Positions 1 through 44,163 of a stretch of 44,163 bases of DNA are shown here, piece after piece; the first letter of the stretch is position 1, and the number at the start of each line of letters is the position of its first letter. The notes beneath the pieces were generated by a model. It was not told the DNA's origin. It did no database searches and saw only the letters and a list, made by a program, of their open reading frames with translations. Origin of the DNA: Bifidobacterium breve (GTDB lineage: Bacteria > Actinomycetota > Acidimicrobiia > Acidimicrobiales > Ilumatobacteraceae); assembly GCA_945901725.1 (NCBI GenBank), contig CAMDLK010000008.1, positions 1 through 44,163 of the forward strand. The letters run 5' to 3'. Made by a program: the position numbers and the translations under genes.

Positions 1-750
1 TACGAAACACCAATGCGTATTTACCCAGCTAGCCATTACACAATGGGCGGTTTGTGGGTTGACTACGAGTTGCAAACAAACATTCCTGGTTTGTATGCAG
101 CTGGCGAAGCCAACTTCTCTGATCATGGCGCTAACCGTCTCGGTGCATCTGCACTGATGCAAGGTCTTTCAGATGGCTACTTCGTATTGCCGTACACAAT
201 CGGAAACGGACTTGCTCCGTTGTTGGGTAAATCAATGCCAGGTATTGATCATCCAGAATTCAAAGCTGCTGAAGAAGCTGCTCGCGAGCGCTTCAATGCC
301 TACCTTGCAATCAACGGAACAAAATCACCTGATTACTTCCATCGTGAACTTGGAAAAATCATTTGGGATTACTGCGGAATGGAACGTACCGAAGAAGGAC
401 TGAAAAAAGCATTGGAACTTCTTCCTGCGCTATATCAAGAATTCAAAACAGACCTTCGCGTAACCGGTGATGGCGACAGCCTGAACCAAACGCTTGAGAA
501 AGCAGGTCGCGTAGACGACTTCTTCCAGTTGGGAATGCTGATGTGTCGCGATGCGCTTGATCGCAATGAAAGCTGCGGCGGTCACTTCCGTTCTGAATAT
601 CAGACAGAAGATGGCGAAGCACTCCGCGATGACGAGAACTACTGCCACGTTGCCGCATGGCAATGGGGCGGCGACCCAATGACACCAAACCTGAACGTTG
701 AACCGCTCGAATTCGAAGCTGTTCACCTCGCGACTCGGAGCTACAAATGA
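1..750 (+). CDS. sdhA: Succinate dehydrogenase flavoprotein subunit, C-terminal part
   Basis: Open reading frame running in from the left edge, so the N-terminal FAD-binding half is outside the window. The visible part has the HYTMGG segment, the PGLYAAGEA segment and the RLGASAL segment typical of the flavoprotein fold, which carry substrate-contacting His and Arg residues in succinate dehydrogenases and fumarate reductases. The enzyme oxidises succinate to fumarate and passes electrons through FAD to the iron-sulfur subunit at the inner face of the membrane. The stop codon overlaps the start of sdhB in an ATGA arrangement, so the two are translationally coupled. The sequence style (for example [11 protein letters not shown]) matches the non-classical SdhA found in actinobacteria and Bacteroidetes. 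The membrane anchor gene is not in the window and is presumably upstream. Confidence 0.93.
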
Positions 751-1523
751 GCAATCACCTCAAGAACATCACATTGCGCATTTGGCGTCAGGCTGGTCCT
801 GCAGCAAAGGGCAATTTCGAAACCCATGTGGTCGACGAAATCACAGACGAGGCCTCGTTCCTTGAGATGCTCGACATCTTGAACGACAAACTCGTCACAG
901 AAGGCAAAGAAGCAGTGGTGTTTGACCATGACTGTCGTGAAGGTATCTGCGGCACTTGTTCACTCATGATTGACGGACAAGCACACGGACCACAACGCGG
1001 CACAGCCACATGTCAATTGCACATGCGTCAGTTCAAGAGCAATGACACCATCACAATTGAGCCATGGCGTGCATCAGCATTTCCCATCATCAAAGACCTC
1101 ATGGTTGACCGCTCTGCATTTGATCGCATTATTGAATCGGGTGGTTACATCTCGGCTGATACCGGTGGTGCACCAGATGCCAACTTGATTCCGATTTCCA
1201 AAATTGTGGCTGACGCTGCGATGGACTCAGCTGCTTGCATCGGTTGCGGAGCATGCGTTGCAGCGTGCCCAAATGGTGCTGCCAACTTGTTCACTGGTGC
1301 AAAAATTGCTCACCTCAGCCGTCTGCCTCAGGGCCAGGCCGAGCGTTACTCACGCGTTGAGGCCATGGTGGAAACCATGGATGAGAAATTCGGTTCATGC
1401 ACAAACCATGGCGAATGTGAAGCAGCCTGCCCGAAGGAAATTTCCATCGACGTCATTGCCCTGATGAACAAGGACTTCCGCAAGGCCAAGTTTGCTAACC
1501 GCAAGGATCTTGCTCGCAAATAA
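747..1523 (+). CDS. sdhB: Succinate dehydrogenase iron-sulfur subunit
   Basis: 258 residues. The N-terminal ferredoxin-like domain has C63, C68, C71 and C89 for the [2Fe-2S] cluster. The C-terminal helical domain has C164xxC167xxC170xxxC174P and C218x5C224x3C228P for the [4Fe-4S] and [3Fe-4S] clusters. It carries electrons from the flavoprotein to the quinone site. The start overlaps the sdhA stop by four bases. The length and two-domain layout are normal for the family. The gene is the last of the sdh operon: a gene on the opposite strand converges on it 75 bases downstream. Confidence 0.95.
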
Positions 1524-1547
1524 ATTGCTGGGGCTTTAGAACGCGTC

Positions 1548-1570
1548 GCGCGCAGAAATAAAGTGTGCGC
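1548..1570 (+). terminator. Possible hairpin after sdhB
   Basis: The arms GCGCGCA (1548-1554) and TGTGCGC (1564-1570) can pair over seven positions including one G-U, with a nine-base loop. No T-run follows, so this is not a classical intrinsic terminator. It sits in the only gap between the convergent sdhB and the unknown gene at 1599-2243, where a transcription stop is expected. Confidence 0.25.
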
Positions 1571-1598
1571 AGAATTGAGTGGATCTGTGTCATGCCAG

Positions 1599-2243
1599 CT
1601 AGGGGTTGCTGTTTTCGCCGTCCCAAGGGAAGAATTGGCTCTCTGCCCACTCATCGAAGGCGCTGATGATGTGTTCCTCCCCGACCAATTCGGCTTCGTC
1701 AATTAACTCAATTTGGAAAGTCTTACCGTCGATGCGGTCATTGTGGCAACGCTCAATCTCTTCCTCAGACACCCAGTTGTTTGGGCACATCCGCATGACG
1801 AGACGGGTCGCGGCAAGAAGGTCAACTACGCCCTCCGTCGGGTTCTCGTCAAAGACATGAAACGGTACGCTACCCAACTCCTCCCACAAGGTCTCCAGGA
1901 ACGCATCATTGAATATTGCGTGTACAGCTTCTGATGGAGTCGGTTGGTACTGCTCAAAGTTTGTGTTGCGCTCGAGAGATGCTGCAACAAGTGCAATGGC
2001 GATGTCGCAGCAGAGCGAATCATTTTCATCAAGAGCATTCCGTCGTATTTCACCAAAGAATGCAACTATGTCAGTGACACGCGATACGAAGGAACTGTGT
2101 ACATACGGATCGGACTGGTCGCACTCATCTCGGTACTTCTGAATGATCGTGACAATGTACGTCAAATCAAGCGTCCCCGTCGGAACGATATTGCGTTCGT
2201 TGATAAGACGTTCGTGATGTGCGGGACTAATGACAAATTTCAT
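1599..2243 (-). CDS. Hypothetical protein, acidic, 214 residues
   Basis: I do not recognise this protein. The start at 2243 is chosen because GGAG lies five bases upstream of that ATG; another ATG at 2258 and the longer frame to 2369 lack a comparable site. The protein is acidic, with many Asp and Glu and no membrane segment or signal peptide. It is probably mostly alpha-helical in the first half and ends in an acidic, Trp-containing tail (FFPWDGENSNP). It is divergent from the 102-residue helicase-domain homologue at 2339, leaving about 95 bases as a shared promoter region, and convergent with sdhB. It lies at the boundary between the core sdh operon and accessory genes and may belong to the accessory set. 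Confidence 0.65.
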   Translation of the reverse strand: MKFVISPAHHERLINERNIVPTGTLDLTYIVTIIQKYRDECDQSDPYVHSSFVSRVTDIVAFFGEIRRNALDENDSLCCDIAIALVAASLERNTNFEQYQPTPSEAVHAIFNDAFLETLWEELGSVPFHVFDENPTEGVVDLLAATRLVMRMCPNNWVSEEEIERCHNDRIDGKTFQIELIDEAELVGEEHIISAFDEWAESQFFPWDGENSNP

Positions 2244-2338
2244 GGTTTCTCCATTCATGGGGGCCACGTTACGCACATGTTCCTGTAGGAAAAACGTTCG
2301 AAAATTGATACTTTTTGAATCTTTTTTTGGGTGAGTAA

Positions 2339-2647
2339 TTGAGTAAGGAATCGCACGCTCGAACACCAACCATTAATCGACACGAAGTACCCCCCAGGCT
2401 CGAGAAGGGCGTTACGCGCCTTGAGGCAATTGTCAATGAGGCAGGCGCTGACCTCTTTGTAGTACAGCCGGGTAGGGCTTCTCGAGAAGTCGAGATGTTT
2501 GTGTTCGTTCGTGACGAATACTGTTCATTTCGCACGTGGTGGACCAACGATGGCGGGCTAGATCTGTCTCGATTGGAAGTGACTGGTTCTAACTCGCCAT
2601 CACTCAGCGATCTTGTCGCCTCGGGCATCAATCAAGCCTTCTCCTGA
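2339..2647 (+). CDS. Stand-alone copy of the helicase C-terminal domain
   Basis: 102 residues from a TTG start; GGTGAG lies just upstream and no better start is in frame before the stop at 2334. Residues 14-102 align without large gaps to residues 849-938 of the methyltransferase-helicase at 23815-26631. About 42 of 88 positions are identical by eye, including RHEVP, RLE, DLFVV, REVE, an F-R-x-x-W-T block, GGL and a C-terminal DLV. The function of this domain is unknown to me. DNA similarity is patchy, so this is an old paralogue rather than a recent duplication. The protein could be a free partner that uses the same binding surface as the helicase tail, or the remnant of a lost second helicase. 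It converges on the VIT/vWA gene with a five-base gap. Confidence 0.8.
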   Translation: MSKESHARTPTINRHEVPPRLEKGVTRLEAIVNEAGADLFVVQPGRASREVEMFVFVRDEYCSFRTWWTNDGGLDLSRLEVTGSNSPSLSDLVASGINQAFS

Positions 2648-2652
2648 GGCTT

Positions 2653-4887
2653 CTAGAAATCCTCGGTCCATTGGTTGCGTGAGCTGGCTGCGTTCTGTGA
2701 TTCCTTGATGACAGCGATGAGGTTTTTTGCTGCCTTGGCTTGAGCCTTGGCCGATGATTGTTCTGACTCCTGAACTTTCACAATGCGATTCTTGATCTTG
2801 TTGAATGTTCGAAGGCCTAATGTCGTCGGTTCAACATCTCCCAACCAATAGTTGATTGCGTCCTTCAGCGCGCCCCATTGCTCGGGGGCAATTGTGTCGC
2901 CATCGGCCAATGTTTCGAGCATTGCCTCAAGATACGTAACCAATGTGTTCAACATGTCGAGGGCCAGTTTTTGTCCGAAAGGAATGTAGCCACTTGAGCC
3001 GGTGAATGAATTCAGGCTGTCCATTGCAATGAAATTCGCAACCATTGGGCGTGACGCTCTTGGCACAGTCTGATGAAGGGCAGCTTGGAAGAGGACACCG
3101 CCGTGGAATGAATCCATCGCGAAATTGTCGTAGACAGGCTGAACCAACGTGCGCACGATTACTTGGTCGGTAGTGCGCGAACGGTCCACTGCAAGCCATG
3201 CGGTGTACTTAGACAACACTTTGTACTTCACTGACATCTCCACAATTTTCTTTTCCAGTGCATCGTGGCTGTCCATGCCAGATGCTGCGAAGTCTGATGA
3301 CATCATCCCGTAGTCAAGAGATTTGATGTGTTGGCTAGCCCAACGTGTTGTGGTGGAAGCGTCAGTGCTGATAGTAATCGGAAGCGTGATCACATGTCCG
3401 CTGTCGGCATTCACAACTACCTGATCTCCTTGTTGCGGGCGTGGCATACGGCCGCTGAGGGTCACAATTGTTTCCGGATAGATATCGGGAGCGTGAGATG
3501 GAGCTTGGTCCGTTAAGCCCGTGGCTTCCAAACGCGCTTTTGAATGTGCAGCTGTTGCTACGCGGCTCATGACTTTTGCAGAGGCTTCGGCGAGGCCCTG
3601 TTGAGAGGAGACAAAGACACAAATACCATTTGCTGCCAACACTTCCAAGAATCCATTAGCGTCTTCCCCTACGGCTACGGCGATAACGCGTGCACCCTTG
3701 AGGTCCTTCTCGCGATGCGCCACGGCAGCTGCTTCATCCCCGTAAGCCCCATCTGTGATGATCAACGCGATGCGCTCAATATCTGCAGAGTCTTGCAAGT
3801 CGTCCAACATTGCAAGTGCGGCTCCACCTGCCTTGAATGCTTCGGTAAGTTCCGTGCCGCCACGTGCACGAATGGTTGCGAGTTCTTTACGAAGAGCTTG
3901 CTTTGAAGCACGCGTTGCGGGCACAAATCCGTGCTCTGTAGTTGGGAGAACATCAACCTGATCGTCAAAAGCGAGGATGTGAATTAGGTCGTTGTCAGTG
4001 AGGGAGGCAATGAGATCATCAAGAATGCGATGGGCCCATTCGAGATTTGAACCCGACATGCTGCCACTGCGGTCGAGCATGACCTGTACGGCCTTTCGAC
4101 GTTTAACAACTTTCTTGTCCTTGTCTACGCGGATGTTCACTTCCAATGTGCCCATGTCCTTATCGTCCGTGTCGGCTACCCACTTTGCTACTGCAATGGC
4201 AACGGGGAGAGTCCAGTGCAAAATGATGTCTCCAGTAAGACCAAAGTCTGTGATGGATACCTGTGTTGGTGTGACCTGTGCAGATGGAACTGTTTCGCAG
4301 ATCAGATCTTTTGCTGGTTCGGAAAACGAAATGGTGACAGTGGCGCGAAGTGGCGAGCTGCCAACTCGGCGTGGGGGAGTAATGGTGGACTCATCGGGAA
4401 CTCCGGCGGGCGTATAACGCTCCTTGATCATTGTGGGGAATCGAACTGACGCCTGTGTTCCGTCAATGGCAGCACGATCGTGCATTTCAATGACAACGGA
4501 GATTGCTTCACCTGGGTGAATATTGCCCACGGTAATGGTGAAGATTTCTGCACGTTGTTGTTCGACAATTGCAGCGGAGTGACCTTTATCTTTTGCCTCT
4601 TCGTACTCAATACGAGCAGCTTCGCGTTCCTTGATCTCAGCGGCGACTTCACGATCGCCAATCTTCATGGTCATGCCGGTCACTGCGGCACCCACAGGCA
4701 ATGGAAGAGTGAACACTGCTTCGGCAGGCTCATCAAGTGGATTTTCGAAGGTAGCTTCGACTACCCACATAACGCCGTCGCCGTCTACTGCGCCATTGAT
4801 GTCAATTGCGGTGACAGGAAAATCTGTGTCACCTGTTGCGAGCCTGATGCCAGGGAGTTCTTGTTCTGTGTATGTAGTCATAATCAT
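2653..4887 (-). CDS. VIT domain and von Willebrand factor A domain protein
   Basis: 744 residues from the ATG at 4887, which has AAGGA about eight bases upstream; the longer frame to 5037 is unsupported. Residues about 10-140 form a VIT (vault/inter-alpha-trypsin inhibitor) domain, with the hallmark run of repeated E and A around residues 84-98 and AEIFTITVGNIHPGE. Residues about 265-440 form a vWA domain with a complete MIDAS start D272xS274xS276 and a later ITDGAYGD segment. The C-terminal third includes a conserved AxW-type helical region and a low-complexity Ala/Lys tail. No signal peptide is visible, so it is probably cytoplasmic. Such proteins bind partners through a metal ion, but the substrate here is unknown. 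The start overlaps the stop of the MerR-like gene (ATGA), so the regulator and this protein are co-translated. Confidence 0.88.
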   Translation of the reverse strand: MIMTTYTEQELPGIRLATGDTDFPVTAIDINGAVDGDGVMWVVEATFENPLDEPAEAVFTLPLPVGAAVTGMTMKIGDREVAAEIKEREAARIEYEEAKDKGHSAAIVEQQRAEIFTITVGNIHPGEAISVVIEMHDRAAIDGTQASVRFPTMIKERYTPAGVPDESTITPPRRVGSSPLRATVTISFSEPAKDLICETVPSAQVTPTQVSITDFGLTGDIILHWTLPVAIAVAKWVADTDDKDMGTLEVNIRVDKDKKVVKRRKAVQVMLDRSGSMSGSNLEWAHRILDDLIASLTDNDLIHILAFDDQVDVLPTTEHGFVPATRASKQALRKELATIRARGGTELTEAFKAGGAALAMLDDLQDSADIERIALIITDGAYGDEAAAVAHREKDLKGARVIAVAVGEDANGFLEVLAANGICVFVSSQQGLAEASAKVMSRVATAAHSKARLEATGLTDQAPSHAPDIYPETIVTLSGRMPRPQQGDQVVVNADSGHVITLPITISTDASTTTRWASQHIKSLDYGMMSSDFAASGMDSHDALEKKIVEMSVKYKVLSKYTAWLAVDRSRTTDQVIVRTLVQPVYDNFAMDSFHGGVLFQAALHQTVPRASRPMVANFIAMDSLNSFTGSSGYIPFGQKLALDMLNTLVTYLEAMLETLADGDTIAPEQWGALKDAINYWLGDVEPTTLGLRTFNKIKNRIVKVQESEQSSAKAQAKAAKNLIAVIKESQNAASSRNQWTEDF

Positions 4888-5393
4888 GATGGGTCCTTTT
4901 TTTGTTCGGTTGATGAATCGTCGGTGAATGAAATAAGCGCAAATAACGCACTGGTTACTCGTTGAATTTCGTCTTGGGTGGGCAAACGATGTGTGAATCC
5001 ACTGAGTTGGATATTGTGGGAAATTTGAAAGGCCCATCCGTCGGCTTGTGCTGCGGGCTTCATCATTGAATTAACAACAAAGGCTCGGTTCGCACCAACG
5101 TTGGCCATCTTCCATGTGGGAAGTTCATCGCGCATAGGTGGCGGGCCAATCTTTTTCAGTGATTGTCCAGCGCTTTGTGCACGACGAACTCGAACAAGGT
5201 CTCTGACGTGATCATCGGTCCACATAGACTTTCCACCAGCGCGCAGGGGTGGGCGTACAACTCCGAGAGTGACGTAGTAACGCACGTTTCGTTCTGTGAA
5301 TTGTTGTGCGATGCGCTCGTCGCCAACAGCGAGATGTGCCGTGGCTTCGTGCACTGCTGTCAGCAGTTCTTCAATATTGAGTAATTCAGACAT
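4884..5393 (-). CDS. MerR-like transcriptional regulator
   Basis: 169 residues from the ATG at 5393. Residues about 28-85 have the winged-helix signature of MerR proteins: ERNVRYYVTLGVVRPP followed by a wing and a helix containing VRDLVRVRRAQSAGQSLKKIG. The C-terminal half (about 90-160) is a separate domain with no cysteine cluster, so a metal-sensing role is not indicated. No ribosome binding site precedes the ATG, and a likely -10 element (TATGCT) lies only about six bases upstream, suggesting a leaderless transcript. A pair of direct repeats overlaps the promoter, which fits autoregulation. The gene is coupled to the VIT/vWA gene, its probable regulatory target. Confidence 0.78.
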   Translation of the reverse strand: MSELLNIEELLTAVHEATAHLAVGDERIAQQFTERNVRYYVTLGVVRPPLRAGGKSMWTDDHVRDLVRVRRAQSAGQSLKKIGPPPMRDELPTWKMANVGANRAFVVNSMMKPAAQADGWAFQISHNIQLSGFTHRLPTQDEIQRVTSALFALISFTDDSSTEQKKDPS

Positions 5394-5611
5394 GGCCCCA
5401 GCATACTGGTAGTTTGACAGTAAAACAACTAGCAGTATGACAGTAATAATCCCAAGCCCCATAAGCTTTTCCCTGCCTAGGGGGGGGGCTCTCAGGGCAA
5501 TCAGGTCCAGTGATCCACGGTTATCAAACGTCAATTCTGTAACCATTCCCGACAATCTCGGCGCCAAGGGACCTTAAGTACAGAGTCACAAGTGTGCACG
5601 AAGGAGAAAAT
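5394..5611. other. Intergenic region with a nine-base G run
   Basis: Divergent gap between the MerR-like gene and the start of the accessory island. Apart from the operator repeats it contains a run of nine G at 5480-5488, preceded by CCTA. No tRNA, terminator or integrase-type attachment site was recognised. AAGGAG at 5601-5606 is the ribosome binding site for the next gene. Confidence 0.5.
5401..5446 (-). promoter_or_regulatory. Promoter with two operator-like direct repeats
   Basis: Read on the + strand, AGTTTGACAGTAA (5411-5423) and AGTATGACAGTAA (5434-5446) are direct repeats with one mismatch, 23 bases apart, about two helical turns. On the minus strand TTGTTT and TATGCT are separated by 17 bases, and TATGCT ends about six bases before the regulator's ATG. 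One repeat falls inside the 17-base spacer, the usual place for MerR-family binding. The pairing of repeats with this promoter is seen directly; the role as a self-operator is inferred. Confidence 0.55.
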
Positions 5612-6016
5612 ATGGCAAGCGCCACAGCTTTTGTTTTGATTGGGTCACCCCATCCGAACGACAACGGAATTGGCCCGGAATGGCTCCTTGAACTCTGGGA
5701 AGGAAGCGTGGCTAGGTGGTCCGTAAGAAACCTGCGCGATGGGCAATCTCACGCCTCGATTGAACCATCGAGCCCTGCTGACATTGGGTCCTCCCTAGTA
5801 CATTTTATCTCGAAACTAACTAGCACCGAGTCGGTTGAAATTTCTGTCGTCGTATCAGCACTCGAGAATTCTTCGGTTATCTCTCATATAGATCTTTTGA
5901 AAAGCCTTCGAGAATGTGACGTACACGTTCTGTTGCCGACATACTCCAGAACCTTTAGTTCGTGGTCGCAGAGTTGGAATGAATCTCTTGGTGGATCGCA
6001 GGAGTCAAATCAGTAG
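5612..6016 (+). CDS. Hypothetical protein, 134 residues
   Basis: The start at 5612 is chosen because AAGGAG precedes it by five bases; a GTG at 5594 is in frame but has no such site. I do not recognise the family. The sequence alternates short hydrophobic strands with charged loops: an N-terminal strand ATAFVLIG, a strand VEISVVVSAL near residue 80, and a strand CDVHVLLPTY near residue 110. This suggests a small alpha/beta fold. There is no membrane segment or signal peptide. The stop codon directly abuts the ATG of the next gene, so it is the first member of a three-gene operon with two PemK/MazF-like proteins. Confidence 0.65.
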   Translation: MASATAFVLIGSPHPNDNGIGPEWLLELWEGSVARWSVRNLRDGQSHASIEPSSPADIGSSLVHFISKLTSTESVEISVVVSALENSSVISHIDLLKSLRECDVHVLLPTYSRTFSSWSQSWNESLGGSQESNQ

Positions 6017-7321
6017 ATGGCTCATTTAGAGTGTGAAATCACAGCTCAAAGGGATGACGGAGCATTTCGTTGGCGTCGATTAGGAGCTTCAGAACCCAAT
6101 GGTTGGTTACCGGCGGAAATTGTGCCGCAGAATGTCAACGTCGGCTCAATCGTCCTTATTGATTTCACGAACAACGGAGGCCGCACTTCACCTGCGTCAT
6201 GCCGATTGCGTGATTCTCTAGAAGATGAAAATCCAATCGCAAAAACAAGTCCGGAATTACAAGAGGCGCCTTCGCCCCTGCCATCTTCCGGACTCTTGTT
6301 CTGGGTCAACGTTATGAACCCACTTGAAAATGAAAACTCAGGGGGCAAACTTCGCCCAGCTGTACTTGTATCGCAAAAGGGCGACGATTGGCGCGTCATG
6401 GGACTTACGACGAAATCTACATACGCGACAGGGGAGCAGCGCCGACCGATTCCAAACGCACACTCAGTCGGCTTATCCGGACCGGGATTCCTTTGGGGTC
6501 ATTACTTGGTTCGAGTCACAGCCGACAGCGTCCATTCGTACATTGGTAAAGCAAACTATCGACTTGTGGAAGAAATAGTTGATCTCGCTCGACAAGATTT
6601 ATCGAATGACGAAATTGACGATTTGCGGTCGGTAACACGACCAGACGTTCACAGTGGCCATGCACTACAGATTTCAGTCCACCAAGAAAAAATCCTGCTT
6701 ACAGCCGACTCTCTTATTGAATACTTCAACTCACATCAGGACCAAATTCTGGAAGACCTGACCAAGTACTTCAGTTCGACTTCATTCACTGGTCGTTACT
6801 TCGAACACTATTCAAGGGCAGCTAATCCGTTCGCCTTTGATGGTAACGACATAGCTGCTGTTATGTGTTTGAGTATTTCACCTCATGCAAACATCGCTGC
6901 TGCATTATTGAGTTTGAATACAAAGAGCGAATTTATAATTAATGCAGCGGAACGAGAGATTCCAATCTGGCAACGTCCACGATCTGATTATGAAGAGCAA
7001 AGCCGATTCAACTTGATTTTTAATGATCTATGTCAGGTTCAAAACATTGCGTCGGTAATCGCATCGAAATTGATGGCGTCGAAGTTCCCACACTCAATTC
7101 CAATCAGAGATGGTGATGTAGCCGCCTTGTTGAATCATCCAGAAAAGTGGTGGCTTGGTTGGCACGAAGCAATGCAGTCATCGTCACTGAGGAAACGTCT
7201 TTCGTTCTTTAGAGATTCAATTGGTTTCCAAGAAGTCTCACTACTTCGAATAGCTGATGTAGCACTGTGGATGGAGGCCCAACGACGTAAGAAGGACGGC
7301 TCTTTGGGGCGTACACTTTGA
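6017..7321 (+). CDS. PemK/MazF-like barrel fused to a DUF6308-like domain
   Basis: 434 residues with three parts. Residues 1-55 look like a small beta domain (WRRLGASEPNGW, then GSIVLIDF). Residues about 92-195 resemble the PemK/MazF barrel: WVNVMNPL, then KLRPAVLVSQ, then VMGLTTKS. In MazF toxins the equivalent of RPAVLV forms the core strand next to the RNA-cutting site. Residues about 258-430 (TGRYFEHYSR to ADVALWMEAQ) resemble DUF6308, an uncharacterised actinobacterial domain with a SIPIRDGDV-like segment and a terminal DVALWM. The first gene of the operon abuts it with no gap. Whether the barrel cleaves RNA or only binds it cannot be told. The domain calls come from motif memory. Confidence 0.62.
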   Translation: MAHLECEITAQRDDGAFRWRRLGASEPNGWLPAEIVPQNVNVGSIVLIDFTNNGGRTSPASCRLRDSLEDENPIAKTSPELQEAPSPLPSSGLLFWVNVMNPLENENSGGKLRPAVLVSQKGDDWRVMGLTTKSTYATGEQRRPIPNAHSVGLSGPGFLWGHYLVRVTADSVHSYIGKANYRLVEEIVDLARQDLSNDEIDDLRSVTRPDVHSGHALQISVHQEKILLTADSLIEYFNSHQDQILEDLTKYFSSTSFTGRYFEHYSRAANPFAFDGNDIAAVMCLSISPHANIAAALLSLNTKSEFIINAAEREIPIWQRPRSDYEEQSRFNLIFNDLCQVQNIASVIASKLMASKFPHSIPIRDGDVAALLNHPEKWWLGWHEAMQSSSLRKRLSFFRDSIGFQEVSLLRIADVALWMEAQRRKKDGSLGRTL

Positions 7322-7341
7322 ATCAGGAGGTTCTTTCTTAG

Positions 7342-8886
7342 ATGCCTGAGTACCCGCAGCTCGCTCGTGACATCACCGCTCTTCGAAAGAGGGGCGATGT
7401 CGATGGCGCGATCGCAATCTTCAACAAAGCTGACCAAATTGAGAAAGCCAAGCCTGAGCTCAGATCGTCTGTTGCTTGGTGCCTATACGAACGTGACATC
7501 AAGTCATGCAGCGGATCAGACATTCGTGTTACCGACGAAATGCTGGCGAAAGCCTTTAAAGCAGTCGGCTCAGTTAGAAAACTTGTGACCCATGATCTGT
7601 ACTCAAAGTTCAGTGCGTACCCCTGGAGCCTTCTCGCCACCGCACGTCTGATGCGTGACCATGATAAGGACGACCAACTAGTAGCGCTGCTCGCATCTGG
7701 TGATGATCCTCTTCTCATCTCATCTGAGAGTGATAACAGTTTTCCATCACATCGAGATCAGTGGGTGTTATTGGCCATCGAGGCTGGCAAACGTGTGTTG
7801 AAGGGTGACAACCTCACTCAAACCCGAGTGAAAACCGTTGAACCGATCTTGAAATCTCTTAAGAGATTAAATGACGCCGTTGGCCTATCCAACGAGAAAC
7901 CGAACGTTGAAGTTGATGGACAAAAGAAGAGATTTCCATCACCCCGACAGCGTTTCCTTCTTCAATACTCGCGGTATCTGCAAGAAATGAATTGGGATGA
8001 TCAACAAATTGCTTTTTGTGATTCTGTGATTGACAGTGAAGTTTTTTTCAGAGACACAAATTTGAAGTGGATCCTCTACAGATTGTCCCGCGCACTCATA
8101 CAGTCAAACCCTGCTCGAGCATTGAAAGTATGCGACGACTTTGTAGCTATGGAATACCGCCCGTATGCGCTGCTACTAAGAGCAGAAATTCTTCTCGCAA
8201 AAGGGGACAAAGAAGCTGCTTTGCGTGAAACTGCCCATTCTCTGCAGATAATTACGAACAGAGATCTGCCATTCATCACAAAAAATCTGGCATTTCTTGC
8301 CGAGTTAACAGATGATTCAAATGTTAAACGTGACCATATACAGATGCTCAGAGCAATCAGGGTCGAACAAGGCCACCCACCGTCGCCGCAACTTGAACAG
8401 AAGGCAATAGAGATGAACCTTCCATCCGCTGATCAGGCACCATCTGCCGATGATTTGCGTGACCAATGGATTTCAATTAATCCTGAGCCCAAGAGACCAG
8501 TCGCAGTCCATACAAATTCGAAAAAGAAACAGAAATTTGTTGCAGCTAAGCAGTTGAATCAACAGCGAGAGCGCCTCGACAAAGAAAAATACAACCGTGA
8601 CACGCCCCGATTCGGCGAAGTTGTATTCGCTCCCATAGCTACAGCACAAGGCGATGTCCGGCGGAGACCTGTAATAGTTGTTGGAGAATCCGAAGGGTTA
8701 CTTCTTGTCCGACTTCTGCATACTCAACCAACAATTGCGGGTGCAATTAAAATTGAATCATGGAATGAAGCTGGGCTAAGACAAGCGACTTTCTGTGTTC
8801 CATCCACCAGAGAAGTAGATGCTGCAAGCACCACAGTTATTGGTCGGCTGTCTGACGCAGACGTGGCAAACATCAAAAATTCGTAG
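7342..8886 (+). CDS. Helical-repeat protein with C-terminal PemK/MazF-like barrel
   Basis: 514 residues with an ideal AGGAGG eleven bases before the ATG. Residues about 1-350 are alpha-helical with TPR-like spacing: short helix pairs such as ARDITALRKRGDVDGAIAIFNKA at the N-terminus and LIQSNPARALKVCDDFVAMEYRPYALLLRAEILLAKGDKEAAL near the middle. Residues about 385-420 are a basic, coiled linker rich in Lys and Gln. Residues about 422-514 (RFGEVVFAPI, RRRPVIVVGE, then LVRLLHT) resemble the PemK/MazF barrel. The arrangement suggests a repeat scaffold that presents a nucleic-acid-binding or RNase-like domain. It sits 20 bases after the DUF6308-like gene and shares a barrel type with it. It converges on the replication initiator gene with a 13-base gap. 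Confidence 0.6.
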   Translation: MPEYPQLARDITALRKRGDVDGAIAIFNKADQIEKAKPELRSSVAWCLYERDIKSCSGSDIRVTDEMLAKAFKAVGSVRKLVTHDLYSKFSAYPWSLLATARLMRDHDKDDQLVALLASGDDPLLISSESDNSFPSHRDQWVLLAIEAGKRVLKGDNLTQTRVKTVEPILKSLKRLNDAVGLSNEKPNVEVDGQKKRFPSPRQRFLLQYSRYLQEMNWDDQQIAFCDSVIDSEVFFRDTNLKWILYRLSRALIQSNPARALKVCDDFVAMEYRPYALLLRAEILLAKGDKEAALRETAHSLQIITNRDLPFITKNLAFLAELTDDSNVKRDHIQMLRAIRVEQGHPPSPQLEQKAIEMNLPSADQAPSADDLRDQWISINPEPKRPVAVHTNSKKKQKFVAAKQLNQQRERLDKEKYNRDTPRFGEVVFAPIATAQGDVRRRPVIVVGESEGLLLVRLLHTQPTIAGAIKIESWNEAGLRQATFCVPSTREVDAASTTVIGRLSDADVANIKNS

Positions 8887-8899
8887 ATCAAAGTCTCAG

Positions 8900-9901
8900 T
8901 TAATCGACTTCTTCAGCACCAGTTTCATAGTTGAGTCGCATCTTCACCTCACCGCCAACACCGCCAAGATCAGGCAATGAAGACAGTATCCGGCGATATC
9001 TACGGTCAGTCTTTGATGAAATATCCACCGTGAATGAGTCATTCCTCGCCTGAAGCCACCCAACAAAAAAGAGTTTCTCACGGTCACTCAACTCAGTTTG
9101 AAAAAGCGCATCCCAAATTGTGTGATGTCCACCAACCCATGTTCCAAACTTGGCTTTGTCAAACCAATCACGACGAATTCCTTCACATCGCTCAGGAGTC
9201 ATATCAGAAACCGAAACAACTGCTCCGTGTCTTGACTGTGTGGACACGGAACTCAACTGGCGCGAGCGCAAACGAAATTCGGCTCGCAAAGACCCACGCT
9301 CAGCCATCCCACCAGACTCAACATGCTTGTCATAAAGCGTTGCGGCCCAGCTAGCTGGACCCACGCGAAGAGTTTCTGCACGTCCAGTCCGCCCATCAGC
9401 AAATCTGCGTACCTTGATGCGGCCGTCGTGTGGCACGCGAGCTAACCCATCAAGAATCGGCGTCAGCCGTGACGGATCCTTCAAATGAAAATCCCGAACA
9501 AGGTCGAGTCGAACCACTCGAGGATCTCTGACAGATACGGTCCGGGAAACACCAGATTCGGTACTGATCTCACGAGCAGGACCAGGTTCGACAAAATACA
9601 AAGCCTCTGCCACCAAATCATCGATGGCTTCCTTGGTCTCTTCCAGACTCAGGCCGGCAGTGTTCTCACCCCTAGAGCGATTAGGAAGACTCGCCTCTAT
9701 CCATGCCATTTCGCCAACGCCAACGCCAACGAAGCCCCCACCGGGCAGCTTGAAGCGATTTCGATCACCCCACTCGGCACGTACCCCTGGCCTCAGACCC
9801 CTACCAACCACCGGAATCGCAACCCCGACGGTATCAACAGACAACTCAACCACAGTTCGCCAATCGTACGATTCTGCAGCGTCGGACCTGGGGATTGTCA
9901 C
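8900..9901 (-). CDS. Replication initiation protein, Rep_trans-like (phage/plasmid type)
   Basis: 333 residues. The protein has the pattern of rolling-circle initiators of the Rep_trans group (pT181-type Rep and filamentous phage initiators): an N-terminal VDTVGVAIPV strand, RLDLVRDF at 131-138, TLYDKHVES at 188-196 and GSLRAEFRLR at 203-212. Such proteins nick a double-strand origin through a tyrosine; Y190 is the obvious candidate but I cannot assign it. The gene reads opposite to all its neighbours and is visibly richer in G and C than the flanking genes, with a short CCAACG repeat (about 9714-9731). No integrase, capsid or mobilisation gene is adjacent. It is probably the remnant of an integrated plasmid or filamentous phage. 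The reading frame is intact. Confidence 0.7.
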   Translation of the reverse strand: MTIPRSDAAESYDWRTVVELSVDTVGVAIPVVGRGLRPGVRAEWGDRNRFKLPGGGFVGVGVGEMAWIEASLPNRSRGENTAGLSLEETKEAIDDLVAEALYFVEPGPAREISTESGVSRTVSVRDPRVVRLDLVRDFHLKDPSRLTPILDGLARVPHDGRIKVRRFADGRTGRAETLRVGPASWAATLYDKHVESGGMAERGSLRAEFRLRSRQLSSVSTQSRHGAVVSVSDMTPERCEGIRRDWFDKAKFGTWVGGHHTIWDALFQTELSDREKLFFVGWLQARNDSFTVDISSKTDRRYRRILSSLPDLGGVGGEVKMRLNYETGAEEVD

Positions 9902-9978
9902 TAATAGAAGACATTCATGAACCCTTATTCCCTTTTAAAAACAAATCACACGAAAAACAAAACGCAGTCCGAACCCCA

Positions 9979-10006
9979 GGATTTTTATGCTTTAGCATCA
10001 AAATCC
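9979..10006. repeat. Strong inverted repeat, possible replication or regulatory hairpin
   Basis: The left arm GGATTTTTATGCT (9979-9991) and right arm AGCATCAAAATCC (9994-10006) pair at 12 of 13 positions with a two-base loop. It lies about 80 bases upstream of the Rep-like start codon. The stem is AT-rich and is not followed by a T-run, so it is not a typical terminator. Rolling-circle initiators of this type often nick inside or beside a hairpin, so a double-strand origin is possible, but no known nick sequence was recognised. Confidence 0.55.
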
Positions 10007-10099
10007 CTATTTTGCTTTCAAGCGCAGGGAACATCACGAGTGCGTCGCGCAGCAGCACGACGAGGATGTCTCTGCTAACAGAACACGAGACAAAAGAGG

Positions 10100-10137
10100 C
10101 TTCCGCGGAAGAAGGTTCGAAAATCGGACGAAAATCG
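10100..10137. repeat. Palindrome and two short direct repeats
   Basis: CTTCCGCGGAAG at 10100-10111 is a perfect 12-base palindrome. CGAAAATCG occurs at 10118-10126 and again at 10129-10137, 11 bases start to start. The spacing of about one helical turn resembles a protein-binding array. It may bind the Rep-like protein or a regulator of the rightward operon; which is unknown. Confidence 0.4.
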
Positions 10138-10165
10138 CAACTGTTTGTCCCTGCACGCATACCCT

Positions 10166-10192
10166 TATAAAGTGCCCTTCGAGGGGTCGAAG
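10166..10192 (+). promoter_or_regulatory. Possible promoter and leader hairpin of the rightward operon
   Basis: TATAAA at 10166-10171 is a plausible -10 element, with only a weak -35 upstream. The inverted repeat CTTCGA-GGGG-TCGAAG (10177-10192) follows, close to the expected transcription start, and ends five bases before the ATG at 10198. GAGGGG inside the hairpin is the only ribosome-binding-like sequence, so folding would hide it. This could be an operator or a translational control hairpin. Confidence 0.42.
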
Positions 10193-10197
10193 TTACA

Positions 10198-10656
10198 ATG
10201 ACATCAAATCAAGCGAACAGAAAACTCTCCCTAGAAGACCTCGCTAGCGCGTTTGGTTGGTCCGGCCCTGAAACATCGGCCGAATGGTATCTGCAACCAA
10301 ACAAAACGATTCCCCAGTCTGGCAAACGCCATTTCGATCCAAGCAGGCCCGATGGTAAACACCCGGTACTACTACTTGATAGAAAAATCCAAAAGTCGGA
10401 CCCGCCAACACAGACTTATCCCTGTTGGATACGTAGCGCTACTGTCCCCTCAAGGATCCAACATCTAAAACACAACCACGACGACAATAGGACTTGTGCT
10501 CTCAATGCACTTGGTTGGTTCGTTACTGAAAGCTCTGTGCCAATTAGCAAAGAAGATTTAAAGAACTACTTCTGTGATGAACCCCTAGATTCAAAGTTGC
10601 TTGTTTCTCTTAGACGGCATGCTAAATCACTAGATAAGCAAATCGGATTCACGTGA
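10198..10656 (+). CDS. Hypothetical protein, 152 residues, first gene of the ATPase/restriction operon
   Basis: I do not recognise the family. The N-terminal 60 residues are polar (SLEDLASAFGW and a Trp-containing AEWYLQPNKT). The middle has a strand HPVLLLDRKI followed by PCWIRSATV, and the C-terminal third contains ALNALGWFVTES, VPISKEDLKNYF and LLVSLRRHAKSL. A strand of the type PVLLLD followed by a Gly-Trp turn and a basic terminal helix is loosely reminiscent of PemK-like barrels, but the match is too weak to assert. The stop overlaps the start of the next gene (TGATG), so they are coupled. Expression probably depends on the promoter and hairpin just upstream. Confidence 0.6.
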   Translation: MTSNQANRKLSLEDLASAFGWSGPETSAEWYLQPNKTIPQSGKRHFDPSRPDGKHPVLLLDRKIQKSDPPTQTYPCWIRSATVPSRIQHLKHNHDDNRTCALNALGWFVTESSVPISKEDLKNYFCDEPLDSKLLVSLRRHAKSLDKQIGFT

Positions 10657-11705
10657 TGTCGCACACTATTGAAGACCTGCGGCAGGACCTTTTAAACCTC
10701 GACCGACTACACAAAAAATCACCGCTCTATATCGAAATAAGGCAACTAACTGAGAAAGCACACAGGAAATTATCGGAAAGACTCTCGCATGATTTAACTG
10801 ATTTCGATGACGCATTTCAGAGAACCATGATGTTTCTGACGAAGTCCATAAGCGACAGAAAACCGTCTAGCCCCCTCGAGCTCTATCTAATTCACGAGTA
10901 TGAGCGAAGAAAAGCCATCGGCGAAGAACTACTCATCACAGAGTTTCGAAGAATTCTCTTCACGATCATTAAGAATGACCTTCTGACAGTTCACAACAGT
11001 GGGTACGTGGAATCTCTCGTTGACCGCTCCGTCCGCCTTCTCAAAGAACTATCCACCGTTAGATTTGAAGCGTCCAGCAGCAGTTTCATGATTATCGATG
11101 GACAGGTTCCTGGCCAGCTACCCACACCCAACGACATAGTGGCGGTAGCGAACATATGTTCAAGAATTGCGAAAATACCCCAAACCTCTGAACAGCGAAA
11201 CAGTCCCGTCTATTCGACCCCAAATCTTGAAGTAATTCTCCAAACCCTTATTTCTAGGGTAAATCACTTTAGAAAAGATGATCTTTATGAATTGTTTTCT
11301 TATCTTCTGACATCTTGGCTTCCATCACACCTTTCATCCACTGATGAAACAACTTTCCGCCATGCCGACATTGCAAATAGCTCCGGCCCAGCTGATGCAG
11401 CAATTGGCAATGAGGAATTCTCACTTCAAGCGGCAGACCAAATCTGGCGGGAACTCTCTGAAAATCAAAGACGATTTATGCATGCCCAAACATGGAACGT
11501 TCTTCAAGAAGAGATCGCACACAGGGTTGAATTCATCGACTCTCGAGACCCCAGTCGCTCAAGGACATATTCGCGACCATGGATTGTCCAATTGCAGCAA
11601 TCCACCCTCGAGACACTTCGCAATTTGCTTTCCCCATTCGAATATGATGAGCAACTCGAAATTGTGCGCATCGTGAACGAGATTGCCTCTAACTACCACT
11701 TTTAG
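10656..11705 (+). CDS. Hypothetical helical protein, 349 residues
   Basis: The start at 10656 is taken because the TGATG overlap with the preceding stop is a common coupling arrangement; a GTG at 10653 is also in frame. The protein is largely alpha-helical and charged, with basic segments (RQLTEKAHRKLSERL, HEYERRKAIGEELL) and no membrane segment. Helix-rich regions with a TFRHADIANSSG linker near residue 230 divide it into two lobes of roughly 130 and 120 residues. I see no enzymatic motif. Its fixed place between two other unknown genes and a DUF3696 ATPase suggests a structural or regulatory subunit of one complex. Confidence 0.6.
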   Translation: MSHTIEDLRQDLLNLDRLHKKSPLYIEIRQLTEKAHRKLSERLSHDLTDFDDAFQRTMMFLTKSISDRKPSSPLELYLIHEYERRKAIGEELLITEFRRILFTIIKNDLLTVHNSGYVESLVDRSVRLLKELSTVRFEASSSSFMIIDGQVPGQLPTPNDIVAVANICSRIAKIPQTSEQRNSPVYSTPNLEVILQTLISRVNHFRKDDLYELFSYLLTSWLPSHLSSTDETTFRHADIANSSGPADAAIGNEEFSLQAADQIWRELSENQRRFMHAQTWNVLQEEIAHRVEFIDSRDPSRSRTYSRPWIVQLQQSTLETLRNLLSPFEYDEQLEIVRIVNEIASNYHF

Positions 11706-11709
11706 ACTT

Positions 11710-12408
11710 ATGAACAACTCAACACCTTTAGAGATATTAAAAAATCATCAGCCGTTCTCGACCCTCGCTCCTATCTCGTTGCCCAAAAACGAGATAGAAG
11801 TGGTAGTCGGCCAGATCCGTTCCTTTAGATTTGTCAACTCAGAAAACGAAATCGAACAGCGTTTTGTCCTCGTGACAGCAATGTCGTCCACTACTTCTTT
11901 GATAGTTCAAGGAATGCTTATCGGTACAGACTTTAAACTTTCCGGAAAGAATGACGTGCTGCTCCACGAAGAAGAAAGACCGTCGTTTGAGGCTGTTGTG
12001 GCTCAAACAGACCTGCGGTTTCCTGTGCTCCGCGCCGACCTTGGCGCGCTTTATTCGAATCTCAATGCGGAAACCTTGCAACTTTTTTCCAAAATGAACA
12101 ACTACTCAGGTCGTGATGTTTCACGTTCTGGCGTCCATCGAGACGCTTCCCATCTCATTCGTCAGGATTATCTCAGAGATGAATTAGACGCTGTGCGCTC
12201 AATCACTCAAAGTGCTTTTGCCGCCATGGCAGGTCCTGATTACAAAGCCGAGAAGGTAAAGGAACTTGAGTTGAAGGGATTTCGCTTTGAAGAACGAGCA
12301 TTGCGGGAAAAGTCGGCTACGTATGAAACAAAGCCATCAAGCAATGAGCTTCAAGATCTTCTTCAAAAACGGTCACAAAGACGAGCAAAGGAAATGGTCG
12401 CAGCATGA
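11710..12408 (+). CDS. Hypothetical protein, 232 residues, coupled to the ATPase
   Basis: The start at 11710 lies four bases after the preceding stop; a TTG at 11683 would add nine residues. The N-terminal 115 residues look like a beta-rich domain: EIEVVVGQIRSF, RFVLVTAM, LIVQGMLIGTDFKL, then DLRFPVLRADLGALY. The C-terminal half is helical and ends in a highly charged coil (ELELKGFRFEERALREK, then QDLLQKRSQRRAKEM). No catalytic motif is clear. The last four bases overlap the start of the DUF3696 ATPase, so the two are made together and are likely partners. The beta-rich part could be a distant relative of the PemK-type barrel, but this is speculative. Confidence 0.6.
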   Translation: MNNSTPLEILKNHQPFSTLAPISLPKNEIEVVVGQIRSFRFVNSENEIEQRFVLVTAMSSTTSLIVQGMLIGTDFKLSGKNDVLLHEEERPSFEAVVAQTDLRFPVLRADLGALYSNLNAETLQLFSKMNNYSGRDVSRSGVHRDASHLIRQDYLRDELDAVRSITQSAFAAMAGPDYKAEKVKELELKGFRFEERALREKSATYETKPSSNELQDLLQKRSQRRAKEMVAA

Positions 12409-14486
12409 CCAATAATCAATTCATCAACAATATTCGTGTCAAAAACTTTAAATCCATCACTGACGCCAATATTGATTTGCTTCCACTGAACGTAGTTGTC
12501 GGACGTAATAGCGCCGGTAAGAGTTCGCTCATGCATGCAATTTTGCTAGCAGCTCAGCACCTATCCAGCGATTTCATCTCAGATGAGAGAATCTCTCTGA
12601 ATCGAAACATGGTTAATCTCGGTACATTTCGAGAAGTTCTAAACTTTGCAGAAAATCTTGACTCCTCTGTGCAGATTGGAATTGACACCAAAGACACTTC
12701 TTGGCAAGTCGACTTTGCTCAAAGTTGCAACATTGATGGAACGCCTCGATTTCAATCACGTGAAGCAATGATTAAAAAGATTCAGATCAAGGAATCACCA
12801 TCTGTATCAAATCGGTCACCTCTTAGGTACGTCAATTTCTCTTTTGAAATCTCAGGTTCGCCGGTACGCGTGACACCAGTTCTGCTTCCATTCGGTCCTG
12901 GCAAACGCGCGGAGATGCCTCTGGCTGTCGGTGTTGGGACCATCACATATGCCACCAGCGAGTCGAGTGATGCAATCACACGTACTTTTGAAAATTGCCT
13001 CTTTCTACCCTATGCAGATAAACGCATACATCCATTACCAATGGAGAAGGTTGACTTTTTCCACGTAGCGGTCGAACGATTTTATTCAGCTTGTGAAAGA
13101 CAAGATCGTAGAGCAAAAGCCATGCGACGACGTTCTGGATCGAGGAGTCTTGTCGCTTCCTCCGGTGATCAAAATTCTCCTATTCAACCTCTTGAGGTTT
13201 CGCAATTCTTCTCCTTTTTAGTCACAAATCATTCTGTACGAGAAGAGCCGATACACGTTCCGCAATTTCAAGAAATTACCTCTAAGAAGTTGCACGAGCA
13301 TCTCAATTATCGTGATGATGTCGAGCGAAACGTGACTCGCGTTATGAGACGCATTCGGGATATTGGCTTCCGGCCGTGGGAAATCATTGATGATTACGTA
13401 AATACGTCCGAGAGGCAGGCTAAATCAAGGACTGAATTCCATGCTGATCTTTGTGCTTCTGTGCTCGACTTAGGGCTTTCTGAAGTGAAAAATTTATTAT
13501 TGCCAGTTTTACAATCACTTTATGGTGTTACGTCTCTTCTAGTCCTGAAACCGCTTTCCTTAGAAATTACGGAAGGTGAGGCAGAAACTGATGTAACGGT
13601 GCTCGACGACAACGTGCTCATAGAATTTTTTGAGAGCGGAAGGGACCGTGTCACTAGGTCCGCCAAAAATATCTATTACTTGGGGCCAATCCGCGATGTG
13701 GATTACCCATCTGCTCAGCTACCAGACCCGCGTAATTTAGGCCCTAAGGGCGAACAAGCTGTTGAAGTGCTTGTTCATGAGGCATTGACCGTAAATGATT
13801 TTCCACTTCCCGAAACCTTTCAGGGCTTGTTGAATGGATCATCTACAGCAGTCAATTTTAGTGAAGCTCTTCGTGCTTGGTTAGTCCATTTTGAGATCGC
13901 TAAGGGTGTGATCACAGAAGATCAAGGCCGCGATAAGCCACGAATGGTTGTACAAATAGGTGACCTAAGTAAGCCAATTAATCCCGCCGACAATTCTGTT
14001 GACATTCGATCTGTTGGTCAGGGGCTTTCGCAGTTACTGCCCGTGATTATGCAATGTCTTCTGGCAGCGCCAGGAAACTCGCTAGTGATTATTGAACAGC
14101 CAGAATTACACCTTCACCCGAAGCTTGAATCGCAACTGGCTGATTTCTTCCTCGCATGCGCACGGACTGGACGACAAATCTTTGTGGAAACTCATAGCGA
14201 GCATCTCATCAACCAACTGCGTTTTAGAATTGCAGAAGATGATTCCAGCAAAACTCAAGATCTAGTTCAAGTATTATTTGCTGATCAAGTGGATGGCGTT
14301 ACAAGATTTGAAAAAGCCGAGATTGATCAATATGGAGGCCTAGTTGAAGAACAGTGGCCATCGGGATTTTTGGAACTGAATGTAGTTGCAGCTGAGAGAT
14401 TGATTGATGCTGCGCTTGATAAGCGAATTCACGAACTTGAGTCTGTTGAAGAAGCCCAAGATTCTGACGATGATGACGATTTTTAG
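12405..14486 (+). CDS. RecF/OLD-like AAA ATPase with DUF3696 C-terminus
   Basis: 693 residues. The Walker A motif GRNSAGKS is at 33-40, right after the INNIRVKNFKSI strand typical of SMC/RecF-type ATPases. The Walker B region LVIIEQPELHLHP starts at 560, and the following THSEH (596-600) is the conserved D-loop/H-motif area. The C-terminal stretch IDQYGGLVEEQWPSGFLE matches the DUF3696 pattern. There is no Toprim nuclease domain after it, so it is not a GajA-type OLD nuclease. The tail is acidic (EAQDSDDDDDF). ATPases of this class occur in several phage-defence modules, where they sense or remodel DNA and act through partner proteins. Here the partners would be the three small upstream genes. 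hsdM begins 19 bases downstream. Confidence 0.82.
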   Translation: MTNNQFINNIRVKNFKSITDANIDLLPLNVVVGRNSAGKSSLMHAILLAAQHLSSDFISDERISLNRNMVNLGTFREVLNFAENLDSSVQIGIDTKDTSWQVDFAQSCNIDGTPRFQSREAMIKKIQIKESPSVSNRSPLRYVNFSFEISGSPVRVTPVLLPFGPGKRAEMPLAVGVGTITYATSESSDAITRTFENCLFLPYADKRIHPLPMEKVDFFHVAVERFYSACERQDRRAKAMRRRSGSRSLVASSGDQNSPIQPLEVSQFFSFLVTNHSVREEPIHVPQFQEITSKKLHEHLNYRDDVERNVTRVMRRIRDIGFRPWEIIDDYVNTSERQAKSRTEFHADLCASVLDLGLSEVKNLLLPVLQSLYGVTSLLVLKPLSLEITEGEAETDVTVLDDNVLIEFFESGRDRVTRSAKNIYYLGPIRDVDYPSAQLPDPRNLGPKGEQAVEVLVHEALTVNDFPLPETFQGLLNGSSTAVNFSEALRAWLVHFEIAKGVITEDQGRDKPRMVVQIGDLSKPINPADNSVDIRSVGQGLSQLLPVIMQCLLAAPGNSLVIIEQPELHLHPKLESQLADFFLACARTGRQIFVETHSEHLINQLRFRIAEDDSSKTQDLVQVLFADQVDGVTRFEKAEIDQYGGLVEEQWPSGFLELNVVAAERLIDAALDKRIHELESVEEAQDSDDDDDF

Positions 14487-14505
14487 AAAGTCCTTAGCTA
14501 ACTAA

Positions 14506-16005
14506 ATGCCCCCAAAAAATGAAGAAAATGTGCAGGACCTTGAGCAATGGCTATGGGCCGCTGCAAATATCCTTCGCGGGCCGGTTGACATGGCCGACTT
14601 CAAGGCCTACATCTTTCCGCTCCTCTTTCTTAAGCGCCTTAGTGATGTCTACGACGAAGAGTTTGCAGAAGCTCTTGATCTCTCTAATAACGACGAAGAG
14701 TTTGCACAATTAGCTGAACAGCATCGTTTTCAAATTCCAGAAGGTGCCCACTGGTCCAATATTCGCAAGCTGAATCAAAGCGTTGGTACGGCTATCGGTA
14801 AAGCGATGCGTGCAATTGAGCGTGCTAACCCAAACAACTTATTCCAGATTTTTGGTGACGTTCAATGGACGAACAAAGCGCGACTTCCTGATTCACTTCT
14901 TCGAGACCTGGTGGAACATTTCAGTGGAAAGAATCTCTCGGCAAGCGTTGTACCAGACGACATGTTGGGCGACGCATACGAGTACCTGATCAAGAAATTT
15001 GCCGATAAATCGCGCAAGAGTGCCGGTGAGTTCTTCACCCCTCGTTCGGTCGTTGAACTGATGATCAACATTCTTGATCCGAGGCCAGGCGAAACCATCT
15101 ACGACCCATCGTGCGGTAGTGGGGGAATGCTGATTGAGGCAGTCAAACACGTAAAGGAAGAAGGCGGAGACCCGCGTCTTTTGTTTGGCCGTATCTATGG
15201 TCAAGAAAAGAACTTGAACACTGCATCCATCGCGCGCATGAACTTAATCCTGCATGGCATGGAGGATTTCAGCATCGCAACAGCCGACACGCTACGTGAA
15301 CCCCAATTTGTCCAGCGTGACACTCTTATGACTTTCGACTGCGTTATCGCTAATCCACCGTTCTCACTGAAGTCGTGGGGCGAAGATCTGTGGGAGAACG
15401 ATAGGTGGGGGCGAAACATCGCCGGAACTCCACCTGCCTCAAATGGCGACTGGGCATGGTTACAACACATGATTTCGTCAATGTCGACCGGCAACGGACG
15501 CATGGCAGTCGTCGTGCCCCTCGGTGCATTGTTTCGCGGTCAGAGCGAAGGTCGAATTCGCAGCGCGATTCTGGACATGGACATCATTGACACAGTGATT
15601 GAACTAGGCAGTAATTTGTTCTACGGAGCCTCTATTCCGGCATGCATCGTTGTTGCGAGGTCACGTAAACCCAAGAATCGTAAGAACTCTGTGCAGTTCA
15701 TTAATGCATCCGACCTTCTTCTTAAAGGTCGAAATCAGAACACGCTTGAGAATGAACACATCAAGCAAATTTTTGAGTTGTATCAAAGTCATGACGAAGT
15801 CGAACTGTTCTCGCGAATTGTTCCGAATGATGTAATTCGTGCCAACAACGCTGACTTATCTCCAAACAAATATGTGACAAAACATATGGCAGAGACACTT
15901 ATTTCTGTTGATGAAGCAATGTCAGCACTCCGCACCGCTGCAGATGCAGTCAAGCAGTCGGAACAACGTGTCTTACAAATTCTTACCAACTGGAAACTAC
16001 TGTGA
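14506..16005 (+). CDS. hsdM: Type I restriction-modification methyltransferase subunit, first copy
   Basis: 499 residues. The N-terminal HsdM helical domain (LEQWLWAAANILRG, then FLKRLSDVYDEEF) is followed by an N6-adenine methyltransferase domain. The SAM-binding motif DPSCGSGG is at 200-207 and the catalytic motif NPPF at 283-286, both intact. It transfers a methyl group from S-adenosylmethionine to adenine in the site chosen by HsdS. A second, different HsdM follows immediately, overlapping by four bases from a GTG start. The C-terminus is a helical HsdS-binding region. No strong ribosome binding site is seen, so expression may depend on read-through from the ATPase gene. Confidence 0.92.
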   Translation: MPPKNEENVQDLEQWLWAAANILRGPVDMADFKAYIFPLLFLKRLSDVYDEEFAEALDLSNNDEEFAQLAEQHRFQIPEGAHWSNIRKLNQSVGTAIGKAMRAIERANPNNLFQIFGDVQWTNKARLPDSLLRDLVEHFSGKNLSASVVPDDMLGDAYEYLIKKFADKSRKSAGEFFTPRSVVELMINILDPRPGETIYDPSCGSGGMLIEAVKHVKEEGGDPRLLFGRIYGQEKNLNTASIARMNLILHGMEDFSIATADTLREPQFVQRDTLMTFDCVIANPPFSLKSWGEDLWENDRWGRNIAGTPPASNGDWAWLQHMISSMSTGNGRMAVVVPLGALFRGQSEGRIRSAILDMDIIDTVIELGSNLFYGASIPACIVVARSRKPKNRKNSVQFINASDLLLKGRNQNTLENEHIKQIFELYQSHDEVELFSRIVPNDVIRANNADLSPNKYVTKHMAETLISVDEAMSALRTAADAVKQSEQRVLQILTNWKLL

Positions 16006-17480
16006 CAAATAAACTGATCACTCTGTCAGAGTTAGAGGCGTACCTGTGGGGTGCTGCAAACCTTATGCGTGGCTCTATTGATGCCGGCGAATACAAGAAT
16101 TACATTTTCCCTCTCCTCTTTGTTAAGCGACTCAGTGACGTGTACGACGAAGAATTTGAAGAGGCCCTTGAAGCCAGTGGTAATGACGAAGAGTTTGCCG
16201 TGCTTCCTGAACAACATGCATTCCAGGTGCCTAAAGAAGCTCATTGGAAACAGATCCGCGAAAAAAATGCGGAGGTGGGTAGAGCCATTCAGAACGCAAT
16301 GCGAGCAATTGAAACTGCAAATCCTCGCCTTGAGGGCGTGTTCGGTGATGCTCAATGGACTAATTCGAATCGACTCAGTAACAGCATGTTGCGAAATCTC
16401 ATCGAACACTTCTCAATGTACGACTTACGCATTGCAAATGTGCCTGAAGATGAACTTGGTCAGGGATACGAATTTCTGGTGAAAAAATTTGCCGATGATG
16501 CCGGCCACACTGCGCAAGAGTTCTATACCAATCGCACCGTTGTGCACCTGATGACAGAGTTGTTACAGGTGAAGCCAGCAGAGAGCGTGTACGACCCAAC
16601 GTGTGGCACAGGCGGCATGCTTTTGTCCGCATCTCGTTATCTGAAGTCAAAGAACAAGGAACATCGCAATTTGCGTCTGTATGGACAAGAGCGAAATGTA
16701 ACGACCTCTTCCATTGCACGCATGAACTTGTTTCTGCACGGAATTGAGGACTTTGAAATAGCCCGCGCAGATACGTTGGAAGACCCTCATTTTATTGAAA
16801 ATGACCAGTTGCGAACATTTGATGTGGTTCTTGCTAACCCTCCTTATTCCATCAGTCAGTGGAATCGCGACGCGTGGAAGTCAGACAGGTGGGGTCGTAA
16901 TACGTTTGGTACTCCGCCGCAAGGCCGGGCTGATTACGCATTCTTTCAACACATAGTCTCCAGCATGGACAAGAAAACAGGACGTTGTGCAATTCTGTTT
17001 CCCCACGGAGTCCTATTTCGAAAAGAAGAAGTAGCTATGCGTCGCGCCATGGTGGAAGCCGATGTGATTGACACTGTCATAGGGCTCGGACCAAATTTGT
17101 TTTACAACGCACCTATGGAATCATGCATTGTTATTTGTAGGTCAAAGAAACCAAAAGCCCACAAGGGAACCATCTTGTTCATCGATGCCGTTAACGACGT
17201 CACAAAACAACGTAGTAACTCGTATCTCAGCGATGAGAACCAAAATAAGATCACCGCGGCATTTAACTCAGAAGAAGATGTTGTCGCCTTCTCAAAGCGG
17301 GTCAAGATTGAAGATATCGAGGCTGAAAACTTTGACCTGACAGTTCACCGCTACGTTGAGCGCGTGCTGGCAGGCGGCGGGCTCTCGGTTGTCGACGCGA
17401 TCTTAGGTTTTAAGGACGTTCATTTGACAATGAACAAAGCAGTTGCGCACGTATTAGGCAGCTCTGCGGGGCCGTCATGA
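16002..17480 (+). CDS. hsdM: Type I restriction-modification methyltransferase subunit, second copy
   Basis: 492 residues from a GTG that overlaps the previous stop. The domain order is the same as in the first copy: LEAYLWGAANLMRG, KRLSDVYDEEFEEAL, motif DPTCGTGG at 198-205 and NPPY at 279-282. Both methyltransferase motifs are complete, so it should be active. It is clearly homologous to the first copy along its whole length, but many residues differ (NPPY instead of NPPF, EFYTNRTVV instead of EFFTPRSVV). It is therefore an old duplication rather than a copy made in assembly. Type I methyltransferases normally contain two identical HsdM; here a mixed pair is possible. It overlaps hsdS by four bases. 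Confidence 0.92.
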   Translation: MTNKLITLSELEAYLWGAANLMRGSIDAGEYKNYIFPLLFVKRLSDVYDEEFEEALEASGNDEEFAVLPEQHAFQVPKEAHWKQIREKNAEVGRAIQNAMRAIETANPRLEGVFGDAQWTNSNRLSNSMLRNLIEHFSMYDLRIANVPEDELGQGYEFLVKKFADDAGHTAQEFYTNRTVVHLMTELLQVKPAESVYDPTCGTGGMLLSASRYLKSKNKEHRNLRLYGQERNVTTSSIARMNLFLHGIEDFEIARADTLEDPHFIENDQLRTFDVVLANPPYSISQWNRDAWKSDRWGRNTFGTPPQGRADYAFFQHIVSSMDKKTGRCAILFPHGVLFRKEEVAMRRAMVEADVIDTVIGLGPNLFYNAPMESCIVICRSKKPKAHKGTILFIDAVNDVTKQRSNSYLSDENQNKITAAFNSEEDVVAFSKRVKIEDIEAENFDLTVHRYVERVLAGGGLSVVDAILGFKDVHLTMNKAVAHVLGSSAGPS

Positions 17481-18556
17481 GCAGTACTCGAGTCAAATTT
17501 GGTGACGTTGTAATAAACGTCAATGAAACTTTACGAGACGAAAGTGAACATAGTTTTTCAAGAGTTGTGGGTTTGGAGCATATTGACTCGGGAGACTCTG
17601 AATTGCGTCGGTGGGACGAGTTGTCGTCTCTGCCTGAAGGCACAAGTTTTAAGAGAATTTTTCGCAGAGGACATGTTTTGTTTGGGAAACGGCGGGCGTA
17701 TCAGCGCAAAGTTGCTGTTGCGTCGTTCGATGGTATTTGTTCCAGTGACATCTTGGTTTTTACCCCATCTGACAAACGTTTAAATCCGGGGTTTTTGTTG
17801 TACATAGTCCAGAGCGAAGGTTTTTTCGCGCACGCACTACAGACCTCATCCGGATCTCTTTCGCCGAGAACAAGATGGCAAGATCTGGCTTCTTTTGAGT
17901 TTGAATTACCGTCGTTAGACGAACAAGAACGAATCCTCGAGTTGCTCTCTGCAGTTGACGCTCATGCTGAAGCACTGCGCAACCAAGCGAATGTTGCAGA
18001 AGATTCCCGACGAGTGGTTTTACATGATCTGTTAACTACAGCCGGCGAGGATTGGACAGAAACGACTCTTGGGCTCCTTGTATCCCTTAGGACAGGGAAA
18101 CTGGATGTCAATGCAGGTGTTGAAGATGGAGAGTTCCCGTTCTTCACTTGCTCTCGGGATACGTACAAAATCGATGTGGCCGCGTTTTCGGGCAAATCTG
18201 TGATTGTCGCTGGCAATGGTGATTTGAACGTCAAGTACTGCGAGGGAGAATTCAACGCTTATCAGCGAACGTATATTCTGCAAGCAATTGATGAATCTGT
18301 GCTGAATCCAATCTTTCTGTTTCATTTCATGGACAAGTATCTCGAGATTCTACGAAATGACACTCAAGGCTCGACCATCCAGTACCTAAAGAAAGCGCAA
18401 TTCACTGAAGCACCGATTTCTCTACCGCCGTTGGTGGAGCAGAAGCGGATTGTCGATGAGATTTCAAAGATTGATGCACTCATTCAAGAGACCAACTCAG
18501 CATTGCTGGCTACTCAGCAACTTCGTGCCGCACTTCTCAATAAGGAGATTTCTTAA
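17477..18556 (+). CDS. hsdS: Type I restriction-modification specificity subunit
   Basis: 359 residues with two target-recognition domains, roughly 1-145 and 188-330. Each is followed by a conserved helical spacer starting at LPSLDEQERILELL and LPPLVEQKRIVDEI. Each target domain reads one half of a bipartite DNA site, and the helices set their distance. The subunit also positions HsdM and HsdR. Its size is near the lower end for the family but both halves are present. With two different HsdM proteins upstream and only one HsdS, each half-site could be served by a different methyltransferase. The stop overlaps the HsdR start (TAATG). Confidence 0.9.
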   Translation: MSSTRVKFGDVVINVNETLRDESEHSFSRVVGLEHIDSGDSELRRWDELSSLPEGTSFKRIFRRGHVLFGKRRAYQRKVAVASFDGICSSDILVFTPSDKRLNPGFLLYIVQSEGFFAHALQTSSGSLSPRTRWQDLASFEFELPSLDEQERILELLSAVDAHAEALRNQANVAEDSRRVVLHDLLTTAGEDWTETTLGLLVSLRTGKLDVNAGVEDGEFPFFTCSRDTYKIDVAAFSGKSVIVAGNGDLNVKYCEGEFNAYQRTYILQAIDESVLNPIFLFHFMDKYLEILRNDTQGSTIQYLKKAQFTEAPISLPPLVEQKRIVDEISKIDALIQETNSALLATQQLRAALLNKEIS

Positions 18557-21453
18557 TGACCGGATTCAATGAAGAAAATGCTGTTGAACAGCCAGTTATC
18601 GATGCAATGGTTGATGTTGGCTGGACGTATCGTTCGGGTCCATCGCTGGCCAGGACTACAAGTGATGTTCTTAATGAGAGTGATCTGCGGGTGGCGCTGA
18701 TTCGGCTCAACCCTGAGATTGCAAAAGATCCGAGTCGCGCTGATGATGTGATTTATGCATTGCGCAGTGTTCTTATTGGTGTTTCTGCTGCTGGATTAGT
18801 TCGAGCTAACCAAGAATTTGCTAAATGGTTAAAGGGTGAAGTCACTCGACCGTTTGGGCCGAATGGCGAACATGTGACCGTGCGTCTAGTGGACTTTGAA
18901 AATGTGGGCGCAAATGATTTTGTTGTGGCCAATCAAGTCACATACAGCTTCGGACCGGAACGTCGATTTGATGTGATTGGTTATGTAAATGGCATTCCAT
19001 TTGTTGTTGGGGAAGCCAAAACTCCTGTGCGACCCGCTGTGACGTGGGTTGATGGCGCAATTCAAGTGAATTCTGACTATGAACTGAATATTCCTTCGTT
19101 CTTTGTTCCGAACGTCTTCTCGTTCGCTACCGATGGTCGGGATCTGCGTTTCGGAACTGTGCAAATGCCCGTTAATCAGTGGGGTCCATGGCGCACTGGT
19201 GACAACGTGGACGTGGGTTTACGTGCGGTGCGTGATTCGGTGAAGTCCCTTCTCTCTCCTACAGTTGTGTTGGATATTGCGCGTAATTTCACCGCCTATG
19301 CGACTGATCGCCGTCAACGCATGATTAAGTTGATCTGTCGTTACCAGCAGTACGAAGGTGTAAACCGCATCGTTGAACGCGTAGTCGAGGGAAAGATTCG
19401 CAAAGGGCTCATCTGGCACTTCCAAGGTTCTGGAAAGAGTTTGTTGATGGTTTTTGCCGCGAACAAATTGCGCATGTCTCCCGAATTGGCTAATCCCACA
19501 GTGGTCATTGTTGTAGACCGCATCGAACTCGATAGTCAAATCACTGCCACATTCAACGCAGCTCAAGTAGAGAATGTTATCACCGCGGATACCCGTAAGG
19601 AACTCATGGAGCTTCTTGAGCGCGATACTCGAAAAGTCATCATCACCACTATTCACCGTTTTGGTGAAGCAGAGGGCGTTCTGAACGATCGCGGCAACAT
19701 CGTGTTGCTGGTCGATGAGGCTCATCGGACTCAAGAAGGCGACCTCGGCCGCAAGATGCGAGACGCTGTTCCGAACGCATTCCTTTTTGGTCTCACCGGA
19801 ACACCCATTAACTCACAGGACCGAAATACTTTCTTTGCTTTCGGCGCAGAAGAGGACACAGGCGGTTACCTCAGTCGTTATTCGTTTGAAGACTCAATTC
19901 GTGACGAGGCAACTCTGCCAATTCACTTCGAGCCACGATCAATTGATTTACGTATTGATCGTTCAGAGTTGGATCGTGAATTCGAAGAACTGGTGAAGGA
20001 CTTGTCTGTCGAAGATAGGGCAGAGGTGTCCCGTCGTGCAGGAAAATTCTCGTTGCTGGTGAAGTCACCTGCGCGCATTCGCGCCGTAATTCAGGACATC
20101 GCGAAGCATTACCGTGAAAAGATTGAACCAAACGGATTCAGCGCACAGATTGTCACTATCGACCAGGAAGCTTGTGTTTTGTACAAGCAAGCACTGGATG
20201 AGATCTTGCCGCCAGAGTCGAGCGCTGTAGTCGTCTCGCTTGGTCAGGGTGTGCCTCAAGCATGGAAAGACGCGCATGGCCGAAGCGCCGATGAGGAGAA
20301 ACGTCTTCTCGATAATTTCCGTGACCCTAATCACCCATTAAAGATTCTCATCGTCACTGCACGTCTATTGACTGGTTTCGATGCACCCAATTTGCAGTGT
20401 ATGTACCTGGATAAGCCATTGCGTGACCACACGCTGTTACAGGCAATTTGTCGCACGAATCGTCCGGCAGAAGGAAAGACGTTTGGCTTGGTGGTTGACT
20501 ACCTTGGAATCTTTGATGATGTAGCGCAGGCGCTTGCTTTCGACGAGAAGTCTGTGCAAACAGTCGTCACGAACCTGGCTGAAATGAAGAAAATGCTCGA
20601 ACCAGCTATTCAGAAGGCACTGGCGTTTTTCCCTGGTGTTGACCGAACTGATTTCGGATGGGAAGGATTAGCGCACGCGCAGCAGAAGTTGCCTGACAAC
20701 GAAACACGTGATGCATTTGCTGCTGTAATGCACGAGTTGATGAAGGTGTGGGAGGCTCTGTCGCCTGATCCAATCCTTACTCCGTTTGAAGCGGACTATC
20801 GCTGGTTGTGTCAGGTTTATGACTCAGTTCGGCCTGTCTCTGGTAATGGAAAATTGCTGTGGCACACATTCGGGCCAAAAACTATTGAGTTGATTCATCG
20901 TCATGTTGGCGTTCGTAACGTCAATGACGATATTGAGACCTTGATTCTTGATGCTGATGTAATGGATGAACTTGCAAAGGACCCGAACAAGAAAGTTGTC
21001 GAAGTGACAATTCGAATTTCTGCTCGACTACGCAAGCACCCCAATGACCCAAAGTTTGTGGAACTGTCAGAACGCCTCGAACGGCTGCGTGAACGTCATG
21101 AACAAGGGCTTCTGGCATCTATTGATTTTTTGAAGTCATTGCTTGAATTGGCTCGCGATGTGGTTGCGGCTGAGCAAGAGGCTCCACCAGAAGAACGCGC
21201 TGAAGAAGGAAAGACCGCTTTGACCGAATTATTCGCTGATGTGAAGAATCCAGGCACACCAATTATTGTTGAGCGCGTGGTGCAAGACATCGACGAGATC
21301 GTAAGAAAAGTTCGGTTCGACGATTGGCAACAAACTGATGCAGGCGAGCGTGAAGTGCAGCGTGTACTGCGCCGAACATTGTTGAAGTACAAACTTCATA
21401 ATGATCAGAACTTGTTTGATCGCGCTTACGATTATGTACGTAGGTATTACTGA
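18556..21453 (+). CDS. hsdR: Type I restriction endonuclease/translocase subunit
   Basis: 965 residues. The N-terminal nuclease domain shows the PD-(D/E)xK pattern: D139 in RRFDVIGY, then E153-A-K155. The SF2 translocase domain has Walker A GSGKS at 291-295 and DEAH at 387-390, followed by LTGTPI (motif III) and the helicase motif segment around ALLRTRLLTGFDAP-like residues (VTARLLTGFDAPNLQ). The C-terminal helical part is the usual HsdM/HsdS contact region. It pulls DNA after recognition of unmethylated sites and cuts it. The length is in the normal range for HsdR. All catalytic motifs seen are intact, so the locus should be restriction-competent. Confidence 0.93.
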   Translation: MTGFNEENAVEQPVIDAMVDVGWTYRSGPSLARTTSDVLNESDLRVALIRLNPEIAKDPSRADDVIYALRSVLIGVSAAGLVRANQEFAKWLKGEVTRPFGPNGEHVTVRLVDFENVGANDFVVANQVTYSFGPERRFDVIGYVNGIPFVVGEAKTPVRPAVTWVDGAIQVNSDYELNIPSFFVPNVFSFATDGRDLRFGTVQMPVNQWGPWRTGDNVDVGLRAVRDSVKSLLSPTVVLDIARNFTAYATDRRQRMIKLICRYQQYEGVNRIVERVVEGKIRKGLIWHFQGSGKSLLMVFAANKLRMSPELANPTVVIVVDRIELDSQITATFNAAQVENVITADTRKELMELLERDTRKVIITTIHRFGEAEGVLNDRGNIVLLVDEAHRTQEGDLGRKMRDAVPNAFLFGLTGTPINSQDRNTFFAFGAEEDTGGYLSRYSFEDSIRDEATLPIHFEPRSIDLRIDRSELDREFEELVKDLSVEDRAEVSRRAGKFSLLVKSPARIRAVIQDIAKHYREKIEPNGFSAQIVTIDQEACVLYKQALDEILPPESSAVVVSLGQGVPQAWKDAHGRSADEEKRLLDNFRDPNHPLKILIVTARLLTGFDAPNLQCMYLDKPLRDHTLLQAICRTNRPAEGKTFGLVVDYLGIFDDVAQALAFDEKSVQTVVTNLAEMKKMLEPAIQKALAFFPGVDRTDFGWEGLAHAQQKLPDNETRDAFAAVMHELMKVWEALSPDPILTPFEADYRWLCQVYDSVRPVSGNGKLLWHTFGPKTIELIHRHVGVRNVNDDIETLILDADVMDELAKDPNKKVVEVTIRISARLRKHPNDPKFVELSERLERLRERHEQGLLASIDFLKSLLELARDVVAAEQEAPPEERAEEGKTALTELFADVKNPGTPIIVERVVQDIDEIVRKVRFDDWQQTDAGEREVQRVLRRTLLKYKLHNDQNLFDRAYDYVRRYY

Positions 21454-21458
21454 CTTTG

Positions 21459-21932
21459 ATGTACCTCAACAGTTTTCGTATCTCAATAGCTTTGGAAGAT
21501 GAGGCCACAGGAGGAATGCGACTTCTTGTCGTTCATGAATTGCCCTTTAGTCATTATGAAGATCCAGAAGTAGATGGACAACCAGAATGGTTGCCAGCAG
21601 GAGCTGACGATCGGCGTTCGACTATTGAAGGTACTTTGTATTGCTCCGGACGAACTTGGATAAACATCAAAGCGCAAACTGTGGCTCAAGGGGCCCAGTG
21701 GATTGATGCAGTTTCCGTAAAGAAAGAGCGTTATTGGTCGTGCAAACCGAAGATAACTGTTCTTGAATTGCAGCACAATGGAATTTGCCACGCAACTGAA
21801 GAGACTCGAATTTGGATCAATGAAAACGGGGCAGACTCGGCACGACCACGCCGTATAGAAGGCAGTGTTGACGAGTTGCTTGTCCGGGTAACGGTCCGCA
21901 CTGGTCGCGTAAACGCCATCAATCTTGACTAG
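21459..21932 (+). CDS. Hypothetical protein, last gene of the restriction operon
   Basis: 157 residues from the ATG at 21459, five bases after the HsdR stop (a TTG at 21456 is also in frame). I do not recognise it. The sequence is beta-rich with regularly spaced aromatics: FRISIALEDEATGGMRLLVVHELPF, then TWINIKAQTVAQGAQW, KERYWSCKPKI and ELLVRVTVRTGRV. This is compatible with a small all-beta or sandwich fold. There is no signal peptide or membrane segment. It is transcribed with hsdMMSR and its stop codon lies in the loop of the terminator, so it belongs to that unit rather than to the NYN gene. Confidence 0.6.
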   Translation: MYLNSFRISIALEDEATGGMRLLVVHELPFSHYEDPEVDGQPEWLPAGADDRRSTIEGTLYCSGRTWINIKAQTVAQGAQWIDAVSVKKERYWSCKPKITVLELQHNGICHATEETRIWINENGADSARPRRIEGSVDELLVRVTVRTGRVNAINLD

Positions 21933-21946
21933 GGCCAAGATTTTTT
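21921..21946 (+). terminator. Intrinsic terminator of the ATPase/type I restriction operon
   Basis: The arms AATCTTG (21921-21927) and CAAGATT (21936-21942) pair perfectly with an eight-base loop, and T runs to 21946. The stop codon of the preceding gene is in the loop. This is the clearest intrinsic terminator in the window and closes the unit that begins near 10198. Confidence 0.75.
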
Positions 21947-21985
21947 CTGACACCCGCTGGAGTAAGGTCTCTTTAACTAATTGCC

Positions 21986-22498
21986 ATGATGCAATTACCT
22001 TCATTCCCCGCTTTCGACTCCTCGACGTCAGAGCTTCAGTTTTTTTCTTCCTCAAAGATCAAACGAGCTCATGTAGTTGTTGACCTAGAAAATCTCTGTG
22101 GGAACTCTCATAATGTCTCCCGTTTCAGTGCTCAGGCGTACAGCGCTTTGAACAGTCTCATTTCCCTCAACGGGGCACAAGTAGTGGTTGCCGTGGGAAT
22201 CAGCGCTTGGAATCAATGTCCCAATATTGGTTTTACATGGCCCCATGCTCGACTCTTGGTCGGACGCGGGATTGATGGCGCAGATCTGCGGCTAATTGAA
22301 GATCTCCTTGAAGAGCCTCAAGCTAAGCGTTCCTCGCATGTAGTCATCGCTAGTGGCGACGGACGATTTTCTGCTCCCGCGCGTGAATTGCGTGAAAGCG
22401 GTGTTCATGTCACCGTCGTGGCAAACGCCTTTACGCTCTCACGAAAGCTACGAGACAATGCTGATCAAGTTCTCTATTTTCCTCCTCTTGCTGCCTGA
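21986..22498 (+). CDS. NYN-domain protein, putative RNase
   Basis: 170 residues. After a polar N-terminal tail the fold of the NYN/PIN-like family is visible: a strand HVVVDLENLCG with D33 and N36, the segment GRGIDGADLRLIEDLL with D97 and D100, and HVVIASGDGRFSA with D125, followed by a strand VHVTVV. These acidic residues form the metal site in PIN-like RNases. Such proteins cut RNA or act on tRNA, and some are stress or defence effectors. The gene starts 40 bases after the terminator and is followed by a 144-base gap, so it is likely a separate unit. Either of two adjacent ATG codons (21986, 21989) could be the start. The target RNA is unknown. Confidence 0.8.
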   Translation: MMQLPSFPAFDSSTSELQFFSSSKIKRAHVVVDLENLCGNSHNVSRFSAQAYSALNSLISLNGAQVVVAVGISAWNQCPNIGFTWPHARLLVGRGIDGADLRLIEDLLEEPQAKRSSHVVIASGDGRFSAPARELRESGVHVTVVANAFTLSRKLRDNADQVLYFPPLAA

Positions 22499-22534
22499 CA
22501 ATTAATTGCGCAAGGACCCTTACCTAGAACGTAC

Positions 22535-22569
22535 GAACGAGATCGTTCAATAACTGACTACCAGTAGTC
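22535..22569. promoter_or_regulatory. Two adjacent inverted repeats upstream of the AlkB operon
   Basis: GAACGA-GA-TCGTTC (22535-22548) and GACTA-CCAG-TAGTC (22556-22569) are perfect dyads in the 144-base gap before the gene at 22643. A third weaker one, CCGC-N8-GCGG, ends at the start codon. No T-run follows, so operators are more likely than terminators. Confidence 0.4.
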
Positions 22570-22642
22570 GTCACCTCTATAGACAAAGAAAGCGAAAGGA
22601 TTCAATATCTTCCCCACACCCACTAAACCGCGAATAACTGCG

Positions 22643-23203
22643 GTGTCAGCGCTTCGGAAACTTCCGTTAGCGCGCATGTTCGAAGATTTCGACGATGGAA
22701 TGTTGATTGAAGTTGTACTTCTTGACTTCATAGTTTGTGACCGCAACACGAAAGCGGTTGTTTTATTCATCCCACACGGTGATCCGTGCAAAGTGGATAC
22801 CGTCGACTTTGAACCAGTGATGGTTCCTGGGCATTGGTTTAGCCAGCTCATGCCGCTGTCAATCTTCCTTGACATTCCGGAAGATGCCTCTGCGCTTTCA
22901 CCAGTATGGGATCCGCAGGAAGACGGGCCAGGCACGCCAGTTGAGAGCGTGAAGCCTGGTGCAGGCGAAGAACTTGCAGTGCGTTGGCGCGCAAACAAGC
23001 GCCCCATCGCGACGACAAAGGATTACTTCACGCAGTGCTACCCGCACGCTCCTGCGCATTTGTTGAACATTGGCCTAGACGCAATCGAAGCTCTTGCTAG
23101 CGGTCGCTTTACGAAGGCGTCTCGCGGACGCATTGCAACCTTTTGCGAGCTCATGTCTCGCCATCTCTCGTCCTTAGATTCGCCGACCGATCAGCCTGAG
23201 TAG
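22643..23203 (+). CDS. Hypothetical protein, first gene of the AlkB/helicase operon
   Basis: 186 residues from a GTG; an ATG at 22676 would give 175 residues and neither has a good ribosome binding site. I do not recognise the family. The first 90 residues are hydrophobic-acidic with strands MLIEVVLLDFIVCD and AVVLFIPHG, then a proline-rich stretch (SPVWDPQEDGPGTP) leading to a basic segment (WRANKRP). The end is a helical part with a repeated Ser/Leu tail. No catalytic motif is obvious. It stops eight bases before the AlkB gene and is in the same orientation, so it probably works with the dioxygenase and the helicase fusion. Confidence 0.55.
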   Translation: MSALRKLPLARMFEDFDDGMLIEVVLLDFIVCDRNTKAVVLFIPHGDPCKVDTVDFEPVMVPGHWFSQLMPLSIFLDIPEDASALSPVWDPQEDGPGTPVESVKPGAGEELAVRWRANKRPIATTKDYFTQCYPHAPAHLLNIGLDAIEALASGRFTKASRGRIATFCELMSRHLSSLDSPTDQPE

Positions 23204-23210
23204 TCTCAGC

Positions 23211-23822
23211 ATGGGGCATGTGATGAATCTCTTTATGCAAGACAAAGTTGAGTTGTTGCCGTATGACTTTGGTGCGGTACTGCACTCTGACGTGTGGAGG
23301 AATGATGAATGTCGAACAATTACTAGTCGACTCACACATGAACTTGATTGGGCACAAGTATTTGTCGAAGTATTCAATCGCAGAGTGGCTCAGCCTCGTT
23401 TGACCTGTTGGTATGGCGACCCAGGGAAGAACTATTCATATTCCGGTACTCGTCTCAACCCACTCGACTGGACCTCTCTCCTGTCTGAGATCAAACAAAA
23501 GACTGAAGTAGTTTCCAATGTCACCTTTAACTCGGTTCTTGGAAATTTGTATCGAACTGGATCAGATGGTGTTTCCTGGCATTCTGACAACGAGCCAGAA
23601 CTTGGTCTAAATCCGACCATAGCTTCGGTGACTTTTGGTGCAACGCGTCGTTTTGATATGCGTCATCGCGAAACCAAGGAGATAATTCATATCGACCTGA
23701 CTCCAGGGTCGATTCTTGTTATGTCTGGTGAGAGCCAGTCCAAATGGCAGCACCAAATTGCAAAGACAAAGAAGGAAGTTGCCCCCCGAGTCAACTTGAC
23801 TTTTAGGACGATTCATGTCTGA
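23211..23822 (+). CDS. AlkB-like 2-oxoglutarate/Fe(II) dioxygenase
   Basis: 203 residues. The iron ligands are H124xD126 in VSWHSDNEPELG and H181 in KWQHQIAK. R193 would bind 2-oxoglutarate and R199 lies where AlkB proteins use a second Arg (RxxxxxR). The spacing and the NLYRTGSDGVSWHSD and SKWQHQI segments resemble AlkB homologues that demethylate alkylated bases in DNA or RNA. The product releases formaldehyde and CO2. The gene overlaps the next one by eight bases, so the dioxygenase and the methyltransferase-helicase fusion are coupled. A demethylase made with a methyltransferase-like protein is an unusual pairing. The substrate (DNA, RNA or protein) is unknown. Confidence 0.88.
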   Translation: MGHVMNLFMQDKVELLPYDFGAVLHSDVWRNDECRTITSRLTHELDWAQVFVEVFNRRVAQPRLTCWYGDPGKNYSYSGTRLNPLDWTSLLSEIKQKTEVVSNVTFNSVLGNLYRTGSDGVSWHSDNEPELGLNPTIASVTFGATRRFDMRHRETKEIIHIDLTPGSILVMSGESQSKWQHQIAKTKKEVAPRVNLTFRTIHV

Positions 23823-26631
23823 TTTTCTGAAGACTATTCAGTCCGATGTTGTCCGTGCAGCGAGAGAGTCTTTCGGAGCAGATTGGTCAACTGCGACGCT
23901 GCAGCCAGCGCTAATTGAAATGCGCAAGTCATACGCAGCAATTACGGGCCCAGATTTCTCCAGCTCAGAAATTCGCTTGGCTTACGCCCTCGCATCCCAC
24001 CCGTATCACGCCTTTATGGCCTACGAGTTGTTTAGCCAATGCGTACATGTTCTCAAATCTCATACACCAGGAAAATTCTCCGCAGTAATTCTTGGTGCCG
24101 GACCTGGAGCAGAAGCGATTGCATTGATTCGAGTTTTGGCGGAAAAAGTCCCAGATTTGAATCACATTTCACTGACGCTGATTGATAAGGAACCAGGATG
24201 GTCTAGAACTCGACGTGTCACGTTAGAGCAAACAGCACAGCATTGGTGGCAAGGGCAACTGACATTGAACGAGGTCACGGCTGACCTTGCAACAGATGAA
24301 GGAAGACAGACAGCAATCAATTCGCTTGTTGACGTCGATCTTGTCATTGCGCAGGCCGTGCTCACGGAAATAGTTGAAGGAAACGAATCTGTCAATCTTC
24401 TCGCAGATCTTGTAAACAATTTTTCTGCGGATTCCCTGCTTTTGTTGTGCGATTTCACCAAGATGAAAGGCCTTCACAATTGGATACGTGAACTTGACAA
24501 GATCGATTCGATACGAACAGTCCTTGCTCTTCAGCATCGTTTTCCCATGCCTTCATGCCACGACGATGTGAAGCCGCTGTTTGCGTCGGAGGATTATTTA
24601 CGGGAGCGTGGTCAGGTGACCGTCACAGCGCGACTTTATTCTCGTCCTGGCTGGCATCCACCAGTCATAAATGTGAGCGATGAATTTATCCCTACAGAAG
24701 GACAGAAATCAGCGCTTGATTCTTTTGCCACTTTTGTGCAAGGTAATTCAGCGAATACATTTCTTCTTGAAGGTCCGGCCGGCACGGGAAAAACTGAAAT
24801 CATGCGACGCATGGCTTCAATTGCAACTACTGAGGGCATGTCGGTATCGCTTTGGGCGCCGACTGGACAAGCTGCTGTACGTTTATCGGCCCGGACAAAC
24901 CTTCCAGCCAGCACGATTCATTCGGCTCTCTTCGAACGATCAGGGCGCACAGACAATGACGCAGAGGATTTTGAATGGCCACCGACAATCATTTTCACTC
25001 GTCGACAATTGGACTATTCGCAACATGTTGTCTTCATAGATGAAGCATCAATGATTGGTGATCGGGTGGTGATGCACGATGATCAACCTCCAGAATTAAT
25101 GTTTGAAGATGGTCGACTATTGACTCACATTCTCGATGGAGTTGTAAAGAACAATGGAAAAGTTGTCTTCGTTGGAGATAGTTGCCAGCTTCCACCGATA
25201 GACGAAGAGTATCCAGTTGCACTCGACCGTAAGTACCTCGAATCGCGCGGATGTGAAGTTGTTGAATCAAAATTGACAGCGGTTACTCGCGTGAAAGACG
25301 ACTCTGAAATACTCAATTTTTCGATGAACTTACGTGGTCACGTTTTGGCAGGGGAACATGGGATTACGGGTTTAGATTTTAAGGTTGACGGCGACGTTGT
25401 GCCTGTCTCTACTTTTGATCTGCCCTTTCTTGTCGATCAATTCAAGAAGGGAGACGCTGTCGCACTTGCCGGCAGGAATGTTGATGTAGCGAACGCAAAT
25501 ATGCTCATTCGCGGTTCTCTTGGACGTCTTAGTGAACTTCCAGAATCAGACGATCGACTAGTCCTGACCAAAGGAAATGATTCTCTCGGTTTGATGAATG
25601 GCACTGAAATCAATGCTCAAACATTGATTGGTGACGTAGTGGAAGTATCTCTACGAAATAGGCGTACAAAAGAATTGGAAGTAGTGCGACTACAAAAGGC
25701 TCTATTGACGATGAGATTACCTTCAGGCGATGTTTTGGAGTTCACCGCAACAATCGTGGTCGACACGCTTGGTGCTGCTAGTTCTGATTTACTGTCCATC
25801 ATTAGGCGAGTCCTGTGGGTGGATTTTCAGATTCGCATGCGAGCAGCTGGGATCGATAAAAAGCAGGAATCCTTTTGGCAAATGTACGAGGGTGACGAAA
25901 GAGCGAATGCGTTGGTTAGTTGCTACAGCTATGCGCGGACCCTTCACAGAGCCCAAGGCGGCGAGTGGAAATCTGTTGTTGTAGATGTTCAGAGTCTCCT
26001 GCCGGTTCGCCCAGGAACGTCACGGTATGCGTATTCGGCAATAACTCGCGCGAAGGAAGCGCTGTACCTGCGCGGATGGCCGCGAGGTGAAAGAGAGCCC
26101 CGAACTCATGAACAACTTGCTGAAGCTCCGATGTCGCTATTGCAGATTGCTCTAAATCGTAGATTTACTTTTCAAGCGCTTCCCCAGTCAACGACGACTG
26201 TCCAATTGTCACCGGAGGACAATTCGAGTGGTCTTCGTGTGAACCTCTACGACGGGACAAAGGGCATTACTTTCAACTCTCAAAATGGAACCCCAAACGA
26301 GACCAATGCAGTCGCCAGGGCGCTCGGAGTTTGGTCCAAGTTGGAGTCGGTACGAGGTCGACATGAAGTGCCTGTACGGCTTGAAGCAGGAATGGCTCGA
26401 CTCGAGTCAATACTCGAGGAATCAAACATTGACTTATTCGTAGTAAGGCGAGGAAATGCCACGCGAGAAGTTGAGATTTACACTTTTCTAAATAATGATT
26501 TTGCTATTTTCCGTTCATTTTGGACCGATCTAGGTGGCCTAAATCTCAAGAGCTTTAGATCAGTTGACACAAATTCGACTTCCCTTCGAGACTTAGTGTT
26601 CTCGCTGGTAACGCGAGTCTTCTCGGACTGA
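23815..26631 (+). CDS. Methyltransferase-like domain fused to SF1 (RecD/Pif1-type) helicase with a novel C-terminal domain
   Basis: 938 residues. Residues about 85-275 form a Rossmann methyltransferase-like domain with VILGAGPGAEA (91-101) as SAM motif I, then LTLIDKEPG. Residues about 290-760 are an SF1 helicase: FIPTEGQKSALDSF, Walker A GPAGTGKT at 320-327, VVFIDEAS at 405-412, VFVGDSCQLPPI at 451-462 and a UvrD_C_2-type end with YARTLHRAQGGEWKSVVVDV and SAITRAKEALYL near 741-752. Residues 849-938 are a separate domain whose only visible relative is the 102-residue protein at 2339-2647. The helicase probably unwinds nucleic acid with ATP; whether the first domain methylates anything is unknown. 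The overlap with AlkB couples expression. The end lies 31 bases before the first base of the next open frame and no terminator is evident. Confidence 0.85.
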   Translation: MSDFLKTIQSDVVRAARESFGADWSTATLQPALIEMRKSYAAITGPDFSSSEIRLAYALASHPYHAFMAYELFSQCVHVLKSHTPGKFSAVILGAGPGAEAIALIRVLAEKVPDLNHISLTLIDKEPGWSRTRRVTLEQTAQHWWQGQLTLNEVTADLATDEGRQTAINSLVDVDLVIAQAVLTEIVEGNESVNLLADLVNNFSADSLLLLCDFTKMKGLHNWIRELDKIDSIRTVLALQHRFPMPSCHDDVKPLFASEDYLRERGQVTVTARLYSRPGWHPPVINVSDEFIPTEGQKSALDSFATFVQGNSANTFLLEGPAGTGKTEIMRRMASIATTEGMSVSLWAPTGQAAVRLSARTNLPASTIHSALFERSGRTDNDAEDFEWPPTIIFTRRQLDYSQHVVFIDEASMIGDRVVMHDDQPPELMFEDGRLLTHILDGVVKNNGKVVFVGDSCQLPPIDEEYPVALDRKYLESRGCEVVESKLTAVTRVKDDSEILNFSMNLRGHVLAGEHGITGLDFKVDGDVVPVSTFDLPFLVDQFKKGDAVALAGRNVDVANANMLIRGSLGRLSELPESDDRLVLTKGNDSLGLMNGTEINAQTLIGDVVEVSLRNRRTKELEVVRLQKALLTMRLPSGDVLEFTATIVVDTLGAASSDLLSIIRRVLWVDFQIRMRAAGIDKKQESFWQMYEGDERANALVSCYSYARTLHRAQGGEWKSVVVDVQSLLPVRPGTSRYAYSAITRAKEALYLRGWPRGEREPRTHEQLAEAPMSLLQIALNRRFTFQALPQSTTTVQLSPEDNSSGLRVNLYDGTKGITFNSQNGTPNETNAVARALGVWSKLESVRGRHEVPVRLEAGMARLESILEESNIDLFVVRRGNATREVEIYTFLNNDFAIFRSFWTDLGGLNLKSFRSVDTNSTSLRDLVFSLVTRVFSD

Positions 26632-26713
26632 TTTCTCAGATCGCGGCACCGTCGCAGTCCTTGTGTTTTCTTCCACTATGGGTCCGAGCGAGTGGGGAGG
26701 TACTGTCGTTTCC

Positions 26714-28138
26714 ATGACAATTCCTGCTGTCCCCGCATCTCTTCCTGTCACTCTGGCGGCACTTCGTGCCTCAGGCTGGAAATCCATTCCCATCAAAGAA
26801 GAATTGCGCGCCAACGCCGTACGCAATATCTCTGCTGGTCTTCCTTTGTTTGAAGGTGTCATGGGATACGAAAACACTGTGATGCCACAACTTGAGAACG
26901 CATTGCTTGCAGGTCACGACGTTGTGTTCCTTGGTGAACGTGGTCAAGCAAAGACCCGAATGATTCGTTCGCTTACTGACCTTCTCGACGAGTGGATGCC
27001 GATCATCGCTGGCAGTGAAATTAACGATGACCCGTACAACCCGGTGTCACGTCACGCACGTGACCTCATCGCTGCAGAGGGCGAGAACGCTCCTATTTCT
27101 TGGGTACATCGCAGTGAGCGATTCGGTGAAAAACTTGCAACGCCAGATACGTCAATTGCAGACCTCATTGGTGAAGTTGACCCCATCAAAGTCGCAGAAG
27201 GTCGTTACCTCAGTGACGAACTCACATTGCATTACGGCTTAGTTCCTCGTACGAACCGTGGAATTTTTGCAATCAACGAATTGCCAGACCTCTCAGAGCG
27301 AATTCAAGTTGGTTTGCTGAACGTTCTCGAAGAGCGTGACGTGCAAATTCGTGGTTACAAGATTCGTCTTCCGCTTGATGTCTTGCTCGTTGCATCTGCA
27401 AACCCAGAGGACTACACGAATCGCGGTCGAATCATTACTCCACTGAAAGACCGTTTCGGTAGCCAGATTCGTACGCATTATCCACTTGAAGTTGAGACGG
27501 AAATTGCGATCATGCGTCAAGAGTCGCGTGCTGCATCAATCGGCGATGTCAAAGTCACCATGCCGGAGTTCATGGAGCGCATTATTGCTACGTTCTCTCA
27601 TCAAGCACGTAGCAGTAGCCATGTCAACCAGCGCAGCGGTGTCAGCGTGCGTTTGTCAGTGTCTAACTTCGAAATTCTCAGTGCAAATGCAGTGCGTCGT
27701 GCATTACGAGCAGGGGAACGCGAAGTGGCGCCACGCATCAGTGACCTGGATGCTTTGGCGTCGTCAACTGGCGGAAAAGTTGAAATTGAAGCACTGGAAG
27801 AGGGCCGCGAAAATGGCATTCTTCAGCAACTCATCTCCGGTGCAGTGCTCACGGTGTACAAGGAACTTGCTCCTGGTGAAATGATGCGCGAAGTTCTCAC
27901 TGCATTTGAAGAAGGTGCAGTTGCACATGCTGGCGAAGACATTTCGTCTAGCGAATTGATTGCGCTTCTTACTCAGATTCCAGCGCTGATGCCGCCAGTG
28001 AAAGTGCTTACTGGCGGTGACGAATCGCCGGCCATGTTGGCAAGCGCTGTTGAGTTCATTCTTGAGGGATTGCATCTCACACGTCGTCTGAACAAAGACG
28101 CATCGGGCTCCAAGGCCACGTATCGCTCGCGTAGCTAG
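26714..28138 (+). CDS. MoxR-type AAA ATPase (magnesium-chelatase-like)
   Basis: 474 residues from the ATG at 26714; the upstream frame to 26663 lacks a recognisable site. The Walker A-like motif GERGQAKT is at 74-81 and the Walker B-like segment [11 protein letters not shown] at 183-193, followed by [31 protein letters not shown]. This subfamily in actinobacteria (mycobacterial Rv0958) pairs with a vWA protein. The gene at 28726 has that partner, so the ATPase and vWA protein probably act together, as MoxR/vWA pairs that help assemble or insert cofactors into enzymes. The substrate here is not known. The gene is core-like and has no sign of transfer. Confidence 0.88.
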   Translation: [474 protein letters not shown]

Positions 28139-28690
28139 TTACAGAACGAACGGCGAACGGGTCCACAGTTCGCCGGTGTCGTTACGGGCTGCATTTGTAG
28201 CTTCGCCAGTTAGGGCGACCACGGGGATCGCTTCGTTGAGTCCTCGCAGCGACATCGATTCATGAGGAGTCATGATGACGCCTTCTGGCAGATTCTCGAT
28301 GTGCTCACTAGGGATGATGACCTCAAAAGAACCGGCAGCGTCACAGAGGCGGGCAGCCATGTTGACAGCAGTTCCGATGTAGTCGTCGCCCTCAAACAGC
28401 AATGCAAGCCCAGAAGCCATACCAACGCGTATGGAGAGAGGCGCACAGGCGGCTCCAGAGCGCTTCTGAAGCTCGAGAGCGAACGTAATGGCATCTCGCT
28501 GGTCAACGGCCACGATCATGCAACCATCGCCCAGCCACTTGGCAATGCGGACACCGGTCTCAGAGGCCACATCACGGGTGACGGCACGCCATGAGGCAAG
28601 AAGACGCCCTGCGGCATCATCTCCGTTCTCATTTGTGAAATTGGTAAACCCCGAAATATCGACGAATACAAAAGTCCGTGGCACTCGCAT
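28139..28690 (-). CDS. Class III adenylate cyclase, single domain
   Basis: 183 residues from the ATG at 28690. All class III residues are in place: metal-binding D11 in FVDISGFT and D55 in KWLGDGC, adenine-specifying K51 and D103, and N110/R114 in VNMAARL. It should convert ATP to cyclic AMP and pyrophosphate, as a dimer. There is no membrane, HAMP or sensory domain, so it is a soluble cyclase. It lies antisense between the MoxR ATPase and its vWA partner: its stop abuts the ATPase stop and its start is 35 bases from the vWA start, sharing a small inverted repeat. Confidence 0.88.
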   Translation of the reverse strand: MRVPRTFVFVDISGFTNFTNENGDDAAGRLLASWRAVTRDVASETGVRIAKWLGDGCMIVAVDQRDAITFALELQKRSGAACAPLSIRVGMASGLALLFEGDDYIGTAVNMAARLCDAAGSFEVIIPSEHIENLPEGVIMTPHESMSLRGLNEAIPVVALTGEATNAARNDTGELWTRSPFVL

Positions 28691-28708
28691 AGTCCCCAAC
28701 ACCTTAGA

Positions 28709-28721
28709 GCAACTAAGTTGC
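28709..28721. promoter_or_regulatory. Inverted repeat in the divergent cyclase/vWA promoter
   Basis: GCAACT-A-AGTTGC is a perfect 13-base dyad in the 35-base gap between the two divergent start codons (28690 and 28726). Its place suits a shared operator or overlapping start of both transcripts. Confidence 0.45.
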
Positions 28722-28725
28722 GGAT

Positions 28726-30732
28726 ATGCCTGCACGGTTCACTTATTCACGCTGGGACGGCACCCAGACGGGATTCAGCCTCGATGCCGAGGGGATACTC
28801 GATGAATTGACCGATGATTTGCTCTATCACGGCGACCTCAACGCTGCATTGCGTCGATTGATGCGTGATGGAATGACAGACCCCGATGGAAACCAGATTG
28901 AAGGTCTTCGCGACATGATGCAACGCATTCGTGATCGCAAGAAAGAACTTGAAGAGAGTGGCGACCTTGGTGGCGTGTATTCAGAAATTGCTGATGCTCT
29001 GAAAGACATCATTGATGAAGAACGTCATGCGGTTGAAAACTCTGTTCGTGAAGCAGAGGCATCAGGCGATGAACGGCGCGCAGATACTGCGCGTGATGCA
29101 GCAATGGAACGTAATTTCCGTCTTGACATGATGCCTAACGACCTTGCTGGCATGGTGCGCGAGATGCAGAGTTATGACTTTGAATCAAGTGAAGCACAAC
29201 AGCGTTTCGAAGAACTGATGGACAAACTGCGCCAAGAAATGATGCAGCAGTTCGTAGATCAAATGTCTGAAGGAATGCAGAACATGTCACTAGAAGACAT
29301 GGCGCGCATGAAAGACATGATGGCTGCGTTGAACGGCATGATCGAAGCTCGCGAACAAGGCGAAGACCCACAGTTTGAAAAGTTCATGGAACAGTTCGGA
29401 GATTTCTTTCCAGAGAATCCAGAAACTCTTGACGAACTTCTTGAGAACATGGCAAAGCGCATGCAAGCAATGCAGGCACTTATGGATTCGCTCACGCCTG
29501 AACAACGCTCACAAATGCAGCAATTGTCTCAACAGCTGATGGAAGACATGGACCTCAATTGGCAGGTTCAACAGCTCAGTGAAAAATTACAGAGCATGTT
29601 TCCGCAGCCAGGCCAGGGTGAGGGCCAGGGCTACAACTTCCGTGGAGAACCCTCGATGGACATGCAACAGGCCATGGATGCCATGCAGGAAATGGGCGAT
29701 TTGAACGAAATGGAAGGGATGCTGCGTCAAGCGACCAATCCCGCCCAGTTGGCAGAAGTCGACATTGACAAGGTTCGCGAGATGCTCGGAGAAGACGCCG
29801 CAAAGTCAATGGAGCGCCTGGCTGAGATGACCAAAATGCTGGAAGAAGCAGGCCTCATCAATCTCAAAGAGGGAAAGATGGAACTCACGCCGCGCGGTCT
29901 TCGTGCCATCGGCAACAATGCTCTTCGTCAGTTGTTCAACAACCTGTCAAAAGACAAATTTGGTCAGCACCGCATCGCCCGTGATGGCAGTGGCCACGAG
30001 CGAACATACGACTCGAAGCCATACGAATTTGGCGACCCATTCCGACTTGATCTTCAGCGGACAATTCGTAATGCCATCTCGCGTAACGGCAGCGGTACAC
30101 CCGTGAGATTGTCACCAGAAGATTTCGAAATTGAACGCACTGAACACAACACACGTTCATCAACTGTTCTCATGATCGACTTGTCGATGTCCATGCCAAT
30201 GCGAGGCAACTTTGTTCCCGCCAAGAAAGTGGCAATGGCCCTGCATTCATTGATTAGTTCGCAGTTTCCGCGTGACTATTTGGGACTTGTTGGTTTCAGT
30301 GAAACAGCGCACATAATGACTCACGAGCAGTTGCCCGAAGTCAGTTGGGATCTTGCGTACGGCACCAACATGCAGCACGGTCTCCGTCTTGCTCGTCAGT
30401 TACTTGCTCGCCAAACCGGCACCAAGCAAATCATCATGATCACCGACGGCGAACCAACAGCTCATATCACTCAATCTGGCGACGTGTATTTCAACTATCC
30501 ACCAGTGCGAGAGACCGTCGAAGCCACATTGCGCGAGGCCATGCGATGCACGAAGGACAACATCACCATCAACACATTCGTGCTTGATGCAACAGGCCCA
30601 TTGCGCCACTTCATTGAGCAAATGGCCCAGGTGAATCATGGTCGTGCCTTCTTCACAACCCCAGAAACATTGGGCGATTACGTGTTGGTGGACTTCCTCG
30701 AAAATCGTCGTAGAACCAGCCGCGCTCGGTAG
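28726..30732 (+). CDS. vWA-domain protein, MoxR partner
   Basis: 668 residues. The first 450 residues are alpha-helical, Met-, Gln- and Glu-rich (for example MQQFVDQMSEGMQNMSLEDMARMKDM) and look like a long helical arm. The C-terminal 190 residues form a vWA domain with MIDAS D485xS487xS489 in MIDLSMSMPM and a later MITDGEPT segment. It matches the mycobacterial Rv0959 type in length and layout. The ATPase at 26714 is its probable partner: the vWA domain binds a client through a metal ion and the ATPase drives a remodelling step. The two are separated by an antisense adenylate cyclase gene. No ribosome binding site precedes the ATG, so a leaderless transcript is likely. Confidence 0.88.
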   Translation: MPARFTYSRWDGTQTGFSLDAEGILDELTDDLLYHGDLNAALRRLMRDGMTDPDGNQIEGLRDMMQRIRDRKKELEESGDLGGVYSEIADALKDIIDEERHAVENSVREAEASGDERRADTARDAAMERNFRLDMMPNDLAGMVREMQSYDFESSEAQQRFEELMDKLRQEMMQQFVDQMSEGMQNMSLEDMARMKDMMAALNGMIEAREQGEDPQFEKFMEQFGDFFPENPETLDELLENMAKRMQAMQALMDSLTPEQRSQMQQLSQQLMEDMDLNWQVQQLSEKLQSMFPQPGQGEGQGYNFRGEPSMDMQQAMDAMQEMGDLNEMEGMLRQATNPAQLAEVDIDKVREMLGEDAAKSMERLAEMTKMLEEAGLINLKEGKMELTPRGLRAIGNNALRQLFNNLSKDKFGQHRIARDGSGHERTYDSKPYEFGDPFRLDLQRTIRNAISRNGSGTPVRLSPEDFEIERTEHNTRSSTVLMIDLSMSMPMRGNFVPAKKVAMALHSLISSQFPRDYLGLVGFSETAHIMTHEQLPEVSWDLAYGTNMQHGLRLARQLLARQTGTKQIIMITDGEPTAHITQSGDVYFNYPPVRETVEATLREAMRCTKDNITINTFVLDATGPLRHFIEQMAQVNHGRAFFTTPETLGDYVLVDFLENRRRTSRAR

Positions 30733-30784
30733 CTTTTTCAGGTACCCAGTGGGGCTCAAATTGCAAAGTCACTGACTGTTCATT

Positions 30785-30876
30785 TGGGATTTCCCATATT
30801 CCATTTGCATTCTGTGTAGATATTTGCCACAATTACATCGCTGTAATTACAAGCCACATTCCAAGATCCCTTGGGA
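30785..30876 (+). promoter_or_regulatory. whiB leader with three inverted repeats
   Basis: TGGGA-TT-TCCCA (30785-30796), AATTACA-TCGC-TGTAATT (30831-30848) and CCAAG-ATCC-CTTGG (30861-30874) lie in the 176-base gap before whiB. The middle one has seven-base perfect arms and is the strongest candidate for an operator. A TCCCTTGGGA palindrome overlaps the third. No -10/-35 pair was convincing enough to name. Confidence 0.5.
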
Positions 30877-30908
30877 CTCGGATATGGCTGTAGCTGGGAG
30901 GCAAAAGC

Positions 30909-31187
30909 ATGCACGGAGATTCTGATTCATTAAGCCAAGAACGTGGTTGGCAAGACCAAGCCAACTGCCTTGGTGTCGACCCCGATTTGTTTTTCCCAGA
31001 GCGTGGCGCAAGCACCCGTGAGGCTAAAGAAGTCTGCAAAGGCTGTGTTGTTCGCGGAGATTGCCTCGAGTACGCACTTGCTAATGGCGAGAAATTCGGA
31101 ATCTGGGGCGGCTTGTCAGAACGCGAGCGTCGTCGCTTGCGTCGTCAACGCGCACAAGATGGCCGTCGCGTCATAATCAACGGTTAG
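30909..31187 (+). CDS. WhiB-family transcriptional regulator
   Basis: 92 residues with GGGAGG seven bases upstream. The cysteines C20, C43, C46 and C52 form the C-N22-CxxC-N5-C ligand pattern of a redox- or nitric-oxide-sensitive [4Fe-4S] cluster. The GIWGG turn precedes a basic RERRRLRRQRAQ DNA-binding tail. WhiB proteins act with the primary sigma factor and are an actinobacterial hallmark. The 3' end overlaps the end of the opposite-strand glutamate formimidoyltransferase gene by 11 bases. Confidence 0.95.
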   Translation: MHGDSDSLSQERGWQDQANCLGVDPDLFFPERGASTREAKEVCKGCVVRGDCLEYALANGEKFGIWGGLSERERRRLRRQRAQDGRRVIING

Positions 31188-31959
31188 TTACACGCCACTC
31201 AATAGTTCGTTCCACGGACAGATCTAGGTCCTCCCACCGGGCACGTGGAATAGTTGCAAGAACAGAAGCAGGAAGTAATCCGACTAACTCTGTATGGTGA
31301 ACTTTTGCATGTTGCGAAACTGCTTCGTACACATCATTTGGGCCTGCAATCATTGGCTGAATGAGGTTCACGCTCACTTGTGTAAACGCCCCTACTTGCA
31401 GGCCTAATGTGCGAATGTTCGCTGTACGAACAGACGTTGCGATACGGCGCGTTGTTTCGAGATCAACATTTTCTAACCACAGGTTGTACGCAACTAAAGG
31501 TTCACGCACTCCAACGCACATTGCACCGGCAGTGGGGTGGGGAACTTTCGAACCAACTTCAGGGAAAAGTGAAGTCCACGCATTTTTGCGAATGTCAGGA
31601 AGTGTGCGCTCAGTTCCATAGAGAAAAATTGGCACGTGCAATTCTTCTGCTGCCCATGCTGCAAATTCATCACGTGCTTTTTGTGCATCTTGCATTGTGG
31701 AATCAACTAGCGGCACAAACGGGACAACATCGACAACACCAATTCGCGGATGAACACCGGAATGATCGCTGAGACTCAATGCCGAAACTGCTGCGCGTGC
31801 GAGAGCGCGAGGGGCATCAACACCAAGCAGTGTGAACACGCTGCGGTTGTGATCCGGGTCTGAATGAATATCGAGAAGGTCGCCCGCACATGATTGAGCA
31901 AGGAAATCGATGATGGCGTGGTCACGCCCCTCGCTGACATTGATGACACATTCGAGCAC
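31177..31959 (-). CDS. Glutamate formimidoyltransferase (FTCD N-domain type)
   Basis: 260 residues. The family pattern is clear: ECVINVSEG at the start, a catalytic-region HSGVHPRIGVVDVVPF with H70, then GPNDVYEAV and a C-terminal IPRARWEDLDLSVE. It moves a formimidoyl group between glutamate and tetrahydrofolate, usually in histidine degradation. It is a single-domain form without the cyclodeaminase domain. No other hut genes are visible nearby, so the context is uninformative. It converges on whiB with an 11-base overlap, and its start is about 48 bases from the divergent tatA start. Confidence 0.9.
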   Translation of the reverse strand: MLECVINVSEGRDHAIIDFLAQSCAGDLLDIHSDPDHNRSVFTLLGVDAPRALARAAVSALSLSDHSGVHPRIGVVDVVPFVPLVDSTMQDAQKARDEFAAWAAEELHVPIFLYGTERTLPDIRKNAWTSLFPEVGSKVPHPTAGAMCVGVREPLVAYNLWLENVDLETTRRIATSVRTANIRTLGLQVGAFTQVSVNLIQPMIAGPNDVYEAVSQHAKVHHTELVGLLPASVLATIPRARWEDLDLSVERTIEWRVTNR

Positions 31960-32006
31960 CCCTCGTGCTTACCAAAGAAGGGCCCCTTCCTGCTACCGTC
32001 AGGAAC

Positions 32007-32180
32007 ATGATTTCGTTTCTTGAAGGCCCAGAGCTCATTATCGTTCTAGTTGTCGTACTGGTGCTGTTTGGTGGTGCACAACTGCCAAAACTTGCCAAGA
32101 ACCTTGGTTCGGCTCAGAAAGAGTTCAAGAAGGCAATGGACGAAGGCAAGTCTGACGACCCTTCGTCTGATTCCAAGTAA
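32007..32180 (+). CDS. tatA: Sec-independent translocase subunit TatA
   Basis: 57 residues from the ATG at 32007, with AGGA just upstream; an upstream in-frame start at 31965 only adds an unlikely charged leader. The protein has the TatA form: a short N-terminal transmembrane helix (IIVLVVVLVLF), the FGGAQLPKLAKNLG hinge and amphipathic helix, and a short polar tail. It is shorter than most TatA proteins because the tail is brief. TatA forms the pore for folded protein export with TatC, which is not in the window. Confidence 0.93.
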   Translation: MISFLEGPELIIVLVVVLVLFGGAQLPKLAKNLGSAQKEFKKAMDEGKSDDPSSDSK

Positions 32181-32185
32181 GTAGG

Positions 32186-32476
32186 TCAGACCGCGATACC
32201 GCGGCGCCTCTTCAAAATTCTGCGACGCTCACGCTCGCTGCAACCGCCCCACACGCCATGATCAATGCGTTCTGCAAGTGCATATTCAAGACACGTGTTG
32301 CTCACTGGGCATCCCTTGCAAATTGCCCGTGCCCGGTCAACACCAACTCCGTCTGACGGGAAAAAGGTGGCTGGCGGGTAATTGCGGCAGTTGCCGTCGC
32401 CCATCCAGGATGTCGGTGAGTCATCGAACGGAAGGTTCGTGGCTGGTGCACTCGTAACTTGAAGTTGTACTTTCAT
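32186..32476 (-). CDS. WhiB-family transcriptional regulator, second copy
   Basis: 96 residues from the ATG at 32476, chosen because GAGGA lies about six bases upstream; the frame continues to 32557 without a comparable site. C30, C53, C56 and C62 give the WhiB iron-sulfur ligand spacing, and GVWGG precedes the basic tail RERRRILKRRRG. The 30-residue N-terminal extension has many polar residues (SAPATNLPFDDSP). It differs clearly from the WhiB at 30909, so the two are separate paralogues. It converges on tatA with a 5-base gap. Confidence 0.93.
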   Translation of the reverse strand: MKVQLQVTSAPATNLPFDDSPTSWMGDGNCRNYPPATFFPSDGVGVDRARAICKGCPVSNTCLEYALAERIDHGVWGGCSERERRRILKRRRGIAV

Positions 32477-32765
32477 GGCTGTCCTCGCTTCATCTGAAAC
32501 AGATGCTCTTGGTTCGGTGTCTGTATGACGCCGAGTCATGGCGGGAAGTTCCCGCAATTCCAGTCAAGCACGGGCGTGTGGTCCCACGTCGGCACAATGA
32601 GTAAAGGTTTGGTAAAGATATGACTTATCCACAGGATGGACCTGGAAAAAGGCATGAAAATCGCCCAAAAATGTTCAGAAGTCGTCGTGCGCGTGCCCCG
32701 ATAGGCTATTTGAAGTTCGCTATTGATTCACACGTGCAACTCTTGCATTGCAGTTCGGAGACACC
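32477..32765. other. 289-base divergent region between whiB and the small hypothetical gene
   Basis: The gap holds a perfect TTATCCACA (DnaA-box consensus) at 32625-32633, in an AT-rich stretch. No tRNA, terminator or open reading frame of interest was seen; the frame across 32728-32937 on the minus strand is a shadow. The single DnaA box is not an origin by itself. Confidence 0.5.
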
Positions 32766-33032
32766 ATGACAGATACACAGATTCCTCAGGCCCCGAAAGC
32801 TCATGCCCGCATCGCGTTTCTTGGTGCAGTATCTCCTCATTGGGAGGTCTACTCAGACTGGGGCGATCAGACAGTTCTTGATGAATTCCGTTCGCGTGTT
32901 CTAGCTCGTCTTGTCTTGCTTCCTCGTGACGATCCACAATTTCGCCGCAACATGGCCCGCATTGTTCGCGATGCTGAGCGTGAACTCATTTCCATTGAAT
33001 GGGACATGGGTGACCCTGACTACGAGTTCTGA
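32766..33032 (+). CDS. Small hypothetical protein
   Basis: 88 residues from the ATG at 32766, preceded by GGAG at 32755-32758; the frame opens earlier at 32748 without a site. It is acidic and mostly helical, with conserved-looking segments IAFLGAVSPHWEVYSDWGDQ and a C-terminal acidic DMGDPDYEF. I do not recognise the family. No signal peptide or membrane segment. It stands alone between a divergent whiB and the polyphosphate kinase gene. Confidence 0.6.
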   Translation: MTDTQIPQAPKAHARIAFLGAVSPHWEVYSDWGDQTVLDEFRSRVLARLVLLPRDDPQFRRNMARIVRDAERELISIEWDMGDPDYEF

Positions 33033-33137
33033 TTCGAAGTCGTGGGTAACACGGGCAGCGCTGCTGGATGAACACATGGCTAACTCATTGACTTTGACAT
33101 ACCGTCAATCGCTCTGCTCTCACTACTATCTTGTCGC

Positions 33138-35213
33138 ATGAGTCGTTTAATTGGCAACCGTGAACTGAGCTGGCTTGATTTCAATGAACGCGTTTTGGCG
33201 CTCGCCCGTGAAACCTCGGTGCCATTGCTTGAGCGCATCAAATTCTGTGCCATCTTTTGCTCGAACCTTGATGAGTTTTACCAGGTACGAGTTGCAGCAC
33301 TGAAGGGCCAAGTTGCCGCTGGTGTTCAAACAACATCTTCAGATGGGTTGTCACCCACTCGTCAGTTAAACGAGATTGCTCATCGGGTTGATTACTTGGT
33401 ATCCGAACATGAGAACTTGCTCCTCAACGAACTGTTTCCTTCGCTTGAAAAACATGGGGTGGTGATTTGCCGGTGGGAAGACCTTACCGAAGAAGAACGT
33501 GCCAGCATGAAGAACTTCTTCGAGCGCCAGTTATTTCCAGTTCTTACTCCACTTGCTGTTGATCCGTCGCACCCGTTCCCGTACATTTCAAACATGGCTA
33601 TCAGCCTTGGCGTATTAGTTCGTGATGCCAGTTCAGGTGAACAACGTTTTGCCCGCGTCAAAATTCCTACGTTCTTAAAGCGATTTCACAAAATTTCTGA
33701 AGGTCGCTACGTAATGAGTGAAGATGTCATTGCAGCCCACGTTGCAGATCTTTTTGTCGGAATGGATATTGTCCATGTCAGCGCGTTCAGAGTTACACGT
33801 AACGCAGACCTCACGCTTGATGATGAAGATGCAGATGATTTGCTCGCCGCAGTCGAGATGGAATTGCGCCGCCGACGTTTTGGTAGAGCAGTTCGTCTTG
33901 AAGTGGATCACCACATCAACCCTGATGTTCTTGACATGTTGTTGGAAGAACTTGATCTGGAAAGAACTGATGTTTCTTTTCACACAGCCCCACTTGCGTT
34001 ATCTTGCTTGTGGGAATTGCACGGTTTAGATGAGCCAACACTGAAGGACACTCCGTGGCGGTCTGTCACTGCAGGCCGTTTGGCTGCCGCTGATGGCAAC
34101 GACCAGTCAATGTTTAGCGTGTTGCGTCAACGTGACCTTTTGGTGCACCACCCGTACGAGTCGTTTTCTTCATCAACTGAGGAATTTCTTGAGCAAGCCG
34201 CCAATGATCCTCGTGTGCAAGGAATCAAGATCACTTTGTACCGCACGTCAGGTGATTCACCTATTGCGCGCAGTCTTATTAAGGCTGCTGAACTAGGAAA
34301 ACAAGTTGTGGCGCTTATTGAATTGACTGCTCGATTCGATGAAGCAACCAATGTGACATGGGCTAAAGAACTTGAACGTGCAGGTGTCCATGTGGTGTAC
34401 GGCGTTGTCGGGTTAAAGACTCACTGCAAGTGCGTGTTAGTTGTTCGTCAAGAAGAATCTGGGCTGCGTCGATACGTGCATGTGGGTACCGGTAACTACA
34501 ACTCAAAAACTGCGCGAATTTATGAAGACATTGGTCTTTTCACCTGTGATGAGAAAATTGGAGATGATGTTTCTCACTTGTTCAACTCCTTAACCGGTTT
34601 TGACAAAGATCATGATTTCAATAGCTTGATAGTCGCTCCTCGATACTTGCGCAGCAGAATTGTTCAACTAATTGAAAATGAAATTTCATATGGCAGTGAA
34701 GGACACATTGTGATGAAAATCAATGGTCTTGCAGACGCTCGTATGATTGAGCTTTTGTACCAGGCAAGTGAAGCTGGTGTTCACATTGACCTTGTAGTGA
34801 GAGGCATCTGTTGTATTCGGCCTAGTTCAGAACATGAACAAAACATCCGCATTCGCTCAGTTTTAGGTCGCTATCTAGAGCATTCGCGGATGTATCGCTT
34901 CGCTCACGGCGGACAAGATAATGGACCGGTGTATTACATCGGATCGGCTGACATGATGCCGCGCAACCTTGATAAGCGAGTTGAAGTTCTAATCCCTGTA
35001 GAACATCCAAAGCATCGTGCATGGATTGAAGAAGTCTTTTCCACTCTTCTTTCAGACGACGTTGTGGCATTCGAAATGAATCGCGAAGGTAATTGGCGTC
35101 GTGTCGGACCTGTCGACTATGTGCCAGTGAATGATGCTCAGTATCGAATTCACCAAAGGGACTCGGAATCGCAGTTGAAACAGGGAATGCCTGAGGGCAC
35201 TATCTCTCTCTAA
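33138..35213 (+). CDS. ppk1: Polyphosphate kinase
   Basis: 691 residues. The N-terminal NRELSWLDFNERVL and the C-terminal tail match Ppk1. The phosphorylated histidine is H429 in LKTHCKCVL, and the second catalytic histidine region is RYLEHSRMYRF. It makes long-chain polyphosphate from the terminal phosphate of ATP. It is followed by phoU and the SenX3/RegX3-like pair, an arrangement that links polyphosphate storage to phosphate signalling. The length is normal. Confidence 0.95.
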   Translation: MSRLIGNRELSWLDFNERVLALARETSVPLLERIKFCAIFCSNLDEFYQVRVAALKGQVAAGVQTTSSDGLSPTRQLNEIAHRVDYLVSEHENLLLNELFPSLEKHGVVICRWEDLTEEERASMKNFFERQLFPVLTPLAVDPSHPFPYISNMAISLGVLVRDASSGEQRFARVKIPTFLKRFHKISEGRYVMSEDVIAAHVADLFVGMDIVHVSAFRVTRNADLTLDDEDADDLLAAVEMELRRRRFGRAVRLEVDHHINPDVLDMLLEELDLERTDVSFHTAPLALSCLWELHGLDEPTLKDTPWRSVTAGRLAAADGNDQSMFSVLRQRDLLVHHPYESFSSSTEEFLEQAANDPRVQGIKITLYRTSGDSPIARSLIKAAELGKQVVALIELTARFDEATNVTWAKELERAGVHVVYGVVGLKTHCKCVLVVRQEESGLRRYVHVGTGNYNSKTARIYEDIGLFTCDEKIGDDVSHLFNSLTGFDKDHDFNSLIVAPRYLRSRIVQLIENEISYGSEGHIVMKINGLADARMIELLYQASEAGVHIDLVVRGICCIRPSSEHEQNIRIRSVLGRYLEHSRMYRFAHGGQDNGPVYYIGSADMMPRNLDKRVEVLIPVEHPKHRAWIEEVFSTLLSDDVVAFEMNREGNWRRVGPVDYVPVNDAQYRIHQRDSESQLKQGMPEGTISL

Positions 35214-35319
35214 CTACCCAGTACAAGTTCTTTTCTCGTTCATATTGTGACAGACTGTTGTACGCCTGCTTGTCCCTACCGTGGAGTCGCTCGCATCTAT
35301 TTGTTTCTTAGGGGGAATC

Positions 35320-36057
35320 ATGGACGAACTTCGAAAAGGCTTTCACCAGCAATTAGATGGTGTACGCACTGAACTTGTGCGGTTGGCTGCAACTGTTATT
35401 GAAGCTATTCCTCGTGCCACAGCAGTCATTCTTAATGGTGACTTAGAGGGTGCCGATGCCTTGATTCAGTTCGATGATGAGATTGACTCGCTCTCGTTGG
35501 AACTAGAAGAACGTTGCTATCAGATCCTCGCGTTACAAGCTCCGGTAGCCGGCGACCTTCGACAGGTTGTGTCTGTCGTGAAGATGATTGCGGAAATTGA
35601 ACGGTCTGCAGACCTTGCAGTCAATATCTGTAAAGCTGCGCGTCGAATTTACGGTCATGAGCTTGATCCGCGTCTCCGTGGGTTGATTGCACGCATGGGT
35701 GAGCAGGCTGAACAATTGTGGGAATCAGCTCTTGAGTCTTTCGAAGAAAATGATGCAGCTAAAGCAGCAGCCATCGACGACATGGACTCGTACCTAGACA
35801 GCTTGCAGCGTGAATTCGTTCAGGCAATCCTTGAGAGTCATTCAGAAAACTCAATCGACCTGCAAGTTGCAATTCAGCTTGCGGTTGTAGCCCGTTTTTA
35901 TGAACGCATTGGCGACCATGCGGTGAACATTGGTGAGCGTGTGCGGTATTTGGTGACAGGTTGGTTGCCGGAACATAAAGGTGCAGCGCGATTCCGCCAA
36001 AAATCTGCTGAGGACGACACTGATGGCATTCCGTTCTTCAACACCGAAGAAAGTTAA
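35320..36057 (+). CDS. phoU: Phosphate signalling protein PhoU
   Basis: 245 residues from the ATG at 35320, with GGGGAA just upstream; the frame opens earlier at 35281 without a good site. Two three-helix bundles are visible, each with the E-x-x-x-D/N-x-A-V/C segment: IERSADLAVNICKAA and YERIGDHAVNIGERV. PhoU proteins bind metal and link the phosphate transporter to the sensor kinase. The Pst transporter genes are not in the window. The gene is in line with ppk1 and the sensor kinase, with short gaps, suggesting one phosphate operon. Confidence 0.93.
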   Translation: MDELRKGFHQQLDGVRTELVRLAATVIEAIPRATAVILNGDLEGADALIQFDDEIDSLSLELEERCYQILALQAPVAGDLRQVVSVVKMIAEIERSADLAVNICKAARRIYGHELDPRLRGLIARMGEQAEQLWESALESFEENDAAKAAAIDDMDSYLDSLQREFVQAILESHSENSIDLQVAIQLAVVARFYERIGDHAVNIGERVRYLVTGWLPEHKGAARFRQKSAEDDTDGIPFFNTEES

Positions 36058-36078
36058 ATCCGCCAGTTCGGCATCGAT

Positions 36079-37191
36079 ATGTGGTGGCTAGTTGTTGGCG
36101 TTGTTTGCGGTGTAGGAGTGGGCTTTATTGTTCGCGACCGCACTCGCAGCCCTCGTAATGTCTCCGCTCCTGTTGTTGACGAACCAGCATCGCTGCAAGA
36201 TTCAGAAGCAGAAATCAAAGTGCTGCTCGATGCGCTTCCCATGGGCGTCGTTGTGCTTCTTCCAGATGGTCAAGAGCGTTTTCGAAATACCGTTGCAATG
36301 TCGATAGCAGGCGCTCGTCATGCCGACGTACTTGTTGAAGCGGCCGCAGAACGATTACTTGCGTTGGCACTTCGTGGTCTTGAAAGTCGTGAGCAGATTC
36401 AATTAGCTGGGCCTCCGCAACGTGTTATTGAAGTACGAGCAATTCCACTCGTAGATGGTGGAGCAATAGCAATCATGGACGACGTCACAGAACGGTGGCG
36501 AATTGACCAGGTGCGTACGGACTTTGTTGCGAACGTCAGCCATGAACTCAAAACCCCGGTTGGTGCAATCTCTGTGTTGGCAGAGACTATTGAGGGCGAG
36601 ACCGATGATGAATTGGTACTACGGCTCACTAATCGCATGGTGATCGAAGCACAGCGTATGGCCCGCACTATTGATGACCTGCTTGAACTGTCGCGTATCG
36701 AATTAGGCGGCGAAATGTTGTTGGTTGACATTGATATGGCGGATGTGGCAGCAGAGGCTGTGGAGCGCGTGAGTCCTATTGCAATGCGCAAAGGTGTGCC
36801 CGTGTTGTTGACTTCTGAGAAAGGCATCGCAATAGTTTCTGGCGACTTCTTTCAATTGGTGACCGCAGTGAAGAACCTGGTGGAGAACGCAGTCAAGTAC
36901 AGCGATCAGACTCATCAAGTTGATATTCGGGTTCTCGCAACTGACGCCACTGTGTCTGTGGAGGTGGAAGATAGGGGTATCGGAATCCCAGCTGACAGCA
37001 TTGATCGCATTTTCGAACGCTTTTACCGGGTTGATCGAGCCCGTAATCGGGCCACCGGCGGCACAGGCCTCGGGCTCTCGATAGTGCGCCATGTGGCCAC
37101 CAATCATGGCGGGGAGGTGAACGTACGGTCTCGGGAAGGTGAAGGTTCGACGTTTATTCTCCAGATACCTCGTGTTTTGAGGCCAACATGA
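36079..37191 (+). CDS. senX3: SenX3-like sensor histidine kinase
   Basis: 370 residues. Residues 3-18 form one membrane segment. Residues about 45-140 look like a PAS domain (MGVVVLLPDG, then RAIPLVDGGAIAIMDDVTERW). The phosphorylated histidine is H155 in VSHELKTP. The ATP-binding domain has NLVENAVKYSD, DRGIGIP and GTGLGLSIV. It phosphorylates the response regulator 16 bases downstream. A single membrane helix and a cytoplasmic PAS match the mycobacterial SenX3 layout. It acts as the phosphate-starvation sensor, presumably through PhoU. Confidence 0.93.
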   Translation: MWWLVVGVVCGVGVGFIVRDRTRSPRNVSAPVVDEPASLQDSEAEIKVLLDALPMGVVVLLPDGQERFRNTVAMSIAGARHADVLVEAAAERLLALALRGLESREQIQLAGPPQRVIEVRAIPLVDGGAIAIMDDVTERWRIDQVRTDFVANVSHELKTPVGAISVLAETIEGETDDELVLRLTNRMVIEAQRMARTIDDLLELSRIELGGEMLLVDIDMADVAAEAVERVSPIAMRKGVPVLLTSEKGIAIVSGDFFQLVTAVKNLVENAVKYSDQTHQVDIRVLATDATVSVEVEDRGIGIPADSIDRIFERFYRVDRARNRATGGTGLGLSIVRHVATNHGGEVNVRSREGEGSTFILQIPRVLRPT

Positions 37192-37207
37192 GTCACTATG
37201 GGAGGGC

Positions 37208-37933
37208 ATGGTGAACGCACGGACAGCAACAGGTATCCCAACGGTGTTGGTAGTAGAAGACGAAGAGTCATTCATTGAGGCGTTGCAGGTCGGCTTAAAG
37301 CGCGAAGGATTCCGTGTTGAGGTTGCCCGTGATGGTTTGCAGGCTCTTGAAATGTTCGATCTTGTTCAGCCAGATCTCGTGCTGCTTGATGTCATGTTGC
37401 CAAAAATGTCTGGCATTGATGTGTGTCGTCAATTACGCAAGAAGACCACAACCCCAATCATCATGGTGACTGCGAAAGGCGCAGAGATTGACACTGTCGT
37501 TGGTCTCGAAGTTGGAGCAGATGATTACGTAACTAAGCCATACCGTCTTCGTGAATTAACAGCACGTATGCGCGCGGTGATGCGTCGCGTGCCAAATGAT
37601 CGTGGCGGCGAACTTTCCGGAGCATCTATTGAAGTTGGCGACGTGGCACTTGATCCTGATCAGCATGAAGTAATCATTCGTGGAGAAGCACAAGCGTTGC
37701 CACTAAAGGAATTTGAGCTGCTTCATATCTTGCTCGCTAATGCAGGGCGCGTGTTGCCCCGAGAAACTCTGATTGACCGTGTGTGGGGCAGCGACTATGT
37801 GGGAGACACAAAGACGCTTGATGTCCATGTCAAGCGTTTACGTTCAAAAATTGAAGATGATCCGGCCAATCCGACTCGTATCGTCACTATTCGTGGTCTC
37901 GGATACAAGTACGACAAACAACGTACGGCGTAG
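37208..37933 (+). CDS. regX3: RegX3-like response regulator, OmpR/PhoB type
   Basis: 241 residues. The receiver domain has an acidic pocket (VVEDEE), the phospho-acceptor D61 in LLDVMLP and K110 in DYVTKPY. The C-terminal winged-helix domain (about 140-238) has ALPLKEFELL, RVLPRETLIDRVWGS and LDVHVKRLRSKIEDDP. It is a DNA-binding regulator of phosphate-starvation genes. A GTG at 37211, four bases after GGGAGGG, is as likely a start as the ATG at 37208, which is only one base from that site. Confidence 0.93.
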   Translation: MVNARTATGIPTVLVVEDEESFIEALQVGLKREGFRVEVARDGLQALEMFDLVQPDLVLLDVMLPKMSGIDVCRQLRKKTTTPIIMVTAKGAEIDTVVGLEVGADDYVTKPYRLRELTARMRAVMRRVPNDRGGELSGASIEVGDVALDPDQHEVIIRGEAQALPLKEFELLHILLANAGRVLPRETLIDRVWGSDYVGDTKTLDVHVKRLRSKIEDDPANPTRIVTIRGLGYKYDKQRTA

Positions 37934-37942
37934 TATCGCTGC

Positions 37943-39178
37943 GTGGTAACGCGGCGCAAAACTCAACCTTTAGAAAACGGCGGTCTGCCTCCCGTCACTG
38001 CTTTTCAGAGGTTGTCGCGCACTCATTCACTGATGGTGGCCGGCGAAACATCTATGACATTGGCGCTCGCTGATTCGCTCTTTTTGTCGATTAGCCCTGA
38101 TGCAGCTCGAACCAAAGTGATTTTGTTTCTTGCAGTGAGCATGGCGCCATTCGCCATTGTGGCGCCGTTTGTCGGGCCTCTCGTTGACCGCATGCGCGGT
38201 GGACAACGCATGGTGGTGCTGATGGTTGCCATCTTGCGTGCGCTTGTACTGATCGGCATGATGCAATCACTTGATTCGCTTGCGCTTTTCCCATTGGCGT
38301 TCGCATCACTTGTTCTTGCAAAGACATATTCAATTGCAAAATCCTCGTTAGTGCCCACCACGATTTCAGATCCTGATGGTTTGGTGACAGCTAACAGCAA
38401 ACTGGGTCAGATTGCAGGCATTACTGGGTTTGTCGTCGTTGTTCCAGTTGGACTTCTGCAATTTCTTAGTTCGCAAGCCGCTCTTGGCTTTGGAGTTCTT
38501 GCATTTCTTGCTGCCGCTCTCAACGCAAACCGCTTACCGAAAAGTGTTGTTGCTGCAACACCGGCAGATGCTTTGGAAACCGAAGAGTTGCATTCTGAAA
38601 GCGTCGTAGCGGCCGCAAATGCAATGCGAGTATTGCGTGGGGTAGTCGGGTTTATGTTCTTCCATTTGGCGTTTTGGTTGCGTCGTGAAATAGCTGGAAC
38701 TGCCTGGTTTGGATTGGCGATTGGATTATCCGGACTTGCAACACTGGGTGCAAACTTCGTTGGTCCGTCTTTGAGAAAAAGGATGCGCGTAGAGACAATG
38801 CTTCTGTTTGCGCTTGTCTCTGTGGGAATAGTTGGCATCGGAACCGCTTGGTACGGACGCATTACTGGCGGAATTTTGTTAGCAGCCGTTGTCAATGCAG
38901 CCGCTGCCATTGGTCGACTCGCATTTGAGGCGACTGTGCAAAGTGGTGCTCCCGATGCAAACAGAGGCCGGGCCTTCTCGCGCTTTGAAACTCAGAATCA
39001 GATGGCCTGGGTCGCTGGCGGACTAATACCGGTGATCTTTGCACCAGCCGGATGGGTCGGGTTTGCCGTGGTTGGCGTGGTGGGTGTTGCGGGTGCTGTG
39101 ATGTACGCGCAAATGCGCGGATTGACTATTGGATCTCGAGGCGGGCGAGCCACAGGCCAGGCGCGTCGATCTCATTAG
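37943..39178 (+). CDS. Major facilitator superfamily transporter
   Basis: 411 residues from a GTG nine bases after the regX3 stop, so possibly in the same transcript. About ten to twelve hydrophobic segments are spread along the protein, with the cytoplasmic loop motif FVGPLVDRMRGGQRM (G-x-x-x-D-R) after the second, typical of MFS carriers. It begins with a short basic cytoplasmic tail. The substrate cannot be predicted; there is no sign of sugar or drug specificity. Its 3' end overlaps the end of the zincin-like gene on the other strand by 53 bases. Confidence 0.85.
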   Translation: MVTRRKTQPLENGGLPPVTAFQRLSRTHSLMVAGETSMTLALADSLFLSISPDAARTKVILFLAVSMAPFAIVAPFVGPLVDRMRGGQRMVVLMVAILRALVLIGMMQSLDSLALFPLAFASLVLAKTYSIAKSSLVPTTISDPDGLVTANSKLGQIAGITGFVVVVPVGLLQFLSSQAALGFGVLAFLAAALNANRLPKSVVAATPADALETEELHSESVVAAANAMRVLRGVVGFMFFHLAFWLRREIAGTAWFGLAIGLSGLATLGANFVGPSLRKRMRVETMLLFALVSVGIVGIGTAWYGRITGGILLAAVVNAAAAIGRLAFEATVQSGAPDANRGRAFSRFETQNQMAWVAGGLIPVIFAPAGWVGFAVVGVVGVAGAVMYAQMRGLTIGSRGGRATGQARRSH

Positions 39179-40304
39179 GCGTAGGCAAATTTCCTGTGGC
39201 CGAAACAAGAGATGGCAGCAATGCTGCGGCATCACGCTCGACTACACCTTGAATGAATGCACGGCCACGTTGTTGTTGGGCACGTGTCTGGGAAATACCA
39301 AGAAGTTGTTCCACTAGATGTGAGTTTGTGCCGTTCTGCACGCGACGTCGACGGACAGCTTCGGCAATTGGAGAGGCCCCACCCAAAAGACGAGCGCTGA
39401 CAGAGTCAACGACGTAGTCGATGTAACCAGAAATTGCGGCTATGTGAGCGTCAAGAACAGGCGCAAGAGCTTCTTGTTCCGCTGTGCGTGAGGCGCCCAT
39501 CATGACCATTGGGTTAGAGAACAGATTCTGCACAGCCGCCATTGCATCAGCATCGGCTGGGTCAAGATCTGTGAGAGACGACATCAATGCATCAGGATTT
39601 GGTCGAAACGCAGAGACATGTGCCTGCACCAATGTGGTGAGTCCGTCAGCGATAGCTGGCGCCGCAAGAACTGCATGTGAAGCAAGTTCGTGAATGAGGA
39701 CCCACATGCGTAGGTCGTCTTTAGGAATTTCCCATTCCGTTGCGAACGCGTCAACTGAAGATGCAACGATAAGGATTTCCGATGCGTGAGGTCGTGCAAG
39801 CGGAATTTCATATTGTCCGAGAGCGTGACTTGCAAGCGCGCCAATCATTGAGCCAACAGACATCCCCATCATGGCGGGGGCCATCATTGTTGAAAGGTTT
39901 GCCATCATGGCTGTCATCGGATCATCAGGAACATCACTATCTGTGTTCTGTGGCTGAAGCGCTGTAGCAAGGTTTGTGAATAGGGGGCGCAGGTCAGTCA
40001 AGGCGCGATGTGCCCACCGTGCTCGCGTTGTGGTGAGAATTTCCGTATGCGTATCGTTTGATCCGGTGGAGAGAGACGTGATCGCCCGAACATGCATATC
40101 GGCAATGTCTGCAAGCGAATTGAACGCTAGGCGTGTGGCTGTATCTGGTTCTGGGTCTGGTGAATCACCTACAGCGCCTAGTTGTGCGAACTGTTGTGCA
40201 AGGTCCCAGTTCAGCGGCCCTTGACCAGCCATTGCCCTCATCATGTCGTTAAAGAAGGGAATGCCACCGAAAGGATTGGGAGCGTTCATATCGCCATCAG
40301 CCAT
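39126..40304 (-). CDS. Zincin_2/DUF2342-family protein, metal motif degenerate
   Basis: 392 residues. The Met/Gly-rich helical core MMAPAMMGMSVGSMIGALASHALGQYEIPL and the segment around LIHELASHAVLAAPAIADG are typical of the actinobacterial DUF2342/Zincin_2 family. In that family the zinc motif is HExxH, but here the histidine three after the glutamate is replaced (HELAS), with the next H one residue later. It is therefore probably inactive as a protease or a divergent subtype. There is no signal peptide. The 3' end overlaps the MFS gene by 53 bases. Confidence 0.8.
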   Translation of the reverse strand: MADGDMNAPNPFGGIPFFNDMMRAMAGQGPLNWDLAQQFAQLGAVGDSPDPEPDTATRLAFNSLADIADMHVRAITSLSTGSNDTHTEILTTTRARWAHRALTDLRPLFTNLATALQPQNTDSDVPDDPMTAMMANLSTMMAPAMMGMSVGSMIGALASHALGQYEIPLARPHASEILIVASSVDAFATEWEIPKDDLRMWVLIHELASHAVLAAPAIADGLTTLVQAHVSAFRPNPDALMSSLTDLDPADADAMAAVQNLFSNPMVMMGASRTAEQEALAPVLDAHIAAISGYIDYVVDSVSARLLGGASPIAEAVRRRRVQNGTNSHLVEQLLGISQTRAQQQRGRAFIQGVVERDAAALLPSLVSATGNLPTPNEIDAPGLWLARLEIQ

Positions 40305-40340
40305 TCACTCATGATAGGAGGCGCGACGTGAGTTACATCG

Positions 40341-41138
40341 TCAGGGTTGACGCAAGAGTGTGCGAATCATGCCAATTATCGAATCTTTATTCAGCATCCA
40401 AGCAGAGTGATCGCGGCGCACCACGATTCCGACCAATTGTCCTTGCGAATCACGAACTGTTGCAAGTCCATGAATTATGTCGGTGGAATTGATTGGCACA
40501 TCGGTTGATTTGTCATCAGTCGACAAACTGGGCTGAGGCACAAACGAAACCGCCGCGGCTGTGTCGACAACTTGATACTGCGATAGATCTGAAATTTGAG
40601 TGGGGTCAATCAGGTGACTCAGATCTGGTGCAGGTCCCCACACTGACTTTTCTTCACAATGAACGAGAGCGAGTCCGGTCGATGGATCTGTTGCGACAAT
40701 CTTGACGGGTGCACTGAGTCCAGTCTCGGATGTGACCCAAAGAGACGTGGCTGTAGTTAGGTCATCGCTGGCCGCAATCCAGACGCCGTTTCCAAGCGAC
40801 AGTGCCGACGTAGTGCCTGCGTCGCTCTTGATGACTGTCATCTCCTTCGGCGAGTAGTTCTTGACCAGTGGAACGGTGCTGCTTGGCGACGCTTGAAACA
40901 CAGCCACTATTTCTTCACGGTATGAAGAGATGCCCTTTGGTATAGCGATGGCGAGAACAGCACCTGATGCAACCAAGCTGAGTCCCGCCGCAAAGGCTGT
41001 GAGGCGTCGACTAATTCTTGGCGGTGTTGTGAGGAAATCTGTACGAGCAGCATCTGCCATCTCGGCTGGGTGACGCCAGGTGCGTTCGTACGCGGGCACC
41101 GGAGCCTGATCTCGGTTCTCAAATTCATCGGCACTCAC
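40341..41138 (-). CDS. Membrane protein with degenerate trypsin-like domain
   Basis: 265 residues. The N-terminal cytoplasmic part has the YERTWRHPAE motif common in actinobacterial HtrA-like proteins. A single membrane segment follows at about residues 46-67 (LTAFAAGLSLVASGAVLAIA). The outer part has the beta-barrel pattern of a trypsin-like fold (GNGVWIAASDDLTTATSLWV, then KIVATDPSTGLALVHC), but the usual catalytic serine context GNSGGP is absent and the end has GQLVGIVVRRDHSAWML instead. It looks like a pseudo-protease. The role may be binding or scaffolding outside the membrane. Confidence 0.7.
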   Translation of the reverse strand: MSADEFENRDQAPVPAYERTWRHPAEMADAARTDFLTTPPRISRRLTAFAAGLSLVASGAVLAIAIPKGISSYREEIVAVFQASPSSTVPLVKNYSPKEMTVIKSDAGTTSALSLGNGVWIAASDDLTTATSLWVTSETGLSAPVKIVATDPSTGLALVHCEEKSVWGPAPDLSHLIDPTQISDLSQYQVVDTAAAVSFVPQPSLSTDDKSTDVPINSTDIIHGLATVRDSQGQLVGIVVRRDHSAWMLNKDSIIGMIRTLLRQP

Positions 41139-41223
41139 AAGTGTCAGACACTAATCGCGATGGGTACTCAAGTGTCGGCGCCATCGCAAGCCCTACCTCG
41201 TGCTGTGAGAGTACGATTGACCC

Positions 41224-41706
41224 ATGCCTGCACCGTTGCTCGGAGAAGAGTGGTTCGAATTGACCGCCTCGGAACTTCCCATCGGCGACATCTATCAGTG
41301 GGCAGTGCGGCCAGACTGCGGCGCCGTGGTGCTATTTTCAGGCACAGTGCGAGACCATGCTGATGGTCGCACAGACGTCATCTCGCTTGAGTACGAGGCA
41401 TACGAGGATGCGGTGATTCCAGCGTTTGCAAAGATTGCCAATGAAGCGCGGGTTCGTTTTGCAGATGCACGAAGAATCGCAATATTGCATCGCACCGGAG
41501 AATTGGCTTTAGGAGAATCGTCAGTTGTCGTTGCAGTGTCATCGGCACATCGTCCCGTTGCATTTGATGCCGCGCGGTTTCTCATTGATGCATTGAAAGA
41601 GTCTGCACCAATTTGGAAAAAAGAAAATTGGGATGGCGGTTCTGATTGGGGAACTAATGCCCACGACATCACAACACCACAACAAGTAGCAAGCAATCCG
41701 TCATGA
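41224..41706 (+). CDS. moaE: Molybdopterin synthase catalytic subunit
   Basis: 160 residues. The family segments are clear: FSGTVRDHADGR, LEYEAYED, HRTGELALGESSVVVAVSSAHR and LKESAPIWKKE, the last with the lysine pair that holds the MoaD C-terminus. It adds sulfur to precursor Z to form molybdopterin. MoaD is not visible in the window. The stop overlaps the start of the next small gene (ATGA), so the two are coupled. The N-terminal 30 residues are a short extension before the core. Confidence 0.93.
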   Translation: MPAPLLGEEWFELTASELPIGDIYQWAVRPDCGAVVLFSGTVRDHADGRTDVISLEYEAYEDAVIPAFAKIANEARVRFADARRIAILHRTGELALGESSVVVAVSSAHRPVAFDAARFLIDALKESAPIWKKENWDGGSDWGTNAHDITTPQQVASNPS

Positions 41707-41909
41707 TTGCGCTTTCATTCTTCACCGGTCTTTTCTTGTTGATTGCAATCGTTTCTGGAGCAACATTGCTTGTGTTGATTTTTCTCGACAACCGCAATGT
41801 GCGTATTGATGATGGAATTGCAAACTTCCGCCGACACATTGATGCACTGTCTCCCGAAGCGCGACAGTCGTCAGTGCATCGCAACAATCAAGAAGACCGG
41901 CGCAACTAA
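41703..41909 (+). CDS. Small single-pass membrane protein
   Basis: 68 residues with one membrane segment at about residues 3-28 (LSFFTGLFLLIAIVSGATLLVLIFL), then an acidic-basic cytoplasmic or outer tail. The four-base overlap with moaE suggests co-translation, and mreB starts 36 bases later. I do not know a function; the position beside mreB may mean a cell-envelope role, but that is inference. Confidence 0.6.
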   Translation: MIALSFFTGLFLLIAIVSGATLLVLIFLDNRNVRIDDGIANFRRHIDALSPEARQSSVHRNNQEDRRN

Positions 41910-41945
41910 TGGGTACAGTTTGTATCCCCACAGAAGGACCTAACC

Positions 41946-42950
41946 ATGGCTCGTGACCTCGCAATTGACCTCGGTACAGCCAACACCCTGGTGTACATGA
42001 AGGGCAAGGGCATTGTGCTCAATGAGCCTTCAGTTATTGCGGTAAATCGCCAATCGGGCGAGGTGTTGGCCACCGGTCATGACGCATGGGACATGATTGG
42101 CCGTACGCCAAGTTACATCGTTGCTGTTCGCCCATTACGTGGTGGTGCAATCACGGACTTTGACATCACCGAAAGAATGATTCGTTTGTTGCTGCAACGA
42201 GTTGGTGTTTCCCGATTCACTCGTCCCAAAGTTGTTATTTGTGTTCCGTCGGCAATTACCGAAGTGGAACGTCGCGCCGTAACAGATGCCACGCGTCGCG
42301 CCGGAGCATCTGATGCTCAACTCATTGAACAGCCAATGGCCGCAGCAATTGGTGCCAACCTTCCTATTGACGAACCTGTTGGCAACATGGTGATCGACAT
42401 CGGCGGTGGAACAACTGAAACTGCTGTCATTAGTTTGGGTGGTGTTGTTGCACTCGAAGCAATTCGTGTCGGAAGTTTTGATATTGACGCTGCGATTCAA
42501 AGTTATGTACGTCGCGAGCACGGTGTTGCAATTGGTGAGCGCACAGCTGAAGAAATCAAAATTCAAATTGGTTCAGCTGAACCTGGACCACAAGATCGCA
42601 GTGCAGATATTCGCGGACGCGACTTAGTGACTGGACTACCAAAGACAGTTCGCTTAACTGCAGAAGAAGTGCGGTTCGCAATTGATGAACCGGTTGCTGC
42701 AATGGTGTTGTCCGTAAAGCGTTGTCTTGCTAAAGCCCCACCTGAATTGGCCCAAGATTTCCTCGCTCGTGGCATGTACTTAGTTGGTGGTGGCGGAATG
42801 CTGCGTGGGCTCGCTGCTCGCATCGAACGTGAAACTGAAGTGCCTGTCAAGATGTCGCCTCAGCCCCTTGAGGCCGTAGTGCTCGGCGCAGGTCACTGTA
42901 TTGAGAACTACCAGGCCCTACGAGGCATGTTTATGGGGACTCGACGCTAG
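41946..42950 (+). CDS. mreB: MreB/Mbl actin-like cell-shape protein
   Basis: 334 residues with AGAAGGA upstream. The actin-fold nucleotide motifs are present: AIDLGTANTLVY (phosphate 1), VIDIGGGTTETAVISLGG (phosphate 2) and GMYLVGGGGMLRG (adenosine). MreB polymerises under the membrane and guides elongation of the cell wall in rod-shaped cells. mreC and mreD do not follow; instead a sugar dehydrogenase gene lies on the opposite strand, overlapping the end by 20 bases. The length is normal. Confidence 0.95.
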   Translation: MARDLAIDLGTANTLVYMKGKGIVLNEPSVIAVNRQSGEVLATGHDAWDMIGRTPSYIVAVRPLRGGAITDFDITERMIRLLLQRVGVSRFTRPKVVICVPSAITEVERRAVTDATRRAGASDAQLIEQPMAAAIGANLPIDEPVGNMVIDIGGGTTETAVISLGGVVALEAIRVGSFDIDAAIQSYVRREHGVAIGERTAEEIKIQIGSAEPGPQDRSADIRGRDLVTGLPKTVRLTAEEVRFAIDEPVAAMVLSVKRCLAKAPPELAQDFLARGMYLVGGGGMLRGLAARIERETEVPVKMSPQPLEAVVLGAGHCIENYQALRGMFMGTRR

Positions 42951-44118
42951 ATCCCTGGCGCGTTGAAACAATTCGACGCACTGTCCCTTCGAGGGATATC
43001 ACAAACATTCCATCGAAGGTGCTGCGAACAGCGGTGATGTTGCCCAGATCCTTCAACACGGTTTCAGATGCAACGGTTGATGTTCCGTCAGTCAGAATTG
43101 CCGTCACCATTCCGGTGCAGTAGTCACCGAAGAAGTACCAACCACCTCTACCAAGAGTGGTCGTATTGGTACCAATTGCCCCACCAGAAATGGAGCACGC
43201 ACCGCCCGTGTGTTCATATTCAAAGACAGGGGCGATTGCATCTGGCGAATCAACATCATCATTAAAAATGTGACTTCCTTCGTAGGCGCTCCACCCAAAA
43301 CTTTTCCCTCTACCCCCGGGAATCTTGGGGGTTCCTGAGCTGACATTGACTTCTTCCCACTTGTTCTGGCCAACATCTGCAATCCAGATGTTTCCAAAGA
43401 TGTCAAAGTTGAATCTCCAGGGATTACGAAGTCCAATTGACCAAATCTCTCCACGAGCATTTGCAGTAGCAACATAGGGATTATCTGAGGGAATTTTGTA
43501 ACCAGACCCAAGTGGATTGATTCTCAGGATCTTTCCGAGAAGTTGAGTTTTGTCTAGAGCGCGTCGTTCTGGGTCGTCAGCGCTGCCGCCATCTCCAGTG
43601 CCGATGTAGAGCATGTTGTCGGGGCCGACGACAACAGCACCGCCGTTGTGATTTGAATACGGCTGAGTGATCTTTATGATTTCTGCGCCGGTGGGACGAG
43701 TACTCATAACGAAGCGGCCATCCGGGTTCACATCAAATCGAGAAACAACTGTGTCTCCTGAGAGGTCTGTGTAATTGATAAATGCTTCCCATTTTCTATT
43801 AATTTGGCGGAAGGCTAAACCTAAGAGCCCACGTTCGCCTTCAGAAGTTGTGGCAGTAGAGATATCAAGAACCGTGTCAATGATGGTTCCATCTGGTTTC
43901 CACCGTTGAATAGTGCCGAATCGCGAAACCACATAAAAGAACGAGTCAGCGTTGTCACGCTGAATGAGATCAACAGCGCCTGGCAAGGATCCGATTTCTT
44001 GCGAAGAATACGAAACAGTCCCAGAGAGAATCTCTGAAGTTGTAGATGTGGTTGTGGTTGCTTGACCGCAACTGGCGGTGAGAACTGTTACAGCAATTAA
44101 TGAAGCAATACGGCGCAT
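42931..44118 (-). CDS. PQQ-dependent sugar dehydrogenase family lipoprotein
   Basis: 395 residues. The N-terminal MRRIASLIAVTVLTASC is a signal peptide with a lipobox ending at C17, so a membrane-anchored outer-face lipoprotein is likely. A Thr/Ser-rich spacer follows. The rest is a beta-propeller of the GSDH (glucose/sorbosone dehydrogenase) family, with GERGLLGLAF, YSNHNGGAVVVGPDNMLYIGTGDGG, NPWRFNFDIFGNIWIADVGQNKWEEVN and GWSAYEGSHIF. It would oxidise an aldose with PQQ as cofactor. The 3' end overlaps the mreB end by 20 bases. Confidence 0.9.
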   Translation of the reverse strand: MRRIASLIAVTVLTASCGQATTTTSTTSEILSGTVSYSSQEIGSLPGAVDLIQRDNADSFFYVVSRFGTIQRWKPDGTIIDTVLDISTATTSEGERGLLGLAFRQINRKWEAFINYTDLSGDTVVSRFDVNPDGRFVMSTRPTGAEIIKITQPYSNHNGGAVVVGPDNMLYIGTGDGGSADDPERRALDKTQLLGKILRINPLGSGYKIPSDNPYVATANARGEIWSIGLRNPWRFNFDIFGNIWIADVGQNKWEEVNVSSGTPKIPGGRGKSFGWSAYEGSHIFNDDVDSPDAIAPVFEYEHTGGACSISGGAIGTNTTTLGRGGWYFFGDYCTGMVTAILTDGTSTVASETVLKDLGNITAVRSTFDGMFVISLEGTVRRIVSTRQGSSVESP

Positions 44119-44121
44119 TCT

Positions 44122-44163
44122 CTACTCATTAGGACGAACGCGAATGAGACCTTCTTGAACAAC
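44122..44163 (-). CDS. C-terminal end of an unidentified upstream gene
   Basis: Reading leftward from the edge gives VVQEGLIRVRPNE and a TAG stop three bases before the start of the sugar dehydrogenase gene. It is a plausible C-terminus of a co-directional gene in the same operon, but too short to name. Confidence 0.4.
   Translation of the reverse strand, partial: VVQEGLIRVRPNE

Follow-up and report, generated by a model that had tools for sequence, protein, structure and literature searches.

A free-standing helicase tail module at an insertion spot between sdhB and moxR, probably a stub of a lost helicase island

In the window, the whole 44,163-nucleotide stretch of DNA analysed here, which is an entire contig, a short reading frame (free-standing tail ORF, Table 1) encodes a copy of the last domain of a methyltransferase-helicase. 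We propose that this free tail is, on balance, probably the right-edge 3′ stub of an older helicase island that has since been lost. This reading is favoured because all relatives of the free tail that were found are helicase ends and because the free copy lies at the right edge of the small insert that carries it (insert A).

Table 1. Features of the sdhB-moxR region of the window
Feature	Coordinates	Strand	Description
Insert A	1528..2647		~1.1 kb, sdhB to VIT-VWA gene; P0003 + free tail; junctions approximate
Left imperfect direct repeat	1528..1541		CTGGGGCTT-TAGAA, far end of insert A
P0003, orphan gene	1599..2243	-	214 aa from ATG; SD-like GGAG upstream; divergent from free tail
Free-standing tail ORF	2339..2647	+	102 aa, TTG start, uninterrupted frame
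Right direct repeat	2644..2658		CTGAGGCTTCTAGAA; holds free-ORF stop codon TGA
Resident insert, VIT-VWA + MerR-type genes	2653..5497	-	Pfam VIT, VWA, MerR_1
Insert B, type I restriction island	5498..26698	+	21 kb; right junction between 26632 and 26698
Methyltransferase-helicase	23815..26631	+	938 aa, last island gene; core matches Pfam AAA_30/UvrD_C_2, PADLOC PDC-M16A
Helicase first tail module (predicted)	26107..26349	+	residues 765-845; first unit pLDDT ~73-84
Helicase second tail module	26359..26625	+	residues 849-937; counterpart of free ORF

Homology, divergence and distribution of the free tail

Residues 14-102 of the free-tail product align without gaps to residues 849-937 of the helicase, with 44 of 89 positions identical (49%) and 63 of 89 similar (BLASTP, E=9e-28 for the single comparison). 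This is in agreement with the initial annotation, which had described a free copy of the helicase C-terminal domain 24 kb away, matching at about 42 of 88 positions, and the shared blocks it named (RHEVP, DLFVV, REVE, F-R-x-x-W-T, GGL and DLV) are indeed present. At E<=10, the host genome contains matches at two places only, the free tail and the helicase tail. The DNA is much less alike, as had also been noted: identity is 55% over the 89 codons, and 60, 72 and 34% at the first, second and third codon positions, respectively. Third codon positions are thus saturated between the free and fused tails, which differ in the way of two lineages that have long been under constraint as protein. A DNA identity of 55% with saturated third positions places the origin of the free tail in another helicase lineage and not in the present gene. 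Compared with the earlier term "old paralogue", a piece of a different helicase lineage describes the free tail better, since the divergence excludes the present gene as its source.

The free tail bears no signs of decay; its frame is open, and its divergence is symmetrical with that of the fused tail. Indeed, the two are about equally distant from the tail of the orthologous helicase in G151, a relative of the same family (22/84 identical for the free copy, 21/84 for the fused one). In simulation, however, a frame of this length stays open in ~40% of copies at 0.1 neutral substitutions per site, so the open frame is weak evidence of function and weak evidence against a stub. An SD-like GGTGA lies 4 nt upstream of the TTG start, a match equalled at ~9% of random places. 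The helicase homology ends at the start of the ORF, where a stop codon in frame immediately precedes the TTG. When 1524-2380 was compared in six frames with the helicase, nothing above shuffled sequences was returned that would indicate further helicase parts upstream. No sigma-70-like promoter was found in 1500-2700. The free tail is known from one draft genome (1.92 Mb in 112 contigs, 87% complete).

Other free-standing tails were sought at several depths. None was found in 221 genomes of the family with the helicase, including its tail, as query, and the free ORF itself, used as query in 200 of these 221, gave no other free-standing copy; matches in G020 and G024 (L004, L005) were judged to be chance after reading the loci. 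A tail profile run against 395 genomes of the class, 396 of the phylum and 11 close genomes added only the G151 helicase and no free tail, and a profile search of genome contigs with the helicase alignment likewise recovered the G151 contig only. The free ORF matched nothing among plasmids, phages and viral contigs. With the tail of a distant Acinetobacter helicase, 62 of 62 plasmid records matched, each covering at least 80% of the two tandem modules (described below), and the 30 matches listed were annotated as AAA ATPases, the two exceptions being a "hypothetical protein" and a stretch without annotation at the end of a record. The initial annotation had named a profile search without intact free-standing members as what would refute its idea, and the searches point largely towards refutation: none was found besides 2339-2647.

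A predicted TBP/KA1-like module

The AlphaFold model of the free tail is ordered from about residue 19, with a mean pLDDT of 83 and a core above 90, and contains in order a helix, four strands and a helix (alpha-beta4-alpha). The top structural alignment matches, which in a second-look fold comparison were the best among the matches listed, are the KA1 domain of MARK1 (3ose; Z 8.0, rmsd 3.6, 76 aligned) and the N-terminal domain of E. coli RnlA (4i8o; Z 8.0, rmsd 3.0, 80 aligned); a Z of ~8 is also common for models without true relatives, and these matches, like those to CENP-N structures, are thus borderline. With Foldseek alone, the best hits reached E=0.065 in the PDB and 0.011 in viral models, and the tail profile gave only insignificant matches to ribosomal eL8 among the sequences of solved structures. 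The free ORF has the alpha-beta4-alpha arrangement in common with the KA1 domains of MARK/SAD/Chk1 kinases but matches them nowhere in sequence. Its fold also resembles the N-terminal domains of the RNase LS toxin RnlA, from which it differs in being a single module with no sequence match and without a HEPN RNase domain (Pfam, PADLOC).

For the last 200 residues of the helicase, two such modules in tandem are predicted, although the model is low in confidence (58.6) because only two sequences were available. The first module has its KA1 and RnlA rows at Z 5-6.4, and the break that delimits the free ORF falls exactly within the linker joining the two. In more distant plasmid helicases, from Leisingera, Acinetobacter, Pseudomonas, Hymenobacter and Shewanella, two modules occupy the corresponding position, and each of the five matches Pfam PF22721 (TBP-TOTE). 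This family stands at the C-terminus of PADLOC PDC-M16A helicases, in which tandem modules end a related SF1 helicase, as is predicted for the window helicase, and it resembles the window tails in predicted secondary structure and position; unlike the TBP-TOTE helicases, the free ORF is one module without a helicase. The PDC-M16A profile covers residues 294-757 of the window helicase (E=1.6e-76) and stops before the tail; it also matches the G151 helicase, and it gives no match to the free ORF. PF22721 finds no match up to E=10 in the free ORF, the window helicase tail or the G151 tail, and profile comparison was not significant. We therefore describe the tail as TBP/KA1-like, judged by predicted fold and position, and not as a member of PF22721.

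TOTE stands for TPR, OB, TBP and Effector, and the named components of TALON systems include TBP genes, shared with TOTE (PMC12458937). By analogy with these TBP components, tails of the present kind may read nucleic acids. As for TOTE components in the window, the product of 7342-8886 has a weak TPR match, below the Pfam cut-off, and the tail is TBP-like by fold only.

Three inserts between sdhB and moxR

Comparison with relatives resolves the 25 kb block between sdhB and moxR into three inserts. The initial annotation had placed the two tail copies near opposite ends of an accessory block, and this position stands, but the block is not one unit. Five relatives of the same genus (G136, G104, G115, G197 and G753) have a moxR-like gene directly after sdhB, with short gaps, whereas G750 has the order sdhB, ~20 bp, VIT-VWA/MerR pair, moxR. 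Window DNA at 2653-5497 is 80% identical to that of G750 at the same place, and G750 has neither insert A nor insert B; by this comparison, the VIT-VWA/MerR pair is an older resident insert. A 617-aa gene occupies the same spot in G754 and G043. Since different relatives carry different inserts here, the sdhB-moxR gap (1524-26698 in the window) is an insertion hot spot in the genus.

Insert A is also absent from the relatives in which sdhB abuts moxR. It is flanked by an imperfect direct repeat, the right copy of which, CTGAGGCTTCTAGAA, continues straight into resident sequence common to G750. Only 0.12% of shuffles and 0.5% of random window pairs attained the local score of the repeat, so that the repeat is supported, though not certain. 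The other gene of insert A, P0003, encodes an acidic product and has a good ribosome site. It has no match in Pfam, NCBIfam, PHROGs or PADLOC, no convincing relative in the collections searched and no match among the island proteins; a match in G040, where 44 aa within a 737-aa frame are 34% identical, was set aside as probable chance.

Insert B is absent from G750 and other relatives. A collinear island lies between pilT and pilA in G151, which belongs to a different genus of the same family (L084, L008; G151:C11). The shared part, 5594-26631 in the window, encodes a DUF6308 protein, a TPR-like protein, several orphan genes, an AAA ATPase, two HsdM, HsdS, HsdR, a NYN protein, an AlkB-like oxygenase and the methyltransferase-helicase, and has the appearance of a single composite type I restriction element. 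The sole gene of the window island without a G151 counterpart is a 158-aa ORF at 21456-21932 (+). An orphan 333-aa gene inside the island (8900-9901, -) has no Pfam, NCBIfam or PHROGs match; it is 76% identical in G151, being conserved like HsdR and HsdM, and is a candidate mobility or control gene. G151 has, between the left end of its island and pilA, a gene whose 550-aa product contains several S1 RNA-binding domains (L084 6813-8465, -), which seems to be part of the G151 insert and has no counterpart in the window island. Elsewhere, a relative of the N-terminal methyltransferase domain of the helicase (32% over residues 29-233) occurs without a helicase at a contig end (L088, G114:C4, 2-820).

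In both islands, the right edge is at or close to the 3′ end of the helicase. The G151 orthologue, 48% identical to the window helicase, has its stop codon inside the last codons of pilT, and these codons are native, being present also in relatives without the island; the right edge of the G151 island therefore falls in the final codons of the helicase. The window helicase stops 32-67 bp short of resident DNA. Together with insert A, this makes three inserts (insert A, the window island and the G151 island) in which the tail has a right-edge position. No convincing DNA motif of 8 bp or longer is common to the right ends.

Origin of the free tail

These observations are best explained by the following course of events. 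Islands of this type carry the helicase last, its 3′ end lying at or close to their right edge. A previous island of another lineage, with a helicase that shared 49% identity with the present one in its tail, probably entered beside sdhB and was then lost except for its right-hand end, the last domain of the helicase, now beside P0003, which may be either cargo of the lost island or a separate arrival. The resident VIT-VWA/MerR genes separate this remnant from the present island. In this reading the break fell between the two tail modules of the helicase, which is why one complete TBP/KA1-like module, probably able to fold, is still encoded by the stub. The homology, the three-insert structure, the edge position in three inserts and the lack of other free copies in the collections searched are shown; we infer which island was lost, that it was deleted and that the remaining ORF has no selected function. 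The stub is favoured by the stop codon of the free ORF within the junction repeat of insert A, the match of that edge to helicase 3′ ends, the lack of free-standing relatives in the searches, the tandem, helicase-borne state of the distant plasmid tails, the abrupt end of the homology, the lack of a sigma-70-like promoter and the varying inserts at this spot. Genomic-island edges can carry gene remnants. Like these, the free tail would be the 3′ end of a cargo gene that abuts a junction, at a site of varying inserts; unlike such remnants, it keeps a complete domain and an open frame. The open frame speaks against a stub, as do the break exactly between modules, the SD-like site, a divergence no faster than that of the fused tail and the fact that insert A yielded no further remnants of an older island beside the free tail.

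The ORF may instead be a working free-standing module, which we regard as the less likely reading. Such a module would bind the same partner or nucleic-acid ligand as the second module of the helicase, and thereby check or redirect the helicase; it would be a separate TBP-like subunit, comparable to the TBP genes of the TOTE-related TALON systems. In its favour are the intact 102-codon frame, a start precise to the domain, a confidently predicted fold, the SD-like site, divergence no faster than in the fused tail and the occurrence of separate TBP genes among TALON components, shared with TOTE (PMC12458937). Against it, no free-standing relative was found anywhere we searched, the collinear G151 island included; the ORF lies flush with an insert edge; its open frame, given the survival rate in simulation, says little; and the homology ends abruptly at an in-frame stop, with no sigma-70-like promoter. 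The more specific proposal that the ORF encodes a single-module TBP-like protein that modulates the methyltransferase-helicase by competing or pairing with its own tail module is slightly more doubtful again. The initial annotation had offered an inhibitor, adaptor or sensor alongside the stub of a lost helicase; edge position and the restriction of all relatives to helicase ends favour the stub and make a functional module the less likely of these.

It is improbable that insert A is instead a small mobile unit, composed of P0003 and a tail-coding right end, in which the tail is kept as a DNA end and not for its protein. The imperfect direct repeat that flanks insert A and the location of all three tails at or near right edges would fit such a unit, but the right ends share no convincing motif of at least 8 bp, insert A contains no recombinase, and the substitutions separating the tails are spread over codon positions as in a protein. 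A recent duplication of the present helicase 3′ end, which the presence of both copies inside one 25 kb accessory block might suggest, is refuted by the divergence (49% protein and 55% DNA identity, saturated third positions), close relatives moreover lacking the block, and we give it almost no weight.

If the free tail were a working module, it would provide a trans-acting tail, open to direct test, in a class of defence helicases that is poorly understood. As the stub that we favour, it would record a helicase island that occupied this hot spot earlier, and the helicase 3′ end would mark the island edge and help to delimit such islands. Of wider use than the free tail itself is the collinear 21 kb restriction island, which two genera of one family carry at different sites.

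Follow-up and report, generated by a model that had tools for sequence, protein, structure and literature searches.

What does an AlkB dioxygenase do in an operon with a protein that combines a methyltransferase-like domain and a helicase? Bacterial AlkB proteins are usually regarded as solitary repair enzymes, and such an arrangement is present in the window, i.e., the whole 44,163-nucleotide stretch of DNA analyzed here (Table 1). The three-gene operon of the original prediction, with its eight-base overlap between the AlkB gene and the fusion gene, proved real. The three ORFs lie on one strand, with a 7-nt gap followed by the 8-nt overlap, and according to the coding score each of them is coding in its own frame only. 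Gene 1 gave marginal matches only.

Table 1. Features of the operon and of the island carrying it, in window coordinates
Feature	Position	Strand	Remarks
Accessory island, carries the operon	1524..26698	.	about 25.2 kb; flanked by sdhB and a MoxR-type ATPase gene
Stand-alone ORF, C-domain homologue	2339..2647	+	102 aa; near the island's opposite end
Gene 1	22643..23203	+	GTG start; 186 aa; function unassigned; 7 nt upstream of AlkB
AlkB-family Fe(II)/2-oxoglutarate dioxygenase, ALKBH3-like	23211..23822	+	203 aa; H124, D126, H181, R193
Fusion protein	23815..26631	+	938 aa; N-domain joined to SF1 helicase
N-terminal class I SAM-methyltransferase-fold domain (N-domain)	23815..24684	+	aa 1-290; METTL17/Rsm22-like fold; homologous to AlkB's stand-alone partners
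SF1 helicase core, PDC-M16A/RecD2-like	24685..26085	+	about aa 291-757; PADLOC, Pfam, and RecD2 matches
C-terminal orphan domain (C-domain)	26359..26628	+	aa 849-938 (~90 aa); 49% identical to window 2378-2644

Domains of the AlkB and fusion proteins

The dioxygenase belongs to the AlkB family, as it scored 106.7 bits in a profile search against PF13532 (cut-off, 31.2 bits), and its closest solved structure is that of ALKBH3 (E 4.8e-35). The predicted iron and 2-oxoglutarate ligands (H124, D126, H181, and R193) were all confirmed, and R199 is present as well.

The AlphaFold model of the N-domain (pLDDT 86; pTM 0.87) displays a class I methyltransferase fold, whereas the whole 938-aa protein, folded without an alignment, reached a pLDDT of 34.6. 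Specifically, the model combines a Rossmann-like fold with motif I, G94-A-G96-P, which follows strand 1, and with an acidic residue, D124, which ends strand 2. G94, G96, D124, and W129 are invariant in all 20 family sequences, and E185 and D213 are invariant in all 19 that cover these positions. The top structural matches were METTL17/Rsm22, i.e., assembly factors of the mitoribosomal small subunit, which aligned over residues 1 to 290 with Z scores of 19 to 21 (all others, ≤16.4) and an rmsd of 3.2 to 3.6 across 250 to 267 residues at 7 to 13% identity; among the matches listed, nearly all structural neighbors were class I methyltransferases. Model, motif I, and structural matches support a SAM-methyltransferase fold for the domain originally read as SAM-binding-type, and we are confident in this predicted fold. 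Neither PADLOC nor NCBIfam includes a profile of the methyltransferase-like component, and Pfam assigns it weakly: Methyltransf_34 (PF11312) matched four of six members of the methyltransferase-like family (best E, 2.2e-5), whereas the N-domain of the window scored 12.9 bits, far under the cut-off of 26. This Pfam family presumably includes yeast Bmt6, which, like Bmt5, is a 25S rRNA m3U methyltransferase.

In the explanation preferred below, the N-domain would probably methylate nucleic acid; it may also bind without methylating, since METTL17/Rsm22, the closest structural family, is described as an architectural rRNA assembly factor (PMC9892005), which counts against that explanation. The overall fold is shared, but the four conserved cysteines with which METTL17 holds a 4Fe-4S cluster (PMC11046306, PMC9892005) were not recognized in the window protein, and the genomic partner of the latter is AlkB. 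At the four sites where Cys predominates among cyanobacterial relatives, which may or may not match those of METTL17, the window protein has V91, G98, A159, and V182.

The second part of the fusion protein is an SF1 helicase, as had been predicted. Its core matched the PADLOC candidate defense family PDC-M16A (E 1.6e-76), the Pfam families AAA_30 and UvrD_C_2, and RecD2 (3e1s; E 1.4e-11), and it features the full set of motifs (GPAGTGKT 320-327, DEAS 409-412, GDSCQLPP 454-461, HRAQGGEW 711-718, and AITRA 742-746). While the core is of the M16A type, plasmid-borne M16A relatives have a different N-terminal region or none and a downstream partner gene; in the window, the N-terminal region is methyltransferase-like and the fusion gene is flanked by AlkB on one side and by a MoxR ATPase gene, conserved and chromosomal, on the other, with no M16B partner beside M16A. 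One TPR gene, 15 kb from M16A, gave a weak M16B match (E 0.011). A viral scan with M16A and generic P-loop patterns returned distant helicases only. The C-domain, described as novel in the original prediction, has no match in Pfam or NCBIfam, and its sole relative found is the stand-alone ORF in the same window; the idea that it represents the M16A C-terminal repeat was not supported (profile comparison probability, 0.6%).

Conserved pairing and patchy distribution

The methyltransferase-like family was recognized via the neighbors of the nearest AlkBs. Used alone as a query, the N-domain found no match among relatives, genomes of its phylum, or viral contigs, nor in an initial GTDB scan, homologues there being either too divergent or absent. 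In a later GTDB scan, 15 of 18 loci with a stand-alone N-domain homologue had AlkB next to it. When 386 cyanobacterial genomes were surveyed blind to AlkB, clear matches emerged in 14 of them, and at 12 of 15 places the methyltransferase-like gene adjoined AlkB; two genomes had the two genes on separate contigs, and in one draft with the methyltransferase-like gene no AlkB was seen. The pairs occur in both gene orders and include plasmids, among them pSYSA of the model strain Synechocystis PCC 6803, as well as one phage-like contig; as in the window, the genes overlap in locus L014, there by 4 nt. In the phylum of the window, the family was confined to 1 of 296 genomes, namely, the window's own, with none in the other 295. 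Open-access literature contained no description of the AlkB/methyltransferase-like pair; an earlier account in subscription papers is possible.

The window AlkB is 42 to 54% identical to the cyanobacterial AlkBs that are paired with a methyltransferase-like gene. In a tree, paired AlkBs group together, with 4 label changes compared with 9.5 for shuffled labels; none of the 500 shuffles gave so few. Because long branches make it unsure where the window sequences belong in the trees, we claim no donor lineage.

Other partner modules vary, being coiled-coil/hydrophobic, TPR, or, in the window only, helicase. A helicase of this type was not found beside AlkB at any other AlkB/methyltransferase-like locus examined, and the helicase is therefore one of several variable add-ons. 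Its fusion to a methyltransferase-like domain was seen in one case, which counts against the explanation preferred below. Two genes following the Picosynechococcus pair show helicase-like motifs by eye; having no match in Pfam (1e-3) or PADLOC, they were not counted. Relatives of gene 1 were absent beside every other AlkB locus examined. Hence, the proposal that the three genes act as one system was not supported: the expected co-occurrence across genomes was found for AlkB and the N-domain, whereas no other examined locus unites AlkB with the helicase or gene 1. What is conserved is the combination of AlkB and the N-domain rather than the full set of three.

In three sister species the island is entirely missing, the flanks being 30 to 33 nt apart with 88 to 91% nucleotide identity to the window. 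The island is horizontally acquired and rich in defense genes. Type I restriction-modification genes are located within it and likewise beside the Nostoc pair, and HmaB/HmaC adjoin the Picosynechococcus pair. The defense context is not universal, however, since several cyanobacterial pairs adjoin genes of routine metabolism, such as those for glycogen synthase and cobalt chelatase.

Candidate functions of the module

The explanation we tentatively prefer, to which we give somewhat less than an even chance, is that AlkB and the methyltransferase-like protein form an accessory module whose target is nucleic acid, probably RNA, and which works as a writer–eraser or a sequential-modification pair, plausibly in genome conflict. 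The core would be a two-component module of AlkB and an Rsm22/METTL17-like methyltransferase-fold protein that is accessory and moves horizontally. In the most likely mechanism, the methyltransferase-like domain would recognize, and probably methylate, a structured nucleic acid, with RNA being favored; the helicase would translocate along this nucleic acid and open it; and AlkB, working on the same substrate in single-stranded form, would oxidize a methyl group, resulting in erasure or further conversion. In the window, the role of the module would lie in conflicts with phages or with other elements. The same activities are found in plant flexivirus replicases, which comprise methyltransferase, AlkB, SF1 helicase, and polymerase. 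The likeness lies in the union of the first three (see also PMC544882), but there they reside in a single viral polyprotein with another kind of methyltransferase, and the association would be convergent at most.

Alkylation repair, in which a non-catalytic METTL17-like platform would bind RNA or DNA, the helicase open duplexes, and AlkB repair chemically alkylated bases as ALKBH3 does with the helicase ASCC3, appears rather unlikely. It would suit the presence of helicase and AlkB in one operon, the proximity of AlkB to ALKBH3, the structural role of METTL17/Rsm22 in rRNA (PMC9892005), and the human precedent, since ALKBH3 binds ASCC3 and repairs faster in its presence (PMC11065319). The window helicase, in contrast, is of the SF1 type with a methyltransferase-like domain, any binding of it to AlkB is putative, and the pairs elsewhere lack such a helicase. 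Moreover, another contig of the genome already carries a second AlkB, the patchy spread over plasmids, phage, and islands is unusual for housekeeping repair, and the invariant motif I glycines and acidic D124 are as expected if SAM still binds.

We consider it unlikely that the preferred module takes the specific form of reversible methylation, with a METTL17/Rsm22-like writer and an AlkB eraser acting on the same mark in RNA or single-stranded DNA as part of a system that passes among bacteria, plasmids, and phages, has interchangeable modules (helicase, coiled-coil/membrane segment, TPR), and serves genome conflict. The other branch of the preferred explanation, a sequential modification in which a methylated base would be made and then hydroxylated by AlkB to give hypermodified tRNA or rRNA, seems improbable. 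The model for it is ALKBH8, which combines AlkB and a methyltransferase in one protein and acts on the tRNA wobble uridine. The coupling of AlkB to a SAM-methyltransferase fold is shared, and a pairing that is conserved one to one, whichever gene comes first, suits two steps of one pathway. The layout differs, with AlkB and the methyltransferase-like domain, here fused to a helicase, on separate polypeptides from separate genes and no RNA-binding domain match in Pfam; furthermore, the window AlkB is ALKBH3/2-like by sequence, the fold of its partner is nearest to METTL17/Rsm22, and the accessory distribution does not point to core tRNA modification.

Coincidence of independent genes in a defense island is highly improbable: unrelated genes do accumulate in islands, and other AlkBs were found without gene 1 or the helicase beside them, but the AlkB-blind adjacency in both gene orders and the overlap in the window speak against it, chance being excluded because a multi-megabase genome carries about one AlkB, so that this explanation is largely refuted for AlkB and the N-domain, though not for gene 1.

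Given its side-by-side occurrence in many cyanobacteria and on one phage-like contig, the AlkB/methyltransferase-like pair has the look of a module for nucleic-acid modification that is as yet undescribed. Its presence in cyanobacteria, on a phage-like contig, and in the window's host of another phylum suggests that the target of some AlkBs is not random chemical damage but an enzymatically placed mark or, alternatively, RNA delivered by a dedicated partner. If true, bacteria and mobile elements would possess a nucleic-acid methylation circuit in a small two-gene operon.

Operon genes and architecture of the fusion protein

Codon statistics indicated that all three genes of the operon (see table) are coding in the stated frame. 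No match was found for gene 1, which encodes 186 amino acids. As originally predicted, gene 2 encodes an AlkB protein in which the iron and 2-oxoglutarate ligands are all present, and it overlaps the gene for the fusion protein by 8 nt; its product matched PF13532 with 106.7 bits, and its nearest solved structures are ALKBH3 and ALKBH2. A second AlkB, distantly related to the island copy, is located on another contig of the same genome (G000:C88:3737-4270), a draft of 112 contigs that is 87% complete.

The 938-residue product of gene 3 is built of three parts, i.e., an N-domain (residues 1 to 290), an SF1 helicase, and a C-domain comprising the last 90 residues. Used alone as sequence query, the N-domain retrieved nothing from the genus, the phylum, viral contigs, or the first GTDB scan. 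The neighbors of the nearest AlkB genes, on cyanobacterial plasmids and a phage-like contig, include a gene of approximately 290 codons directly adjoining AlkB, whose products align to the N-domain over its length; when the window protein itself was compared with relatives by BLAST, E values reached 2.5e-13 (GTDB loci) and 7.9e-17 (survey locus). Residues Y57, G94, G96, D124, and W129 are invariant among 20 sequences. In the alignment of this family (A5), window-protein positions 91, 98, 159, and 182, near the presumed SAM site, are occupied by cysteine in 12 to 17 of the 20 members, mostly cyanobacterial, whereas the window protein has other residues at all four; the cyanobacterial form may contain a metal or Fe-S site.

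AlphaFold was used to model the N-domain on the basis of the family alignment, resulting in a confident prediction (pLDDT 86, pTM 0.87). The top VIA-align matches of the model were human METTL17 and yeast Rsm22 (Z 19 to 21 over residues 1 to 290), followed by small-molecule methyltransferases (Z ≤ 16.4), while plain Foldseek returned mixed class I methyltransferases. The usual SAM site of class I methyltransferases comprises a glycine motif after strand 1 and an acidic residue ending strand 2. The glycine motif of the N-domain likewise follows strand 1 and D124 lies at the end of strand 2, so the predicted SAM-binding type is supported at the level of the modeled fold. METTL17 and Rsm22 have been described as assembly factors that bind rRNA and carry an Fe-S cluster (PMC9892005, PMC11046306), which points to RNA for the N-domain; by analogy to their role, the domain may be noncatalytic.

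The helicase anticipated in gene 3 proved to be complete (residues ~291 to 757), is related to RecD2, and belongs to the candidate defense helicase family PDC-M16A of PADLOC (E 1.6e-76). On the Shewanella LC6 plasmid (L047), a helicase of this type is flanked by the HsdS and HsdR genes of a type I system, and on a Runella plasmid (L042) one adjoins a type III-B CRISPR locus. No fusion of the N-domain to a helicase was found elsewhere in the genome collections searched; these hold one genome per species, without metagenomes, and the fusion may therefore be more common than seen. The last 90 residues matched no family, and a copy was absent from all 148 further genomes of relatives. A stand-alone ORF with 49% amino acid identity to them lies in the same orientation near the opposite island end; the duplication could be left over from a related insertion that entered this site earlier.

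Features of the island and its flanks
Feature	Position	Strand	Remarks
sdhB	747-1523		flank
Stand-alone orphan domain	2339-2647	same orientation as helicase C-terminal copy	ORF
DUF6308 protein, then TPR protein	6017-8886		TPR protein vs PDC-M16B (partner family of PDC-M16A) very weak, E 0.011
AAA_15/OLD-like ATPase	12405-14486		693 aa; just upstream of restriction operon; matches NsnB, HEC-03B, and AriA defense models
Type I restriction-modification operon	14506-18556		two tandem, different HsdM genes, then one HsdS and one HsdR
Gene 1	22643-23203	same as genes 2 and 3	coding ORF
Gene 2, AlkB-family dioxygenase	23211-23822	same	coding ORF
Gene 3, fusion protein	23815-26631	same	coding ORF
Orphan domain at helicase C-terminus	26359-26628		
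MoxR ATPase gene	26699 on		flank

Pairing of AlkB with the methyltransferase-like family

Three cyanobacterial members of the family, used as queries against GTDB, yielded 18 loci, 15 of which carry AlkB directly upstream, as in the window. To remove any bias toward AlkB neighbors, the family profile alone was run against 386 cyanobacterial genomes; it matched clearly at 15 places, distributed over 14 genomes, and at 12 of these places AlkB is at most 1.5 kb away. Among 296 genomes of the window's own phylum, the sole match was the window. AlkB comes first in the window and at most loci; the methyltransferase-like gene precedes it on a Nostoc plasmid, on the phage-like contig, and at two additional loci of the survey. 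In the AlkB tree, paired AlkBs cluster more than under shuffled labels; the branches leading to the window sequences are long, so their position relative to the cyanobacterial sequences is only approximate. Chance adjacency is no serious rival explanation for the pair.

Nostoc flagelliforme (G762, the genome of locus L135) has approximately 15 AlkB matches on many contigs, several with internal stops, and AlkB may be carried there by a multiplying mobile element. At L136, the methyltransferase-like gene adjoining AlkB (8001-8893) is split into two ORFs and is probably broken.

The cyanobacterial methyltransferase-like protein is often extended by further segments: a hydrophobic segment plus coiled coil at the N terminus (loci L123 and L126 to L129), a coiled coil plus hydrophobic segment at the C terminus (L130, L131, and L134), or TPR repeats (L125), the extension in the window being the helicase and orphan C-domain. 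The repeated coiled-coil/hydrophobic fusions at either end suggest membrane-anchored forms, as read by eye.

Genomic setting

In three close sister species, whose flanks share 88 to 91% nucleotide identity with those of the window, sdhB and the MoxR ATPase gene are 30 to 33 nt apart and the intervening 25.2 kb is missing; the arrangement recurs in two less closely related species of the genus, where the gaps are below 100 nt. The GC content of the island is 0.482, compared with 0.505 to 0.510 in its flanks. Its cargo includes the type I restriction-modification operon, the AAA_15 ATPase, an NYN-domain protein, and a VIT/VWA protein. Given the very weak PDC-M16B match of the TPR protein, the island may also encode a distant partner of the M16 type away from the helicase. 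Type I restriction genes stand beside the Nostoc-plasmid pair and HmaB and HmaC beside the Picosynechococcus pair; the defense context is good for these two and for the window island. Several cyanobacterial pairs lie among metabolic genes.

Possible functions

Taken together, the parts say that methyl groups on nucleic acid are acted on, with a helicase opening it or traveling along it. Three readings remain: the two proteins write and erase one and the same mark; they catalyze successive modification steps, like ALKBH8; or the methyltransferase-like domain is an adaptor whose binding recruits AlkB to alkylated RNA or DNA. In the adaptor case, the window helicase would correspond to ASCC3, the helicase partner of ALKBH3 (PMC11065319). 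PADLOC and NCBIfam hold no model for the methyltransferase-like component, the Pfam model for the window N-domain scored below threshold, and we found no account of the pair in the open literature searched; the pair is accordingly rated as a variant of the theme of AlkB with a partner enzyme, and a genuinely new reversible-methylation system appears unlikely. We tentatively favor an active methyltransferase-like domain that would act jointly with AlkB, the substrate being RNA or single strands and the setting accessory and probably conflict-related.
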